64,000 bases of DNA from Clostridiales bacterium. Its GTDB lineage: Bacteria; Bacillota; Clostridia; Saccharofermentanales; Saccharofermentanaceae. The position numbers were made by a program, and so were the translations under genes. The DNA lies in NCBI GenBank assembly GCA_017551625.1, contig JAFZLF010000005.1, forward strand, positions 62,001 through 126,000, in the 5' to 3' direction. Below are positions 1 to 64,000 of this stretch, one piece after another; position 1 is the first letter of the stretch; each line of letters begins with the position of its first letter. The notes beneath the pieces are model-generated. The model searched no databases. It saw nothing but the letters and a program-made list of their open reading frames with translations, and was not told the origin of the DNA.

Positions 1-736
1 ATGCACGGCAGATCTTCGGAAGACCGGCGAAACCTCTGACCGTGATGTCGTCGATCTTACTGTCGATCGGGCGGCAACTACTTACGATCTCCTTACCGTA
101 GACGCTGTAGAGAGCGGAGCTCGGGTCACAGTTGCCAGGGCTCTGAAGGACGGTCTTCCCGTTCTTGATGAACTTGAAGGACACATCGGTATGACAGAGG
201 ATGAATCGCTCCATCAGGACCTGGATATAGTTAGCTTCAGTCTGGTCTTTCTTCAGAAATTTGAATCGGGCCGGAAGATTATAGAAAAGATCCCGAACTT
301 CTACGGTCGTACCGGAGGGCATGCCGACGGAAGTACAGGAGATGAACTGACCGCCCTCGTACTTGACACAGGTTCCCTTTTCCGCCATGGGTTCTTTGGT
401 TGAAAGAGTGACACGTGAAGCTGCTGCGATACTGGCCAGCGCCTCGCCTCGGAAGCCCATGGAGTGTAAAGAAAACAGTTCTTCCAGGGATTGGATCTTA
501 CTTGTTGCGTGGCAGATAAAGGCGTTTTGGGCATCTTCTTCGTCCATACCGCAGCCGTTATCGCGGACTCGGATGAGGGTCACGCCGCCATCGGCGATCT
601 CGACTGTGATCTGGGTCGCGCCGGCATCGATACTGTTCTCCATCAGTTCTTTTACGATAGACATAGGTCTCTCGATGACTTCGCCCGCGGCGATGGCGTT
701 GGAGGTGGCGGCATCGAGGATATGAATTCTAGACAT
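1..736 (-). CDS. mutL: DNA mismatch repair protein MutL (3' part outside window)
   Basis: This is the N-terminal 245 residues of MutL, the ATPase that links MutS mismatch recognition to downstream repair. The gene runs off the left edge, so the C-terminal dimerisation/endonuclease part is not visible. The reading frame begins MSRIHILDAATSNAIAAGEV and shows the GHKL ATPase signatures: ELMENSIDAGA (motif I, with the Mg-binding Asn), RDNGCGM (motif II) and HATSK followed by GFRGEAL (motif III). The ATG at 734-736 lies 2 bases after the mutS stop, so the two genes are co-transcribed. Family assignment is certain; whether the C-terminal endonuclease motif is present cannot be judged. Confidence 0.95.
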   Translation of the reverse strand, partial: MSRIHILDAATSNAIAAGEVIERPMSIVKELMENSIDAGATQITVEIADGGVTLIRVRDNGCGMDEEDAQNAFICHATSKIQSLEELFSLHSMGFRGEALASIAAASRVTLSTKEPMAEKGTCVKYEGGQFISCTSVGMPSGTTVEVRDLFYNLPARFKFLKKDQTEANYIQVLMERFILCHTDVSFKFIKNGKTVLQSPGNCDPSSALYSVYGKEIVSSCRPIDSKIDDITVRGFAGLPKICRA

Positions 737-738
737 AA

Positions 739-3444
739 TTATTCGTCTCCTTTTGCTTTCTCAATGAGTGAATAGAGTATATTCATCGCCTCCAGCGGCG
801 TAATCCGGGATATATCAAGGTTGACCAGATCCGATCGAAGTGAATGGGAATCGGAGACGGTGGTCTGGCTCGGAGCAAAGAGCGGGATCTGTCCGGAGAT
901 CGGTCCGTCGTACTCCTCCCCTTCCGAATAGGTGATCTGCATCTTCTTCTTATCCAACTCGGAAAGGATCACGTTGGCGCGTTCTACGACCTCAGAGGGC
1001 ACCCCGGCGAGTCTGGCTACTTCGATACCATAACTGTCGGATGTTCCACCCGTTGAGATCTTATGGAGGAACCGGACTTCCTTGTTCTTCTCTTCTACTT
1101 CAACGTGGGCGTTATATACGCCTTCAAGCGTGTTCTCGAGCTGGTTGAGCTCGTGGTAATGTGTCGCAAAGATCGTTCTGGCGAACATGATCGAGCGGTT
1201 GCTGATAAACTCGATGATCGCCCATGCGATCGCCAATCCGTCATACGTACTCGTGCCGCGTCCGACTTCATCGAGAAGAAGAAGACTTCTGTATGTGGCA
1301 TTTCGAAGGATGCCGGACACTTCGTTCATCTCCACCATAAAGGTCGACTGGCCGAGGGAGATATCATCCGAGGCGCCGATCCTTGTGAAGATCCGGTCTA
1401 CGATACCGATATGCGCGAAGGATGCCGGGACGAAAGAGCCGATCTGGGCCAGAAGTACGATAAGCGCGGTCTGGCGCATATAGGTGGATTTGCCGGCCAT
1501 ATTCGGTCCTGTAAGAATCATGATGCGGCGGTCACTCTCATTCATGCTGATCCCGTTAGGAACGAATTCCCCTTCCTTGAGCATCTTCTCGACGACCGGA
1601 TGTCTTCCTTCTTCGATCACCAGAACAGTCGAGTCGTCTACATTCGGACGGCAATAGTTATTCCTTTCCGCGAGTTCGCCGAGAGCCATCATAACGTCAA
1701 GAACGGCCAGAGCCGAGGCGACACGAAAGAGACGGTGTACCTGTGAGGCGATCCTCTCCCGGATCTCACAGAAGAGATCGTATTCCAGAGCGATCAGCTT
1801 CGCAGTAGAGCCGACGATGGTATCCTCGACCGACTTGAGTTCTTCCGTGATATAGCGTTCCCCAGTGGTCAGCGTCTGCTTACGGATATAACGGTCCGGA
1901 ACAAGCGGGACATTACTTTTCGAGACTTCGATATAGTAGCCGAAGACCTTGTTATAACTGATCTTCAGATTCTTGATTCCTGTCAATTCTTTCTCTTTTG
2001 CTTCCATCTCGAGGATGATGCTCTTGCCGTCCCTGGATGCGTGACGCAGACGGTCGGCTTCTTCGTTAAAGCCTTCCTTGATCATGCCGCCTTCTTTTAC
2101 GGAGATCGGCGGATCCTCGTCCAGGGAATCTTCCAGAAGCGTATAGATATCCGACAGGTCCTCCAGATCTGCGTAAGCATCCTTTAGGACCCCGGCATTA
2201 AAGTGCGAGGCGCACTCGAGGATATATGGTAATTTGGACAGCGTATTTCTAAGATTCAGAAGGTCTCTGGCGTTCACGGAAGACAGCGCGATACGGGATG
2301 CGAGTCTTTCCATATCGTGGACACCCAGAAGGGCTTCACGGAGCTCCTGGCGGTGTATAAAGTCATTTCTGGCCTGCTCGACGGCGTCGAGCCTTGCCGA
2401 TATGGACGCACAATCGATGAGCGGTTCCTCGACGTACTCACGGAGAAGGCGTCCGCCCATAGATGTCTGGGTCATATCGATCGCCCACAGAAGAGATCCC
2501 TTCTTCGATTTTGAGCGGATCGTAGATGTGATCTCGAGATTCGTTCTCGTGGCGACATCGAGCTCCATCGTATCAGAGACCTCGAAGATCCTGGCCGTCG
2601 AGAAGTGTGTGACTTGGGCCTGCTGTGTCTCGTCAAGATACGAGAGGATCGCATCAATTGCCGAGAGGATAAGGATGTTTCTGGTCTCCTCGGCAAAAGA
2701 ACTGTAGTTCTTCCCCTTCTTCCCTTTCTTTCCGTCTTTTCCTTCCTTAAACCCTTCCGGGAGCACTCTTTCGGAAAGTCCTGAGGAAAAATCAGCGCGG
2801 GGGCGCATCGTGACGGCGCCGACGAGATTGTCGCATATGTAGTTGAAAAGTTCATCCTTACTGAAATCTTCGTTAAAGATCAACTCGGAAGCGCGATACT
2901 TGGACAGAAGATTTACGAGGTGCTGGGCGGTATTTCCCGTGATCAGCTGGGTCGCTTCCATGGTGCCGGTCGTGATATCCGCTGCCGCCAGCCCATACTG
3001 CATGCCGATCTTATAGACGCATACGAGGAAGTTGTTCTTTTTGTCGTCGAGACCGTTCGTGTCGATGACCGTGCCCGGTGTCAGGACACGCGTGATGGAT
3101 CGCTTCACCAGTCCTTTTGCCAGGGCGGGATCTTCCATCTGTTCACAGATCGCGACCTTATAGCCCTGTGTGATGAGGCGCTGCATGTAGTTCGAGGCCG
3201 AATGGTGCGGGACACCGCACATGGGCGCGCGTTTCTCGAGTCCGCAGTCCCGGGCGGTCAGCGTCAATTCAAGAAGCCGTGACACCAGGATCGCATCGTC
3301 GAAGAACATCTCGTAGAAGTCACCGAGACGGAACATCAGGATCGCATCTCCTGCCGCTTTTTTCATGTCGAAATACTGCCTCATCATCGGAGATAAGGTA
3401 GAGACATCGACGGAAGCATAGGTTAGAAGATCATCATTGCTCAT
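739..3444 (-). CDS. mutS: DNA mismatch repair protein MutS
   Basis: MutS (901 aa) recognises mismatches and small loops and acts as a dimeric ATPase clamp. Near the N-terminus the mismatch-stacking Phe-x-Glu motif is visible in GDFYEMF (about residue 41-47). The ATPase domain has Walker A GPNMAGKSTYMRQ, Walker B LLLLDEVGRGTSTYDG and the ATHYHEL motif. A Lys/Gly-rich stretch (EGKDGKKGKKGKNYS, around residue 240) is an unusual charged insertion in the connector region. Length is normal for the family. It overlaps miaB by 11 bases at its start and is followed by mutL 2 bases after its stop, giving a miaB-mutS-mutL operon, an arrangement common in Firmicutes. Confidence 0.98.
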   Translation of the reverse strand: MSNDDLLTYASVDVSTLSPMMRQYFDMKKAAGDAILMFRLGDFYEMFFDDAILVSRLLELTLTARDCGLEKRAPMCGVPHHSASNYMQRLITQGYKVAICEQMEDPALAKGLVKRSITRVLTPGTVIDTNGLDDKKNNFLVCVYKIGMQYGLAAADITTGTMEATQLITGNTAQHLVNLLSKYRASELIFNEDFSKDELFNYICDNLVGAVTMRPRADFSSGLSERVLPEGFKEGKDGKKGKKGKNYSSFAEETRNILILSAIDAILSYLDETQQAQVTHFSTARIFEVSDTMELDVATRTNLEITSTIRSKSKKGSLLWAIDMTQTSMGGRLLREYVEEPLIDCASISARLDAVEQARNDFIHRQELREALLGVHDMERLASRIALSSVNARDLLNLRNTLSKLPYILECASHFNAGVLKDAYADLEDLSDIYTLLEDSLDEDPPISVKEGGMIKEGFNEEADRLRHASRDGKSIILEMEAKEKELTGIKNLKISYNKVFGYYIEVSKSNVPLVPDRYIRKQTLTTGERYITEELKSVEDTIVGSTAKLIALEYDLFCEIRERIASQVHRLFRVASALAVLDVMMALGELAERNNYCRPNVDDSTVLVIEEGRHPVVEKMLKEGEFVPNGISMNESDRRIMILTGPNMAGKSTYMRQTALIVLLAQIGSFVPASFAHIGIVDRIFTRIGASDDISLGQSTFMVEMNEVSGILRNATYRSLLLLDEVGRGTSTYDGLAIAWAIIEFISNRSIMFARTIFATHYHELNQLENTLEGVYNAHVEVEEKNKEVRFLHKISTGGTSDSYGIEVARLAGVPSEVVERANVILSELDKKKMQITYSEGEEYDGPISGQIPLFAPSQTTVSDSHSLRSDLVNLDISRITPLEAMNILYSLIEKAKGDE

Positions 3445-4930
3445 CGATAAAGCTCTCCAATTCTCCCTCGACGGAGTAGGGCTTGGCTTTTAGGATCCTG
3501 ACCATGGCCAATCTTCCTTCAAATGCATCCGCATCGAAATCCGGGGCGGCACTGTCTATCTCTTTTCCGTTATACCTGCACCCGGACGGGATGCGGAAAT
3601 TCACGAGACGGTTCGACTTAGTTCTTCCGGTCAGCACATCCGGAGCTGTGGCCGAACGGCCTTCGATCAGGATCTCCTCTGTCTTTCCGACCACGGACTC
3701 GTTGGACTTAAACGTCAGGGCATTCTGCAGTTCCAGGAGTCTTCCGAACCGCTCGGTCACGACGTCCTGCGGGATCTGATCCTCGTAGGAAGCAGCCTTG
3801 GTCCCCGGTCTTCTCGAGTACTGGAATGTAAAAGCACTGTCAAACCGGCATTTCTCTACCACTTCGAGTGTCTCGCGGAAGTCCTCTTCGGTCTCGCCGG
3901 GGAACCCCACGATAATATCTGTGGTGAGGGTCGCTTCCGGGAGTACTTCTCGGAAAAGAAGCGCGGTCCGGAGGTATTGCTCCTTGTCGTAGTGACGGTT
4001 CATACGCTTAAGGACTGCGCTACTGCCCGACTGCATCGGCAGATGCAGGTGGCGCTCGATGTTTCCGTATTTCTTCATCGTGTAGATGACATCTTCCGAG
4101 ATGTCCTTCGGATGGGATGTCATGAAGCGGATGCGGGAAAAGCCCGGGATCTTTGCGGTTTCTTCGAGAAGCTGCGCAAAGGAGATCTCCCCTTCCTTAT
4201 CGTTTCCGTAGGAGTTTACATTCTGTCCGAGAAGCATGACCTCTTTGTAGCCTTCTGCGGCCAGGTCACGAAGCTGGCGGAGGATCTTTTCAGAATCGCG
4301 GGAACGCTCGCGTCCTCTGGTGTACGGCACGACACAGTAAGTACAGAAATTATTACATCCGTACATGATCGGGACCAGTGCGCGAAACTTCCTTTTCCGG
4401 AAGACCGGAACGTCCGTATCGTCGACCAGATAGTCCTCTTCAGATACGGAGAAGACTCTCTTTCTCTGGCTGAGCTTGCGGTCGAGGATCTGCGGCAGAA
4501 GATGGATGTCAGAAGGCCCGAAGCAGGCATCGACATAAGGGAAACTCTTCTTGATCCGGTCGATGTTTTCCTGTTGCTTCATCATACAGCCGCATACGGC
4601 GATAAACATGTCCCGGTTTTCTTTCTTCTGTGATTTATATGCGCCCAGATTGCCGAAAAGACGCACGTCGGCGTTTTCCCGGATCGTACATGTATTCAGG
4701 ATCAGAAAGTCGGGAATGGCCGTTTCCGACGCTTCCACAAGGCCGATCGACTGAAGGATCCCCTCGATCTTCTCACTGTCGGATTCGTTAAGCTGGCAGC
4801 CGTATGTTCTGACTTTATATGTAAGGGGGTGTCCGTGCTCGGCAGAAAGCTCGGCTATGCGGCACTGGAGCGACGGAATAAGAGAGTTATAGCGTAATAA
4901 CTCATCTTGCGATACAATAACTGTTGACAC
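3434..4930 (-). CDS. miaB: tRNA-2-methylthio-N6-dimethylallyladenosine synthase MiaB
   Basis: MiaB (498 aa) is a radical-SAM methylthiotransferase that modifies position A37 of tRNAs reading UNN codons. The N-terminal UPF0004 domain holds the three cluster cysteines (TYGCQLNESD, NTCTIRENAD, CGCMMKQ). The radical SAM motif is CNNFCTYC, and a C-terminal TRAM domain of about 65 residues contains the LTGRTKSNRLVNF element. The start is a GTG at 4928-4930 preceded by GAGGT; no better ATG is close. The gene starts the mutS/mutL operon and is divergent from the PBP5-like gene, sharing the 127-base gap. A roughly 30-residue N-terminal extension precedes the usual YGCQMN region, as in many Clostridia. 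Confidence 0.97.
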   Translation of the reverse strand: MSTVIVSQDELLRYNSLIPSLQCRIAELSAEHGHPLTYKVRTYGCQLNESDSEKIEGILQSIGLVEASETAIPDFLILNTCTIRENADVRLFGNLGAYKSQKKENRDMFIAVCGCMMKQQENIDRIKKSFPYVDACFGPSDIHLLPQILDRKLSQRKRVFSVSEEDYLVDDTDVPVFRKRKFRALVPIMYGCNNFCTYCVVPYTRGRERSRDSEKILRQLRDLAAEGYKEVMLLGQNVNSYGNDKEGEISFAQLLEETAKIPGFSRIRFMTSHPKDISEDVIYTMKKYGNIERHLHLPMQSGSSAVLKRMNRHYDKEQYLRTALLFREVLPEATLTTDIIVGFPGETEEDFRETLEVVEKCRFDSAFTFQYSRRPGTKAASYEDQIPQDVVTERFGRLLELQNALTFKSNESVVGKTEEILIEGRSATAPDVLTGRTKSNRLVNFRIPSGCRYNGKEIDSAAPDFDADAFEGRLAMVRILKAKPYSVEGELESFIDEQ

Positions 4931-5057
4931 GTAAATGACCTCGATTTCTATTTCGATTTATTTTCGTTGTTTTCGGACTCTTTAATGATACATGAACATT
5001 CGTGTTTTGAGAAGCAAGGCCGGAAGAATTTTTATGTCAGATATAAAGGAGCGGCAG

Positions 5058-6479
5058 ATGGTAAGAGTGAACCGTATGACCAGGATTTTCTCCGTTTGGG
5101 CGGCGATCCTTCTTCTGTCTTCCCTTTTTTCTTTCCCCATTCTGGCGCAGGACGAGCAGGAATCTTCTTCTTCCGGAGCCGTAGAAGATCTGGTCAATCC
5201 GGTCGAAGGACTTCTCGATCCGGATCCTTCGGGCGTGCCGGTCAGCGGTGCCCGGTCCTATCTCATCTATGACACGCTTTCGGACACGATGCTGATCGGC
5301 AAAGAATACGAAGCGCGGCGGCAGCCATCGGCCATTACACAGATCATGACAGTGCTTCTGGCACTCGAAGAACTGGAACTGACGGATACGATCACGATCA
5401 CGAAGGAGATGTATGAATCATTGCCCCGGGAGTATGTGCGTATCGGATTTGATGAGGGTGAAGTCCTTACTGTCGAACAGTGTATCTATGCATGTCTTCT
5501 GAAGTCGGCTAACGATGCCTGTATGGCTCTCGCGATCCACATCAGTGGAAGCGAGAGTGCTTTTGTCGAGAAGATGAATAAAAGAGCGGAAGAACTCGGG
5601 TGTACCGCTACGAGCTTTACGAATCCTTATGGAAATGCGGACGAACAGCACCTGACGACTTGCCGGGACATGGTCCTTATCCTGAAAGAGGCACTGCGCC
5701 ATCCGGACTTCCGCACGATCTGCACGACCGCCTCGTTTACGATCGAGCCGACGAACAAGTATAACGATAAGAGAGTCCTAAATAACGCCAACCGCTTTGT
5801 TTCGACTCCTTCGACAGCCTATGAGTACTATATCGGTGGTAAGACAGGATATTCCGATACGGCCGGATATACGATCATTGCCGGCGCCGAGAAAGACGGA
5901 CGCTGCCTGATCGGAGTGATGCTCGGCGCGGAGGATGCCGAACTCCGTTATGAAGCGCTGGTTAGTCTCTTCGAGTATTGTTTTAACAGCTATACCACCA
6001 CCATGGTCGAAGAAAACGAGATGACCGGAGCCGTGAATGCCGCGGTTTCCCAGATCGAATCGGCACTTTCAGAGACGGCTCTCTCTGTGCAGGATACATC
6101 CCTCACGATCTGCAAATACTATTCTGTAAAGTCGGACCTGGCCAATGACGGATATAGTAATGAAGTGGATCTGTCGAAACTGGTGATCGATCCGGTCGCG
6201 GATAGTCAGGTCTTTGTCCTTCCGATCTACCGCCGTTTTTCAAATAACGAGACGTATAGGATCGGAAATCTGACGATCACGATCGGCAATGGAAATCAAT
6301 CTCCGGTTTCCACGGAAACCGCGGAGGATACTTCTAAGATCAATATCCGTGAGATCATACTTATCGCCGCGGTAGGCGCGCTCCTCCTGTTCCTTCTAAT
6401 CTTCGCCATCGTTCTTCTTGTTAAGATGATGAAGAAAAGGAAATTCAATAAGCACCATAAAAATCCGACGATCCTTTAA
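5058..6479 (+). CDS. PBP5/DacA-like membrane protein with substituted catalytic SxxK motif
   Basis: A 473-residue member of the D-alanyl-D-alanine carboxypeptidase (S11) family, which trims peptidoglycan stem peptides outside the membrane. The start is the ATG at 5058 because AAAGGA lies 7 bases upstream and it gives a clean signal peptide (MTRIFSVWAAILLLSSLFSF). The SxN (S150-A-N152) and KTG (in YYIGGKTGYSDTAGY) motifs are intact, but the segment normally read as PASxTKIMT is P90-S-A-I-T-Q-I-M-T, so the nucleophile Ser is Ala92 and the general-base Lys is Gln95. The C-terminus is a genuine transmembrane helix (about residues 429-455) with a basic tail, not the usual amphipathic anchor. I infer a catalytically inactive sensor or scaffold; family membership is firm, loss of activity is an inference from residues. 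Confidence 0.88.
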   Translation: MVRVNRMTRIFSVWAAILLLSSLFSFPILAQDEQESSSSGAVEDLVNPVEGLLDPDPSGVPVSGARSYLIYDTLSDTMLIGKEYEARRQPSAITQIMTVLLALEELELTDTITITKEMYESLPREYVRIGFDEGEVLTVEQCIYACLLKSANDACMALAIHISGSESAFVEKMNKRAEELGCTATSFTNPYGNADEQHLTTCRDMVLILKEALRHPDFRTICTTASFTIEPTNKYNDKRVLNNANRFVSTPSTAYEYYIGGKTGYSDTAGYTIIAGAEKDGRCLIGVMLGAEDAELRYEALVSLFEYCFNSYTTTMVEENEMTGAVNAAVSQIESALSETALSVQDTSLTICKYYSVKSDLANDGYSNEVDLSKLVIDPVADSQVFVLPIYRRFSNNETYRIGNLTITIGNGNQSPVSTETAEDTSKINIREIILIAAVGALLLFLLIFAIVLLVKMMKKRKFNKHHKNPTIL

Positions 6480-6492
6480 TGAGGACCGTCGG
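6465..6492. terminator. Bidirectional rho-independent terminator
   Basis: The inverted repeat CCGACGATCC / GGACCGTCGG (one mismatch) overlaps the stop codon of the PBP5-like gene. It is followed by TTTT on the plus strand and preceded by AAAAA, which gives U5 on the minus strand, so it can end transcription from both the plus-strand gene and the convergent tldE gene. Confidence 0.8.
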
Positions 6493-6526
6493 TTTTCATT
6501 TTGCCTATAGAATTGTTCCTATCCGA

Positions 6527-7882
6527 TCATTCGCCTGCGACGGAAACGTCCGGAATCAGCAGACTCGGACACTGGATATGCGTCGATTCCGGCGTGCAGT
6601 AATCGACATCGTCAGCGAGCGCTTCTACCTTCATAAGCACATCGAAGAAGTTATCGGCGATCGTGATCTGGTTTACGGGTCTGGTGACCTTGCCGTTTTC
6701 AACCAGGAAACCCTCGGACATCAGGGAAAAATCACCGGAGATCGCGTTAATGCCGGCATGCAGGCCGTGGATCGCCGTGATATAGATGCCGTTCCCCATC
6801 TTCTCAAAGAGCTGATCCTGCGTATACTCCCCTTTTTCGATATACATATTGGTCGGCGCGACACCGAGCGGTCCCTTCGAACCGCCCGTGGCATTACCGG
6901 TGCTCTCTACGCCGTCCACCAGAGCGGTCTTACGGTTGTGAAGCTCAGACGCAAAGACGCCTTTATCGATGATCACTGTTCTCTTGGCGCTGACGCCCTC
7001 TGAGTCGAAAGGTATGCAGAGCATGCTTCCTTCGATCATGCCTTCGTCGATGAGCGTGATTTTCGGATCGGCGATCGTTTCGCCGAGTTTTCCGACCAGA
7101 CGGGAGATCCCTTTCTGTATGGCCTCTGCGGAAAAAGAACCGGCAAACGAACCGAGAAGGCTCTTGGCGGCCATCTTATCCATCACGATCGGTGTCTTAA
7201 CAGACGGGATCGGCCTGGCGCCGAGCTTGGCGATGACACGTTTACCGACGGTCTGTGCACATTTATCGATATCCAGTTCGCTGAACTTCGAGAAAGACCA
7301 GCCTTTCCCATAGGTCTGCACATCGTCGCCTTCCTTGGCGCGGCAACCGATATACACATCGAAACCGTTCGAACGGCTCTCGCAGAGCATCCCCTTCGAG
7401 TTCCTTATCATGATCTCTGCGCTTCCGTAGACGGCGAAACAGTCATCGACAGCCTCGATACGCGGATCATAGGCGAGCAGTGCTTTTTCCAATGAAAGTG
7501 TCGTATTCGCGAGGAAATCATAATCGATCGAGGTCAGTTCCTCGATAAAACCGTTAAACACCGGATATTCCTTCTCACCTTCGTATACTGTGATCTGCTC
7601 TTTTACCTCGAGTACGTCGCAGTTATCTTTCGCCTGCTTGATCAGAAAAGGGATCATATCCGGCTTTATATCTTCAGTCGAGGCATAGCCCATCTGACCG
7701 TTATAAAGTCCGCGGAATGAGATGCTGGAAGAATCGTTATTCTCGAACTCGATGATTTTCCCTTCACGGGCGGATACAGACATGGTCGTATCGGCACCAT
7801 ATATGGCTTCCGCTTCGAGAAATCCTGCTTTCTCTGCTTCCTTTAGTAATTCTTCGATATATTCTTCTATCTTTTTGTCCAT
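6527..7882 (-). CDS. TldE/PmbA-type subunit of the TldD/TldE metalloprotease
   Basis: This 451-residue protein is the non-metal-binding partner in the TldD/TldE heterodimer, a protease that digests unfolded peptides and in some bacteria matures peptide antibiotics such as microcin B17. It lacks the HExxxH motif, as expected of TldE/PmbA, and carries the family's C-terminal core (GVAPTNMYIEKGEYTQDQLF and HGLHAGINAISGDFSLMSEGF). It starts 18 bases after the tldD stop, so the pair is one transcription unit ending at the shared terminator. No ribosomally made peptide precursor or modification gene is visible beside it, so a general proteolytic role is the simplest inference. Confidence 0.9.
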   Translation of the reverse strand: MDKKIEEYIEELLKEAEKAGFLEAEAIYGADTTMSVSAREGKIIEFENNDSSSISFRGLYNGQMGYASTEDIKPDMIPFLIKQAKDNCDVLEVKEQITVYEGEKEYPVFNGFIEELTSIDYDFLANTTLSLEKALLAYDPRIEAVDDCFAVYGSAEIMIRNSKGMLCESRSNGFDVYIGCRAKEGDDVQTYGKGWSFSKFSELDIDKCAQTVGKRVIAKLGARPIPSVKTPIVMDKMAAKSLLGSFAGSFSAEAIQKGISRLVGKLGETIADPKITLIDEGMIEGSMLCIPFDSEGVSAKRTVIIDKGVFASELHNRKTALVDGVESTGNATGGSKGPLGVAPTNMYIEKGEYTQDQLFEKMGNGIYITAIHGLHAGINAISGDFSLMSEGFLVENGKVTRPVNQITIADNFFDVLMKVEALADDVDYCTPESTHIQCPSLLIPDVSVAGE

Positions 7883-7900
7883 TTCTTCACCTACTAACCT

Positions 7901-9286
7901 TTACGCCTGACCGCCGACGGTGATCTCCGATACACGTATGGTCGGCTGACCGACATCGACAGCGATATTCCCGCTTACGGAACCGCAGACGCCCTGAGCG
8001 AGCTTGAGGTCTGTTCCGACACGGTCGATGTTCATGAGTACTTCGTTACCTTTGCCGATGAGTGTGGCGCCCTTTACAGCCTCACAGATCTTGCCGTTAC
8101 GGATCATGTAGGCTTCGTTGACGGCGAAGTTAAATTCCCCGGTGGAAGTATCGACGGAACCGCCACCCATGTTCGCGGCGTAGATTCCGTATTCCGTATC
8201 GGCGATGATGTCTTCCGGCTTGCTTTCACCTGCCGCGATAAAGGTGTTCGACATACGGGATGTCGGCGCGCAGCCGTAGTTCTGTCTTCTCGCGCAACCG
8301 GTAGATGGTTCGCCCATACGACGGCTGCCGATCTTATCGACCAGATAACTGTTCAAGATACCGTCCTTGATGAGAAGTGTCGTCTGCGAAGGAGTGCCTT
8401 CATCGTCGACCTCGTAACTTCCCCATTCCTTCGCGATCTTGGCATCATCATAGGCAGTCACGATCGGACTTGCTATTTGTTTCCCTTTCATGCCGGTAAA
8501 ATAGGAAGACTTGATGCCGACGGCGGTGGCTTCGAGTGCGTGCCCGCAGGCCTCGTGGAAGATAACGCCGCCGAAACCGTTCCCGATGACGACAGGCATT
8601 TTTCCTGAAGGACACGGCTTTGCTGAGATCATGGTCGCTGCGATCTTCGCCGCTTTTCCGGCGAGTTCATCGGTATCCAGACGCTCGAAGAATTCGTAGC
8701 CTTCTCCACTTCCCGGACCGAAATACCCGTACTGCTTATCTTCTTCGGAGCTCGCGATTGCCTGGATCATGACGCGGGTGCGGCATCTGTGATCGGTTAC
8801 AAAAAGCCCATCTGAATTGGCGATCCAGACATCTTTTTCGACGTCTGACGTAGAGGCCGAAGTCTGTGTAATCAGAGAGGAGTAAGCCATGGCCGTCTCC
8901 CCTGCTTTCCTAAGCTTGTTCACTTTCGCGGACTTGGATACTTCCGACGGGCATATCTCGTACCGCTGGGAGAAGTACTCGATCTGCGGCTTCAGATAGA
9001 TGGTCTTTCCGGCGGGAGCTTCGGAGAGAGAAGCCGACGCATTTTGAGCCATGCGGATGAGTTTCTCTTCATTATAGATGTCGTTAGAGTAGACATAGAC
9101 AGAACGGTCGCCTTCCAGTATACGTATGCCGATACCCATATCCAGATTGGATCCGGTTCCTTCTACGATACCGTTTAGTAGAGAAACGGATGTGGCCTTT
9201 GTTCTTTCGATGAATACTTCGGAAAAATCCCCACCGTGGGACAGTGCCGCGGTAAGGATTCTCTCGATGCTTGTATTAGACAGCAT
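7901..9286 (-). CDS. tldD: TldD-type zinc metalloprotease subunit
   Basis: A 461-residue TldD family protein, the catalytic partner of the neighbouring TldE-type gene. The metal site is the HEACGH sequence (HExxxH) inside GGVIFHEACGHALEATAVG, and the glycine-rich C-terminal half (AANMGGGSVDTSTGEFNF, GNEVLMNIDRVG) is typical. It is cytoplasmic, with no signal sequence. It follows the acyl-CoA synthetase gene by 19 bases on the same strand and probably shares its transcript. Assignment is clear; physiological substrates cannot be deduced. Confidence 0.95.
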   Translation of the reverse strand: MLSNTSIERILTAALSHGGDFSEVFIERTKATSVSLLNGIVEGTGSNLDMGIGIRILEGDRSVYVYSNDIYNEEKLIRMAQNASASLSEAPAGKTIYLKPQIEYFSQRYEICPSEVSKSAKVNKLRKAGETAMAYSSLITQTSASTSDVEKDVWIANSDGLFVTDHRCRTRVMIQAIASSEEDKQYGYFGPGSGEGYEFFERLDTDELAGKAAKIAATMISAKPCPSGKMPVVIGNGFGGVIFHEACGHALEATAVGIKSSYFTGMKGKQIASPIVTAYDDAKIAKEWGSYEVDDEGTPSQTTLLIKDGILNSYLVDKIGSRRMGEPSTGCARRQNYGCAPTSRMSNTFIAAGESKPEDIIADTEYGIYAANMGGGSVDTSTGEFNFAVNEAYMIRNGKICEAVKGATLIGKGNEVLMNIDRVGTDLKLAQGVCGSVSGNIAVDVGQPTIRVSEITVGGQA

Positions 9287-9305
9287 TTCTGATCATGCCT
9301 CCTGA

Positions 9306-11009
9306 TCAATTCTTGTACTTTCTTCTGATCTTCTTACTGGTAGTCTTATCAAACTCCGTATCTCGTAGTACGACACGCTTGATGTGCTTATAGTTTACGA
9401 GGTTCTTATTGACCTTCGCGACCTCATCCTCCATGAGCTGCTGGATGGCGTCGTCATCCGGATTCTCGCCGAGGAGCTTCTTGACTTCCTCCATGCACGG
9501 GAAGATCGTAACGGTGATGATCACATCATCGTTTTCTTCTTCACCGGAAACGAGGCACTCCTCTACGTAGTCGGACATGCAGAGCATGGTCTCGATCTCT
9601 TCCGGGAATACGTTCTTACCGTTCTTGGCGATGATGACGTTCTTCTTACGGCCTGTGATGATGCAGAAACCGTCCTTATCGATGTATCCGAGATCGCCGG
9701 TGTGGTAGTAGCCATTCTCATCGATCGCTTCCTTGGTGGCTTCCTCATTCTTATAGTAACCCATCATGACGTTATCGCCCTTTGCGATAAATTCGCCGAT
9801 GCCATTCTCGTCCTTGTCGATGACCTGAACGTCTACATCAGGAAGCGGAAGTCCTGCAGCACGGTTATTGAAGTCGCAGTCACGATTCAGAGCGAGGATC
9901 GGCGCACACTCGGTTAGACCGTAGCCCTGGATACAGGCAAATCCCATATCCTGCATATCCTGAAGGATCTGCGGGTCGATGCCGGCTCCGCCGCTGATGA
10001 TCAGCCGCAGGCTGCCGCCAAAGGTATCGTGGACCTGCTTGAAGATCTTCTTTCTCTTATCGATGCCGAAGAACAGCAGGAACTTGCACAGCTTGCGGCC
10101 AAACTCGAATTTTCTGGCCATCTTCTTCGTTGCCTTCGCCTTCGACATGATGCTCTTGTGAAACTTCTCGAGCATGAGCGGAACGACCAGGATGATCGTG
10201 ACGTGCGACTGCTGCATATTCGGAACGATGTAGCGGAGACCTTCACAGATGGCGATATGGGAACCACGGTATACCTGGCAGAGAAAGCCACAGGTGCACT
10301 CGTATGTGTGGTGCAAAGGAAGGACCGACAGGAACATGTCATTCTGGTCGATATAGGTCATCGAACACATGCCCTCGAGGTTCTTGCAGATATTCTTCTG
10401 GCTGAGCATAACGGCTTTGGACTGTGCCGTAGTGCCGCTTGTGAACAAAAGAACGGTCATGGCTTCTCTATCGAGCGGAGCATCAAGGAAGAGTCTGTCG
10501 CCTTCGTCAAGGAGTTTCTGGCCGTTATTCAGGATGTCGTAGAAGTATTCGACACCCTCGCGGTCTGTCTTATCCATGCAGATATAATTCTTAACGCCCG
10601 GGATCTGTTCGCGGATCTCGTCGAGGACCTTCTGCTTCGAAGAAGAGTAGATCACGCAGTTTACTTCCGCACGGTTGAGACAACTGGCCACTTCTTCCGG
10701 AGGAAGTTCCTTATCGAGAGGAACGACGATGCCGGTCCCGTTCGCCGTAGCCAGATAGGAAACATACCACTCATATCTTGTTTCCGCGAGGATCGCGATA
10801 CGCGAACCCAGACCACAAAGATGGGAAAGTCCCGTACCCATGGCCTGTACGGCTTTGTTATATTCGTTAAAGGTGTAATAATCGTAATCCCCGCCCTTAA
10901 CCTTCTTGTAGTAGAAAAGCGGAAGATCTCCGTACAGCTCGACGCTTTGCTTGAGCATGTCCCGAAGATCTTCGATATGGCGTACTTCGTATAAAGGAAT
11001 ATTCTTCAT
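9306..11009 (-). CDS. Long-chain-fatty-acid--CoA ligase (AMP-forming)
   Basis: A 567-residue AMP-dependent acyl-activating enzyme, most like the long-chain FadD15/FAA group, which converts a fatty acid, ATP and CoA to acyl-CoA. The P-loop is TSGTTAQSKAVMLS, keeping the Ser/Thr and Lys residues but with Ala-Gln-Ser in place of the common Gly-x-Pro. Other signatures are GYGLTECAPI (A5), YYHTGDLGYID (A7) and ITGRKKNVIIAKNGKN (A8-A10, with the catalytic Lys region shortened as in this subgroup). No beta-oxidation genes are nearby, so it more likely feeds phospholipid synthesis with exogenous fatty acids (inference). It leads the tldD-tldE run. Confidence 0.88.
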   Translation of the reverse strand: MKNIPLYEVRHIEDLRDMLKQSVELYGDLPLFYYKKVKGGDYDYYTFNEYNKAVQAMGTGLSHLCGLGSRIAILAETRYEWYVSYLATANGTGIVVPLDKELPPEEVASCLNRAEVNCVIYSSSKQKVLDEIREQIPGVKNYICMDKTDREGVEYFYDILNNGQKLLDEGDRLFLDAPLDREAMTVLLFTSGTTAQSKAVMLSQKNICKNLEGMCSMTYIDQNDMFLSVLPLHHTYECTCGFLCQVYRGSHIAICEGLRYIVPNMQQSHVTIILVVPLMLEKFHKSIMSKAKATKKMARKFEFGRKLCKFLLFFGIDKRKKIFKQVHDTFGGSLRLIISGGAGIDPQILQDMQDMGFACIQGYGLTECAPILALNRDCDFNNRAAGLPLPDVDVQVIDKDENGIGEFIAKGDNVMMGYYKNEEATKEAIDENGYYHTGDLGYIDKDGFCIITGRKKNVIIAKNGKNVFPEEIETMLCMSDYVEECLVSGEEENDDVIITVTIFPCMEEVKKLLGENPDDDAIQQLMEDEVAKVNKNLVNYKHIKRVVLRDTEFDKTTSKKIRRKYKN

Positions 11010-11137
11010 AAAGCGGTCCTCGATCTAGAATTATTTACCGTCAAATCATTTGATTTTCCAATAAAATAAGTATATCGAATTGCGCTTCTATATTCAATAA
11101 AACGAGAAGATTTCCTTTCTTTCCCATTTCCGGAAAA

Positions 11138-12337
11138 TCACTCTTGTTTGTGCGGGTTCAGTCCTGTACCGCCACAGGCCTCGCAAACACGTGTACCCTG
11201 ACAGCCTGCACAGATAACTTTGCCGGCCCCATGACAGTCTTCGCAAGGCGTTTGACCTGTTCCGTTACATTTGGCGCATGTTCTTCTTCCGGATCCATGA
11301 CATTCCTTGCAGAGTCCGTCACCACCACAAACATCACAGGTGTTTCCTTCAAATACTCCGGTTCCTTCGCATCGGTAGCACTTACCGTCACCGCCACATG
11401 GACATGGGTTCGGATCGTAACCGCCTTCGCAGGTACAAGGTTCATAACCGGTCGCGCCGCAACGATAACAGGTTTCATATCCATCTTCATCGCAACGTGT
11501 GCACTTGCCACTTCCCTGACATACCGGACATCCTTCCTGCTTGCCGCCTCCGTTGTCTCCGCCATTGTCGGGCTGTGTGTCGTGCTGGTGATCGTCCGGT
11601 TCCGTTCCGGGGTTATTGCCCGGATCGTTGTTCGGATCGTTACCGGGAGCGTTATTCGGGTCGTTGCCGGGCTCTTGGCCCGGATCGTTATTTCTGTCGG
11701 CACCGGGGTTGTTTTCCGGCGGAGGCGGATTGGGATCATCGTTGGGATGGGTATTCTCTGCATCAGAAGCAAATTGTATACCTGCATCGATAGTAGCGAC
11801 CGGGGAAATATCGATGTTCCTTTCATCACTGATCCTGTCCACGACATTCTCCAGGTCATCGATCGTCTTATTGGCATCCGGCTCGGTTCTGTAACTGTCG
11901 ACCAGTGTCACGTTGACCACGCCGCCATCCTTGAGATAGCCGTCATCGATCGCTACATTTACGATGTCCGACAGCGCATCCCGGACATTCCTTCCATCGA
12001 GATAACAACGGTCGGACATGCTTTTCGCGTCGTCATTCATGGCTTCACTTCTGATTACATCGCCTCGTTCATCTACATAGAGCATAAACGACGGATTGAT
12101 CTGTATAAGGATCGCGTCGAGATACACTTCAGGCGCCGATTTCAGAGCTTCTTCCTTTGCCGGGACTGTATCCGATACGGTTGCGACGGTAGATGTTTCA
12201 CTTTGTGCTACGGATGTAGCCGGAACCGAAGAGGAGGTATCTTCAGATTTCTCTCCGCATGCACATAGCGAAAACGCCATAGCGGCAGAAACGATATATG
12301 CCAGAAAATGCTGTAGTTTTCTCGTTCTTATACTCAT
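11138..12337 (-). CDS. Lipoprotein with RsgI-like domain and DnaJ-type CxxCxGxG repeats
   Basis: A 399-residue exported lipoprotein of unknown function. The start is the ATG at 12335-12337, 8 bases after AGGAAGGAGG; the upstream in-frame ATG has no such site. A signal peptide ends in the lipobox L-C-A-C with the lipidated residue at Cys27. Residues about 70-185 (ILIQINPSFMLYVDERGDVI, SEAMNDDAK, DALSDIVNVAIDDGYL) resemble the extracellular domain that follows the membrane helix in RsgI-type anti-sigma factors. An Asn/Pro/Asp/Gly-rich linker follows (about residues 205-260), then about 130 residues of repeated CxxCxGxG/CxxC units like the DnaJ zinc-finger domain. There is no J domain. It stands alone after a 122-base gap from the metalloprotease gene. 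The domain readings are mine by eye; the combination is unfamiliar. Confidence 0.75.
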   Translation of the reverse strand: MSIRTRKLQHFLAYIVSAAMAFSLCACGEKSEDTSSSVPATSVAQSETSTVATVSDTVPAKEEALKSAPEVYLDAILIQINPSFMLYVDERGDVIRSEAMNDDAKSMSDRCYLDGRNVRDALSDIVNVAIDDGYLKDGGVVNVTLVDSYRTEPDANKTIDDLENVVDRISDERNIDISPVATIDAGIQFASDAENTHPNDDPNPPPPENNPGADRNNDPGQEPGNDPNNAPGNDPNNDPGNNPGTEPDDHQHDTQPDNGGDNGGGKQEGCPVCQGSGKCTRCDEDGYETCYRCGATGYEPCTCEGGYDPNPCPCGGDGKCYRCEGTGVFEGNTCDVCGGDGLCKECHGSGRRTCAKCNGTGQTPCEDCHGAGKVICAGCQGTRVCEACGGTGLNPHKQE

Positions 12338-12459
12338 GGATGCTTCCTCCTTCCTATTGGACAAAAGTATTCTATGCCCTCATTCTAGCATTGGGAGGAC
12401 TCGGAAGAATTCAACAGATTTCTAGCGATTTGTAAATAAACTACGAACGATTGGTGTAA

Positions 12460-13032
12460 CTATTTCTTCGGGATCTCATATTTCCGGAGTCTCGCACGTT
12501 TCTCTTTATAATCCGGACAGTATTTCGCGACCTGTTCCCAGAATGCGGCTGAGTGATTCATGTGGTATAGATGTGATAGTTCATGAATAAGCACATACTC
12601 GAAGAGTTCCGGTTCGACATCAAGAAGGTATACATTCAGCGAAATATTGCCGTTGCTGGAGCAGGAACCCCATCTCGAGCTCATATTCCGGACGAATATG
12701 CGGTTGGGCTTCTTTCCATCATATGTAACGAGAAAAGCACTTACCCTGGCCTTGATGATCCTGGCTTTTCTTCTCTGCTCTGCCTCATCGATGTGGGAAA
12801 GCATGGTCTTCGACAGAATCTTCTTCCTGGTTTTCTCGATCCAATCGACGTTTGCTTCAATAAAGCGGTCGATGTCCTTAAGTGTCATCCTGTTTGGAGC
12901 ATGCGCGATCACATGTCCTTCTTCATCGAGCGTGACACGGAGACGTTTGAGGTGCGCGAAGCGGATCGTGACCGGGATATGAAGGTTCCCGGTCACGTGC
13001 TCTCTGATCTGATATGTCTTATGCGCGGGCAA
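12460..13032 (-). CDS. YgjP/SprT-like zinc metallopeptidase (DUF45)
   Basis: A 190-residue protein of the DUF45/YgjP (WLM-like) metallopeptidase group. The zinc site is HELSHLYHMNHSAAFW: two His and the catalytic Glu from HExxH, plus a downstream His. The FVRNMSSRWGSCSSNGNISL segment is the other family hallmark. The start is TTG at 13030-13032 with AAGGAA 9 bases upstream, placed inside the 3' end of pyrE; only 5 bases separate it from the pyrE stop, so it is read as the last gene of the pyr operon. No link to pyrimidine synthesis is known to me. Substrate unknown. Confidence 0.85.
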   Translation of the reverse strand: MPAHKTYQIREHVTGNLHIPVTIRFAHLKRLRVTLDEEGHVIAHAPNRMTLKDIDRFIEANVDWIEKTRKKILSKTMLSHIDEAEQRRKARIIKARVSAFLVTYDGKKPNRIFVRNMSSRWGSCSSNGNISLNVYLLDVEPELFEYVLIHELSHLYHMNHSAAFWEQVAKYCPDYKEKRARLRKYEIPKK

Positions 13033-13037
13033 GGGCT

Positions 13038-13895
13038 TCAGTTCCTTCCCGGAACATAGCCGCGGGAGATCGCCATCTCAGCGCGCTGCTTCGGTTTGCC
13101 ACCAAGTGCGATCTGCTCATCGATGAAACTCGGATGTGCAATCAGGAAGGCCTTCATGTAGTCGATCGGGCTTTCCATGAAGTGGGCGACCATTTCGCGC
13201 TGTGCGGAGGTCAGGATCCCCTTCTCTACGGCCTCGTCAAAGAGCGAGAGCTCGATCTTGGCGAAGGTATACATGTTGACGCCTTCCTTCTTAAGATTCG
13301 CCTCACCACCCTGCAGACGGTCGATCACTGCGATCGTATCTGTGATCTTCGCTCCTACGCCGCGGATCGACGGGATCCATGCATTGGTATAAGATGAAGC
13401 CTCCGTGATGAGATCGGCAATGTGAAGAGATACTTTGCCTAGAAGATCACCCTCACCGACTTTTTCAGCCTTTTCTTCAACATTTTCGGAATAATAGGTC
13501 TCCCCGTCCTTGAAGATCGAAAGATGCGGTTTACCGAGAAGATAGGCCGGCATCAGGGAGAAGAAAAAATCGCGACGCTCACCGCCGGAGATGAAGTCGA
13601 AGTCCAGTTCTTTTGCCTTTTCGGTGATAAGATCGATTACGGCTTTGTAGGACTCGGAAGTTTCGTACTGCTTCTTCACAAAAGTCAGGATCGTAGTCAG
13701 GAAATCACCTCTGTCACGCGCGGCGGCCTGCTCGATCAGGGCGAGAAGCTCATTTGCTTTTTCTTCCGACTCGAGAAGAAAATGCGTGTTTACATAGAAA
13801 GGTCCGAGGGTACCGGATGCATACCAGAACGGTTTTTCCGGATCACTTACACGGACGGCATTCGTAGCGAAAAGATAATCGGCAATAGTTTTCAT
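13038..13895 (-). CDS. pyrE: Orotate phosphoribosyltransferase (long form)
   Basis: Converts orotate and PRPP to OMP, step five of pyrimidine synthesis. The start is ATG 13893-13895, preceded by GGAGG; the longer frame to 13961 would run into pyrD. At 285 residues it is longer than the usual ~210. The segment ISGGERRDFFFSLMPAYLLG followed by KPHLSIFKDG matches the long OPRT subgroup. The place where the PRPP loop (VDDVxTTGxS) is expected reads LHIADLITEASSYTN, with the acidic pair reduced to Ala-Asp and no Thr-Thr-Gly. It lies 4 bases after pyrD in the operon, which supports the function; the weak PRPP motif is flagged separately. Confidence 0.88.
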   Translation of the reverse strand: MKTIADYLFATNAVRVSDPEKPFWYASGTLGPFYVNTHFLLESEEKANELLALIEQAAARDRGDFLTTILTFVKKQYETSESYKAVIDLITEKAKELDFDFISGGERRDFFFSLMPAYLLGKPHLSIFKDGETYYSENVEEKAEKVGEGDLLGKVSLHIADLITEASSYTNAWIPSIRGVGAKITDTIAVIDRLQGGEANLKKEGVNMYTFAKIELSLFDEAVEKGILTSAQREMVAHFMESPIDYMKAFLIAHPSFIDEQIALGGKPKQRAEMAISRGYVPGRN

Positions 13896-13899
13896 ATAC

Positions 13900-14817
13900 T
13901 TACCTCCAAAGCTCGAGCGTGCCGGTAAGAGACGACAGCTCGTCAATATTGTTCTGTTCACAGTATTTCAGAAGATCTTCGACGATCTCTACCGGACGTG
14001 TCGGATGTACGAGTGTGATGGTGCCGAGTTCGACAGCCGAAGCGCCGGCGATCATGAACTCGAGAACGTCTTCGTAGGTCGAGACGCCGCCACATCCGAC
14101 GACAGGTATCTTTACTGCGTCATAGATATCGTGGACCATGCGGAGAGCCACGGGCTTGACGCACGGACCGGAAAGTCCGCCGGTGTTGTTGTGAAGTAGC
14201 GGTCGCCTCGTGTGGATATCGATCGCCATGCCGAGCATCGTATTGATGGCCACGATCGCATCGGCGCCACCGGCTTCTGCCCCTTTGGCCGTTTCCGCGA
14301 TCGAGGTGACATTCGGCGTGAGCTTGATCCACATCGGGAGATCGGTTCTCTTGCGAAGATCCTTGACCAGTGCTTCAATGGCATTCGGCGAAGATCCGAT
14401 GACCATGCAGCCTTCCTTTACGTTCGGACAGGAGAAATTCAGTTCCAGCGCATCGATCTTATCCTTGTACGGATCGAGTTTCTCGACCATCGCGATGTAG
14501 TCTTCGTTCGAGTGCCCAGCTACGTTTACGACGACGCCTGCACCACTATTTACCATATAATCCAGTTCTGTCGCAAGAAAAGCATCGACGCCCGGATTCT
14601 GAAGGCCTACGCAGTTCAGCATACCTGAAGGTGTTTCCGCGACACGTACACCCTGGTTTCCGTCACGAGGCAGAAGTGTCAGTCCTTTTGAAGAAAGGGC
14701 GCCGAGTTTACTGAGGTCCATGTACTCCGCAAGTTCACGGCCGAAACCGCATGTGCCAGACGCGAGAATAACAGGATTCTTCAGCTCGACACTGCCCACT
14801 TTTACTGAGATACTCAC
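13900..14817 (-). CDS. pyrD: Dihydroorotate dehydrogenase B, catalytic subunit
   Basis: The FMN subunit (305 aa) of NAD-linked class 1B dihydroorotate dehydrogenase, which oxidises dihydroorotate to orotate with PyrK passing electrons to NAD+. Visible signatures: NPVILASGTCGFG at the N-terminus, NFSCPNVKEG holding the conserved Cys that acts as base in class 1 enzymes, MWIKLTPNV with the FMN-contacting Lys, and VGCGGVSTYEDVLEFMIAGA in the FMN phosphate-binding part. It overlaps pyrK by 4 bases, so translation is coupled. Confidence 0.97.
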   Translation of the reverse strand: MSISVKVGSVELKNPVILASGTCGFGRELAEYMDLSKLGALSSKGLTLLPRDGNQGVRVAETPSGMLNCVGLQNPGVDAFLATELDYMVNSGAGVVVNVAGHSNEDYIAMVEKLDPYKDKIDALELNFSCPNVKEGCMVIGSSPNAIEALVKDLRKRTDLPMWIKLTPNVTSIAETAKGAEAGGADAIVAINTMLGMAIDIHTRRPLLHNNTGGLSGPCVKPVALRMVHDIYDAVKIPVVGCGGVSTYEDVLEFMIAGASAVELGTITLVHPTRPVEIVEDLLKYCEQNNIDELSSLTGTLELWR

Positions 14818-15596
14818 CAGATCACCTCCTCGGCGCTAAATACAGGACCGTCCTTACAGCAGCGTTTGTGGACGAATTCCTTTCCTTCCTGCTCGGCCTT
14901 GATCTTACACACACAGACGAGACAGGCCCCGATTCCGCAGGCCATACGCTGCTCGAGGGAAACATAACATGGCAGACCTTTTGCCTGTGCCCATTCTGAG
15001 ACTTTTCTCATCATGATACCCGGACCGACGACCATGACAGTCGTATCGGTAAGTTCCGAGTCATTGATGGTCTCGAGATAAGCCATGACATTCCCTTTCA
15101 TGCCGAGATCGCCTGCATCGGTCGTTACGTCAAAGCTACTGCATACGCATCCGAACTTGTCGTATAGAAATGCATCGTTCTTGCAACGGTATCCGTTTAC
15201 GACATGACATGGTATGTTGTTTTCTCTGGCATATTCTGCTGCACAATAGATCGGGAAAATCCCGGTTCCGCCGCCTACGAGAAGGAGCTTCCTGATTCCT
15301 TCGAACGGAAAACCGTTGCCGAGTGGTCCTAAGACCGTAAAGGAGTCCCCTTCTTTTGCTCCGATGATCTTCTCTGTTCCCTTGCCGACCTTTCTGACAC
15401 CGATGCTGAAGGTCTTTTCTTCCTTGTCGACACTCATAATGCCGAAAGGTCTCTTAAGAAAGTACTCGCAGGAAAGATTCACGAACTGTCCGGGCTTCGC
15501 TTCTTCCGCGATCTCCGGACAGGTGAAAGTAAGTACAGCACAGGTCGGGCCGAGTACTTCTTTCTTAATCAGTTTGATCTTATATTCTTCTTTCAT
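14814..15596 (-). CDS. pyrK: Dihydroorotate dehydrogenase B, electron-transfer subunit
   Basis: PyrK (260 aa) carries FAD and a [2Fe-2S] cluster and transfers electrons from PyrD to NAD+. The FAD-binding RPFGIMSV and NAD-binding LLVGGGTGIFPIY motifs are present, and the cluster ligands are the cysteines in CGIGACLVCVCKI plus the later HKRCCKDGPVF Cys. It starts 3 bases after pyrF and overlaps pyrD by 4 bases. Confidence 0.97.
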   Translation of the reverse strand: MKEEYKIKLIKKEVLGPTCAVLTFTCPEIAEEAKPGQFVNLSCEYFLKRPFGIMSVDKEEKTFSIGVRKVGKGTEKIIGAKEGDSFTVLGPLGNGFPFEGIRKLLLVGGGTGIFPIYCAAEYARENNIPCHVVNGYRCKNDAFLYDKFGCVCSSFDVTTDAGDLGMKGNVMAYLETINDSELTDTTVMVVGPGIMMRKVSEWAQAKGLPCYVSLEQRMACGIGACLVCVCKIKAEQEGKEFVHKRCCKDGPVFSAEEVIW

Positions 15597-15599
15597 GTC

Positions 15600-16598
15600 T
15601 TAACCCTTCAGTGCTGCATTCAGATCGTCGCGCATGCGGATAGCCTCGTCTCTCGTAGCTTTCTGGAATCCGAGAAGTGCTTTTCCGGAAGGACCTGCGA
15701 TGTCGGTCATTTCCATAGGAGCGATGTCTTCTCTCTTCTTCCATGCGCACATCAGGCTTCTCGATGCGTTGACGATACCGCCCTTACCATTTACAAAAGA
15801 GGCAACGGCATCCTTACCTGAACCTCCCTGCGCACCGTAGCCCGGAACAAGGATCAGCGCGTGTGGCATGATTTCTCTGGCCTTTACTGCCTGTTGCGGC
15901 CATGTCGCACCGACAACGGCTCCGACAGAACTAAAGCCGGATTCGCCGATCAGATCCGCTCCCCATTTTTCGACATTTTCCGCCATAGCTTCGAAAACCT
16001 GACGGCCATCTTCGAGCTTGAGATCCTGAAGATCTCCCGCAGAAGGATTCGAGGTACGGACCAGTACGAAGAGGCCTTTCCCCTTCTCTTTTGCCACATC
16101 CATGAAAGGCTTGATGCCATCGATACCGAGGTATCCGTTAACCGTGATGCAGTCACACTCGAACATCGCTTCAACGGAATCGTCGAGAATCTTGGTTTCG
16201 CCGATGATCGCGTTGGCATAGGCGGTAGCCGTTGTGCCGATATCGTTTCTCTTCGCGTCGGCGATAACCAGCATGCCCTTCTCGTGCGCATATCGGATCG
16301 TCTTCTTCAGCGCTTTGATGCCCTCGAGTCCGTACATCTCATAGTAAGCGAACTGGGGCTTGATTGCCGGTATGATGTCATATACGGCATCGATCAGGAG
16401 ACGGTTATAGGCGAAGATCGCCTCTCCGGTTGCCTCTTGCATGTTGACCGAGCGGGCGCCTTTTTTGTTCTTTGCACCGTCGAGCCAGGCCGTAAGCATC
16501 TCCGAAGGGAGATAGTCCAGCTTCGGATCGAGTCCCATAACGGTCGGGTTATTGCACTCTCCGATTTTCTTAAGTAGTGTATCAGCGAAGTTCGTCAT
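15600..16598 (-). CDS. pyrF: Orotidine 5'-phosphate decarboxylase (type 2)
   Basis: Decarboxylates OMP to UMP, the last step of the de novo route. The catalytic Asp/Lys array is in VIADAKRNDIGTTATAYA, and the C-terminal phosphate-binding region is LVPGYGAQGGSGKDAV with NASRSLM. At 332 residues it belongs to the longer type 2 group (roughly 270-310) and is somewhat long even for it. It overlaps the end of pyrC by 17 bases. Confidence 0.96.
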   Translation of the reverse strand: MTNFADTLLKKIGECNNPTVMGLDPKLDYLPSEMLTAWLDGAKNKKGARSVNMQEATGEAIFAYNRLLIDAVYDIIPAIKPQFAYYEMYGLEGIKALKKTIRYAHEKGMLVIADAKRNDIGTTATAYANAIIGETKILDDSVEAMFECDCITVNGYLGIDGIKPFMDVAKEKGKGLFVLVRTSNPSAGDLQDLKLEDGRQVFEAMAENVEKWGADLIGESGFSSVGAVVGATWPQQAVKAREIMPHALILVPGYGAQGGSGKDAVASFVNGKGGIVNASRSLMCAWKKREDIAPMEMTDIAGPSGKALLGFQKATRDEAIRMRDDLNAALKG

Positions 16599-17841
16599 AA
16601 GTGATCTTTCCTCCTGCGATCGTAAGCTTTACGCGGCCGGTCAGTTCTTCTCCGATGTAAGGAGAGTTTGTCGCCTTACTTCTGATCTCCTCCTTCGTGT
16701 AGACGAAGGTCTCATTAAGATCTGCGAGCATGACATCTGCAGGCATTCCCTTTTCCAGAGTGCCTCTTCTGAGCTTCAGGATCGAAGACGGATTTACGGT
16801 CATGGTCTTGATCATATCGGTCAGAGAGAGCGCGCCGGTCTTTACCAGATAAGTATATCCTACTGCGAATGCCGTTTCAAAGCCGATGATGCCGTTGTTG
16901 GCGAGAGAAAACTCGATGTCTTTCTCATCGATGTGATGCGGCGCGTGATCCGTGACGATACAGTCGATCGTTCCGTCCTTGAGTCCTTCGATCACGGCAA
17001 GACGGTCGTTTTCTGTTCGAAGTGGCGGGTTCATCTTGAAGTTCGTGTCATAGGTCTGGCACGCTTCTTCTGTGAGGGAGAAGTAATGCGGGCAGGTCTC
17101 GCATGTGACCTTGACGCCGCGGGCTTTCGCCTGACGGATGATCTCGATGCCTTTCCTCGTACTGACGTGGCAGATGTGGATCGGCATATCGAGGTATTCC
17201 GCAGTCTGGATGTCGCGGGAGATCATGATCTCCTCGGCAATGGCCGGGATGCCGCGAAGACCGAGTGCCGTGGAGATCGCGCCTTCGTTCATAGCGCCCT
17301 CTGCGATCGAGAGTTCTTCGCAGTGGTTCAGCACCGGAATGTCGAAGTCCGAGGCATATTCGAGCACTTTCTTCAAAAGGTTCGCTGTCGCGATCGGTTT
17401 GCCGTCGTCGGAGACGGCGACGATACCTGCTTCTTTCATCAGACCCATCTCGGAGATCTCTTTGCCTTCGAGTTTCTTGCTGGCGGCGCCGATCGGAAAT
17501 ACATTACAGGAGCCGACCTGCTCGGCTTTTCTCAGGATGCCTTCGACCACTGCCGCATTATCACATACCGGATTGGTATTCGGCATGCAGCATACGCTGG
17601 TAAAACCGCCCTTTGCCGCACTGGCTGTACCGCTCTTGATGTCTTCTCTATACTCGAAGCCAGGCTCTCTTAAGTGACAGTGCATGTCGACAAGTCCCGG
17701 AAAAACGGTCAGGCCTTCCGCATCGATGATTTCATCTGCCGCTCCGGAAAGGCTGTCTGTGAAGACGCCGTTCTCGACATAAAGCGTAACTTTTTCACCG
17801 GAAGCAAAATGCTTCGCGTTTCTGATCTCAATTGTTTTCAT
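16582..17841 (-). CDS. pyrC: Dihydroorotase
   Basis: A 419-residue type I dihydroorotase, which cyclises carbamoyl aspartate to dihydroorotate. Metal ligands are visible in DMHCHLREPG (HxH), in HICHVSTRKG and in CIVTDHAPHH (catalytic Asp). It has the amidohydrolase C-terminal beta domain (KGMPADVMLADLNETFVYT). It overlaps pyrB by 14 bases upstream and pyrF by 17 bases downstream, so the whole block is translationally coupled. Confidence 0.97.
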   Translation of the reverse strand: MKTIEIRNAKHFASGEKVTLYVENGVFTDSLSGAADEIIDAEGLTVFPGLVDMHCHLREPGFEYREDIKSGTASAAKGGFTSVCCMPNTNPVCDNAAVVEGILRKAEQVGSCNVFPIGAASKKLEGKEISEMGLMKEAGIVAVSDDGKPIATANLLKKVLEYASDFDIPVLNHCEELSIAEGAMNEGAISTALGLRGIPAIAEEIMISRDIQTAEYLDMPIHICHVSTRKGIEIIRQAKARGVKVTCETCPHYFSLTEEACQTYDTNFKMNPPLRTENDRLAVIEGLKDGTIDCIVTDHAPHHIDEKDIEFSLANNGIIGFETAFAVGYTYLVKTGALSLTDMIKTMTVNPSSILKLRRGTLEKGMPADVMLADLNETFVYTKEEIRSKATNSPYIGEELTGRVKLTIAGGKITYDELR

Positions 17842-18765
17842 TCTGATTTCTCCTTGCCATCAGTAAGTAAAGTACTGCCATTCTGACTGCGACACCGTTG
17901 GTAACCTGTTCGTTGATCACGGATTGGTCGCAGTCGTATACGCATGTCGGAAGTTCGACGCCGTGGTTGCACGGCCCCGGGTGAAGCAGATATGCACCCG
18001 GTTTGGCGAGCTTTAAGACTTCTTCGGAGATCGAGTAGAATCTCGCGTATTCTGCGATCGACGGGAACAGAGACTTCTGCTGGCGTTCGAGCTGCACGCG
18101 CAGACCCATGACGGCGTCGGCATCCTTGACTGCCTCGGAGACGGAACGGCACACTGTGCATCCCATCTTATCGAGTCCGACCGGAACCATGGTACGGGGA
18201 CCTGCAACACTGACTGTCGCGCCGAGCTTCGTTAAGCCGATCACGTTGCTTCTTACGACACGGCTATGGTAGAGATCACCGCAGATGGCTACTTTCAGAC
18301 CATCCAGATGACCGTATTTCTCATAGAGTGTAAACATATCGAGCAGCGCCTGGGTCGGGTGCTCGTTCATGCCGTCACCGGCATTGACGATCGAGGCCTT
18401 TACGCGAGGCGCCAGAAAATGAGGCGCGCCGGACTGGCTGTGTCTCATGATGATGATGTCGGTCGCCATCATGTCGATCGTTCTGGCGGTGTCCAGGAGC
18501 GATTCGCCCTTGTTTACCGAACTTCCCGAGGTCGTGATGTTGGCGCTGGCCGAGCCCATGTACTTCGAGGCCAGTTCGAAAGACAATCTCGTTCTTGTAC
18601 TATTCTCATAAAAGAGTGTCACGACCGATTTGCCCTGAAGATGTGATGTCTTCTTATTGCCCGAGGTCAGTACCATCTTCATCATCTTCGCGGTGTCTAA
18701 GATCTCCATGATCTCTTCCGCGGTCAATTGCTTTAATCCGAGCAGATCTTTATTCTTAAGTCCCA

Positions 18766-18766
<1 letters not shown>
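17828..18766 (-). CDS. pyrB: Aspartate carbamoyltransferase catalytic subunit
   Basis: A 312-residue transcarbamoylase making carbamoyl aspartate from carbamoyl phosphate and aspartate. The carbamoyl-phosphate loop is FYENSTRTRLSF, with HPTQALLD as the second substrate motif and HPGPCNHGVE near the C-terminus. No pyrI regulatory subunit is present, consistent with the unregulated Bacillus-type trimer controlled at transcription. Its start shares a base with the pyrR stop. carAB, which would supply carbamoyl phosphate, is not in the window. Confidence 0.97.
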
Positions 18767-19403
<637 letters not shown>

Positions 19404-19449
19404 ATTCATGCCTCCCTTTCGGGATACGGTATTCATTTGTGACAGACGA

Positions 19450-19481
19450 CCTTTCTGAACTCTCTGGATCAGACTTAAAGG
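19450..19481 (-). promoter_or_regulatory. PyrR-binding hairpin (anti-antiterminator) in the pyr leader
   Basis: The RNA read on the minus strand folds as CCTTT / AAAGG, a purine-containing bulge, CTGA / TCAG and a loop with ATCCAGAGAG, close to the known PyrR recognition consensus (AUCCNGNGAGGUU-like). Its 3' side (AAGGTCG) can instead pair with the 5' arm of the terminator, giving the antiterminator. This is the Bacillus-type UMP-responsive control of the whole pyr operon. Confidence 0.8.
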
Positions 19482-19494
19482 ATACGCTGTTAAG

Positions 19495-19523
19495 ATAATA
19501 ATCCAAGAGTATCGAATTGGCAA
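19495..19523 (-). promoter_or_regulatory. pyrR: Promoter of the pyr operon
   Basis: A sigma-A-type promoter on the minus strand: -35 TTGCCA (19518-19523), 17-base spacer, -10 TATTAT (19495-19500). Start of transcription is expected near 19488, giving a leader of about 170 bases holding the PyrR hairpin and attenuator. Confidence 0.7.
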
Positions 19524-19540
19524 CAGTCAATTTGGCAAAA

Positions 19541-19559
19541 GCACTTTACCGTGAAGTGC
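19541..19559 (-). terminator. Terminator after the MoxR/VWA operon
   Basis: A short hairpin (GCACTT / AAGTGC with a 7-base loop) followed by TTTT on the minus strand, between the stop of the TPR gene (19582) and the pyr promoter. Confidence 0.6.
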
Positions 19560-19581
19560 GGTGGCAATGGCCGGTAAACCA

Positions 19582-20391
19582 TTACCACACAGGGATCTCG
19601 TCGTAATACCAGTTCCATTCTTCGTCCTGGGCCTGGGATTTTTTTCTTTCTTCCTGACGCTGATCGTTGGACTTGTCCATACGCTTGTCCATCTCGTCTT
19701 CGATCTCCTGCTGGCGCTTCTCTTTCTTTTCCTGCTCTTCCTGTGCTTTCTTTTTCTCCTCCTCATCTTCTTCGTTTCCGCCGTTCGGGTCCTGATTCTG
19801 GTTGTTCGGATCGTTCGGGTCGCCGTTAGGATCCTGATTCGGATCTTGCTGTTGCTGCTGCTGCTCTTGTTCTTCCTTTTCCTTCTCCTGCTGTTCTTTT
19901 TCCTGCTCTGCCTGCTCGAGCATCTCTTTTATCTCGTCGTAGAGACGCTGGGCGCGGTTATCGTGACCGTCGCCGTCATCGTTGGCGCAGTCTTCTTCAG
20001 AAAGAATATCCAGACAGTCCTTGAGGATCTTGATCGTCTTATCGATCTTTTCTTCCGTCAGATAGTCTTCTCCCAGAAGCTGAAGCTTAGCCAGAGCCAG
20101 ATTGATGCGGATCGGGCATTCTTTCCCTTCCGGCGGATCCTCTTCGAGAGCCTGTTCGTAGTATTCGATAGCCGCCTCATAATCTTTGTTCTGATACATC
20201 ACATTACCGTTATTGTAATAGACGATGTAGCGCTCCGTGAAATTGAACGCCTCCAGCAGGCTGAAGTTTTCGGTATAGTCGCCTTCTTCGTACTTGGAAA
20301 TGACCCATTCATTGTACCAGTAGGTAAAAGCGAACTTGATAAGTAACAGTGCGACGATCGTATACGCCGCGATCATGATGCGCTTCTTCAT
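19582..20391 (-). CDS. Membrane-anchored TPR protein with Glu/Gln-rich tail (BatC-like)
   Basis: A 269-residue protein starting with one transmembrane helix (about residues 5-24), then a TPR-like stretch (NGNVMYQNKDYEAAIEYYEQ, residues about 62-85) and a long low-complexity tail of Glu, Gln, Asp, Pro and Asn, ending in the aromatic EEWNWYYDEIPVW. It is the last gene of the MoxR/DUF58/VWA operon, overlapping the VWA gene by 4 bases; the position and TPR content resemble BatC of the Bacteroides aerotolerance operon. Residues 150-260 cannot be assigned. Because the tail is so acidic, the opposite strand gives a false hydrophobic frame. Confidence 0.75.
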   Translation of the reverse strand: MKKRIMIAAYTIVALLLIKFAFTYWYNEWVISKYEEGDYTENFSLLEAFNFTERYIVYYNNGNVMYQNKDYEAAIEYYEQALEEDPPEGKECPIRINLALAKLQLLGEDYLTEEKIDKTIKILKDCLDILSEEDCANDDGDGHDNRAQRLYDEIKEMLEQAEQEKEQQEKEKEEQEQQQQQQDPNQDPNGDPNDPNNQNQDPNGGNEEDEEEKKKAQEEQEKKEKRQQEIEDEMDKRMDKSNDQRQEERKKSQAQDEEWNWYYDEIPVW

Positions 20392-21353
20392 TCCTTAATC
20401 CTCCTTTTGTAATAGATCAGATCGTATAAGAGCAGAGCCGCCAGCGGGATGGCAAACCAGTAATATGTCTCCTTATATCCTTCCATACCGGTCTCTCCCG
20501 ACGTGGCATATTCATCCAGGTTATCTGTGATCTCGCCAAGGACCGAACGTACCGTTGTTGACTTCTCGACATGATAGTACTCGACGTCCAGATCGTCGGC
20601 GATCGACTGAAGGTTATCCTCATCGATGCGAGAGACGGCATCAACAGTGCGGCCGCTCTCGTCTCGTGTCTTCATATAGAATGGCTCGCCATAGTCACCT
20701 TCATAGCTCTTGACCTTCATCTTACCGCCTTCTTCCGTGCCATATCCCAATACCGCGCCGGAGACGATATATTCCGCAGCATCCTCGTAGGATCCGAGCT
20801 TTTCATCTTTGCTTGTGATTTCTCCATCACTAAAGAAGAAGATGATCTGGGCGCGTTCGCTGTCCTGCTCATAGTCCTGTTCCAGAGTATCCAGTATCTG
20901 GGAAAACGGGAGGTTGAGCGAAGTACCCTGTGCGTAGTACTGTGTCTGTCCTTCGAGAGAGCGGATCGCTGACATGATCACATTTGTGTCACTGGTGTAC
21001 GGGGCGAGCCGGTAAGCGTAGTTTCCGAAAGAGATGACAGAAAATCGGCAGCCTTCCATCTTATCCATGATGTATTCACAATCGTCCTTCACCGCATCGA
21101 TACGGCGTCCTTCACCATCAAAATCCTCGGCCAGCATACTCATTGAGTCGTCAATGACGAAGAGTACATCGATATTCAGTTCTTTCTTCGGGATATCATA
21201 GGAGAACACCATGATACGAAGATTCAGAGCGAAAACCAGAAGGACGATCAGGATCTGGCGTATGTAGTTCCATACGCCTTTTCGCTTCATTATCAGCATG
21301 CCGATGCAAAGGATCGACATCAGCCATATTGGCAGGATCGGATTGATCTTCAT
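20388..21353 (-). CDS. VWA-domain membrane protein (BatB-like)
   Basis: A 321-residue protein with two N-terminal membrane helices (about residues 5-18 and 30-50), a von Willebrand A domain and a C-terminal helix (YYWFAIPLAALLLYDLIYY). The metal-ion site is D-D-S-M-S within VLFVIDDSMSMLAEDF (DxSxS), with a later Asp in FFFSDGEITS. It overlaps the next VWA gene and the TPR gene by 4 bases each. In MoxR systems such proteins act with the ATPase in envelope stress or complex assembly; the target here is unknown. Confidence 0.85.
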   Translation of the reverse strand: MKINPILPIWLMSILCIGMLIMKRKGVWNYIRQILIVLLVFALNLRIMVFSYDIPKKELNIDVLFVIDDSMSMLAEDFDGEGRRIDAVKDDCEYIMDKMEGCRFSVISFGNYAYRLAPYTSDTNVIMSAIRSLEGQTQYYAQGTSLNLPFSQILDTLEQDYEQDSERAQIIFFFSDGEITSKDEKLGSYEDAAEYIVSGAVLGYGTEEGGKMKVKSYEGDYGEPFYMKTRDESGRTVDAVSRIDEDNLQSIADDLDVEYYHVEKSTTVRSVLGEITDNLDEYATSGETGMEGYKETYYWFAIPLAALLLYDLIYYKRRIKE

Positions 21354-22366
21354 AGTCTCACCCTTCTACTTACTACAAAATGAACGCATAGACATATCGT
21401 TAGAAACAGCACCAGCTTTTCCGGATACTCGGTGATTGTGATGTCACTCTTGTACAGTACGGAAGTGTCGGTCTTCTCCACTTCTTTGATAATATCTTTC
21501 GCCATGGTCGGAGAACTGAGCGTGAAGAGTTTACCGCCCGTGCTCTCGACAGCTTTCTTGTAATTGTCATAATCGACGACTTCTTCCGGAGATGCGGCGA
21601 AAACCTTTACTCCGTACTTGGCGCAGAGTTCGGCAGCCTCATCAAGCTGGACAAAAGGATCGCCCCACAGTTCATTATCGGTGGCGAGGATGATGACACG
21701 TGTTCTCGAGTCGTCATCTTTGACATCCGGGAACTGGAACAGCGTAGAGGCCAGCCCGTCACCGATCAGAGAAGAACCGGAATCGTAGGCGTAGGTGATC
21801 GTACCATCGATGATGTACTGGTACTTGACGTAGTCTTCCGTATCGTAGAAATCACCGTTATTGATCACGTTGATCGCGATCTGACAGGCCTCCTCGATCT
21901 GATCGAGTACATCGAGTATGTAATCATAGTCAGTCGTAAGCGGGACAAGTGTTACAGTCTGACAGTTAAAGATCGTGATACCGAATCGTTCTCCGTGAAG
22001 ACCGTTTACGAAGTCCTTCAGCTTCTCACATACCTGCAGATCGACTTCAAACATAGAGCCCGACGTATCCAGACACAGGAAAATATCTCTGTTATGGATC
22101 TCCGTGATCGTCTGCTTCGAGCGGAAGGGACGTGCCAGGATAAACATCAGGAACGACAACGCCAGTACCAGACTCACGATCACTACGAGGGAACAGAACT
22201 TGAACTCGAGAAGTCTTCTCTTGAAGTATTTCGTCTTCTCGAGAAGCTCAGAATTTGCAACCTTGCGGCCGTCTTTGAACTTCTTCCTGTACCCGTATGT
22301 CAGTAACGCCAGAACGATTATGACAGGCACACCGATATAGATAACATAAGGATTCATCAATTCCAT
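21350..22366 (-). CDS. VWA-domain membrane protein (BatA-like)
   Basis: A 338-residue relative of BatA: an N-terminal helix, a second helix near residues 55-75 (SLVVIVSLVLALSFLMFILA), a VWA domain with the metal site DTSGS in IFLCLDTSGSMFEVDL, and a C-terminal helix before the basic tail VSRRVRL. A conserved DNELWGDP segment supplies the third metal-site acid. The ATG at 22366 is supported by GGGAGGTGAT seven bases upstream. It overlaps the preceding gene by 10 bases. Confidence 0.87.
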   Translation of the reverse strand: MELMNPYVIYIGVPVIIVLALLTYGYRKKFKDGRKVANSELLEKTKYFKRRLLEFKFCSLVVIVSLVLALSFLMFILARPFRSKQTITEIHNRDIFLCLDTSGSMFEVDLQVCEKLKDFVNGLHGERFGITIFNCQTVTLVPLTTDYDYILDVLDQIEEACQIAINVINNGDFYDTEDYVKYQYIIDGTITYAYDSGSSLIGDGLASTLFQFPDVKDDDSRTRVIILATDNELWGDPFVQLDEAAELCAKYGVKVFAASPEEVVDYDNYKKAVESTGGKLFTLSSPTMAKDIIKEVEKTDTSVLYKSDITITEYPEKLVLFLTICLCVHFVVSRRVRL

Positions 22367-22839
22367 GTGTTTATCACCTCCCTGGCATCCCGGATCGAAG
22401 CCGTAGTCTCCTTATCGGATCTCTCGGCAAACTCCGGTGCATAGAACTCTTCGATCAGATTACTGATCTGATGAACATTATTGGACTTGAGTTCAGAAAG
22501 TGAGAAGTTCTGTGCATTGATACCGGTCATGTCATGTACGAACATACGCACCACAGCGGACAACTCCTGATGAGCCGCACGAACATCCATCTGCCCGGCC
22601 TGGTATTTCTTTTCGATCACGTTGATCTTTTCCAGATAATCGCGCTTGGTCTCTTCCCTGCTCTTCGGCTTAAAAACTACCGGCTTCGGAACCTTCTGCT
22701 TCATAGGGGCCTTCATCTTCTTGTGTACGAGTATGATCGCAACAAGAATTACGATCGATGCCAGAATGACCGCGATCATGATCACGACCGGCAGGAAGCT
22801 ATAGGAGAAAGGGTCTTGTAATTCAACGGATGTTGGCAT
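22357..22839 (-). CDS. Single-pass membrane protein of the MoxR/VWA operon (DUF4381-like)
   Basis: A 160-residue protein starting at ATG 22837-22839, chosen because TTGGAGA lies just upstream and the longer frame would overlap the DUF58 gene by 95 bases. It has one helix (about residues 15-40) and a cytoplasmic helical part (KSREETKRDYLEKINVIEKK), in layout like the DUF4381 proteins found between DUF58 and VWA genes. Sequence recognition is weak; the position in the operon is the main evidence. Confidence 0.7.
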   Translation of the reverse strand: MPTSVELQDPFSYSFLPVVIMIAVILASIVILVAIILVHKKMKAPMKQKVPKPVVFKPKSREETKRDYLEKINVIEKKYQAGQMDVRAAHQELSAVVRMFVHDMTGINAQNFSLSELKSNNVHQISNLIEEFYAPEFAERSDKETTASIRDAREVINTWN

Positions 22840-23698
22840 ATCTGTGTCTCTCCAATAACTCAGTAATAGAATACGTGATATTCTCTTTGCTTCCGATCGA
22901 TGTCGACAGGATCGCATGATGCTTCAGTTTCTTTTCGTTTTCCTTTGCCATCTTCTCTTTCATCTCTTTTTCAATTCTGGCCAGCTTCTTGTCCATGGTC
23001 ACGAAACGCGGCACATATCTGCTTTTCTCGACCTTAAAGGCGTGAGTACCCGAAAGATCTGCATCGTTGATGTTGATGAAGAGAATATCGTGCTGGCACA
23101 TCAGTTTCTTAAGGACCGCTTCCGACACCGTGGATGTTCCCACCTGGTCGGTGATCACAAAGACGACCATCTTTCTCCTGAAATTCTTCAAGAGATATTC
23201 GAGACTCTTATTCAGGTCGGACTTCTTTGAACTTTGTACGTCTTTGTCATACTGGGCCAGGAAGTGCTCGATGTCATAAAGACGGGTCCGTAGTGGGAAG
23301 AATCGCATCTTCCCGTCTATGTTATAAAGCGAACCGACAAAATCACCGTTGGAGTAGGCCAGATACGACAACGTTCCGCCGGCAAAGATCGCGACATCTT
23401 TTTTAGTTTCTCCTTTATCGGTATCCGCGGTCATTTTGGCGCCGGTATCGAAGATGATGAGGATGTTGTGCTTCTTCTCGGCTACATACCGCTTCACGAG
23501 GAGCATGCGGCTACGGGAAGAGGCTTTCCAGTCGATGTCGCGGATGTTATCGCCTGGGATATATTCGCGAAGATCCTCGAAATTCAGGCTTCTGCCCATG
23601 AAGACAGACTTATATGAGCCATCGAGGATACTGGTGGCCTTGATGTTCGTATGAATCGCGATATTCGCTTTTATTCTTGTAATGTAATCAAGAATCAT
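22823..23698 (-). CDS. DUF58 domain protein
   Basis: A 291-residue DUF58 protein. The hallmark EYIPGDNIRDIDWKASSRSR (residues about 46-65) is present, followed by a degenerate VWA fold (ILIIFDTGAKM). No membrane helix is seen. DUF58 proteins accompany MoxR ATPases almost without exception; the gene overlaps moxR by 4 bases. Biochemical role unknown. Confidence 0.92.
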   Translation of the reverse strand: MILDYITRIKANIAIHTNIKATSILDGSYKSVFMGRSLNFEDLREYIPGDNIRDIDWKASSRSRMLLVKRYVAEKKHNILIIFDTGAKMTADTDKGETKKDVAIFAGGTLSYLAYSNGDFVGSLYNIDGKMRFFPLRTRLYDIEHFLAQYDKDVQSSKKSDLNKSLEYLLKNFRRKMVVFVITDQVGTSTVSEAVLKKLMCQHDILFININDADLSGTHAFKVEKSRYVPRFVTMDKKLARIEKEMKEKMAKENEKKLKHHAILSTSIGSKENITYSITELLERHRYANIR

Positions 23699-24684
23699 GG
23701 CGTCGGTGTCGCTCCTACGATCTTATCGATAATCTGTTCTTCTGTGACTCCGTCGGCAACAGCCGCGAAGTTCAGGGAGATACGGTGACGGAGAACGCTG
23801 TGGATCAGTGTCTTGACATCATCCGGTGTTACATAACTTCTGCCGTTGATCAGCGCGACGGCCTTGGATACTTCCATCAGGGAAATACAGCCACGGGTAC
23901 TCGAACCGAGTGTGATGTACTCCGCAAGGTCCTTGCCGATAACGTCAGCCGGATGTCTCGTGGCATTGACGATCTGGATGATGTATCTCTTGATCGCATC
24001 GTCAAGATAGACCTTATTCGCCATTTGCTGCAGGAAATAAACATCCTCGAGTTCCACGACCGCTTCGGACTTGGAGAATACGTCTTTCTCGATACGGTTC
24101 AGAATCTCGAATTCTTCATCCTGTGTCGGATAGTCGATCTTCTCCTTGATTAGAAAACGGTCAAGCTGGGCTTCGGAAAGAAGATAGGTGCCTTCCTGCT
24201 CGATCGGGTTCTGGGTGGCGATAACCGTGAAGATCTTCGGCATTGCGTAGTTGTAACCGCCGATCGTCGTCTGGTGCTCCTGCATGACCTCGAGCATAGC
24301 ACTCTGGGTCTTGGCACTGGAACGGTTGATCTCGTCGAGGAGAACGAAGTTCGCATAAACAGGACCGAGCTTCGTCTCGAAGGTGTTGGTCGTATAGTTA
24401 AAGATCTGTGTGCCGATAATATCACTCGGCAGAAGGTCCGGTGTACACTGGATACGGGAGAACTTACCGTTTACCGCGTCGGTAAGTGTTTTTGCCGCGG
24501 TGGTCTTAGCAAGACCCGGCACAGACTCCAGAAGGATGTGCCCGTTAGATATGATGGAGATCAGCAGCGACCAGCCGAGTCGGGTCTGACCAACCATCTT
24601 CTTGTAGTAGCAATCCGTGATCTTCGAAATGATCTGCTTGCTCTTTTCCAGTTCGACATTCGTAATCTCAGAACGATTCTCCAT
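23695..24684 (-). CDS. MoxR-family AAA+ ATPase
   Basis: A 329-residue MoxR ATPase, a chaperone-like AAA+ protein that remodels or activates partners containing VWA domains. Walker A is ESVPGLAKTTAAK (Ala in place of the usual Gly before Lys-Thr), Walker B is FVLLDEINRSSAKTQSAMLE, sensor 1 is FTVIATQNPIEQEGTY and the arginine-finger region is EAQLDRF. It is the first gene of the six-gene operon, with GGGAGGAGAT upstream of its ATG. Confidence 0.95.
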   Translation of the reverse strand: MENRSEITNVELEKSKQIISKITDCYYKKMVGQTRLGWSLLISIISNGHILLESVPGLAKTTAAKTLTDAVNGKFSRIQCTPDLLPSDIIGTQIFNYTTNTFETKLGPVYANFVLLDEINRSSAKTQSAMLEVMQEHQTTIGGYNYAMPKIFTVIATQNPIEQEGTYLLSEAQLDRFLIKEKIDYPTQDEEFEILNRIEKDVFSKSEAVVELEDVYFLQQMANKVYLDDAIKRYIIQIVNATRHPADVIGKDLAEYITLGSSTRGCISLMEVSKAVALINGRSYVTPDDVKTLIHSVLRHRISLNFAAVADGVTEEQIIDKIVGATPTP

Positions 24685-24740
24685 TCTTCATCTCCTCCCA
24701 ATAAACCACAAGATTTATTGTCATTATTATGTGCTTATAT

Positions 24741-24769
24741 ATACTATTCCATAAATTGTGAGAATGCAA
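24741..24769 (-). promoter_or_regulatory. Putative promoter of the MoxR/VWA operon
   Basis: Minus-strand -35 TTGCAT (24764-24769), 17-base spacer, -10 TAGTAT (24741-24746), about 55 bases before the moxR start codon in an AT-rich gap. Confidence 0.5.
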
Positions 24770-24861
24770 ATGACAATTCCTTCACAAAATCAGCACACTC
24801 TGATTATTTAGACGAGGCACTATCTGTTTCTGTTGCATAAATAATTAAGAAAAATAGAAAA

Positions 24862-24888
24862 CGCACTATTTCCCGGAGAAAAAGTGCG
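24862..24888 (-). terminator. Terminator of tRNA-Leu(CAA)
   Basis: Minus-strand hairpin CGCACT / AGTGCG followed by TTTTCTATTTTT, 14 bases beyond the tRNA CCA end. Confidence 0.8.
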
Positions 24889-24902
24889 CTGTTCATCTGA
24901 AC

Positions 24903-24987
24903 TGGTGGGGCTGATGGGACTTGAACCCATACGATTTAAGGTCGGCAGATTTTGAGTCTGCTGCGTCTGCCATTCCGCCACAACCCC
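24903..24987 (-). tRNA. tRNA-Leu (anticodon CAA)
   Basis: An 85-base class II tRNA with a 7-bp acceptor stem (GGGGTTG / CAGCCCC with a wobble pair), a D-arm (GGCGGAATGGCAGACGC), an anticodon arm GCAGA-CTCAAAA-TCTGC giving CAA, a long variable arm and TTCAAGTC in the T loop. CCA is encoded. It reads UUG. Confidence 0.95.
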
Positions 24988-25005
24988 TTTTTATGAACGG
25001 ATTTC

Positions 25006-25034
25006 ATATTAGCACAGACGTTTTTACGTGTCAA
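25006..25034 (-). promoter_or_regulatory. Promoter of tRNA-Leu(CAA)
   Basis: A near-consensus minus-strand promoter: -35 TTGACA (25029-25034), 17-base spacer, -10 TAATAT (25006-25011), about 12 bases before the expected transcript start and 19 before the tRNA 5' end. Confidence 0.8.
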
Positions 25035-25037
25035 TTT

Positions 25038-25056
25038 AGCCTGTAGTTTACAGGCT
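25038..25056 (-). terminator. Hairpin across the galE stop codon
   Basis: A perfect 8-bp inverted repeat (AGCCTGTA / TACAGGCT, 3-base loop) spans the galE stop. There is no U-run after it, so it may be a weak terminator or an RNA 3'-end stabiliser. Confidence 0.45.
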
Positions 25057-26049
25057 TTGCTTTGCGAAACGGTAAGAATCCTTGCACATTCTCTCGAGGT
25101 CATACTGTGCTTTCCAGCCCAGGTCTCTTTCTGCCTTGCCCGGGTCGGAATAACATGTATCGATATCTCCCGGCCGGCGATCTGCTATCACATAAGGAAT
25201 GTCTATCCCATTTGCTTTTATAAATGCGTGTACAATATCCAGAACGCTGTATCCTACGCCCGTTCCGAGATTATAGATGAAAACTCCGGGCGTATCTTCG
25301 AACTTTTTCATCACGGCGACATGCCCTCTGGCCAGGTCGACGACATGGATATAATCCCGTACTCCGGTTCCGTCAGGTGTATCGTAATCGTTGCCGAATA
25401 CGCGGAGCTGCGGTAGCTTCCCCACTGCTACCTGCATGATGTACGGCATGAGATTATTCGGTATCCCGTTCGGTTTTTCACCGATCAGGCCGCTCTCATG
25501 AGCGCCGATAGGATTGAAATAACGGAGCAGGACCACATGCCAGTCTTTATGTGCTTTCTGATAATCCATAAGGATCCTCTCGAGCATCTTCTTCGTTTCT
25601 CCATACGGATTCGTTGTCGTGCCCAGCGGGCATTCCTCAGTAATCGGAACGAAAGCCGGATCTCCATATACCGTGGCCGAAGAAGAGAAAATCAGTTTCT
25701 TTACACCATACTTCTCCATTATATGGATAAGATTCAGCGTTCCGCAGATGTTGTTGTTATAGTATTCCCAAGGCTTTGCGACACTTTCCCCGACAGCCTT
25801 TAATCCCGCAAAATGAATGACCGCATCGATCGCGTTTCCGTCAAAAACAGGTTCAAGTTCTTCCGGACACAGCATATCGGCCTTGTAGAACTTAGGTCTT
25901 TTCCCACATATTTCCTCGATCCGGTCAAGCACATCTTCACTGGAATTTGAAAGATTGTCGAAAACAACTACATCATGGCCTGCTTGAATCAATTCAACAC
26001 ATGTATGGGAACCGATGTAACCGGTGCCACCGGTAACGAGAATATTCAT
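25048..26049 (-). CDS. galE: UDP-glucose 4-epimerase
   Basis: A 334-residue GalE interconverting UDP-galactose and UDP-glucose. The NAD-binding motif is VTGGTGYIGSH at the very N-terminus, the catalytic YxxxK is YGETK, and the Ser/Thr before it lies in FSSSATVYG. The ATG at 26047-26049 is preceded by AAAGGAGATC; the upstream 54 codons of open frame are non-coding. It lies 55 bases after the sugar-binding lipoprotein gene and may share its transcript. No galK or galT is nearby. Confidence 0.97.
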   Translation of the reverse strand: MNILVTGGTGYIGSHTCVELIQAGHDVVVFDNLSNSSEDVLDRIEEICGKRPKFYKADMLCPEELEPVFDGNAIDAVIHFAGLKAVGESVAKPWEYYNNNICGTLNLIHIMEKYGVKKLIFSSSATVYGDPAFVPITEECPLGTTTNPYGETKKMLERILMDYQKAHKDWHVVLLRYFNPIGAHESGLIGEKPNGIPNNLMPYIMQVAVGKLPQLRVFGNDYDTPDGTGVRDYIHVVDLARGHVAVMKKFEDTPGVFIYNLGTGVGYSVLDIVHAFIKANGIDIPYVIADRRPGDIDTCYSDPGKAERDLGWKAQYDLERMCKDSYRFAKQSL

Positions 26050-26104
26050 ATACTGATCTCCTTTTGCTTCTAATCTCGATGAAAAATAAGTCGATATATT
26101 TGAT

Positions 26105-27910
26105 TTATCCGTTTTCCACACGTCGGTCGAGTTCTTCCTGCATTCCGGCAAGGAAGACTTCGGGGTTACACTCAGCATATGCTTCCATGTATTCATCCCA
26201 TACCGAATCAAAATCAGAACTTAAGACTACTATCGGCAGCCATTCATGCTTACATTCGCCGATCGCATAAAAGGCGACTCCCTCTGGTGTAGTCAAATCC
26301 AAGTTGTTCGAATAAGAATACAACGGGAACCACTCACCTGCCTCTTTTTTCTCGGAGCCGAGGAAATCGAGATATGAAGTGTAGCCATACGCATCGAAGC
26401 ATCGCACAAGCGGATCCGAGAGTGTAGACAGGAACTCGTAAGCCTGCTGCTCCGGTTTCATGGCATTGATCCCGTCTCGCGAGGTTCCGTCATATTGAGG
26501 TAAATAGTCATAACGGCACACGTGATCAGCCTGATATGTGGTGTTACTCCAGTAATTGCGCATCTCCTCTGTACGGTAAAATACTCCGGAATCATCCACG
26601 AGATAATCTTCTCCTTCGATGCCCCAGAAGCGAAGGTTCAGGATATCCTGATCTAGGCAGCGATTGAGGAAAGTGAAGACCAGGTCCGGATCGATACAAT
26701 TCGTCGTAACGGCTATGCCGGAAGCGTTATTGATCGTATCTTTGTAAGCATAGTAGTGATTGGGCATACCTTTTTCGATCGTAAGAGCAAGCGGAACATA
26801 CTCATAACCGAGGTCGATCATTCTGTTTTCTACAAACGTATCGTGTGCATTATAGGCAAAATCCCACCATTCGTCACACAAACCGAGTACACAGCCGGAA
26901 TTGATCTTCTGAATATACGTATCGTAATCCTGACTGGCAAAGTCTTTGTCTATCAGTCCTTTGGCATACATTTCGTTTAGCTTTCGGAAATAGGCCTTCG
27001 CCGTTTCTGTGGTGTTAAGGTCTTCGACCGTCGGTTTGTCATAGTCTTCCGTATTGACAATAACGGATCCGTCAAAATAGTAACCGCCTAGGCATTGCGG
27101 GGCCGATTCCAGTGAAAAGTACCGCCAGCCTTCCGTGATGCAACTGTAAGGGATGATTTCTTTACCATCCGAATTGTACTGGTTCTCCGCATAGAAGCGT
27201 TCCAGAAGATCAAAGTACTCATCGAGTGTCTCGATCTTCGGATATCCGGCCCATTCCAGAACGCGGACCTGGATCCAGAATGCAAGCCCGTCTTTATAGA
27301 GTTTAGTCTGATCTTCTCCATACGTGTTCTTAAATACGTCAGCCCAGTAAATATGCCCATCGTCCTGTCGGAAAAGCTCCCACTCCTTGTCGGTGAACAT
27401 TTCTCTCAGATTGGAATATTGAGGATCGGCGAGATAATCATCCCATGCAATGAGATAATCCGATTGATAGAGTGTCTGGCTCATGTATCCGGCGTTGATC
27501 AGATCAGGAAAATCGCCTCTCGATATCATATTCCCGATCGCTTCATCCGCAGAAACGCCTGAAAGATATGTCTCCTTGAGCCGAACACCCGTAAGTTTCG
27601 CAATCTCTTCCTGTATCTCGTTTCCATCATTGATCTCTCTTCCGGCCATAGAGATAAACATGGTAAGATCGGTGATACCGCCTGGAGAAGGTGTCGGTCG
27701 GGTCGTGGGCGTAACAGTAGGCGTTGTGGAAGGATCCAGTGGTTCCGGCGTCACGTCGTAACCGGGCTCTACTGTTTCCGTAGGCGTCTCTTTCGTCGTC
27801 TTCTTCACTTTCTTTTTCTTCTTAGTTGTTTCAGTGGATGTGCCTGAGCACCCGGCAAGAAGGCTCGTGCAGAGCAGCAAAGCCAATATTCGTCTAAATC
27901 TTCCGCTCAT
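26105..27910 (-). CDS. ABC-transporter substrate-binding lipoprotein (orphan paralogue)
   Basis: A 601-residue family 1 extracellular solute-binding protein. The signal peptide ends in the lipobox L-A-G-C (Cys21). A Lys/Thr/Pro-rich spacer (about residues 25-75, with TPTVTPTTRPTPSP) separates the anchor from the binding domain. From residue 80 it is collinear with the 554-residue binding protein at 35745-37409: NDGNEIQEEIAKLTGVRLKE, WELFRQDDGHIYWAD and EWAGYP have near-identical counterparts there. No permease lies beside this copy, so it probably delivers a different sugar to the LplB/YtcP permeases or acts as a sensor. The start follows GAGGT. Confidence 0.9.
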   Translation of the reverse strand: MSGRFRRILALLLCTSLLAGCSGTSTETTKKKKKVKKTTKETPTETVEPGYDVTPEPLDPSTTPTVTPTTRPTPSPGGITDLTMFISMAGREINDGNEIQEEIAKLTGVRLKETYLSGVSADEAIGNMISRGDFPDLINAGYMSQTLYQSDYLIAWDDYLADPQYSNLREMFTDKEWELFRQDDGHIYWADVFKNTYGEDQTKLYKDGLAFWIQVRVLEWAGYPKIETLDEYFDLLERFYAENQYNSDGKEIIPYSCITEGWRYFSLESAPQCLGGYYFDGSVIVNTEDYDKPTVEDLNTTETAKAYFRKLNEMYAKGLIDKDFASQDYDTYIQKINSGCVLGLCDEWWDFAYNAHDTFVENRMIDLGYEYVPLALTIEKGMPNHYYAYKDTINNASGIAVTTNCIDPDLVFTFLNRCLDQDILNLRFWGIEGEDYLVDDSGVFYRTEEMRNYWSNTTYQADHVCRYDYLPQYDGTSRDGINAMKPEQQAYEFLSTLSDPLVRCFDAYGYTSYLDFLGSEKKEAGEWFPLYSYSNNLDLTTPEGVAFYAIGECKHEWLPIVVLSSDFDSVWDEYMEAYAECNPEVFLAGMQEELDRRVENG

Positions 27911-27974
27911 GATGTACCTCTTTCATTCACACATTTTCCCCGAAATAATTATATACTACGCGCCATATAAAGAA

Positions 27975-28009
27975 AAGAACTGCGCTCTCTTACGAGAAAC
28001 GCAGTTCTT
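27975..28009 (-). terminator. Terminator of the tRNA-Tyr transcript
   Basis: A strong hairpin, AAGAACTGCG / CGCAGTTCTT, followed on the minus strand by TTTTCTTT, starting 4 bases beyond the CCA end of tRNA-Tyr. Confidence 0.85.
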
Positions 28010-28012
28010 GAT

Positions 28013-28097
28013 TGGTGGGAGAAGGTGGATTCGAACCACCGAAGTCGGTGACAACAGATTTACAGTCTGCCCCCTTTGGCCGCTCGGGAATTCTCCC
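28013..28097 (-). tRNA. tRNA-Tyr (anticodon GTA)
   Basis: An 85-base class II tRNA. The acceptor stem is GGGAGAA / TTCTCCC, the anticodon arm CAGA-CTGTAAA-TCTG gives GTA, and the variable arm TCACCGACTTCGGTGG and T loop TTCGAATC are normal. CCA is encoded. Confidence 0.95.
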
Positions 28098-28132
28098 TCG
28101 TTACGTATATAGATTGTCAAATTGCTTCAATG

Positions 28133-28209
28133 TGGTGGGCCTTCAGGGACTCGAACCCAAGACCGACCGGTTATGAGCCGGTTGCTCTAACCAACTGAGC
28201 TAAAGGCCC
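28133..28209 (-). tRNA. tRNA with anticodon CAT (elongator Met or Ile2)
   Basis: A 77-base tRNA with acceptor stem GGGCCTT / AAGGCCC, D-arm AGCTCAGTTGGTTAGAGC, anticodon arm ACCGG-CTCATAA-CCGGT and T loop TTCGAGTC; CCA is encoded. The first acceptor pair is normal, so it is not the initiator. Whether it carries methionine or, after lysidine modification, isoleucine cannot be settled by eye. It is 35 bases upstream of tRNA-Tyr and likely in the same transcript. Confidence 0.9.
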
Positions 28210-28320
28210 GCTTGTTTGAGTTTGTACCCATTTCTCAAAGCGCAAGAAAGATTATAGCGATATTCCCTACTTTCGTCAACACCTTTTCACAAAATCCATA
28301 TTCAGTAAGAGAAAATGATC

Positions 28321-28409
28321 GGGGAACCCGGAATTCGTTTTGAGGTTGCGAGTTTTTTGACGAAGTCAAAAACTGTTTGAGCAACAAGGAACGTAATTCC
28401 GGGTTCCCC
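28321..28409. repeat. 89-base nested palindrome after asd
   Basis: Outer arms (GGGGAACCCGGAATT at 28321-28335 and its complement at 28395-28409) enclose a second stem GTTGC / GCAAC and an inner stem AGTTTTTTGAC / GTCAAAAACT with a GAA loop. It begins 6 bases after the asd stop. No U-run follows on the minus strand, so it is not a standard terminator; it could be a mobile palindromic repeat or an RNA 3'-end structure. The rest of the gap 28210-28320 shows nothing recognisable. Confidence 0.7.
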
Positions 28410-28415
28410 CATTCA

Positions 28416-29501
28416 TTACTCTTTTGCAGAAAGATAACCTTTCTTATAGAGAAGCTCCGCCGAGAGCATCGCGCCACCGGCAGCGCCACGAAGAGTATTG
28501 TGGCTGAGGCAGGTAAACTTATAGTCGAAGATCGGATCCTCTCTCAGGCGGCCGATGGAGACACCCATACCTCCCTGGAACATCGCATCGAGTGCCGGCT
28601 GCGGACGGTTATCCTCATCGATATACTGCAGGAACTGCTTCGGAGCGTGCGGCAGCTCGAGTTCCTGAGGTTCACCCTTATAGTTTTGCCAGGCCTTGAT
28701 CATTTCTTCCTTTGACGGCTTTCTGTCAAACTTAACCGAAACCGCCGCAGTATGTCCTTCCTGTACAGCGACACGATAGCACTGTGCAGAAATGATCGGT
28801 GCTTCAGCCTTCACGATCTCAGATCCTTCGATATGCCCCCAGACCTTAAGTGGTTCCATCTCGCTCTTCTCTTCTTCTCCGCCGATGTAAGGGATCATAT
28901 TCCCGACCATTTCCGGCCAATCCTTGAAGGTCTTGCCGGCACCGGAAATCGCCTGATAGGTGCAGACATTGATGTACTTGATGCCAAAAGACAGGAGCGG
29001 AGAAAGCGCAGGAACATAGCTCTGGATGGAGCAGTTCGGCTTTACGGCGATAAAACCGCGCTTGGTGCCGAGTCTCTCTCTCTGCTTATCGATGATCGCT
29101 GCATGCGCAGAGTTGATCTCCGGAACCATCATCGGAACGTCAGGAGTCCATCTGTGTGCGGAGTTATTGGAAATGACCGGAGTCTCGAGCTTAGCGATCT
29201 TCTCCTCGAGCGCGCGGATCTCATCCTTCTTCATATCGACAGCGCAGAAGACGAAGTCTACCTTCTCGCAGATCTTCTCGATATCTTCAGTGCTCTCTAC
29301 GATCATATCCTTTACATAGGAAGGCATCTCACAATCGATTTTCCAGCGGCCCTCAACTGCCTCTGCATAAGTCTTGCCTGCAGAACGGGGTGAAGCAACT
29401 ACGGCTACACACTCGAACCACGGATGATTATCCAGAAGCGATATGAATCTCTGCCCTACATACCCGGTAGCGCCAATGACGCCTGCTCTTAACTTTGCCA
29501 T
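28416..29501 (-). CDS. asd: Aspartate-semialdehyde dehydrogenase
   Basis: A 361-residue enzyme reducing aspartyl phosphate to aspartate semialdehyde for lysine, DAP, threonine and methionine synthesis. NADP binding is GATGYVGQRF, the catalytic Cys is in AVKPNCSIQSY and the substrate region is QAISGAGKTF. Length and motifs fit the archaeal/fungal-type Asd group found in many Clostridia rather than the proteobacterial type. The start is ATG 29499-29501; the longer open frame upstream would cover the promoter. It stands alone, divergent from the recombinase gene. Confidence 0.94.
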   Translation of the reverse strand: MAKLRAGVIGATGYVGQRFISLLDNHPWFECVAVVASPRSAGKTYAEAVEGRWKIDCEMPSYVKDMIVESTEDIEKICEKVDFVFCAVDMKKDEIRALEEKIAKLETPVISNNSAHRWTPDVPMMVPEINSAHAAIIDKQRERLGTKRGFIAVKPNCSIQSYVPALSPLLSFGIKYINVCTYQAISGAGKTFKDWPEMVGNMIPYIGGEEEKSEMEPLKVWGHIEGSEIVKAEAPIISAQCYRVAVQEGHTAAVSVKFDRKPSKEEMIKAWQNYKGEPQELELPHAPKQFLQYIDEDNRPQPALDAMFQGGMGVSIGRLREDPIFDYKFTCLSHNTLRGAAGGAMLSAELLYKKGYLSAKE

Positions 29502-29556
29502 TTCTTTATCCTCACTAACTGTCCGCGTACCGTGGACATTTGTCTTTGATGGGTGT

Positions 29557-29585
29557 ATTATATCGCAATCATTTTCGGAAAGCAA
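29557..29585 (-). promoter_or_regulatory. asd: Promoter of asd
   Basis: Minus-strand -35 TTGCTT (29580-29585), 17-base spacer, consensus -10 TATAAT (29557-29562); the 5' untranslated leader would be about 50 bases. Confidence 0.65.
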
Positions 29586-29653
29586 GTCATTTTTTCAGGA
29601 TTTTTATGATACTATTAGTTTAGTGTTGGTTTTGTTTAATTGTGGAGGAAATC

Positions 29654-30667
29654 ATGAGCAGGCCTAAGGGAAAATCATCCGGAAGTGACGCTACCTTTCC
29701 GATCCTTGAGCAGTACATCCGTTATATGGAAGCGGTACAGGAGAAATCTCCCCTCACCGTCAAGGAATATAGATATGATCTTATACTTCTCTTCCGTTTC
29801 CTAAAGTATGACCGTGGCATCGTTAAGCTCGATGAGAAAACTAAGTTTGAAGATATCCCGATCGATGACATCGACGAGAAGTTCTTAAATTCCATTTCTA
29901 CAGACGATCTGTTCGCTTTCATGATCTATCTTTCCAGAAACAGGAAAGCCTCTTCTGCTACCCGTGCCAGAAAAGTAGCCACGATGAAGTCGTTCTTTAA
30001 GTATCTTTTCCAGAAGAAAAGAATCATTAAGGATGACCCATCTTACGATCTGGAGACTCCCAGACGTGCGAAACGCCTCCCGAAGTATTTAAGTCTGGAT
30101 CAGAGCCGTGATCTTCTTACTGCCGCCGAACAATCCGAAAGTGAATCGGCCGCCCGGGATTTTTGTATCGTCACGCTGTTTCTTAATTGCGGGATGCGTC
30201 TTTCGGAACTTCGCGGGATCAACCTTTCCGATATATCCGATGATACGCTTCGCGTCGTTGGAAAGGGAAATAAAGAGCGAACTATCTATCTGAACGATGC
30301 ATGTCTTTCTGCGTTGGAACAGTACTATCCGCAGCGTGATCTCATGAAGAAGAAAGATAAGGAAGCGCTCTTTCTCAGCAGTCGCGGAACCAGACTCAGT
30401 ACGCAGATGATCCAGATCATCATCAAGAAGTTATTCTCGGCGTCAGGGATCGATCCTTCCTCTTATTCCGTTCATAAGCTCCGTCACACATGCGCGACGC
30501 TAATGTATAAATACGGACAGGTCGACATACGCACACTCCAGCAGATACTCGGACATCAGAGCGTGGCAACGACGCAGATCTATACGCACGTCGACGAAGA
30601 ATCCCTCCATGACGCCGTCGATAAGAATCCTCTGGCCCACTTTAAGAACAAGAAGAAGAAAGACTGA
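29654..30667 (+). CDS. Tyrosine recombinase of the XerC/XerD type
   Basis: A 337-residue site-specific recombinase, starting at ATG 29654 directly behind GGAGGAAATC. The N-terminal core-binding (SAM-like) domain is at about residues 15-130 and the catalytic domain follows. All catalytic residues are seen: Arg in NCGMRLSEL, Lys in VGKGNKERTIYL, HxxR in HKLRH, His in LGHQSVATTQ and Tyr in IYTHV. It lacks phage or integron neighbours and has the compact Xer layout, so chromosome-dimer resolution is the likeliest role. A Lys-rich tail (FKNKKKKD) ends the protein. It reads toward the esterase gene, stopping 6 bases from it. Confidence 0.9.
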   Translation: MSRPKGKSSGSDATFPILEQYIRYMEAVQEKSPLTVKEYRYDLILLFRFLKYDRGIVKLDEKTKFEDIPIDDIDEKFLNSISTDDLFAFMIYLSRNRKASSATRARKVATMKSFFKYLFQKKRIIKDDPSYDLETPRRAKRLPKYLSLDQSRDLLTAAEQSESESAARDFCIVTLFLNCGMRLSELRGINLSDISDDTLRVVGKGNKERTIYLNDACLSALEQYYPQRDLMKKKDKEALFLSSRGTRLSTQMIQIIIKKLFSASGIDPSSYSVHKLRHTCATLMYKYGQVDIRTLQQILGHQSVATTQIYTHVDEESLHDAVDKNPLAHFKNKKKKD

Positions 30668-30673
30668 AAAAGA

Positions 30674-32290
30674 TCAAGCGTTCTCGTTATTCTGATACTG
30701 TTCCAGAAATCGCAGCGCGACTTCCTTTTTCTTATGCGGATGCAGGTCATTGTGCTGACCGAGATCATATGTCGGGATCAGAAAACAACCCGGAATCTCG
30801 TGTACGACGGAACGCTGTACTTCTCTTACCGCGTCAAAAGGATCAGACTCATATACCGGACCGTCGCCGAGCCAGTATGTGACCTCCGCCATGTAAAACG
30901 GTGTTTCCCGTCCGAAACACTCTCTCCACTCAGCGACCATGTTCTTAAGAAGATCCGCATAGTGCTGCGGATACTCACAGTTTGACTCTCCCTGATAGAA
31001 CAACATCGCCCTGCATCGTGTACCGGAAAGCGGATAGATCATCGAATTATACAGAGCTGTCGGAGCCCAGTTGAAGAAAGTCGGACCAGTCAGAGCTTCA
31101 GATCTTGCGCCTTCCCGCATCTTCCATCTTCCTTCCAGAGAAATCTCTTCTTCATTTCGTTTCAGGCAGTACGGACATTCCGGAACTGCGCCGCCGATAT
31201 TACCATCTATGCCCAGACGGACGGTGATGGTATTTTCACCTTCGTGAAGGATACCGGGCTTTAGGAAATACCGTCTTGGCGGATACTTAAATCCATACTC
31301 CCCTACCTTTTGTCCGTTAACAAATGTCGTATCCGAGTCGATGAGTGTACCGAGCCGGAGTTCGACCGTATCTTCCAACCATGAAGCAGGCACTGCGATC
31401 GTCTTTTGCAGCCAGATGCTTCCTTTATAGTCTTCATAAGGGGTTCCCATAAAGGTAGATGGCATATCAAATGAAGAATATTCCTCTGTTTCAGGCCATT
31501 TATCCTCCCATCCTCCTGATAATCCGGGATCACGTTTATCCAGATCCTTGTGCCATGCATCCTGTCTTTTCATATCCTCAGCCTGCGTCCCGGATACGAA
31601 ATCTTCATTGCGGTTCTGGCTGAGTTTTTCCTTGTAGCACCACAGACATGCTTTACTCTTATCGTTATTACAGTATCCGGAGCCGTGATCTGTAGCTGCG
31701 ATCATCTCATAGGTAGAAATAAGATTCTCTTCGCTCATCAGACTCTCGACAGGCGCTCCACCGACCGCAGTCTGAATCAATCCGACCGGTATACCGTCCG
31801 AGAGGAACTTATACTTGGCAAAGTAAAAACCGATCGCGCTGAACCCGAAGATATGCTCTTGATCACAATTGACCCAGGATCCACCGGTAAGCATCTCTGC
31901 TTTCTTTCCGAAGAGAGGAATCTTCGGGACCTCAAATTGTCGGATCATGGGATAATCCGCGGATATGATCTCATCATAATGGTAATCAGTCGTCCATATC
32001 GTAGGAAGTTCCATGTTTGACTGGCCACCGAGAATATAGACATCTCCGAAAAGGATATCCCTGATAGTGATAGTATCTTTTTCTGAAGAGATCTTGAGCG
32101 TGTGAGGCCCGCCTGCGGGATGCGGAGGAAGTAAAAGACTCCAGCAGTTTTCGCGCCGGATATTTACGGGGATCGGCTCACCGTCCCACAAGGCCGTAAT
32201 CGTCTCGCTCCCATCCCGAAAACCGGATAACGTGTTTTCCACATCTCTTTGCAGAATCATGCCATCACTGATAATACTTGAAATCTTCAT
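30674..32290 (-). CDS. SASA/GDSL-type carbohydrate esterase (sialate O-acetylesterase family)
   Basis: A 538-residue serine esterase of the SGNH fold. The nucleophile is in GGQSNMELPT, the Asn/Gly block is FYQGESNCEYP and the catalytic Asp/His pair is in HNDLHPHKK near the C-terminus. A beta-sandwich insertion (about residues 265-370, with WEDTVELRLGTL-type and NTITVRLGIDG strands) sits between the core halves, as in SIAE family enzymes. No signal peptide, so it is intracellular. Beside sugar-uptake genes it more likely removes acetyl groups from imported xylan or pectin oligosaccharides than from sialic acid (inference). Confidence 0.85.
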   Translation of the reverse strand: MKISSIISDGMILQRDVENTLSGFRDGSETITALWDGEPIPVNIRRENCWSLLLPPHPAGGPHTLKISSEKDTITIRDILFGDVYILGGQSNMELPTIWTTDYHYDEIISADYPMIRQFEVPKIPLFGKKAEMLTGGSWVNCDQEHIFGFSAIGFYFAKYKFLSDGIPVGLIQTAVGGAPVESLMSEENLISTYEMIAATDHGSGYCNNDKSKACLWCYKEKLSQNRNEDFVSGTQAEDMKRQDAWHKDLDKRDPGLSGGWEDKWPETEEYSSFDMPSTFMGTPYEDYKGSIWLQKTIAVPASWLEDTVELRLGTLIDSDTTFVNGQKVGEYGFKYPPRRYFLKPGILHEGENTITVRLGIDGNIGGAVPECPYCLKRNEEEISLEGRWKMREGARSEALTGPTFFNWAPTALYNSMIYPLSGTRCRAMLFYQGESNCEYPQHYADLLKNMVAEWRECFGRETPFYMAEVTYWLGDGPVYESDPFDAVREVQRSVVHEIPGCFLIPTYDLGQHNDLHPHKKKEVALRFLEQYQNNENA

Positions 32291-32302
32291 ACAAAGCCTC
32301 CT

Positions 32303-32953
32303 TTACGTGAAGATATACTCCATCATCTTGTCATTCAGTTCATTTTCGTTTTCCGAATAGACAAAGACAAGATACACATCATCCGAACTTAGCTGCAGGC
32401 TGGACCGCATTTTCTCAGGAACTCGGATCGCTGCAGGGAAACCTTGCGGATCCCAAAGGTATTCCAGATCACCGTATCGCTGGTCATTCTTGTATTTTGA
32501 AAGATCCATGTAGAAGTCATATTCCTGGAAGAACTCGAACTGTTTTTCTGACATGAGCAGATACTGGAACATCCCGCTTTCAAGCTGCGACACAAAAGCC
32601 ATTACCAGATTATACGAGCTGACATCGCCGTTCTGTGGAACGACGAGTGTGTCACCGCCGTACTTTACGACCTTGTTCTTATATCCTTTCCCGAGATATG
32701 AAAGAAAGTCGTCCGTAAGTACTTTCTCTGCCGATCCAGAGATATTCACGCCGACTCCGGCGCCGGCATAGATCGTCTTCTTATTCTGGAAAACATCATG
32801 CATGAACCAGATGATCGCGATGATCACGGCCAAAAGAATCAAGACCTTCAGAAGATAATAATCTCGGAAGTATAGCAGCCTCTGATGACTGTCGAGCTTG
32901 GACAGTTTCTCTTTTTCTTTGGCAAAATAACCGGAAAGTGAAAACTTGCCCAT
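32303..32953 (-). CDS. Single-pass membrane protein, unknown function
   Basis: A 216-residue protein I do not recognise. A charged N-terminus (about 35 residues) leads into one transmembrane helix (LLKVLILLAVIIAIIWFMH), then an outward domain with no clear motif (NISGSAEKVLTDDFLSYLGK, GDLEYLWDPQGFPAAIR). It starts 2 bases after the YesL-like gene and ends 12 bases before the esterase, so the three form an operon. Its pairing with YesL suggests a role in the same carbohydrate-uptake process. Confidence 0.7.
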   Translation of the reverse strand: MGKFSLSGYFAKEKEKLSKLDSHQRLLYFRDYYLLKVLILLAVIIAIIWFMHDVFQNKKTIYAGAGVGVNISGSAEKVLTDDFLSYLGKGYKNKVVKYGGDTLVVPQNGDVSSYNLVMAFVSQLESGMFQYLLMSEKQFEFFQEYDFYMDLSKYKNDQRYGDLEYLWDPQGFPAAIRVPEKMRSSLQLSSDDVYLVFVYSENENELNDKMMEYIFT

Positions 32954-32955
32954 GA

Positions 32956-33627
32956 TCAGCCATCTGCCTCTTTCGTGTCCGGATCAGTCTTCTCCTCTTC
33001 AGACGGTTCAGTAAACTTTTCCTCGAGCTTTTTGAAACCACGTAAGAGGATCAGACACAGACAGAACTCGACTGCAAGGTGTGAAAAAACGACTACTGCC
33101 GGAAGATAACGGATATATTTGATGCTCAGATATACGGAGAAGAGCATGATCAAAGCAACGGAGAACAATCCGATAAAGTATACGATCGAGAATAATACCG
33201 CCGTCTTAAAAGCGTCCTTGATCGTGACCTCGAAGCGCGCGATGATCGGAAAGATCGTCATGATGATGAATAATACGACAAGTGTGAGGAAGGACGCAGC
33301 AACAAAATAAACGGTCGGAACATTACTGAATCCTGTATCGATCATCCAGGACCAGTCGATGCAAAGAAGTGCGCACACTCCCATAAGAATCAGCCAGATG
33401 ATCGTAGCCTGCTTGAAGTTCTCCTTAAAAGCCTTGAAATACGGACGGAAAATGACCGGTTCTTCTCTTCTGACGATGCGCATCGCCACATCGTACTTTG
33501 CAGCCAGCGCCGGTCCGATCGTAATGATCGGCAAACAGCAGATCGTACAAAGGACATTAAGAATGATCAGATCAAATACAGTATTCAGAAACTGCATGAA
33601 AGGACTATCAAATCGTAAAAGGTTCAT
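32956..33627 (-). CDS. YesL-family (DUF624) membrane protein
   Basis: A 223-residue integral membrane protein with about five helices. The N-terminus (FMQFLNTVFDLIILNVL, CTICCLPIITIGPALAA) is the DUF624 hallmark. YesL of Bacillus subtilis lies in the rhamnogalacturonan cluster with YesM/YesN and LplB/YtcP-type permeases, as here; its molecular job is not known. The C-terminus is charged and cytoplasmic. Confidence 0.9.
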   Translation of the reverse strand: MNLLRFDSPFMQFLNTVFDLIILNVLCTICCLPIITIGPALAAKYDVAMRIVRREEPVIFRPYFKAFKENFKQATIIWLILMGVCALLCIDWSWMIDTGFSNVPTVYFVAASFLTLVVLFIIMTIFPIIARFEVTIKDAFKTAVLFSIVYFIGLFSVALIMLFSVYLSIKYIRYLPAVVVFSHLAVEFCLCLILLRGFKKLEEKFTEPSEEEKTDPDTKEADG

Positions 33628-33703
33628 CTATTCTTTCCCGGTCATGCTTCCGGATGGATATAAGCTTATCGCCTGACTCTTCGGAAGCGTAGTTTCTCTT
33701 AGA

Positions 33704-33733
33704 ATATTAAATCATATCTCACGTATTCATCAA
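33704..33733 (-). promoter_or_regulatory. Putative promoter of the YesL-esterase operon
   Basis: Minus-strand -35 TTGATG (33728-33733), 18-base spacer, -10 TAATAT (33704-33709), just downstream of the importer operon's terminator. Confidence 0.45.
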
Positions 33734-33751
33734 GTAAAAGAGGCAAAAAAA

Positions 33752-33787
33752 TACAACCTGCCCGTCTTTTCGGACGGACAGGCTGTA
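33752..33787 (-). terminator. Terminator of the sugar importer operon
   Basis: A long stem (TACAGCCTGTCCGTCC paired with GACGGGCAGGTTGTA, few mismatches, GAAAA loop) followed by seven U on the minus strand, 15 bases after the permease stop. Confidence 0.9.
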
Positions 33788-33802
33788 CCTGTGAATTGGA
33801 GA

Positions 33803-34705
33803 TTACTCTTTTACGCCACCGATCGTAAGACCCGTTACAAAGTATCTCTGTAAGAACGGATACAAGCAGATGATCGGAAGCATGGTTGCGATTGTAGCTG
33901 CAGCACGTACCTGGATCTCAGTAGTCATGTTCGCTGTCTTACCGGAGCTATCCGCTGTCGGATTGAGCTGCGTAAGGCTGCTTAAGAGTTTCTGGAGCTC
34001 GTACTGCAAAGTGGTGTTCTGTGGCTTCAGACGATTGTAGATCATCGCGTCGAACCAGGAGTTCCAGTGATACACGGCAACAAAGAGGAATACTGTCGCA
34101 TATACCGGTTTGCAAAGAGGAGAAATGATCCTTGCAAAGATCGTCATATGACCTGCGCCATCAAGCTGCGCAGACTCCTCATAAGAATCCGGCAGAGATG
34201 ACATATACGTACGAAGCACGAGAATGTTAAATGCACTTACCAGACCGGGAATGATATAGACCCAGAATGTACCGGTGAGATGAAGCTTGGTCATGAGGAT
34301 AACCGAAGGAATCAGACCACCGTTTGCATACATCGTGATTACCCAGAACAGCGAAAGGCTTCTTTTGAAGATGAAGTTTCTTCTGGAGATAACGAATGCA
34401 AGAAGTGCATTGGCAGCCAGAGAAAGTACCGAAGCCAGGAACGTACGGGAGACTGTAACGATCAGACCCTGACGGAAACCGGTCATCTCAAAAATGATCT
34501 TCTTATACGCAGAAGTAGTGAACTTTCTCGGCACAAGGTGAACGTTCTTGAGAATGGCTTCGGAGCCATCCGTAAAGGAGTAGGCAAGTGTATTGAGAAC
34601 CGGGTAAAGGGTCACGCAACAGAACAATACGAGGAAAGTCGTGTTGCAGATAACAAACGCCCAATCCCATCCGGACATTTTTGATTTTGTTAATTTCTTA
34701 AACAT
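33803..34705 (-). CDS. Carbohydrate ABC transporter permease (YtcP/LplC type)
   Basis: A 300-residue inner-membrane permease with six predicted helices. The ABC-ATPase docking loop is EESAQLDGAGHMTIFARIISPLCKP (EAA motif). The sequence FVTGLTIGGVKE at the C-terminus is characteristic of this group. It pairs with the LplB-type permease 13 bases upstream. As usual for CUT1 systems of this type, no ATPase is encoded nearby; a shared MsmK-like ATPase elsewhere is presumed. Confidence 0.93.
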   Translation of the reverse strand: MFKKLTKSKMSGWDWAFVICNTTFLVLFCCVTLYPVLNTLAYSFTDGSEAILKNVHLVPRKFTTSAYKKIIFEMTGFRQGLIVTVSRTFLASVLSLAANALLAFVISRRNFIFKRSLSLFWVITMYANGGLIPSVILMTKLHLTGTFWVYIIPGLVSAFNILVLRTYMSSLPDSYEESAQLDGAGHMTIFARIISPLCKPVYATVFLFVAVYHWNSWFDAMIYNRLKPQNTTLQYELQKLLSSLTQLNPTADSSGKTANMTTEIQVRAAATIATMLPIICLYPFLQRYFVTGLTIGGVKE

Positions 34706-34718
34706 GCACGCACCCTCC

Positions 34719-35657
34719 TTAGAACAGTCGCTCTTCTCCTGCCCGCTTCGCTATGAAGTTGAACAGGAAGATCAGGATCATCGCGATGAAAGTCTTGAAG
34801 ATACCTGCAGCAGTACCAAGAGAGAAGTTGGCCATACCATAATTCAGAACGTAGATATCGATCGTCTCCGATACCGGCTTCAGAACACCGAGACCGAGGA
34901 GATACTGAACTTCGAATCCCGCATTAAGCACGTTACCAATATTCATGATCAACAGGATGATAATCGTAGAGCGGATACCCGGAAGTGTGATATGCTTGAT
35001 TTTTTGCCATCTTCCTGCACCATCCATCGCGGCTGCTTCATAAAGCGAAGGATCGATAGATGTAATAGTCGCGAGATAGATGATCGCATTCCAACCTGTT
35101 TCCTTCCAAACATTCGAGATAGCCACGATCGGCCAGAAATACTTCGTATGCATGAAGTAACTGATTGGTTCTTTAATAATATGCAGACCCTGCAGTAATT
35201 CGTTGATCATGCCCTTTGTGGCGAAAGCATCGCGGACGATACTGGTAACCACGATCCAGGACAGGAAGTGCGGGAGATAGGAGATCGTCTGTACGATCTT
35301 TTTACCCATCACATTACGGACTTCACTAAGAAGGATAGCAAAACCGATCGCCGTAACAGTAGTAGCAACGAGGTTGATGACACCCATTCCCAGAGTGTTA
35401 CGCAGGTCGCGGAGGAATGTTTTATCGTCAAAAAGAAATTTGAACCATTTAAATCCTACAAACTGAGACCCGAAAATACCATCTTTCAGCTTATAGTTTT
35501 GAAACGCCATTATCCAACCGAATAACGGCAGATAGTAAAAGATAATACCATAGACAACATACAAGCCGGCAACAATAAGAAGTACGCGCTGACGCTTGAC
35601 TTCGGCTTTGTTGAGTTTACTCTTCAGAGCGGGAGCATCTTTTTCAATTGTGCTCAT
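34719..35657 (-). CDS. Carbohydrate ABC transporter permease (LplB type)
   Basis: A 312-residue permease with about six helices; the EAA loop is YEAAAMDGAGRWQKIKHITLPGI. The N-terminus carries a charged cytoplasmic stretch of about 28 residues before the first helix (VLLIVAGLYVVYGIIFYYL). It is the second gene of the importer operon, downstream of a stem-loop that separates it from the binding-protein gene. Confidence 0.94.
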   Translation of the reverse strand: MSTIEKDAPALKSKLNKAEVKRQRVLLIVAGLYVVYGIIFYYLPLFGWIMAFQNYKLKDGIFGSQFVGFKWFKFLFDDKTFLRDLRNTLGMGVINLVATTVTAIGFAILLSEVRNVMGKKIVQTISYLPHFLSWIVVTSIVRDAFATKGMINELLQGLHIIKEPISYFMHTKYFWPIVAISNVWKETGWNAIIYLATITSIDPSLYEAAAMDGAGRWQKIKHITLPGIRSTIIILLIMNIGNVLNAGFEVQYLLGLGVLKPVSETIDIYVLNYGMANFSLGTAAGIFKTFIAMILIFLFNFIAKRAGEERLF

Positions 35658-35683
35658 TATTTGCCTCCCTTAAACCTAGTAAT

Positions 35684-35715
35684 GGCAACCACAGTTATAT
35701 ATAACCGTGGTTGCC
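35684..35715 (-). promoter_or_regulatory. Intercistronic stem-loop between binding protein and permeases
   Basis: A perfect GGCAACCAC / GTGGTTGCC stem extended by GTTATATATAAC, without a following U-run. In position and form it matches the stabilising or attenuating hairpins that let binding protein be made in excess over permeases. Confidence 0.7.
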
Positions 35716-35744
35716 ACCACAGGATGATTTATGTCAGTTGAACA

Positions 35745-37409
35745 TTACTTGCCGAGCGCTGCGCGACGATCAAGTTCTTTCTGCATTTCTGCGAGGAAGA
35801 GTTCCGGCTTGCACTCTGCATAAGCGGCCTGGTAAGCTGCCCAGTCAGATTCGAAGTCCTTGGAAGTAATAACTACCGGGAGCCATTCGTGCTTGCAGTC
35901 ACCCATCTTCAGCCAAGCGGCACCGTAATCCGTTGTGGAATCCATGTCGTTGGAGTGGGAGTACATCGGATACCAGAAGCCGAGCTGTGTGATGTGCTCA
36001 GATCTGAGGAAGTCACCATAAGAGGTGTATCCATAAGCATCAAATGCCTTCTTCAGCGGTTCAGAAAGTGTAGCGAAGAACTCGGATTCCTGATCCTCAG
36101 GCTTCATAGCGTTCTTGCCGTCACGGTGTGTACCACCCCACTGCGGGAGGTAAGAATAGTTGCAGACGTGCTTTGCTCTGAAAGCATCATTCTGCCAGTT
36201 CGCTCTCATTTCTTCTGTTCTGTAGTACAGACCATTCTCGTCTACGAGATAGTCAACATCCTTAACACCCCAGAAACGGAGGTCATGGATTTCCTGATCC
36301 AGCATCTGGTTGAGGAACTTAAAGGCCTTATCAGCGTCATTGCACTTTGTGGTTACAGCGATACCGGAAGATACGTTCGGTACGTCTGCATAAGCGTGCC
36401 ACTGGTTCTTTGTCTGGCCTTTTTCAGCTACGAGTCCGAGCGGAACATAGTTGTAACCAAGCTCTTTGTAACCCTTGTCGATGAATGTGTTGTTGATCTG
36501 AGCGAAGTCCCAGTTCTGGTCGCACATACCAAGAACAGCACCGGAAGCCAGCTTAGCAATGTATGTGTCATAGTCCATCGTAGCGAACTCAGGATCCATG
36601 ATGCCTGCATTGTAAACTTCATTCAGCTTCTTGAAGTACATCTTAGCTGTAGGTGTGACGTTGTAGTCTTCGATCTTCGGGTTGTCCGGGTCGTCAAGGT
36701 TAACGATTACGGAACCGTCGTTCGGATAACCATCGAGGAACTCAGGAGCATTCTCAACGCAGAAGTATCTCCAGCCTTCGCAAAGAGCGGTATAAGGAAT
36801 AACCTCAACGCCGTCTGCGTTTACCGGGTTAGCTTTTGCATAGCTGTCGAGAAGGTCAAAATACTCGTCGAGAGTTTCGATGATCGGATAGCCTGCCCAC
36901 TCAAGAACACGAACCTGTACCCAGAAAGCCTCGTCGTTGTGACCTCTGGACTTCGGCTCACCGTAGGTCTTACCGAAAACGTTTGCCCAGTAGATGTGTC
37001 CATCAGCCTGGCGGAAGAGCTCCCACTGCTTGTCGGAGAACATTTCCTTCAGGTTCTTGTACTCATCCTTAGCAAGATAGTCGTCCCAAGCAACCAGCAT
37101 ACCAGCCTCAGCCAGCATCTTGGAGCCGTTACCACCATCGATCAGGTCCGGCAGATCGTTAGAAGCGATCATCGTACCTACTGCAGACGCAACGTCCTGA
37201 GACGTATTCCAGGATTCCTTAAGTCTTACACCCGTCTTCTTAGCGAGTTCTTCCTGGATCTCGTTGCCTTCGTTCAGCTCTTTACCAGCCATGAAAGCGA
37301 TCATTGTCCAGTCGGAAATCGACTCGCTCTTCTTTTTTGCACAGCCGGCAAATGCACCAACAGAAAGTGTACAAGCCAAAGCAAGTGCAATAATCTTCTT
37401 TGATTTCAT
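35745..37409 (-). CDS. ABC-transporter substrate-binding lipoprotein
   Basis: A 554-residue extracellular solute-binding protein of the LplA/YtcQ kind. The lipobox is F-A-G-C (Cys23). After a short spacer the binding domain begins (GKELNEGNEIQEELAKKTGV) and is aromatic-rich, as in oligosaccharide binders. It heads the importer operon with both permeases and is paralogous to the 601-residue protein at 26105-27910. Strong GGAGGTTAC site upstream. The substrate is inferred from context (arabinose-containing oligosaccharides) and not proven. Confidence 0.94.
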   Translation of the reverse strand: MKSKKIIALALACTLSVGAFAGCAKKKSESISDWTMIAFMAGKELNEGNEIQEELAKKTGVRLKESWNTSQDVASAVGTMIASNDLPDLIDGGNGSKMLAEAGMLVAWDDYLAKDEYKNLKEMFSDKQWELFRQADGHIYWANVFGKTYGEPKSRGHNDEAFWVQVRVLEWAGYPIIETLDEYFDLLDSYAKANPVNADGVEVIPYTALCEGWRYFCVENAPEFLDGYPNDGSVIVNLDDPDNPKIEDYNVTPTAKMYFKKLNEVYNAGIMDPEFATMDYDTYIAKLASGAVLGMCDQNWDFAQINNTFIDKGYKELGYNYVPLGLVAEKGQTKNQWHAYADVPNVSSGIAVTTKCNDADKAFKFLNQMLDQEIHDLRFWGVKDVDYLVDENGLYYRTEEMRANWQNDAFRAKHVCNYSYLPQWGGTHRDGKNAMKPEDQESEFFATLSEPLKKAFDAYGYTSYGDFLRSEHITQLGFWYPMYSHSNDMDSTTDYGAAWLKMGDCKHEWLPVVITSKDFESDWAAYQAAYAECKPELFLAEMQKELDRRAALGK

Positions 37410-37457
37410 TATGTAACCTCCTTCAAATTAGTTGCTTGAGCAACTTATTCTGTTTTA

Positions 37458-37486
37458 ATTTTAGGTTTCAATAGTATTTCAAACAA
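37458..37486 (-). promoter_or_regulatory. Putative promoter and leader repeat of the importer operon
   Basis: Minus-strand -35 TTGTTT (37481-37486), 17-base spacer, -10 TAAAAT (37458-37463). In the leader lies a 7-bp inverted repeat AGTTGCTTGAGCAACT (37430-37445) close to the ribosome site. The promoter is imperfect, in keeping with activation by the adjoining AraC-type response regulator. Confidence 0.45.
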
Positions 37487-37593
37487 CCCGAGAAACTCTT
37501 AATCAATTCATGAAAAAGTCTAGGTATCTTTCACAACAAAATGAAGGCGAAATAACGAAACGTTTATGCTATTTGTCTTGAAATCAAAGGGTA

Positions 37594-39192
37594 TTATTCT
37601 TTTGACATGGCGTGTGTCTTTCTATACTTTGACGGGGTACACCCTATTGTTTCGATAAACTTTCGGATGAAATAGTCACAATCCTTATATCCGACATCCG
37701 CCGCGATCTGGTTGATCTTCTTATTTGTATTCACTAATTGTCTGGCTGCTTCATTGATCCTGTAAGTTGTCAGGTAATCTTTGAAGGACTGCTTATATTT
37801 CTTCCGGAAGATCTGTCCGAGATAAGAACTGTTGATGAAGTACTTCTCCCCCAGATTCCGAAGGCTGATATTCTCGGCATAATGATCTCGGATCTCCGCT
37901 TCGATGCTGGCCAGGATCCCGCGTGAGACATTCTTTCTCAGCCCATTGAGATATTCGGCATATTCGATGGCAAATCTCTCCATGTGCTGACGAGAACCTC
38001 GCTTAAAAGAGTCCTCAAAAGACTTTTCGGAGATATACTGGATGACTTCTTCCTGATTGATGTTGTCATCCTGCTCGGAGGCCAAGTGGATCAGCTGGAA
38101 TAGTAGATAGTTGATATTCAGGTCGATGACGTGGCTGTTCGCTCCGGTCGAATTCATCTCCTCATAGAGTGCAAACACAGCTTTGCGGATGGCTTCTTCA
38201 TTATTCGACTGGATGGATGAGATGACCTCATCGAGACTGCTCTTGCATAGTACAATACCGCTCTGACCGAACTGGATGTCCTCCTCATAAAAATACAGAT
38301 TCTTCTGCATATGGAAGCCGATAATACTGCTGATCCTGATGCAGGAACTGTAAGACTTAGAAAGAGAGGACACATCCTGAACAGTCTTGCCGCACATGAT
38401 ACGCACCGGCTTCGGGAAGAGAACTTCAAGTTTTTTGATAAACATCTCGAAGAATTCTCTCTCCGACATATCTCTTCTCGTAGCCATATTCTCACAATAG
38501 ATGAAACCGACGTCATAATTATCCTTATCATAAGAAACATCAAAGATAAAATGACTGGCGTTTTCTTTGAGGAGCTCCTTGCAGGCGAGAAACATCTGCT
38601 TTTGCAGCATACGCAGATCATAATCGTCTTCCTCATCCGAACCGGTCTCGGTCACCATCTCGATATCCACGAAACGGATCCCGCCCGTGAGCTGTAGATG
38701 ATTCGTGACATAATCGATATTGCTGTCATCAAATTTTCCCTTGATGATCGACATCAGATTGGTCTCGAGGAAAGCGTCCTCCATGTTCTTCTGGCTTAAT
38801 CTGTCCTTTTCTTTTTCCTTATTAAGATTTGCCACACGACGGAGAATATCCAGCAGATCTTCTTTGCTTACCGGTTTTAAGATGTAATCCATGCAATTGT
38901 TGCGGATCGCGCGCTGGACATATGAGAACTCATCAAAACCAGTAAGCAGGATAAACTTCGCCTCGGACAGATGCTGACGGTTGATCTCCTCGAGAAGATC
39001 GAGTCCGTTCATAACAGGCATCTGAATGTCCGAGATGATCAGATCGATCTTATGGTCGGAAAGATAATCCAGTGCTTCTTTGCCGTTACTCATAAGCGCA
39101 TCGATCTCAAACCCTTCACTGTTCCAATCGATAAGAAACTGGAGTCCCTGAAGGATATAAGGTTCGTCATCGACGATCATTACTTTTAACAT
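37594..39192 (-). CDS. YesN-type response regulator with AraC DNA-binding domain
   Basis: A 532-residue regulator: receiver domain (phospho-acceptor Asp in DLIISDIQMPVMNG, residue about 55; Lys in YILKPVSKED), a central helical region of about 280 residues, and a C-terminal double helix-turn-helix of the AraC class (LGQIFRKKYKQSFKDYLTTY, IAADVGYKDCDYFIRKF). Its partner kinase is the upstream gene (16 bases). It lies beside the importer operon it most likely controls. Confidence 0.95.
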   Translation of the reverse strand: MLKVMIVDDEPYILQGLQFLIDWNSEGFEIDALMSNGKEALDYLSDHKIDLIISDIQMPVMNGLDLLEEINRQHLSEAKFILLTGFDEFSYVQRAIRNNCMDYILKPVSKEDLLDILRRVANLNKEKEKDRLSQKNMEDAFLETNLMSIIKGKFDDSNIDYVTNHLQLTGGIRFVDIEMVTETGSDEEDDYDLRMLQKQMFLACKELLKENASHFIFDVSYDKDNYDVGFIYCENMATRRDMSEREFFEMFIKKLEVLFPKPVRIMCGKTVQDVSSLSKSYSSCIRISSIIGFHMQKNLYFYEEDIQFGQSGIVLCKSSLDEVISSIQSNNEEAIRKAVFALYEEMNSTGANSHVIDLNINYLLFQLIHLASEQDDNINQEEVIQYISEKSFEDSFKRGSRQHMERFAIEYAEYLNGLRKNVSRGILASIEAEIRDHYAENISLRNLGEKYFINSSYLGQIFRKKYKQSFKDYLTTYRINEAARQLVNTNKKINQIAADVGYKDCDYFIRKFIETIGCTPSKYRKTHAMSKE

Positions 39193-39207
39193 AGTCTCTC
39201 CCCCTCT

Positions 39208-40974
39208 TTACTCGCTCTTACGAAGTTTGTCCATAGGTATACGTATCAGGACACAAACGCCGACGCCCACTTCACTGTCGATACTGAATCTTACATTTTC
39301 ATCCGTTTGGATCTTGAGTCTCAGACACGCGTTGAGTATCCCGACATGTTTCTTTCCTTTAATCATATCGATACTGACTGCATTGATGCTGTTAAGCAGC
39401 TCCTTTATTTCTTCTTCACTCATTCCCCCGCCTGTATCTTCTACTTCCATACACAGATCATTTTCCTGCTTATAGACCCGAACGAAGATCCAGCCGGCCG
39501 ATGATTTGGATTCGATCCCATGTACACAAGCATTCTCGACAAAGGTAACCAGTGTGAGTTTCGGTATCAGATAATTTTCACAGTCTTTCTCGACATCGAT
39601 GTGGAAAGAAAGACGGTCGCCGAACCGATAGCTCTGCAGGTACAGATAAGCCTCTATCGACTCGGACTCCTTCTTGATCGTAACAAGATCATTCCCCCAC
39701 TCGACATTCTGTCTGGTCATGACTGCCAGTTTTTCGACCATTTCTGCCGTTTCTTCCTCTCCTTTCAGGATGCTGTGCATGCGGATGCTCTCGAGCGAAT
39801 TGAAAAGGAAATGCGGGTTGATCTGACTCTGAAGAGCCAGGAGTTCGGCATTCTTTCGGAGAAGGTCCGTCTCCTGCTCGCGGAGTTTATCTTTATAGAG
39901 TGTATTGATGAGGCTTTGATTGACTGAAACGATATTGTTATAGTTTTCCATGAGCATCGATATCTCATCACTTCCTTCTACGGTTGAGATCGGCTGGAAT
40001 TTATCGGCCTGATCGCCGTTAAAGGCCGTCTCCAGTTTCAGGATACGCGAAGAGAGAGATTTCTCGATCGTTTTCATGAGCAGGATCGGAACGATCAACG
40101 TAAATACCAGAAGAATGACGATGATCCATAGCTTAGACATAATGATTGAACTGATTAGGAGTTCGTCGCTGAAAACATATACATCCAGATCCGTGCCGAA
40201 AGCCGAGTACACTTTATGCACTTCGAACTTATGCTCCTTCTCCACCTTAGCGATATCGATATTCTGAACATCTTCACCGAATCTTGCGAAAACTACATAA
40301 TTCCCATTACAGATATACATCGGGTATTCAGAGGAGAAGCGCAGAAGCTGGCTGCGGAGTTCTGAACTATTGATGTCGATTCGCAGGAGTTTTTCACATG
40401 TCGAGTCATAAAGATGCATCTTCCTGACATAATAAAATGTGTTCACTCTTTCTGTAAGAGGATCAGCAGACTCATCGTAGAAGATGATCAGGGCGTCGAG
40501 CCGGTCCATCTCTTTAAACTTCTGATACCAGTCCCCTTTTGCCGCTTTGTACATGTGCTTGAAGTACACACTGTCCGCAATCGACGGGTTATCCACGAAG
40601 ATCGTGACCTGATCCGAACGGGTGGACACGAGAGACTTGAAGAAAGATTTGCTGACGAAATCATAATACTTGATGAAGAAATCACTCTTGCTCTCGAATC
40701 TCTGATCAAGGAAGTGATTGAGTTCTTCATTTTCGCAGATCGCACGGGCAATACGTGCGTTATAGACAACCGTACTTTCGATCGTGGAAATATACTTGTT
40801 AGCTACATTCTCGAGTTCATACATCCTGTTGTTGTATTCTTGCTCATAGATAGAGAAGAATACGATCGCATCTGTCAGAACAAGCGGAATGATAACGCAG
40901 AAGACATACATAATAACGAACTTATTATGCAGTTTCAGGTTATTCAGAAATTTGGTCAAGAGTTTCCGGATCAC
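39208..40974 (-). CDS. YesM-type sensor histidine kinase
   Basis: A 588-residue membrane kinase. Helices near residues 15-35 and 275-297 flank an extracellular sensor domain of about 240 residues. A HAMP-like stretch precedes the histidine kinase domain with the phospho-His in QINPHFLFNSLESIRM, and the ATP-binding part has NACVHGI and DTGGGM. It forms a two-component system with the downstream response regulator. Its ligand is unknown but probably an oligosaccharide bound outside. A TATAAT at 41011-41016 may be its -10 box. Confidence 0.94.
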   Translation of the reverse strand: MIRKLLTKFLNNLKLHNKFVIMYVFCVIIPLVLTDAIVFFSIYEQEYNNRMYELENVANKYISTIESTVVYNARIARAICENEELNHFLDQRFESKSDFFIKYYDFVSKSFFKSLVSTRSDQVTIFVDNPSIADSVYFKHMYKAAKGDWYQKFKEMDRLDALIIFYDESADPLTERVNTFYYVRKMHLYDSTCEKLLRIDINSSELRSQLLRFSSEYPMYICNGNYVVFARFGEDVQNIDIAKVEKEHKFEVHKVYSAFGTDLDVYVFSDELLISSIIMSKLWIIVILLVFTLIVPILLMKTIEKSLSSRILKLETAFNGDQADKFQPISTVEGSDEISMLMENYNNIVSVNQSLINTLYKDKLREQETDLLRKNAELLALQSQINPHFLFNSLESIRMHSILKGEEETAEMVEKLAVMTRQNVEWGNDLVTIKKESESIEAYLYLQSYRFGDRLSFHIDVEKDCENYLIPKLTLVTFVENACVHGIESKSSAGWIFVRVYKQENDLCMEVEDTGGGMSEEEIKELLNSINAVSIDMIKGKKHVGILNACLRLKIQTDENVRFSIDSEVGVGVCVLIRIPMDKLRKSE

Positions 40975-41024
40975 GATTGTTTCGCCAATCTCTATAATAA
41001 TTTAATTCATATTATAACAGAAAA

Positions 41025-41063
41025 GGACTGTCCCCGCACCATTATCGGTGCGAAGACAGTCTC
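41025..41063 (-). terminator. Terminator of the arabinose operon
   Basis: Minus-strand stem GAGACTGTC / GGACAGTCC-type with an inner GCACC / GGTGC, followed by TTTTCTG; 75 bases after the isomerase stop. Confidence 0.85.
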
Positions 41064-41138
41064 TTCTTAAATCTCAAGATTAGTGTCGACCCCATAAGCC
41101 CCCGAAGAGGAACTCATGACTCGTTTCTTGATGTTCTC

Positions 41139-42620
41139 TCAGTTAAAAGGATTCTCCGTCTTGTAGAGATCTCCGGCCGGCTTATTGTAGCCGATCTTAC
41201 ACGGGCAGATGCCGAGGAGCTTAAATGTCTCGAACATCAGCTTGCCGTAGTGACCGAAGGCAACGGCGCCGTGGTGCGGGAATCTTCCCTGGATGAGAAC
41301 GTGACGATAGAATCTGGCCATCTCCGGAATCGCGAAGATAGCGATACCACCAAAGGAACGGGTCTTAACCGGGAGGATCTCACCTTCTGCGATGTAGGAA
41401 ACGAGTTCTCCGTCGCTGTTGCACTGCAGACGATAGAACGTGATCGGAGAAGCAGCAATATCGCCCTCGAGAGTACCACGTGTGAAATCCGGATCAGAAC
41501 CGGCAGGCTCAAGAAGTCTGTGCTGGATGAGCTGATACTTGATCGCACGGTCAGAGCACATCTTGCAGGAAGGTGTGTTACCACAGTGGAAGCCCATGAA
41601 AGTATCTGTCAGCTTGTAATCAAACTTGCCCTTGATATCTTCATCATAGATGTACTGCGGTACGGAGTTGTTGATGTCGAGCAGAGTAACTGCATCGCTG
41701 CTGAGGCATACACCGATATACTCGGAAAGCGCGCCGTAGATATCAACTTCGCAGGAAACCGGGATACCGCGGGAAGCCAGACGGCTGTTCACATAGCAAG
41801 GCTCGAAACCGAACTGGGACGGGAATGCCGGCCAGCACTTATCGGCAAATGCCACGTACTTTCTTGCGCCCTTGTGATTCTCTGCCCAGTCGAGAAGAGT
41901 AAGCTCAAACTGTGCCATACGGGCGCTCATCTCAGGATAGTACTTGCCTTCGCCCATTTCCTTCGCCATGTCTTCGCAGACTTCCGGGATACGCGGGTCA
42001 TTCTCATGCTCCTTGTAGGAAACCAGAAGATCCAGCTCGGAGTTCTCTTCGATCTCGACGCCCAGTTCGTAGAGGCCCTTGATCGGAGCGTTACATGCGA
42101 AGAAGTCCTGCGGACGGGGTCCGAATGTGATGATCTTCAGGTTCTTCACACCGATGACAGCACGAGCGATCGGTACGAAATCAGCGATCATAGCAGCGAT
42201 ATCTTCAGCTGTACCGACAGGATATTCAGGAATATATCCGTCAAGATGTCTCATACCGAGGTTGTATGAGCAGTTGAGCATACCACAGTAAGCGTCGCCA
42301 CGGCCATTGACCATGTCTCCGTCACCTTCTGCTGCCGCCACGAACATGCAAGGACCATCGAAATTCTTCGCGATCAGTGTCTCAGGTGTTTCAGGACCGA
42401 AGTTGCCGAGGAAAACAACCAGTGCATTGCACTCCGCCTTCTTTACATCTTCCACTGCCTTGAGCATATCGAGTTCATTCTCAACTGTGACCGGGCACTC
42501 ATAAAGATCACCCTTATAAGCTGCTTTGATAGCGCTTCTTCTCTTCTCGGAGAGCGCGATCGGGAAACAGTCACGAGAAACAGCAACGATACCTAATTTA
42601 ATTTCTGGAATGTTGTTCAT
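41139..42620 (-). CDS. L-fucose/L-arabinose isomerase family protein (probable arabinose isomerase)
   Basis: A 493-residue protein of the fucose isomerase fold family, not of the classical AraA family. Motifs: VVFLGNFGPETPE near residue 70, CEVDIYGALSEYIG with a probable metal-binding Glu, DINNSVP and a C-terminal HHGAVAFGHYG. It is the last gene of an operon with an FGGY kinase, AraD and a GH51 arabinofuranosidase, so converting L-arabinose to L-ribulose is the missing step it most likely fills. No other AraA is in the window. Function is inferred from context. Confidence 0.8.
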   Translation of the reverse strand: MNNIPEIKLGIVAVSRDCFPIALSEKRRSAIKAAYKGDLYECPVTVENELDMLKAVEDVKKAECNALVVFLGNFGPETPETLIAKNFDGPCMFVAAAEGDGDMVNGRGDAYCGMLNCSYNLGMRHLDGYIPEYPVGTAEDIAAMIADFVPIARAVIGVKNLKIITFGPRPQDFFACNAPIKGLYELGVEIEENSELDLLVSYKEHENDPRIPEVCEDMAKEMGEGKYYPEMSARMAQFELTLLDWAENHKGARKYVAFADKCWPAFPSQFGFEPCYVNSRLASRGIPVSCEVDIYGALSEYIGVCLSSDAVTLLDINNSVPQYIYDEDIKGKFDYKLTDTFMGFHCGNTPSCKMCSDRAIKYQLIQHRLLEPAGSDPDFTRGTLEGDIAASPITFYRLQCNSDGELVSYIAEGEILPVKTRSFGGIAIFAIPEMARFYRHVLIQGRFPHHGAVAFGHYGKLMFETFKLLGICPCKIGYNKPAGDLYKTENPFN

Positions 42621-42662
42621 GTCTTTAATCCTCCTTAATTGGTTATTCCATTATAGCATTGT

Positions 42663-43355
42663 TTATTGACCATAATAAGCATTTTTTCCATGTTTTCTAA
42701 AATAATGTTTGTCCTGAAGTTCAGAGGGCGCCGGGAGTACTTCTTTGTTGATGACCTCGGTTCTGTAAGCCATCTTCGCGACCTCTTCGAGTACCACGGC
42801 ATTGTGCACGGCTTCGTGTGCATCCTTGCCCCATGCAAAGGGACCATGGTTCTTACAGAGAACACCGGGTACTGCCTCATAGTCGAGTTTTTCCTTCTCG
42901 AAAGAATCGGCGATAAGGATACCGGTATTGGTCTCATAATCGGCTTCGATCTCATCTTTTGTCAAGCAACGGACACACGGAATGGCCCCATAGAAATAAT
43001 CAGCATGGGTCGTTCCGTAACACGGGATACTTCTTCCGCTCTGTGCCCAGGATGTGGCATATGAAGAATGAGTATGAACGACTCCTCCGATATTCGGGAA
43101 ACGCTTATAAAGGATCAGATGTGTAGGTGTATCCGATGACGGCTTGTACTTCCCTTCTACGCGGTTCCCTTCAAGATCCATGACGACCATATCATCTGCG
43201 GTCATAGTCTCATACGGAACGCCGCTGGGCTTGATGACGAATAGTCCGCTCTCTCGATCGATCGCACTGACATTCCCCCATGTAAACGTAACCAATCCGT
43301 ATTTCGGAAGAAGCATGTTTGCTTCGAAAACTTCTTTTTTCAGTTGTTCTATCAT
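42663..43355 (-). CDS. araD: L-ribulose-5-phosphate 4-epimerase
   Basis: A 230-residue class II aldolase-fold enzyme giving D-xylulose 5-phosphate. Zinc-binding His residues lie in [10 protein letters not shown], with a further His near residue 170 ([17 protein letters not shown]). The substrate motif [10 protein letters not shown] and the YGTTHADYF block are typical of AraD rather than FucA. It is flanked by the kinase (29 bases) and the isomerase (42 bases). Confidence 0.94.
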
Positions 43356-43384
43356 TCTATCGCCTCGCAGTTTTTAATAGAGAA

Positions 43385-44977
43385 TCAGCCCAGACGCTGG
43401 ATCGCGGCCAGTTCGACCGGAAGACCGGAAACATATTTTTTCATGAAAGCATTGAAACCGTCGATATCTTCCTGTGAAGCCATCAGTTCCGTTCCTGTGG
43501 AACCGGCAAAAATAGCGTCATCAAGATAAGATGCCAGTGTCTGTCCGTCTTTCTTCTGCACCATGTAAAGGGCGAGAAGCGCGATGCCCCAGGCACCACC
43601 CTCGCCGGCTGTCTCCATTACACAGACAGGAGAGCCGATGGCCGCGGAGGCGACGGTTTGACCGGCCTTCGGTGTCTTAAAGAAGCCGCCATGTCCATAC
43701 ATTTTCTTTACGGTAACGTTTTCATGGACCGTCAGGATGTCGAGTCCGACCTTAAGCGCGGCCAACGCGGAATATAGATGCATTCTCATAAAATTCGGAA
43801 GCGTGAAAGAATTCTCTGCCGATCTTACAAACAGTGGAGCGCCTTTGGAAAAACCCGTGACCGGTTCGCCGGAGTAATAGTTATAAGAAACCATACCTCC
43901 GCAGTCCTTATCTCCTTCGAGAGCGACGCCATACATCTTCGAGAAAAGTTCGCCACGATCAAAGTCTGCGCCCATGAGTTTTCCTACTTCATCAAAGAGT
44001 TTGACCCATGCATTGATATCAGATGTGCAGTTGTTGCAGTGTACCATTGCAACCGGATCGCCTGTCGGAGTAGTAACCATGTCGATCTCGGTATGGAGAT
44101 TCTTCATATTCTCTTTGAGGACGATCATGGCAAAGACAGAAGTGCCGGCAGAGATATTACCTGTCTCAACCAATACGGAATTGGTCGCCACCATACCTGT
44201 GCCTGCGTCACCTTCCGGCGGGCACATCGGAATACCGGCCTTAAGATCTCCGTCTTTATCAAGAAGTTTCGCGCCTTCTTCAGTAAGTGTTCCGGCATTC
44301 TCGCCAGCGCTCAGGACTTCCGGCAGGATATCGCGGATCTTCCACGGGAAGTTCTTGTCTTCGATCATGGATGAAAACTTATCGAGCATTGCCTCATCAT
44401 AGCTACCGGTCTTCGAATCGATCGGGAACATACCGGAAGCATCACCGACTCCAAGTACTTTGCGTCCGGAAAGCTTGAAGTGAACAAAACCGGCAAGAGT
44501 CGTAAAATGACGGATGGATGGCACGTGTTCCTCCCCGTTTAAGATTGCCTGATAAAGATGCGAGATGCTCCATCTCTGCGGGATGTTGAAGTTAAGCGCC
44601 TCTGTAAGCTTGACAGCTGCATCAGCTGTGATCGTATTTCTCCATGTACGGAATGGAACCAGCAGCGTATCGTTTTCATCAAAAGGAAGATAGCCGTGCA
44701 TCATGGCCGAGAAGCCGATGGCGGCAAAGCTTCTTATGGTAACACCATATTGCTCCTTTACATTCTTCTTCAGATCTGCATAACAATCGGAAAGACCATT
44801 CCAGATCGCTTCTTCCGAGTACGTCCAGATTCCGTCGAGAAGTTCGTTCTCCCATTCGTGACTGCCGGATGCGATCGGATCGCCCTTCTCATCTACAAGT
44901 ACGGCCTTAATACGGGTCGAACCAAACTCAATTCCCAGTACGCTTTTGCCTTCTTCAATTAATTGTTTCCCATCCAT
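43385..44977 (-). CDS. FGGY-family carbohydrate kinase (probable L-ribulokinase)
   Basis: A 530-residue kinase with the FGGY fold: N-terminal phosphate loop GIEFGSTRIKAVLVDEKG, the second part of the active site near PPEGDAGTGMVATNS (catalytic Asp) and the ATP loop YGHGGFFKTPKAGQ. It is not the standard AraB sequence; other FGGY substrates are possible, but its place between araD and GH51 argues for L-ribulose. It starts 9 bases after the small Cys-rich gene. Confidence 0.85.
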   Translation of the reverse strand: MDGKQLIEEGKSVLGIEFGSTRIKAVLVDEKGDPIASGSHEWENELLDGIWTYSEEAIWNGLSDCYADLKKNVKEQYGVTIRSFAAIGFSAMMHGYLPFDENDTLLVPFRTWRNTITADAAVKLTEALNFNIPQRWSISHLYQAILNGEEHVPSIRHFTTLAGFVHFKLSGRKVLGVGDASGMFPIDSKTGSYDEAMLDKFSSMIEDKNFPWKIRDILPEVLSAGENAGTLTEEGAKLLDKDGDLKAGIPMCPPEGDAGTGMVATNSVLVETGNISAGTSVFAMIVLKENMKNLHTEIDMVTTPTGDPVAMVHCNNCTSDINAWVKLFDEVGKLMGADFDRGELFSKMYGVALEGDKDCGGMVSYNYYSGEPVTGFSKGAPLFVRSAENSFTLPNFMRMHLYSALAALKVGLDILTVHENVTVKKMYGHGGFFKTPKAGQTVASAAIGSPVCVMETAGEGGAWGIALLALYMVQKKDGQTLASYLDDAIFAGSTGTELMASQEDIDGFNAFMKKYVSGLPVELAAIQRLG

Positions 44978-44986
44978 AGTAGCACC

Positions 44987-45238
44987 TCACCACTTTTTAT
45001 CGGGGCATCTGCCCTTTTTGATCGCGGCACGTATCTCCACATAGCATCCGCAAGAGAGACACGTTCCACTTAATAACTTATCACATAAACGGCAAATCGA
45101 TAACCGTTCCGCGCAAACTTTTTTCTCCGCGCGGTCCGGTGCCGGGATTCCGTCTATACCGCGCTCGATCATTTGTCTTAATGACTCATCATCCATCTCC
45201 GAAAGAAGACACCTTCGGCAGGGTTTCGGATCACTCAT
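44987..45238 (-). CDS. Small Cys-rich protein (DUF6171-like)
   Basis: An 83-residue protein with paired cysteines: CRRCLL at the N-terminus and C-(x2)-C in [20 protein letters not shown], plus GRCPDKKW at the end, suggesting one or two zinc sites. The pattern matches a small Firmicutes family I know as DUF6171; function unknown. Its ATG overlaps the GH51 stop (ATGA), so it is translationally coupled within the arabinose operon. It has no signal peptide. Confidence 0.8.
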
Positions 45239-46749
45239 TTCAGTTCGACCTCGATGTGTATGACGCTGTTTGCCGGGATCGTAAATGTGATCTTATCCCC
45301 ATTAACCGAAAGAGTATCAAAGGAAAGTGTCTTTACCACGTCAGGAGCTTCAAATGTATTCTTGTCATCCATCTTGCCGGTCAGGATCTCTGCCTTAGCA
45401 GAAGCAATCTCATTTCCGAGAATATCTGTGCAGATTTCATATGACTCCTCGACAGAAAGGTTCGCCAATGTGATGTGATATTTCCCGTCTTTGTCCTTCG
45501 AGCAGGACTCGTGAAGGTTCGGGACCTGATACTCCTCCTGAAGCCCGATTGTTTTCGTGTCCACGAAGCTTCCGATAAGCGTGCCGTCCTGATGGTGCTT
45601 GTACATGTTGAAAACATGATAGGTCGGTGTCTTGACAATCTTCTCGCCTTCGGTAAGGATCACAGCCTGCAGGACATTGACGAGTTGAGCGATATTCGCC
45701 ATCTTCACACGGTCACAGTGCTTGTTGAAGATGTTGAGATTGATGGCCGCGACGAGCGCATCACGCATCGTGTTCTGCTGATAAAGGAAGCCCGGGTTCG
45801 TGCCCTCCTCGACATCGTACCACGTGCCCCATTCGTCTACGATCAGGCCGATCTTGTGATCCGGATCGTAGCGGTCGATGATCGCGCTGTGCTTCGTTAC
45901 CAGTTCTTCCATGAAGAGCGTCTTACTCAGCGTCATATACCATTCTATTTCATTAAACCCGGTCGCTGCGCCTTTCTTCGCCCAGTCATACGGGAGCGTG
46001 TAATAGTGAAGTGAGATCCCATCTATAAATCCGTGCGCGCCGTTCCATGAGCCGGAGAGCTTATGGCACTGACGGAGAACGGTTTCCATCCATTCATAGT
46101 CCTGGGCATTCGGCCCGCAGGCGATCTTGCTGATCTTCTTATCGGGTGCATAGTTTTTCACATAAGATTGGTATTGACGGAACTGATCCGCATAGTATTC
46201 AGGAAGCATATTCCCGCCACATCCCCAGTTCTCGTTGCCGATACCGAAGAAGTCCACTCTCCATGGTTCTTCGTGACCATTCTCTTTTCGCAGTTCAGCC
46301 ATCGGGGATACACCATCAAAAGTCATATACTCGACCCATTCGCTCATTTCCTGTACTGTTCCGGAACCGACGTTACCGTTAATGTAGGTCTTGCATCCGA
46401 GCTGGCGGCACAGTTCCATATATTCATGCGTACCGAAACTGTTATCCTCGACAACACCGCCCCAATTGGTATTGATCATCTTTTTTCTTTTCGATTTCTC
46501 GCCGATACCGTCTTTCCAGTGGTATTCGTCCGCGAAGCAACCGCCCGGCCAGCGCAGGACAGGAAGTTTCAGTTCTTTTAACGCGGAAACGACATCGTTT
46601 CGCATACCGTTCGTATTCGGAATATCGGAATTCTCGCCGACATAAACACCGCCATAGATACAGCGGCCGAGATGCTCGGAAAAGTGTCCCTGCAGTTCAG
46701 GATTGATGTGTCCCAGTTCTTTTTGCGGATCGATAACAAGTTTAAACAT
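45235..46749 (-). CDS. GH51 alpha-L-arabinofuranosidase (intracellular)
   Basis: A 504-residue family 51 glycosidase releasing terminal L-arabinofuranose from arabinan or arabinoxylan oligosaccharides. The acid/base Glu is in [11 protein letters not shown] and the nucleophile Glu in [25 protein letters not shown] is the family's conserved N-terminal block. The start is ATG 46747-46749 behind GAAGGAGC. No signal peptide, so the substrate must be imported. It is the first gene of the arabinose operon. Confidence 0.96.
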
Positions 46750-46772
46750 ATGAGCTCCTTCTGTCATTCTGC

Positions 46773-46827
46773 AAACAAAAAACGTTTTTGTTTAAGCAAA
46801 CGATGAAATGTTGCGTTATTGCTTAAA
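46773..46827. promoter_or_regulatory. Operator-like repeats upstream of GH51
   Basis: Two structures between the promoter and the GH51 start: a near-perfect palindrome AAACAAAAAACGTTTTTGTTT (46773-46793), and a perfect inverted repeat TTTAAGCAA (46791-46799), 19 bases, TTGCTTAAA (46819-46827). Both lie downstream of the predicted transcript start, a repressor position. Confidence 0.55.
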
Positions 46828-46830
46828 TCA

Positions 46831-46859
46831 AAGTTACACGAGGGTTGCCGAAAAATCAA
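46831..46859 (-). promoter_or_regulatory. Putative promoter of the arabinose operon
   Basis: Minus-strand -35 TTGATT (46854-46859), 17-base spacer, -10 TAACTT (46831-46836). Weak match, transcript start expected near 46824, inside the inverted repeat. Confidence 0.4.
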
Positions 46860-46913
46860 GAATGAGTTTATCGAATATGTAGTTTAAGGGGTGGAATACT
46901 AGACTTTTTCATG

Positions 46914-46942
46914 TTGAAGTAAAGTATGAATTTGCATAAGAT
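46914..46942 (+). promoter_or_regulatory. Putative promoter of the regulator / esterase-GH43 operon
   Basis: Plus-strand -35 TTGAAG (46914-46919), 17-base spacer, -10 TAAGAT (46937-46942), about 60 bases before the regulator's start codon. Confidence 0.5.
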
Positions 46943-46953
46943 GAAATAGTAAA

Positions 46954-46982
46954 TTAAGTGTAACATTTCATGTGGCACTTAA
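46954..46982. promoter_or_regulatory. Operator-like inverted repeat upstream of the regulator
   Basis: TTAAGTG (46954-46960), 15 bases, CACTTAA (46976-46982). It lies just after the predicted transcript start and shares the TTAAG half-site with the repeat in front of GH51, so the adjoining regulator may bind both and repress itself as well as the operon. Confidence 0.5.
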
Positions 46983-47003
46983 ATTGTCAAAAGGAGCCAT
47001 CTC

Positions 47004-48023
47004 ATGCTATGTATTCATTCCTTAAATGAGGCTGCTGAAGTCTTTAAGGCGCTCAGTACTGAAGCGCGCATCCGCATCATGGAACTGATATACGAGAACA
47101 ACAATCTGAGCATGAATGATCTGGCTAACATGCTCGGCGTGACCAACAGCGCTATTACTCTTCATATCAACAAACTCGAAAGTGCCGGTCTGGTGACGAT
47201 CAAGACCACATCCGGCAAGCGCGGCATCTCGAAGATCATCCTTCCGGTGCATGACCGCATCATTATCGATATGTTTAAGAATTCCAAGGAAAACCCGCTC
47301 CCCTATTACGAGGACAGCATCGGGGTCGGTCAGTTCACTACGTGTGAGATCCATCCGACATGTGGTATCTGTACGGCCAAGGAGATCATCGGTGAACTTG
47401 ATGATCCACGCGTCTTCTCATATCCGGAGCGTTTTAAGGCCGGTATCCTCTGGCTCGGATATGGTTCTCTGACCTATAATCTCCCGAACCGTCTGCGTGC
47501 CGGACAGATCCCGAGAGAGATCCAGATTTCCTTCGAGATTTCTTCGGAATGTCCATCATATAATAACGACTATCCGAGTGACATATACTTCTATATTAAT
47601 GATGTGCCTCTTGGCTCGTGGGTCAGCCCCGGCGATTTTGGCGACAGAAGAGGTCTGATCGCGCCTTCTTGGTGGCCTACGCCACTGAATCAGTATGGTC
47701 TTCTTAAGACGCTGCTGATCAATGAGAAAGGCACATTTATCGATGGTACTCATAAGATCGGGGATACCACACTTGATGATCTTAAACTCGATTATAATTC
47801 CGCGATCAATTTCACACTGGCTGTACCCAAAGATACAGCGAACTGCGGTGGTATGACACTGTTCGGTGAAGATTTCGGTGACTATAGTCAGAACATCACC
47901 ATGAAGATCTACTACATCAACCGTCATGCACCGGCAGATGAGAATGACATCAAGATCTACTACATCAACCATCATGCCTCTTCTTCTGAGGAATCATCGA
48001 TAAAGGAGAAACAGGATGCTTAA
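47004..48023 (+). CDS. ArsR-like winged-helix regulator with large C-terminal domain
   Basis: A 339-residue regulator. Residues about 8-85 form an ArsR-type winged helix (KALSTEARIRIMELIYENN, MNDLANMLGVTNSAITLHIN). The remaining 250 residues (cysteines in TCEIHPTCGICTAKE, then a region rich in Tyr/Asp/Gly such as DYPSDIYFYINDVPLGSWV) have no metal-site pattern of ArsR and look like a ligand-binding, possibly sugar-sensing, beta domain. The tail holds a 48-base tandem duplication (IKIYYINxHA twice). AAAGGAG precedes the ATG. It overlaps the esterase-GH43 gene by 8 bases. Confidence 0.8.
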   Translation: MLCIHSLNEAAEVFKALSTEARIRIMELIYENNNLSMNDLANMLGVTNSAITLHINKLESAGLVTIKTTSGKRGISKIILPVHDRIIIDMFKNSKENPLPYYEDSIGVGQFTTCEIHPTCGICTAKEIIGELDDPRVFSYPERFKAGILWLGYGSLTYNLPNRLRAGQIPREIQISFEISSECPSYNNDYPSDIYFYINDVPLGSWVSPGDFGDRRGLIAPSWWPTPLNQYGLLKTLLINEKGTFIDGTHKIGDTTLDDLKLDYNSAINFTLAVPKDTANCGGMTLFGEDFGDYSQNITMKIYYINRHAPADENDIKIYYINHHASSSEESSIKEKQDA

Positions 48024-50997
48024 GCTTGTCGCAACTGAAAACGGTCTGGTACGTGGTTTCCAGGGCAATAATACAAGGATCTCCGTTTTTAAAGGTATCC
48101 CCTTTGCTGCTCCACCGGTCGGCGAGAACCGCTGGCGTGCGCCTCAGCCATGTGAAAACTGGGAGGGCATACGTGAATGTGGCAAATTCGCCCCGATCTC
48201 TGTGCAGGATCAGCCCGGTGTCGGCACGGATATCTACTGCCGCGAGTGGCACGTGGATAAAGATATCGAGATGGATGAAGATTGCCTGTATCTCAACGTC
48301 TGGACTCCGGCGAACTCTGACAAAGACAATCTTCCCGTTTTTATCTGGTTTTTCGGTGGCGGATTCCAGTGGGGATATCCCCGCGAGATGGAGTTCAATG
48401 GCGAGAATATCGCCAAGCGGGGCGTCATCGTCGTCAGCGTCAATTACCGCCTCGGCGCGATCGGTTTTCTCTCCCACCCTGATCTTATCAAGGAATCTCC
48501 GGATGCTCCGGCAAACTTCGGTACTCTAGACCAGCAGGCCGGTATTAAGTGGGTCATCCGGAATATCGCAAACTTCGGCGGTGACCCGAAGAATATTACC
48601 ATCGCAGGCCAGTCTGCCGGTGGTGGTTCTGTACTCACCCATCTGACATCCGAATCGAGCATAGGTCTCTTCCAGAAAGCGATCGTCTATTCCGGAATCA
48701 TCGAGAGTCCTTATATCAAGGACGGCGTCATCAACCCGAAACCGATCGAGGAAACAAGCAAGATGGGTGAAAGATTCATCGAAAGTCTCGGCGTATCGAC
48801 GATCGAAGAAGCAAGAAAGATTGATGCCGGGATAATCAGAGACAGATATGCGGAATTCCGCGAGAAGAATATGTTCTTCTTCACGCCCTGTATCGACCAT
48901 GTATTTCTAAAGGATGAACCTTTCAAACTGTTGCTTTCAGGTAAGCAGGCCAATGTTCCGATACTGGCCGGTAATACCTATGACGAATTCAAGAGTTTCC
49001 TCGTCGCAGACTCGAAAGAAGATTTTGAGACCAAGGCCGGAGCAATCTTCGGAGATCGTGCTACCCGTTTCTTCTCTTTCCCGGAGAGTTATGAGGTCAT
49101 GGAAGGAAACAAATATGGAGTCGTCCGCGGCATCGAGTGTTCGGTCAAGGCCGCACTCGACAAGACCGATGCCCCCTGCTTCTATTACAGTTTTGAAGTG
49201 GATATTCCCGGCGAAGATAACCCGGGCACTTTCCACTCCGTGGATCTGTGGTTCTTCTTTGAGACGCTGGCTGCGTGCTGGAGACCTTTTGTGGGCCGTC
49301 ACTACGATATCGCAAGAAGAATGACCAACTATATCACTAACTTTATCAAGAACGGGAATCCAAACGGCGAAGATATCACCGGTGAAGCTATGCCAAGGTG
49401 GAACGCCTATTCAAACAGCGACCGAAACGAGATGCATTTCACAGCCGATGGCTGTGTCCCGAAGCTTCAGGATTCTGAATACATCCAGTTCTTCATCGAC
49501 TATCTGACAGATCGTACCCTCGGTAAGCTCGATAACGAATCACGAACAGAGGCAAGCGTTGCGGCTCTGGCTGTACCGCAAAAGAAACAGGCCTTTAATC
49601 CGTATCTGCCTTCCTGGGAATATATCCCGGATGGCGAGCCCTATGTCTTCGGAGACCGGCTCTATATCTACGGTTCACACGACTACTATAACTGTTCCTA
49701 CTTCTGTCCGGGAGATTATGTGAGCTGGTCAGCTCCGGTCAATAATCTCGCAGATTGGAGATATGAAGGCGTTTCCTTCAGGAGAACCGACGATCCTGAT
49801 AATCAGGAAAACAAAGGTTGTCTGTATGCACCCGATATCACAGTCGGACCCGACGGGATCTACTACCTCTTCTACGTACTCGACAATCAGAGTGTCGTCG
49901 CTGTCGCCAAATCGGATAAGCCGCAGGGACCGTTTAAGTTCTATGGCCACGTTCATTATGAAGACGGTACGCTTCTGGGCAAGAAGGAAACAGATGAACC
50001 ACAGTTTGATCCTGGCGTGATCACGATGGGCGATACCACTTATCTGTATACCGGATTCTGCGGCCAGACAGATGCCACTCGTCACGGCGCGATGGTCACC
50101 GTTCTCGATAAAGATATGCTGACCATCAAGAAAGCTCCGGAATTTATCGTTCCGGGAACGATGTATGCGGAAGGAACCACATTCGAAGGGCACGCTTTCT
50201 TCGAGGCGCCTTCTATCCGTGAGAGAAACGGTATTTTCTATTTCGTCTATTCCTCTCAGGTCATGCACGAACTATGCTACGCGACCTCTACGTCCCCGGA
50301 AGGCCCGTTCACATATGGCGGTGTCATCGTCAGTAACTGCGACATCGGTATCGGAACCTACAAAGAGGCAGATAAATCTGCCTGCTACGGTGCGAACAAC
50401 CACGGAAGCATCGTGGAGATCAACGGCGATTGGTATATCTTCTATCACCGTCATACCAATAATACATGGTATTCCAGACAGGGCTGCGCCGAGAAGATCG
50501 AGTTCTCTGAGGACGGTGCGATCAAACAAGTCGAGATCACTTCTTGTGGACTTAACGGCGGTTCTCTCCGGGATACTGACGAGTATCCGTCCTATATCGC
50601 CTGCAATATCTTCTCTGAAAAAGATGAAAAGAAGAATCCGTACGTTGGTCAGCACCGCGTCGCCCGAGTGATCCAGGACGGCCGGGACGGCGATCGTGAT
50701 CCGGCCTATATCTCATGGATCACAGATGGTACGACCATCGGCTTTAAGTACTTCGATATGAAGAATGTCTCCGGCATCCTGCTCCGTGTCCGCGGATATG
50801 GAAACGGCACATTTGAAGTAAGAACTTCGCTTGAAGGCCCTGTTCTTGCTGAACTTCCGGTTACCTTTATGACCGTGTGGGAGAAATACGAGGCCTCCTT
50901 CGCTGAAAAGGTAACGGATCCGGCTGCACCGCTCTTCCTCACCTACCGTGGAGGCGGCGACGTTCAGCTCAGATCATTTAAGTTTATTCACGAATAA
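48016..50997 (+). CDS. Carboxylesterase (type B) - GH43 glycosidase fusion
   Basis: A 993-residue two-enzyme protein. Residues 1-510 are a type B carboxylesterase: oxyanion segment FGGGFQWG, nucleophile Ser200 in AGQSAGGGS, acid near Glu324 in NTYDEF and His407 in GTFHSVDLW. Residues about 525-850 are a GH43 five-bladed propeller: NPYLPSWEYIPDGEPYVFGD with the base region, LYAPDITVGPDG (Asp pKa modulator) and FFEAPSIRERNG (acid Glu). The last 130 residues resemble a beta-sandwich, possibly carbohydrate-binding, module. No signal peptide. It is co-translated with the regulator (8-base overlap, AAAGGAG site). Likely removes acyl groups and arabinose or xylose from the same imported oligosaccharide (inference). 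Confidence 0.9.
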   Translation: MLKLVATENGLVRGFQGNNTRISVFKGIPFAAPPVGENRWRAPQPCENWEGIRECGKFAPISVQDQPGVGTDIYCREWHVDKDIEMDEDCLYLNVWTPANSDKDNLPVFIWFFGGGFQWGYPREMEFNGENIAKRGVIVVSVNYRLGAIGFLSHPDLIKESPDAPANFGTLDQQAGIKWVIRNIANFGGDPKNITIAGQSAGGGSVLTHLTSESSIGLFQKAIVYSGIIESPYIKDGVINPKPIEETSKMGERFIESLGVSTIEEARKIDAGIIRDRYAEFREKNMFFFTPCIDHVFLKDEPFKLLLSGKQANVPILAGNTYDEFKSFLVADSKEDFETKAGAIFGDRATRFFSFPESYEVMEGNKYGVVRGIECSVKAALDKTDAPCFYYSFEVDIPGEDNPGTFHSVDLWFFFETLAACWRPFVGRHYDIARRMTNYITNFIKNGNPNGEDITGEAMPRWNAYSNSDRNEMHFTADGCVPKLQDSEYIQFFIDYLTDRTLGKLDNESRTEASVAALAVPQKKQAFNPYLPSWEYIPDGEPYVFGDRLYIYGSHDYYNCSYFCPGDYVSWSAPVNNLADWRYEGVSFRRTDDPDNQENKGCLYAPDITVGPDGIYYLFYVLDNQSVVAVAKSDKPQGPFKFYGHVHYEDGTLLGKKETDEPQFDPGVITMGDTTYLYTGFCGQTDATRHGAMVTVLDKDMLTIKKAPEFIVPGTMYAEGTTFEGHAFFEAPSIRERNGIFYFVYSSQVMHELCYATSTSPEGPFTYGGVIVSNCDIGIGTYKEADKSACYGANNHGSIVEINGDWYIFYHRHTNNTWYSRQGCAEKIEFSEDGAIKQVEITSCGLNGGSLRDTDEYPSYIACNIFSEKDEKKNPYVGQHRVARVIQDGRDGDRDPAYISWITDGTTIGFKYFDMKNVSGILLRVRGYGNGTFEVRTSLEGPVLAELPVTFMTVWEKYEASFAEKVTDPAAPLFLTYRGGGDVQLRSFKFIHE

Positions 50998-51052
50998 CTC
51001 ACACCTCCGTTATTCGATGCAATAATATTTTTCTACCCCCATCCTCATAGAA

Positions 51053-51080
51053 AAGGGACGGCCCGCAAGGACCGTCCCTT
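51053..51080 (-). terminator. Terminator of the 72-residue protein gene
   Basis: Stem AAGGGACGG / CCGTCCCTT with a 10-base loop; the minus strand continues with TTTTCT. The plus side (TTCTCTGTT) may also end the esterase-GH43 transcript. Confidence 0.8.
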
Positions 51081-51107
51081 CTCTGTTATTCAGTTTTCGA
51101 TCGGAAA

Positions 51108-51326
51108 TCAGAAGATGTCCTTGATCTTATCGACGATACCGCCGGCCTTATCCACGGAGATCTTGGCCTTCACGCCGTCAACAACGTTATTGACAACATC
51201 ATCCGGAAGATCCACGCCGATAATACCTTCGACTGTCTTAACAGGTTCCTTCTCGAAATCCTTCGCCACAGACGGATCGCTCTGCACTTTCTTGACTACT
51301 TCATCAATCTTAGCCTTAATATCCAT
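51108..51326 (-). CDS. Small acidic/helical protein of unknown function
   Basis: A 72-residue protein beginning MDIKAKIDEVVKKVQSDPSV; the ATG at 51324-51326 follows GGAGGTGAA, a near-ideal ribosome site. The sequence is helical and rich in Val, Asp and Lys with the block EGIIGVDLPDDVVNNVVDGV. I recognise similar small conserved proteins in gut Clostridia but know no function. The layout faintly recalls Nif11-type leader peptides, but there is no Gly-Gly cleavage site or core. Own promoter and terminator suggest a stand-alone, highly expressed gene. Confidence 0.75.
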   Translation of the reverse strand: MDIKAKIDEVVKKVQSDPSVAKDFEKEPVKTVEGIIGVDLPDDVVNNVVDGVKAKISVDKAGGIVDKIKDIF

Positions 51327-51448
51327 AGTATTCACCTCCATGAAATGATAAGATTATTGTAACACAAATAAAACTCATAAGAGACACAAACAAAATCGAA
51401 AATAACCTTGCATTTTCCGAAATCTTTTAGTATCATAATTAAGCGCTT

Positions 51449-51535
51449 GCGGATATGGCGGAATTGGCAGACGCGCTAGCTTCAGGTGCTAGTGATCGCA
51501 AGGTCATACAGGTTCAAGTCCTGCTATCCGCACCA
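51449..51535 (+). tRNA. tRNA-Leu (anticodon CAG)
   Basis: An 87-base class II tRNA: acceptor stem GCGGATA / TATCCGC, anticodon arm CTAGC-TTCAGGT-GCTAG giving CAG, variable arm TGATCGCAAGGTCA, T loop TTCAAGTC, encoded CCA. It reads CUG. Confidence 0.95.
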
Positions 51536-51566
51536 GATCGGAAGTCATACGGCTTCCGATCTTTTT
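51535..51566 (+). terminator. Terminator of tRNA-Leu(CAG)
   Basis: Hairpin AGATCGGAAG / CTTCCGATCT followed by six T, starting at the tRNA's last base. Confidence 0.9.
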
Positions 51567-51593
51567 TCGTTTTTAGTTAGGCTCTGTCAAGAT

Positions 51594-51668
51594 AAAAGAA
51601 AAGAGCTTTCGAAGTGCCTCCGCAGGGCTTTAGCCCGAGGACCAGCACAAGAAAACTCCTTTTCTTTT
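51594..51668. repeat. 75-base nested hairpin after DAP dehydrogenase
   Basis: Outer arms AAAAGAAAAGAG (51594-51605) and CTCCTTTTCTTTT (51656-51668) enclose GTGC / GCAC, CCTC / GAGG-type and GGGC-TTTA-GCCC stems. On the minus strand it ends in CTCTTTTCTTTT, so it may work as the terminator of the dehydrogenase gene; its nested build resembles the palindrome after asd. Confidence 0.6.
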
Positions 51669-51692
51669 GTTTGCACTATTGAAATTCTGCTA

Positions 51693-52679
51693 TCAGACCA
51701 TCTCTTTACGCAGTTCTTCAGCAGAAAGCGGGCTCAGATAGGCCGGAGCGATATCGAGAACAGTCTTGCATCCTGTCGCGCCCTCTTTATGGAGACGGAA
51801 GATCGCACGTGCGTAAGCTACGAGTACACCGGCTGTGAATTCCGGGTTGGAATCGAGCTTGAGGCTGTATTCGATGATGTGCTTATTCTCCTTATTGAAG
51901 CCGGATACACCAGATCTGAAGCAGAAACCACCGTGCGGGATACCGCTGTGGTTCTTCTGCAGTTCTTCTTCAGTGATGAAGTGTACGGTCGTATCGTAGT
52001 CCGCAAAATAGTTCGGCATGGTCTTGATGTCATTTTCGATCTGAGCGAGATCCGCACCATCTTCCGGTACAACGAAGCACTCACGTGTGTGCTTCTGACG
52101 TGTGGTCAATTCAGGCTGTGAGCCTGAGCGAACGGCCTCAAGCGCGCTTTCTACCGGGATGGTGTATTGCTTGCCGTTCTTGACACCCTTTACGCGGCGG
52201 ATCGCATCCGAGTGGCCCTGGCTGACGCCCTTGCCCCAGAAAGTGTAGCTCTCACCTTCCGGAAGGATCGATGCGGAATATACACGAGCGAGAGAAAACA
52301 TACCCGGATCCCATCCTACGGAGATCGCACCGAGAGTACCGGCTGCCTTTGCGGCAGCATCAACATCAGCGAAGTGCTGTGGGATGTTCGCATGTGTGTC
52401 GAAGCTATCGACGATATTAAACATAGAAGCGAGCTGCGGGCCCTGGACCGGAAGATCTGTCGCGCTTCCGCCACAGAGGATCATAACATCGATGCTGTCC
52501 TTCATGGAAGCAATATCGGTGACGGACATAACTTTTGCTGATTCTGTCTGAATCTTAAGTGTGGACGGATCACGTCTTGTGAATACCGCTACCAGTTCCA
52601 TATCCGGGTTCTGGCGAATGCTCGCCTCGACACCCTTGCCGAGATTTCCATAACCGTAAATACCAATTCGAATCGCCAT
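51693..52679 (-). CDS. ddh: meso-Diaminopimelate dehydrogenase
   Basis: A 328-residue NADP enzyme making meso-DAP from tetrahydrodipicolinate in one step, for cell wall and lysine. The cofactor fold is RIGIYGYGNLGKGVE, the active-site blocks are WDPGMFSLAR, FWGKGVSQGHSDAIRR and HGGFCFRSG. The ATG at 52677-52679 is preferred over an in-frame TTG six bases upstream, which is too close to the AGGAG. Alone on its transcript. Its presence points to meso-DAP peptidoglycan. Confidence 0.95.
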   Translation of the reverse strand: MAIRIGIYGYGNLGKGVEASIRQNPDMELVAVFTRRDPSTLKIQTESAKVMSVTDIASMKDSIDVMILCGGSATDLPVQGPQLASMFNIVDSFDTHANIPQHFADVDAAAKAAGTLGAISVGWDPGMFSLARVYSASILPEGESYTFWGKGVSQGHSDAIRRVKGVKNGKQYTIPVESALEAVRSGSQPELTTRQKHTRECFVVPEDGADLAQIENDIKTMPNYFADYDTTVHFITEEELQKNHSGIPHGGFCFRSGVSGFNKENKHIIEYSLKLDSNPEFTAGVLVAYARAIFRLHKEGATGCKTVLDIAPAYLSPLSAEELRKEMV

Positions 52680-52851
52680 TTGCAACTTTCTCCTTTGCGA
52701 GTTTCATAATGTAATTCAACAAATCGAAGTATATCACTATATATATGTATATACAACAGATTCTTGAAACTTCCGCCCTCCGAAGTTGCATTTTGCAAAA
52801 ACCAGACATTTTTCTGTCTGTTTATTCTTGCGGGCATAGGTTTCATCTGTT

Positions 52852-55308
52852 ATGTACTATAATAATTCTATGGAAAAAGCACTGCACAAGATCTCTGTCC
52901 GTGCGCTCAGCGAGCGTATCTATCGAGCCGGCTCCCTTCTGGGGGCGGGGTATGGCGGCGTGTCCGGACTCGACGGCACACGTATTCACCAGCGCGTTTT
53001 TAAAGATCTGAAGCAGGAATATGGTGAGGAAGACGCGATTTCCGAGTATTCCCTCTCGACGAATATCGATTTTGAACTTTTTACTCTTCAGATATCCGGG
53101 CGGGCAGACTGCATCCTCGAACGCGAAGAAGGAATCACGATATTTGAGATCAAGACGCACAACCGTGTCGTAGAAAAAGTCGAGTCCCTGATCCTTCCCA
53201 CACATGAGGCGCAGGTCAAGATCTATGCGCATCTGTATTACCTCTCGCACCCCGATATCGATGAACTGACCATCACCCTGCGATACGTCTCTTTTCTCAA
53301 TTATCACCATCTCGAAAAGAGCCGCATCTTTACCAGAAACGAAGCGAAAGAATTCTTCGATGAGACGATGGAGCTTTATCTAGCCGAGGCGACCCGTATC
53401 TGTAATTACGAGCGCGCCAGAGATGAATCGATCGAGAATATGAAGTTCCCCTATCCCCTGATGCGCAGCGGCCAGAAAGATTTCATGAAGTCCGTCCTTT
53501 CCTCCATGAAACATAAGGAAACCCTCATTGCCGAAGCTCCGACCGGCATCGGCAAGACCATCAGTACTCTCTATCCTGCTATAAAATGGCTCCCGCATGC
53601 ACAGGGCGGCAAGATCTTCTATGCGACCGCGAAGCTCGCGACGCGTGAGGTTGCCGATAAGGCTCTTTCTGACATGCGTACACAGGGTCTGGTTATCAAG
53701 TCCATCCAGCTCGCACCTAAGGAGATCATGTGTACTGCAGGAGAGGACTTCTGCGATAGCCGTTTCTGTGCTTTTGCCGACGGATATTACTCGAGATTAA
53801 ATGCTGCTCTCGAGGAGCTATATGCCCTCGACGCGATCTATCCGGAAGATATCAGGCGGACGGCGCAGAAACACTGTATCTGCGCCCACGAACTCCAGCT
53901 CGACGCCTCGAACATGTGCGATGTCATCATCTGCGACTACAACCACATCTTCCATCCGAGGATCCGCCTGCAGCGCTATTTCGCGGTCAACGAGTTCTGC
54001 CACACGATTCTCATAGATGAAGCGCATAACATGATCTCGCGTTCACGGGATATGTTCAGCGCGCCATTTAGCAGGAGCACGCTGCTCACAGCCCTGCCTC
54101 TGTTGTCGACGATATCGGCCAAGACCGAGAAATACAGCCACCAGCTTGTCGACTATTTCACACTTCTCGATTATGCTTTCGAGAAAGACGCTCCCGGGCT
54201 CAATATGGCTGAGCCGTCGATCAAAGAGAACGAGATCGTCATCGGCGAGGATTTCCGCGCGACGAGAAATGTGCCGAAGAACCTCTATCAGGTGCTCTGG
54301 GCACTGTGTTTCCATATCGCGAATCTTCTTTCCGAACTGGAAGACCGTGCGAAGCGCCGCATACTCTCGGAGTTTTACTTCGAGGCGCGTTTCTTCCTGA
54401 CGATACTCGAACTGTATTTAGATCAGGCCTATATCATCGAGGTGACGCGCTCTGGTGTTTGTGAGAACGGCCAGTATGATATCACGATCACACTCGATTG
54501 TCTGGATGCCTCAGATAAACTGGCATCGATCCTGGCGGACAACCATAACGCCGTCTTCTTCTCGGCGACGATGTCCCCGTCCCAGTATTATCAGAGCATG
54601 ATCGTCGGCAAAGACACGACCTTTTCACGGATGCTGCAGCTCCCGAGTCCTTTCCCGCCGGAGAATCTGCAGGTCGTGGTCATTAAGGACATCCGCACCA
54701 CCTATCAGGAACGGAACTTCAGCAGTAACGCCGTAGCGGATACGATCCTTCGCATGGTTTCTGGCCATAAAGAGAACTTCATGGTCTTCTTCCCGTCTTT
54801 TGCGTATATGGAGATGGTGTATCAGATCATTTCGAAGAAGACGCAGAAGAATCATGCATTTGAACTGATGCTCCAGAATCCCGGCATGAGCGCCGAAGAT
54901 AAGAAACGTTACCTCACGCGGTTTGACCGGCATGGCGATCGGACGCTTCTGGGATTTGCCGTGCTCGGCGGGCATTTCGGAGAGGGCATCGACCTCGTCG
55001 GCGACCGCCTGAAGGGTGCTTTTATCGTCGGTGTCGGTCTTCCTCAGATCAGTAAGGAAAGAGAAATCTTATGTCAGTATTTCCAGAACAAATTCGGTGA
55101 TGGTTTTGCTTACGCCTATAAGTTTCCGGGCTGGGAGAAGGTCCTGCAGGCTGCGGGGCGTGTGATCCGAGATGAGAACGACCGGGGGTTTATCGTCCTG
55201 ATGGACGAGCGTTACATTCGCGAAGATTACAGGATCCTATGGCCGAAGCACTGGAAAGCGACGGAATATCTCGCTTCAGAAGCCGAGATACAGTGGGATG
55301 ATCTGTGA
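52852..55308 (+). CDS. PD-(D/E)XK nuclease - XPD/DinG-type helicase fusion
   Basis: An 818-residue protein. Residues about 20-200 look like a Cas4/RecB-type nuclease: Asp in GRADCILEREEG and ExK in ITIFEIKTH. The helicase part has Walker A EAPTGIGKTIS, DEAH in LIDEAHNM, motif III-like FFSATMSP and motif VI QAAGRVIRDENDRG. Cysteines between motifs Ia and II (MCTAGEDFCDSRFC, and CICAHE) fit the [4Fe-4S] cluster of XPD/DinG helicases. No ribosome site is clear; the ATG at 52870 is an alternative start, close to a possible TTGCGG-17-TATGTA promoter. Probably DNA repair. Confidence 0.9.
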   Translation: MYYNNSMEKALHKISVRALSERIYRAGSLLGAGYGGVSGLDGTRIHQRVFKDLKQEYGEEDAISEYSLSTNIDFELFTLQISGRADCILEREEGITIFEIKTHNRVVEKVESLILPTHEAQVKIYAHLYYLSHPDIDELTITLRYVSFLNYHHLEKSRIFTRNEAKEFFDETMELYLAEATRICNYERARDESIENMKFPYPLMRSGQKDFMKSVLSSMKHKETLIAEAPTGIGKTISTLYPAIKWLPHAQGGKIFYATAKLATREVADKALSDMRTQGLVIKSIQLAPKEIMCTAGEDFCDSRFCAFADGYYSRLNAALEELYALDAIYPEDIRRTAQKHCICAHELQLDASNMCDVIICDYNHIFHPRIRLQRYFAVNEFCHTILIDEAHNMISRSRDMFSAPFSRSTLLTALPLLSTISAKTEKYSHQLVDYFTLLDYAFEKDAPGLNMAEPSIKENEIVIGEDFRATRNVPKNLYQVLWALCFHIANLLSELEDRAKRRILSEFYFEARFFLTILELYLDQAYIIEVTRSGVCENGQYDITITLDCLDASDKLASILADNHNAVFFSATMSPSQYYQSMIVGKDTTFSRMLQLPSPFPPENLQVVVIKDIRTTYQERNFSSNAVADTILRMVSGHKENFMVFFPSFAYMEMVYQIISKKTQKNHAFELMLQNPGMSAEDKKRYLTRFDRHGDRTLLGFAVLGGHFGEGIDLVGDRLKGAFIVGVGLPQISKEREILCQYFQNKFGDGFAYAYKFPGWEKVLQAAGRVIRDENDRGFIVLMDERYIREDYRILWPKHWKATEYLASEAEIQWDDL

Positions 55309-55341
55309 ACCGTTATAAGGGCGATCCTGGATTTCCGAGAT

Positions 55342-56103
55342 TTACGACTGAGGCGGCAGCGTATCGAGGATCGACATCTTATCGTAGTTCTTCTCGAGCC
55401 GCTCGCACAGATACTGATGAGTAACGGCACATAGGTCATCAAGCACGTATTTCTCCGCGTGAAATGCACTTAACCTCTCCAGCGGCGCTTCTCTGATATA
55501 TCTTAGTGCTTCTACGCAGCCAAGCGAGATGAATCTGTACTCTTTGGCCTTAGCAACACATCCGATATTCGAGCAGTACAGACGGCAGCGGCTGAATGAA
55601 AAGGCACGTGTCGGCATATCGTCGGGTTTTCCGCAATCACACTCACTCAGGTCAAAGGCAAAACCGAGTGCGTCCATCGTTCTCCACTCAAAGGCCGCGA
55701 CGATCTGCCGGTACTTCTGCGGATGCTGGGAAAGATCGAAGAGGATATAGAGAAGAAGCGGATACAGGACTTGTGAAGATTCGGGATCCACAGCCGTATC
55801 CTTCACCACTTCCAGGATATGCGAGGCACATGTCAGTCCTTCAAAAGAATCATAAAGTCCGCGGAAACTCTCGACTGTTTCCCCTTCTTTTAAGTAATAG
55901 AAACCTTTACTCTCACTTAAGACCATATCGGCCAGGACCGGCGGGGTCGCCATCGATGCCAGGCGCGAGGAACTTTTCCGTGCTCCGGGAACGGCCGCGG
56001 ACAGAAGCCCGTGCTGAGGAGTAAGTATAGTGATGATGGCATCCTGGTCTTTATGGGGCTTGGTCGCGATCACGACACCACGGATGCGAAAACTCGTACC
56101 CAT
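55342..56103 (-). CDS. recO: DNA repair protein RecO
   Basis: A 253-residue RecO, which helps RecR load RecA and anneals single strands. N-terminal OB fold (RIRGVVIATKPHKDQDAIIT), then a helical domain with the zinc cysteines C-x-C (ECDCGKPDD) and CRLYCSNIGC. It is the last gene of the housekeeping operon, 3 bases after ybeY-era, and converges on the helicase gene. Confidence 0.93.
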   Translation of the reverse strand: MGTSFRIRGVVIATKPHKDQDAIITILTPQHGLLSAAVPGARKSSSRLASMATPPVLADMVLSESKGFYYLKEGETVESFRGLYDSFEGLTCASHILEVVKDTAVDPESSQVLYPLLLYILFDLSQHPQKYRQIVAAFEWRTMDALGFAFDLSECDCGKPDDMPTRAFSFSRCRLYCSNIGCVAKAKEYRFISLGCVEALRYIREAPLERLSAFHAEKYVLDDLCAVTHQYLCERLEKNYDKMSILDTLPPQS

Positions 56104-56106
56104 GGA

Positions 56107-57639
56107 TCAGTCATCCTTTTTCTTATACCCGAACTCGTCGAGAAACACCTGACGGTTCTTCCAGTCTTTCCGTACTTTTACATGCAGATCCAGAAAGACC
56201 TTGCACTCTGTCATCTTCTCGATATTCTCACGGGCGGCCGTGCCGATACGCTTGATCATCTGGCCGTTTTTGCCAAGGAGGATACTCTTATGGGAATCCT
56301 TCTCACAGATGATGGAAGCGTGGATACTGATAAGATCCCTATCATAAGAATCCATCGCATCCTCTTTCAATTTTTCTTCAAAAGAATCAATTTCTACAGC
56401 CGTACCGTGTGGGATCTCTTCGTTCGTATAGTGAAGTATCTGCTCACGTATCAGTTCCGCAGCGATCTCACGCTCAGATTGGTCGGTTACCTCTTCGATC
56501 GGGAAATACCTCGGCTGGGCCGGGAGATGGGAGATAATTACCTCCATCAATTCGTCCACACCGTCATCTTTCAGTGCCGAGATCGGGATGATCGCCTCAA
56601 AATCGGCGATCTGCGAATAGTTCGCGATCAGAGGGAGCAGAGACTCTTTCGTGACCGCATCAGCTTTATTGACGGCAAGGATGATCGGTTTTTTGAGTTT
56701 TCTTGCCATCTCGGCCGCACGGACTTCAACACCGGCGGGCTTACTAAACCGGCCGTCTGCCATAAGTACGATCACATCTGCGCCTTTCGCGGCCCGGAAA
56801 GAAGAATCCACCATAAACTCCGAAAGTTTAGACTGTGGTTTATGGATACCCGGCGTATCGACAAAAATGACCTGCGCATCATCCCTGTTATAGATGGCCT
56901 GGATATTGTTTCTCGTCGTTTGCGGCTTATGCGATACGATCGCGAGCTTCATGCCGGAGATCGTATTCAAAAGCGTGGATTTGCCGACATTCGGGCGACC
57001 TACGAGAGCACAGTAACCACAGTGCGGGAGCATCTCGCCTACCGGATGTTCATCCGTATCCGTCTTAGCGGAAATGACCGCATCCGAAGCGGCATGTTCC
57101 TTCGCGGAAGGATCTCTCGGAAGTCCGATCGCCGCTAGGATCTTCTCCTGTTGCTCGAACATCAGCGTTTCATCTCTGCCGTTCTCATGATCAAATCCCA
57201 GAAGATGGAGGAACGAGTGCACAGCCAGGAAACACATCTCTCTTTCGAGAGAATGTCCGTATTTTACGGCTTGTGATCTGGCACGCTCGACACAGATCAC
57301 GACATCGCCGATCGGAAGCAGCTTCTTTTCTTTTTCGTCATAAGAATAATCATAAGGCATTAGATCATCAGATAGTTCACCGTCTGTCATATACAGGATC
57401 GGAAATGAAAGTACATCTGTTACTGCATCTTTCTTTCTGTGTTCCCGGTTCAGCTTACGTATCGCATCCTCACCTACCAGGCGGATATCCACGGAAACCT
57501 CAGCATCGGACTTGCTGATGCGCTCGTCTATATAGTCCTGTTTCAGCAGAAGCGCCAGCGCCGCATCTACATGGGACGCAAAGGCAGCCTGTTCTTCTTT
57601 ACTAAATGTACGCGTCTTATTCTCGATTGAGATACTCAT
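56107..57639 (-). CDS. Fused endoribonuclease YbeY - GTPase Era
   Basis: A 510-residue fusion of two normally separate ribosome-maturation proteins. Residues 1-175 are YbeY, with the zinc site H141-S-F-L-H145-L-L-G-F-D-H151 and VTDVLSFP. A linker of about 30 residues leads into Era (about 206-510): G1 GRPNVGKST, G3 DTPGIHKP, G4 NKAD, and a C-terminal KH domain with ILLGKNGQMIKRIG. The frame is continuous with no start site at the junction. Both act on 16S rRNA 3'-end maturation and 30S assembly, so tethering them makes sense. It overlaps yqfF by 4 bases and precedes recO. Confidence 0.96.
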   Translation of the reverse strand: MSISIENKTRTFSKEEQAAFASHVDAALALLLKQDYIDERISKSDAEVSVDIRLVGEDAIRKLNREHRKKDAVTDVLSFPILYMTDGELSDDLMPYDYSYDEKEKKLLPIGDVVICVERARSQAVKYGHSLEREMCFLAVHSFLHLLGFDHENGRDETLMFEQQEKILAAIGLPRDPSAKEHAASDAVISAKTDTDEHPVGEMLPHCGYCALVGRPNVGKSTLLNTISGMKLAIVSHKPQTTRNNIQAIYNRDDAQVIFVDTPGIHKPQSKLSEFMVDSSFRAAKGADVIVLMADGRFSKPAGVEVRAAEMARKLKKPIILAVNKADAVTKESLLPLIANYSQIADFEAIIPISALKDDGVDELMEVIISHLPAQPRYFPIEEVTDQSEREIAAELIREQILHYTNEEIPHGTAVEIDSFEEKLKEDAMDSYDRDLISIHASIICEKDSHKSILLGKNGQMIKRIGTAARENIEKMTECKVFLDLHVKVRKDWKNRQVFLDEFGYKKKDD

Positions 57640-59726
57640 TCTGGATATTTCACCCTTTCATGGAAGAATCCGGCATACACCTGGATAAAAGCTCCGACGA
57701 TCTTCTCAAGGTCGTCGAAAGACAGACCGGAGTGCACAAGCTGATCTTCATCGATCTTCGACTTAATGATCTTACGGAAGAGCACTTCTCCCTCCTCGAC
57801 ATCGTGGACACCCCTGGAGCGGACGGCGGCCTCACAGGAGTCCGCAATCATGATGATGGCCGACTCACGCGTCGTCGGAACAGATCCCTTATAAGAGAAA
57901 TTCTCTTTCGGGGGCATCGGTTCTCCTTTTTCTTCGGCTTCCTTCTGGGCTTTCAGATAGAAATACCCCGGGCAAGTCGTACCGTGATGCTCTAAAATGA
58001 TATTCTGAATCGCCATCGGAAGACGGTATTTCTTGGCCAGTTTCAGGCCATCGGAAGGATGAGCCGTGATGATCTCGATACTCTTCTCTACCGGAAGCTT
58101 GTCGTGCGGATTGATACCATTGGACTGATTCTCCGTGAAATACTCCGGTCTTTCGAGCTTACCGATATCGTGATAGTACGAGCCGACTTTGCTGAGAAGT
58201 GCATTTGCGCCGATCGCCTCAGCCGCCGAGTCAGCGAGATTGGCAACCATCATACTATGCTGGAACGTACCGGGAGCTTCGAGGAAGAGTCTCTTCTGAA
58301 GCGGATGGCTCTGTTGGGCGAGATCCAGAAGGCGCATCGGCGAAGCGGTATTTGAGATGAGCTCGAAGATCGGCTGGGAACCGACGGCCGCGACAACAGA
58401 GCAAACCGTGCCGATGACAGCCCACAGCAGAGAATTGAACGTGTCCGTTCTGGAGGATTGTTCAACCAGATTATAGCCCAGAGAAGAAACGGCAGAAGCA
58501 ACGGATGTCAGTATGATGAGCGTCGCAGCATTATACTTGTGATTGCGCTGTCCCGCGATAACGGAGCCGACATAGATGGTGATGATCGAAACGAAGATCA
58601 GTTCGGTATTAAAGCCGCTCATCGGCAGAACTACAAGCAGAGACAGGACACTTAATGTGATACCGCCCTGCATGCCCAGAAACGCAGCAAAAATAACTGT
58701 AGTAAACATGATCGTCGAGAACAACGGAGAAATGGATGACAGATACCGGCTCGAGATCAGAGGTACGATAAACGCGATCATGAAGGACAGCCATGTCTTC
58801 GAATCATTTGAATATGCCTGCTCGTAGCGCGTCAGATAGAAAGCGCCGGCGGCAAAAATGATGAAAATATAAATGATGATGCCGATCAGCAGCAGGAAAT
58901 TGAACGAATCCGTAGGAAGAAGATCCAGATCCTGGAGCTGGCTGTACACATGAGGCGTGATCGTCTCGCCGACACTTACGATACGTGTCCCCTTCTGGAT
59001 CATAACGGGCTCACTGATCGCATTCTTATATGCCGCTGTACGAGCCATCTCTGTCGCTTTGGCATCATAGGCGGCATTCGGTTTGAGAAGACGGTTCAGT
59101 ATCACCTTCAGAAGTTCACCGGAAGAGACATACTCCGAATCCTCGTGCGTCTTTGTATTTTTCACATGGGAACAGTACTCGTTGATCTCGACCTGCAGGC
59201 CCTGACTATCCAGAGACGCCATATTGATGACATTGGTGATCTCCATGGCTTCCGTCTCGATATACTCGTAATCGATAAAAGAGATATTGGCCAGCGTATA
59301 GGCCGATTCAGCAGGAAGTTCGAAATTATAGGAAAGTCTGATGGCGCTGTTTAGAAGATCAGCCATCTCCTGCTTATTTCTGACCACCATACCCAGTTCA
59401 TCTACATTTCCTTTTCTCAATTCCGAACAATAATGGAAGAACTCCTCTACGAGGCTGGAATTCGCGGCAGAAACATCCTCGGAAATAACATAGACAGGAG
59501 CGATCTCGGACTTGGCGATAAGAGCGCGGCGCTCCGTCTCATAGGAATCCGTCACGGAGCGCGAAGCATTGATATCATACTCACTGGTCTGCCCCTGATA
59601 CACATCGTACTTCTTCGGAAGTGAACCGAAATAAACGATCGCGATCATCAGAACAGCCAACAGCACAATCGATGAGATCCGGATGGCTTTGAAGAGTTTC
59701 TGATTCTTCTTCGAAGAATTACGCAT
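57636..59726 (-). CDS. PgpH/YqfF-type HD phosphodiesterase (c-di-AMP)
   Basis: A 696-residue membrane protein of the 7TMR-HD family. One N-terminal helix, a large extracellular domain, seven helices (about residues 270-470) and a cytoplasmic HD domain: HSMMVANLADS, YHDIGKLERPEYF and LEHHGTT. Listeria and other homologues hydrolyse c-di-AMP. The ATG at 59724-59726 was chosen for its GGAGAAGG site; it overlaps phoH by 8 bases. Confidence 0.93.
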   Translation of the reverse strand: MRNSSKKNQKLFKAIRISSIVLLAVLMIAIVYFGSLPKKYDVYQGQTSEYDINASRSVTDSYETERRALIAKSEIAPVYVISEDVSAANSSLVEEFFHYCSELRKGNVDELGMVVRNKQEMADLLNSAIRLSYNFELPAESAYTLANISFIDYEYIETEAMEITNVINMASLDSQGLQVEINEYCSHVKNTKTHEDSEYVSSGELLKVILNRLLKPNAAYDAKATEMARTAAYKNAISEPVMIQKGTRIVSVGETITPHVYSQLQDLDLLPTDSFNFLLLIGIIIYIFIIFAAGAFYLTRYEQAYSNDSKTWLSFMIAFIVPLISSRYLSSISPLFSTIMFTTVIFAAFLGMQGGITLSVLSLLVVLPMSGFNTELIFVSIITIYVGSVIAGQRNHKYNAATLIILTSVASAVSSLGYNLVEQSSRTDTFNSLLWAVIGTVCSVVAAVGSQPIFELISNTASPMRLLDLAQQSHPLQKRLFLEAPGTFQHSMMVANLADSAAEAIGANALLSKVGSYYHDIGKLERPEYFTENQSNGINPHDKLPVEKSIEIITAHPSDGLKLAKKYRLPMAIQNIILEHHGTTCPGYFYLKAQKEAEEKGEPMPPKENFSYKGSVPTTRESAIIMIADSCEAAVRSRGVHDVEEGEVLFRKIIKSKIDEDQLVHSGLSFDDLEKIVGAFIQVYAGFFHERVKYPE

Positions 59727-60681
59727 GTCCGCCCCTTCTCCTTTCTCTTGCATTATAAGCCATTATGATCTTTTGTACCAACGGATTTCTCACGATATCC
59801 GATTCCTGCAGAGAAACAACAGATATACCCGGAATATCCGAGAGGATGTGCATCGCATCATCCAGTCCGTTGGCATATCCGGAAGGAAGATCGATCTGTG
59901 TCGTATCGCCACAGACACATACACGTGAATTCATGCCCATTCGTGTCAGGAACATCATCATCTGCTCGATCGTCGTATTCTGTGCCTCGTCAAGAAGAAT
60001 GAAGGAATCATCAAGGTTTCTGCCTCTCATATAAGCAAGAGGAGATACTTCGATGATGCCACGTTCCATATTTCTCTCAAAGGCCTCTCTTCCCATCAAT
60101 TCCAGAAGAGCATCATAAATAGGGCGCATGTAGGGATCCACCTTTTCTTCGATGTCTCCCGGCAGATATCCGAGTTTTTCACCGGCTTCCACAGCAGGAC
60201 GTGTCAGGATGACCCGTGAGACAGACCTTTCACGGAGTGCCAGTACCGCCATAGCCACGCCGAGAAACGTTTTGCCTGAACCGGCCGGGCCCTTACAGAT
60301 GACTACGTCATTTTTCGACATCGCATCTACGTAGACACGCTGTCCAAGCGTCTTTGCCCGCACGGAACGGCCCTGCGGAGTTGTCAGGATCACCGGATCT
60401 TCATCAGCCATGAAATCCGCAAGCCTGTGCTGTTTCTGAAGGATGCAGAGATAACGGACAGCCAGTACATCAAGCTGTTCGTTTTTTCCGAGTATCTGAT
60501 CCATGGCTTCAAGAACTGCACGTGCATCCTCAGATCTATCCTCATCTCCATGAACAAGAACTCCGTTATTCAGAGCAACAAGTTCACAGCCCAGAAGATC
60601 GGAAGCAGCATTTAACCAGGCACAGTTATTAGATGATAACTCACAGAGATGTTCTACGGAAATAACATTATCTTCGTTCAA
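59719..60681 (-). CDS. phoH: PhoH-like ATPase
   Basis: A 320-residue PhoH protein with Walker A GPAGSGKTFLGVAMA and Walker B DSFILLDEAQNTT. Family members are RNA-related ATPases/helicases that sit next to ybeY and yqfF across Firmicutes, as here. The N-terminal 100 residues are divergent (SSNNCAWLNAASDLLGCELV). Starts 14 bases after the pseudouridine synthase gene. Confidence 0.93.
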   Translation of the reverse strand: MNEDNVISVEHLCELSSNNCAWLNAASDLLGCELVALNNGVLVHGDEDRSEDARAVLEAMDQILGKNEQLDVLAVRYLCILQKQHRLADFMADEDPVILTTPQGRSVRAKTLGQRVYVDAMSKNDVVICKGPAGSGKTFLGVAMAVLALRERSVSRVILTRPAVEAGEKLGYLPGDIEEKVDPYMRPIYDALLELMGREAFERNMERGIIEVSPLAYMRGRNLDDSFILLDEAQNTTIEQMMMFLTRMGMNSRVCVCGDTTQIDLPSGYANGLDDAMHILSDIPGISVVSLQESDIVRNPLVQKIIMAYNARERRRGGHA

Positions 60682-60695
60682 TCTTTCTGACTCCT

Positions 60696-61604
60696 TTACA
60701 CATCGTTGCGCAATATCTCAAGAAGTTTCCTGTAGTATTCCGGAATATCGGCGTGAAAATCCATCACTTCTTGAGTTCTGGGGTGGATAAAACGGATCGA
60801 GGTGCTATGGAGCGCCTGACCATGAAGGTTATATTTTTCTCTCTTAGGAGCGTATAGCGGATCACCGATACAAGGATGCCCGATATATGTCATATGCGCA
60901 CGGATCTGATGGGTGCGTCCGGTCTCGAGCCGGCAGAGAAGATCTGTCCCTTTGCGGAAACGCTCCAGAACTTCAAAGTGAGTGATGGAATCCTTCCCAC
61001 CTTCACAGACCGTCATCTTGCGCCGGTCATTGAGCGCACGTCCGATCGGGGCATGGATCGTTCCTTTGTCCGAATCGACAATACCGTACACGCAGGCTCT
61101 GTATTCACGTACTACTTCATGTCTGGCAATCATCTCCGCCATCGCCAGATGCGTCTCGTTATTTTTGACCGCGACCATCAATCCGGAAGTATCCATATCG
61201 ATACGATGAACGATACCGGGGCGGATCACGCCATTTATATCCGAAAGCCGTCCGGCACAATGAAAAAGCAGCGCATTGACCAGAGTGCCGGAATAGTGCC
61301 CCGGAGCAGGATGTACGACCATCCCCTGCGGTTTATTGATGATAATCAGATCATCGTCCTCGAAGACGATATCCAGCGGGATCTCTTCTGGCTTTGCATC
61401 GGTATCGACAGGTTCAGGAAAATCGATCTCGATCGTCTCTCCGCCTACAAGTTTGAAGGATGATTTCACTGTCTTTCCGTTTACCGTTACAGCGCCATCA
61501 GAGATCAGCGCTGAGGCGCGTGAACGTGTCAGGTCCGGGCAGACCATGGGAATGTAGGAATCGATCCTTCCCTGATACTCCTCTACTGTATAAGACTCGA
61601 TCAT
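60696..61604 (-). CDS. RluD-type ribosomal RNA pseudouridine synthase
   Basis: A 302-residue enzyme: an S4 RNA-binding domain (SRASALISDGAVTVNGKTVK, residues about 25-45), then the catalytic domain with Asp in VHRIDMDTSGLMV and the LETGRTHQIRAHM and GDPLYAP motifs. It belongs to the RluD/YlyB group, which lies after lspA in many Firmicutes. It overlaps lspA by 4 bases. Confidence 0.93.
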   Translation of the reverse strand: MIESYTVEEYQGRIDSYIPMVCPDLTRSRASALISDGAVTVNGKTVKSSFKLVGGETIEIDFPEPVDTDAKPEEIPLDIVFEDDDLIIINKPQGMVVHPAPGHYSGTLVNALLFHCAGRLSDINGVIRPGIVHRIDMDTSGLMVAVKNNETHLAMAEMIARHEVVREYRACVYGIVDSDKGTIHAPIGRALNDRRKMTVCEGGKDSITHFEVLERFRKGTDLLCRLETGRTHQIRAHMTYIGHPCIGDPLYAPKREKYNLHGQALHSTSIRFIHPRTQEVMDFHADIPEYYRKLLEILRNDV

Positions 61605-62236
61605 TTACGAGCCTCTTTTTCTTTCTTTTCCAGTTCTCTCATTTCTTCTTCGATATGCTTCCCGCTTTCCTTCTCGGCCAGAGGATTATGATACATGGGT
61701 TTTTCTTCTTCCTTATCCGCAAACGGGATCTCCGGGATGAACTTCTCATTAAAGATCAGCAGCACGGCCAGAGCGATGCAGGAGAGTGTCACACAGATGT
61801 CGGCAACATTAAAGATCGGAAACGTATAGCTTCCGAAATCAAACCGGAGGAAGTCCACGACATACTTGAGCCTGACACGGTCGATCAGGTTACCCAGCGT
61901 TCCGGCAGCCAGAAAGATGAGACACATTGACAGCCTTCTGCTCCAGTACTTCACCAGTACGAAATACGCCAGAAAAAGCACGATCAGAAAAGCAATTGCG
62001 GAAATCACACTTAGAAATGTGATGCCCCATGATTTTGTGGAGAACATGCTAAAGGCGCTTCCCTTATTCTGTACATACATCAGAGAGAAAAAGCCCTTGA
62101 TTACCGGATCGACCTGAGACAGCGCCAGACTCTTCGTGATCAGATCCTTAGTAAACTGGTCAATAAAGACCAGCACCACTAACACCTCGGAGAATAAAAC
62201 ATACGTTATCCAGGTCGGTTTACGATTCGCATTCAT
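61601..62236 (-). CDS. lspA: Lipoprotein signal peptidase (signal peptidase II) with extended tail
   Basis: A 211-residue aspartyl protease that cleaves lipoprotein signal peptides such as those of the three lipoproteins in this window. Four helices; catalytic Asp residues in GTLGNLIDRVR and FNVADICVTLS. The core ends near residue 160 and a charged cytoplasmic tail of about 45 residues (Lys/Glu-rich, EEEMRELEKKEKEARK) follows, longer than the usual 150-170 residue protein. It overlaps ymdB by 17 bases. Confidence 0.95.
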   Translation of the reverse strand: MNANRKPTWITYVLFSEVLVVLVFIDQFTKDLITKSLALSQVDPVIKGFFSLMYVQNKGSAFSMFSTKSWGITFLSVISAIAFLIVLFLAYFVLVKYWSRRLSMCLIFLAAGTLGNLIDRVRLKYVVDFLRFDFGSYTFPIFNVADICVTLSCIALAVLLIFNEKFIPEIPFADKEEEKPMYHNPLAEKESGKHIEEEMRELEKKEKEARK

Positions 62237-63017
62237 ATAATCTTATCCTTTCTATTTTCAAGCATTTCCCGTTCTCAATATCCAGATCCGCCAGAACGGC
62301 ATTCATCTCCGCGGGTCCCTCCGCCGGTGAATATCTTGACGGAAGCTTATCTGCCAGACGGCGAACGGAGGCTTCGGCATCCATGCCGAGGATGCCGGCC
62401 ATAGTTCCGGTCATTCCGACATCGCTGATAAATCCGGTGCCGCACGGCAGGATCGTCTCATCTGCGGTCTGAACATGTGTATGTGTCCCAAGTACCAGAG
62501 AGACCTGTCCGTCCGCGAAAAATCCCATCGCACCTTTCTCACTGGTCGTTTCCGCATGGAAATCGATCAGGATATTGGTAGGTTTGTACTCTGCTTTCCA
62601 TCGTCCGATGTTGTTTCTGAAATACCGGAAGGGAGAATCTGCCTGAGGTGTCACGAATACCTGCCCGAGAAGAGTTACTACAAGAAGTCTCCCTTTGTTT
62701 CCGAGATCAAGGAGACACTCAGAGAAACCCGGCCAGTTCTCACTTACATTTCCCGGTCTGATCACTTTCTTCTCGGAGTCCGCGAAGCGAAGATAATCCG
62801 GGCAGGAAAAAGCATGATTCCCGAGACTGATACAATCCGCACCGTAACTGAATATCTCTTTGACAGATGGATAGTTCACGCCCAGTCCGGCTGCAACATT
62901 TTCCGCGTTAACGATACATGCATCGACAGCCTGCTGCTGAAGATAAGACTTTAACCTATTCTTCAGTATCCGTTTACCCGGATGAGCTACGACATCACCA
63001 ACGAAAAGTACTCGCAA
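62220..63017 (-). CDS. ymdB: YmdB-type metallophosphoesterase
   Basis: A 265-residue phosphodiesterase. The start is the TTG at 63015-63017, behind GAGGAG; the longer frame to 63098 would run into the rny terminator and exceeds the family length. Metal-site motifs: GDVVAHPGK, NAENVAAGLG, LGNHAFSC, DFHAETTSEK and GTHTHVQTAD. In Bacillus subtilis YmdB hydrolyses 2',3'-cyclic nucleotides and affects biofilm and sporulation choices; it is next to rny there too. Confidence 0.92.
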   Translation of the reverse strand: MRVLFVGDVVAHPGKRILKNRLKSYLQQQAVDACIVNAENVAAGLGVNYPSVKEIFSYGADCISLGNHAFSCPDYLRFADSEKKVIRPGNVSENWPGFSECLLDLGNKGRLLVVTLLGQVFVTPQADSPFRYFRNNIGRWKAEYKPTNILIDFHAETTSEKGAMGFFADGQVSLVLGTHTHVQTADETILPCGTGFISDVGMTGTMAGILGMDAEASVRRLADKLPSRYSPAEGPAEMNAVLADLDIENGKCLKIERIRLYECES

Positions 63018-63085
63018 ATTTTTCTCCTCAATTCCTTTACTTTCAGAAAGCCTACGAGATATTTTACCATAAATATCAGAAAAAA

Positions 63086-63111
63086 GAGCCTCCTCCACAT
63101 GGAGAAGACTC
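63086..63111 (-). terminator. Terminator after rny
   Basis: Stem GAGTCTTCTCC / GGAGGAGGCTC with ATGT loop and six U on the minus strand, between rny and ymdB. It may let part of the rny transcript read on into ymdB. Confidence 0.85.
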
Positions 63112-63131
63112 TTTCTTCTGGTTTTTTAGGA

Positions 63132-64000
63132 TCACTTTGCTACATCCGAGGCACGTGTCTCGCGGATAATGTTTACCTTGATCTGACCCGGATAATCGAG
63201 TTCTTCCTCGATCTTCTTACAAATATCACGGGCTTTCAGGATCATATCGTCATCAGTGACCTTGTCAGGACTTACCATGACTCGGATCTCACGACCTGCC
63301 TGGATCGCAAAGGCTTTCTCGACACCATCAAAACTCGTAGCGATTTCCTCGAGCTTCTGAATTCTCTTGACATAGGTCTCCATGTTCTCACGCCGTGCGC
63401 CCGGTCTTGCCGCGGAAATGGCATCCGCCGCAGCTACCAGCACCGAAATCTCCGATGTCGGTTCGCAATCACCATGATGGGACATGATTGCATTGATCAC
63501 GGTGTCGTTCTCTTTATAACGACGAGCGATATCTGCACCGAGATCAATATGAGAACCCTCAAGTTCAAAGTCAGCAGCTTTTCCGATATCATGCAACAAG
63601 CCTGCTCTTCGAGCAAGCATCTCATCCAGTCCTAATTCCGCCGCCATCATGCTCGCGAGCCAGGCGACTTCAATTGAATGTTGCAGCACATTCTGCCCGT
63701 AACTAGTGCGGTAACGAAGTCTGCCGAGATACTTGATGATCTCAGGGTTCAGTCCGACGATTCCTGTATCAAAAGCGGCTCTTTCACCTTCTTGCTTGAT
63801 CGTCTGGTTGACCTCTTTACGGGCTTTGTGAGACATCTCTTCGATTCTCGCAGGATGGATACGTCCATCCAGAATCAGTCTTTCGATCGTCAATCGGGCG
63901 ATCTCACGCCGGATCGGATCAAAACTCGAAAGAATAACGGCCTCTGGTGTATCATCAATGATGATATCTACTCCGGTGCTGGTTTCGATCGCACGGATAT
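63132..64000 (-). CDS. rny: Ribonuclease Y (5' part outside window)
   Basis: The C-terminal 289 residues of RNase Y, the membrane-bound endonuclease that starts mRNA decay in Firmicutes. The visible part begins in the KH domain ([20 protein letters not shown], then PIRREIAR) and contains the HD catalytic domain: [27 protein letters not shown] and AIMSHHGD. The N-terminal membrane helix and coiled coil lie beyond the right edge. The frame is open to the end of the window, so the TTG at 63893 is internal and not a start. Confidence 0.96.

Follow-up and report, generated by a model that had tools for sequence, protein, structure and literature searches.

Butyrivibrio is known to contain cytosolic enzymes in which an esterase and a glycoside hydrolase share one chain; two such CE-GH fusions, Xsa43H and Xyn10D, were reported in 2015 (PMC5217386). 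Xsa43H (Bpr_I0301) of Butyrivibrio proteoclasticus B316 is a CE10-GH43 protein of 107.9 kDa with no signal peptide, was detected in the cytosolic proteome, and was proposed to debranch imported xylo-oligosaccharides (PMC5217386). In view of these cytosolic enzymes, the premise of a first-pass annotation of the DNA studied here, that esterase-glycosidase fusions are usually secreted, is weak. In the Xua system of Ruminiclostridium cellulolyticum, described in 2024, cytosolic esterases free xylan-derived oligosaccharides of their feruloyl and p-coumaroyl groups (PMC11127375). Genetics and enzymology have shown that its importer-GH51-GH43 operon, which is under two-component control, includes a cytosolic feruloyl/p-coumaroyl esterase and a CE20 acetyl esterase (PMC11127375).

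We analyzed a 64,000-nucleotide stretch of DNA (the window) from a gut bacterium of the Clostridiales that carries, on the plus strand, a gene for a predicted cytosolic carboxylesterase-GH43 fusion (48016..50997; 993 aa, identified by ORF and Pfam). The frame lies exactly where it had been annotated and is intact over its 993 codons. The frame check showed that the ATG sits only 4 codons past the preceding in-frame stop; a GGAG is found ahead of it, and ATG 48016 is the only plausible start. The N-terminus leaves no space for a signal peptide, and a missed upstream start with one was rejected, since just 4 codons are open upstream. The annotated lack of a signal peptide was borne out, none being seen in the fusion protein or in any relative inspected. 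The protein probably works inside the cell. Shortly 3' of the fusion stop, at about 51045-51085 of the window, there is a GC-rich inverted repeat (AAGGGACGG...CCGTCCCTT), which is likely to be an intrinsic terminator.

We examined residue conservation by aligning 42 relatives, fused and separate, and scored each residue wherever its module was present. Residues 1 to about 505 (48016..49530, plus strand) form a type B carboxylesterase (COesterase) module, assigned by Pfam PF00135 (E 4e-98, 330 bits versus a curated cut-off of 27) and by its fold. The nucleophile Ser200 in the GQSAGG motif (48613..48615), the triad acid Glu324 (48985..48987) and His407 (49234..49236), all on the plus strand, are invariant in 27 of the 27 aligned esterase modules. 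All three positions proved exact as annotated, including that of Glu324, which had been given as approximate. The oxyanion-hole glycines G114 and G115 are likewise invariant across the aligned esterase modules. According to the profile search, this is the only carboxylesterase over the cut-off in its genome. Structure-database comparison showed that the nearest solved relatives of the esterase half are general esterases; they include a polyurethane-degrading enzyme, p-nitrobenzyl esterase, cholinesterases and a fumonisin esterase. Our literature searches turned up no report in which this half, or a close homologue, had been assayed on a sugar ester. In one member of the genus (L046 7971-10892; also L029, G111), the esterase is broken by an in-frame stop and about 29 codons are missing ahead of residue 119; this copy may be a pseudogene or reflect an assembly fault.

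Residues 524-993 (49585..50994, plus strand) make up a GH43 of the TerARA type, that is, a beta-propeller with its own C-terminal beta-sandwich (about 880-993), as judged from PF04616 and from the match to PDB 9no3. The PF04616 match covers residues 550-835 (E 2e-26, 93.3 bits versus a cut-off of 32.2). Both Pfam domains are thus over their cut-offs in one ORF, in agreement with the annotated union of an esterase and a GH43 domain. No GH43 triad had been given previously. Alignment with 9no3 placed the general base at Asp539 (49630..49632), the pKa-modulating Asp in the FDP motif at Asp665 (50008..50010) and the general acid in the FEAPS motif at Glu730 (50203..50205), all on the plus strand and each invariant in 32/32 aligned sequences. 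The alignment check that had been suggested, for an absent GH43 acid/base residue, therefore found these residues in place, and a GH43 without its acid/base residue was rejected. The C-terminal beta module that had been described does exist, but it is the normal second domain of a TerARA-type GH43 and not a separate added part; an additional C-terminal carbohydrate-binding module was rejected, since the match to TerARA runs the full length of residues 524-993. The title of PDB entry 9no3 states that TerARA cuts both arabinofuranosides and xylosides. A literature search on the name TerARA returned unrelated papers only.

An AlphaFold model of the fusion, built on the alignment of 42 relatives, had a mean pLDDT of 85 and a pTM of 0.58; each half is well modelled, but their mutual placement is not. 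Model residues 1 to about 508 match type B esterases (Z 36-39), and residues 524-993 match TerARA 9no3 (Z 48.6, rmsd 1.9, 456 residues). Residues 513-523, directly before the GH43 half, are of low confidence in the model and resemble a linker. In the fused proteins the linker closes with (x)KKQAFNPYLP, which matches MKKQAFNPYLP, the sequence with which free-standing GH43s begin. The Met at this position is kept in five fused members of the genus (L018, L019, L021, L023, L024), and the window protein has Gln there. An internal start yielding GH43 alone is conceivable in these five. In Treponema (L064) and in L057, a few in-frame codons separate the stop of the esterase gene from the start of the GH43 gene. 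The matching linker and the Met kept in five fused members suggest that the fusion arose when the stop codon separating two adjacent genes was lost.

We then considered how widely the two modules occur together. Within the GTDB family of this genome, 56 of 115 genomes, itself included, have the full-length fusion. In the Butyrivibrio group, most sampled genomes (about 50/61) carry a fusion homologous to the window protein; Xsa43H itself was compared by description. The search of databases for the same fusion, which had been proposed earlier, thus showed that it is common in both groups. Since dozens of independent genomes share the same fusion, a chimeric assembly error as its source was rejected. 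In other family members the two genes are neighbours, with GH43 first (for example G023, G038, G065, G066) or with CE first (G001, G002, G005, G006), and Treponema, Paenibacillus and Oscillospiraceae also hold CE and GH43 as two adjacent genes. The module pair is therefore kept in three arrangements: fused, CE then GH43, and GH43 then CE.

The module trees gave different groupings for the two halves. With L122 left out, because a contig edge truncates this fusion, the GH43 halves of the fused proteins form one group (support 89). The esterase halves form no such group (AU p 0.001 to 0.008), in a tree that has long branches. This conflict may be explained by separate fusions or by recombination. 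The Lachnospiraceae fusions, including those of Butyrivibrio, share about 57-61% identity with the window protein, and their esterase C-terminus and linker are shorter. In the module tree, their esterase halves group with the esterases of GH43-CE split pairs.

Upstream of the fusion, an ArsR-like winged-helix regulator of 339 aa (47004..48023, plus strand) was identified by Pfam/NCBIfam profile search. Its C-terminal part of about 260 residues matches no known Pfam family and is possibly a sugar-sensing domain. The regulator ends with TAA at 48021-48023 and overlaps the fusion by 8 nt. The annotated co-translation with a regulator fits this overlap, but not as a conserved feature, because roughly half of the loci in the genus lack this regulator here and have GH51 and the fusion as a plain divergent pair. 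Regulator coupling as a general feature was rejected for this reason; the coupling is lineage-specific.

To the left of the fusion lies a minus-strand cluster. It contains a GH51-type alpha-L-arabinofuranosidase (45235..46767; profile search), which from its N-terminus lacks a signal peptide, and an FGGY sugar kinase (43385..44977; Pfam), which scores below every curated NCBIfam equivalog cut-off. These are followed by an L-ribulose-5-phosphate 4-epimerase, AraD (42663..43355), over the cut-off of its NCBIfam subfamily model, and by a sugar isomerase of the fucose-isomerase type (41139..42620; PF02952, 83.4 bits versus a cut-off of 29.3). The isomerase matches no arabinose-specific NCBIfam model; judged by its neighbours, it is probably an arabinose isomerase. 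A two-component pair (37594..40974) consists of a histidine kinase (39208-40974) and an AraC-type response regulator (37594-39192), both assigned by Pfam. The ABC importer (33803..37409) consists of a solute-binding lipoprotein (35745-37409), which has no Pfam match and was recognized by its lipobox and its place beside the permeases, and of two permeases assigned by Pfam (34719-35657 and 33803-34705). A DUF624 protein is also present in the cluster. The SASA-type, CE20-like carbohydrate esterase at 30674..32290 (minus strand; PF03629) has an N-terminus without a signal peptide and resembles the solved carbohydrate esterase Fl8 (PDB 9h4u) and 7kmm (CE20 type); it is probably a second cytosolic deacetylase. 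The window contains two similar long solute-binding lipoproteins, the one at 35745-37409 and another at 26105-27910 (both minus strand), and the ORFs listed around the latter include no permease pair. Elsewhere, the genome encodes a secreted GH10 lipoprotein (L133). A second GH10 xylanase (L134 1330-2532, minus strand, contig C6) has no signal peptide, and this endo-acting enzyme may also work inside the cell.

Subsets of these partners recur in the family: the two-component pair, binding protein, permeases and DUF624 beside CE/GH43; GH43-CE-kinase-AraD; and CE-GH43-GH51. AraD and GH51 are constant neighbours of the fusion within the genus. None of these partners was seen within 8 kb of the distant Lachnospiraceae fusions. 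The relatives in which CE and GH43 are neighbouring genes, whichever comes first, often have the same importer, two-component, GH51 or AraD-kinase genes next to them, which speaks for a shared role of the two.

An intact and conserved catalytic set in each half, the lack of an export signal, the kept linkage of the modules and the recurring operon partners were observed directly. We think it likely that the fusion unites two enzymes in one cytosolic protein that carries out the final steps in the use of arabinoxylan-type oligosaccharides and is of the same kind as Xsa43H. Secreted enzymes such as the GH10 lipoprotein would cut xylan, and the binding lipoprotein with the two permeases would import substituted, partly acylated oligosaccharides. 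Inside the cell, the N-terminal serine esterase would strip the acyl group, which may be acetyl, or feruloyl or p-coumaroyl on arabinose; this choice is read from the neighbouring genes only. Using the inverting mechanism of its family, the C-terminal GH43 would then cut the arabinofuranosyl or xylosyl residue so exposed, with GH51 and the CE20-like esterase acting together with it, and the freed arabinose would pass to the isomerase, the kinase and AraD. In this scheme we infer the acyl group, the sugar, the cargo of the importer and any kinetic benefit of the fusion. The predicted cytosolic location, the importer and two esterases without signal peptides suggest that acylated oligosaccharides enter whole. 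The proposal that acylated arabino-oligosaccharides are imported whole and finished inside accordingly fits the anatomy of the locus and the Xua precedent, but xylo-oligosaccharides are about as likely a substrate as arabino-oligosaccharides, because GH43s of the TerARA type are described as cutting both sugars.

Other explanations would assign the two halves differently. As a sub-case of the above, the esterase could deacetylate the xylose backbone and the GH43 could act mainly as a beta-xylosidase on the deacetylated xylo-oligosaccharides, arabinose being incidental. The bifunctionality of TerARA-type GH43 and the CE20-like deacetylase in the same cluster agree with this, whereas the arabinose-type AraD and GH51 that constantly accompany the fusion in the genus speak against it; we regard it as a real possibility, somewhat short of even. 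The esterase half could instead be a generalist or detoxifying carboxylesterase, like its broad-specificity solved relatives, and the two activities would act on different molecules. Most type B esterases are not enzymes of carbohydrates, which agrees with this, and CE10 has been withdrawn from CAZy. We consider it unlikely, because Clostridia, Paenibacillus and Treponema have all kept the pair, adjacent or fused and in both gene orders, and many such pairs adjoin arabinose or oligosaccharide-import genes. A role of the esterase domain in binding or dimerisation without catalysis, like that of neuroligins, which share the esterase fold, is very improbable given the invariant Ser, Glu and His and the two oxyanion-hole glycines.

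We also offer, tentatively, the idea that the esterase half belongs to a type B lineage dedicated to acylated arabinose or xylose of imported oligosaccharides. Such a lineage would amount to a new family of carbohydrate esterases; it would have been coupled repeatedly to a single type of GH43, and the two may have fused on more than one occasion. The esterases of this group, which has no assayed member in the literature found, are candidates for ferulate or acetate release. The results also suggest that in-cell finishing of decorated plant-fibre fragments by an esterase tied to a glycosidase is widespread in rumen Clostridia.

Both the fusion architecture and cytosolic finishing have already been published in other bacteria (Xsa43H, Xua). 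Likened by description, the window protein shares with Xsa43H an N-terminal esterase and a C-terminal GH43 in one chain without a signal peptide, but it comes from another bacterial family. The termite-gut GH43 arabinofuranosidase/xylosidase TerARA (9no3) matches residues 524-993 over its whole length, in both domains, with 44% identity and conserved catalytic residues; unlike the window fusion, it carries no esterase. The type B carboxylesterases p-nitrobenzyl esterase, Est55 and PDB 8wdm share the fold and the Ser-Glu-His triad with the N-terminal half, but they are stand-alone proteins about 30% identical to it and are not known as glycan enzymes. Like Xua, the window cluster has an ABC importer, a two-component pair, cytosolic GH51 and GH43, and two predicted cytosolic esterases, one of them CE20-like. 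However, the Xua feruloyl esterase XuaH is a separate protein of the CE1 type, whereas the window esterase is of type B and fused; no XuaH-type CE1 feruloyl esterase was found among the scanned cluster proteins, whose esterases are of the type B and SASA types. The GH8 and GH39 of Xua have no counterpart seen in the window cluster, and neither a type B carboxylesterase nor a fusion has been reported for Xua. The window cluster would thus be Xua-like in its working, but it is not a member of the Xua system.
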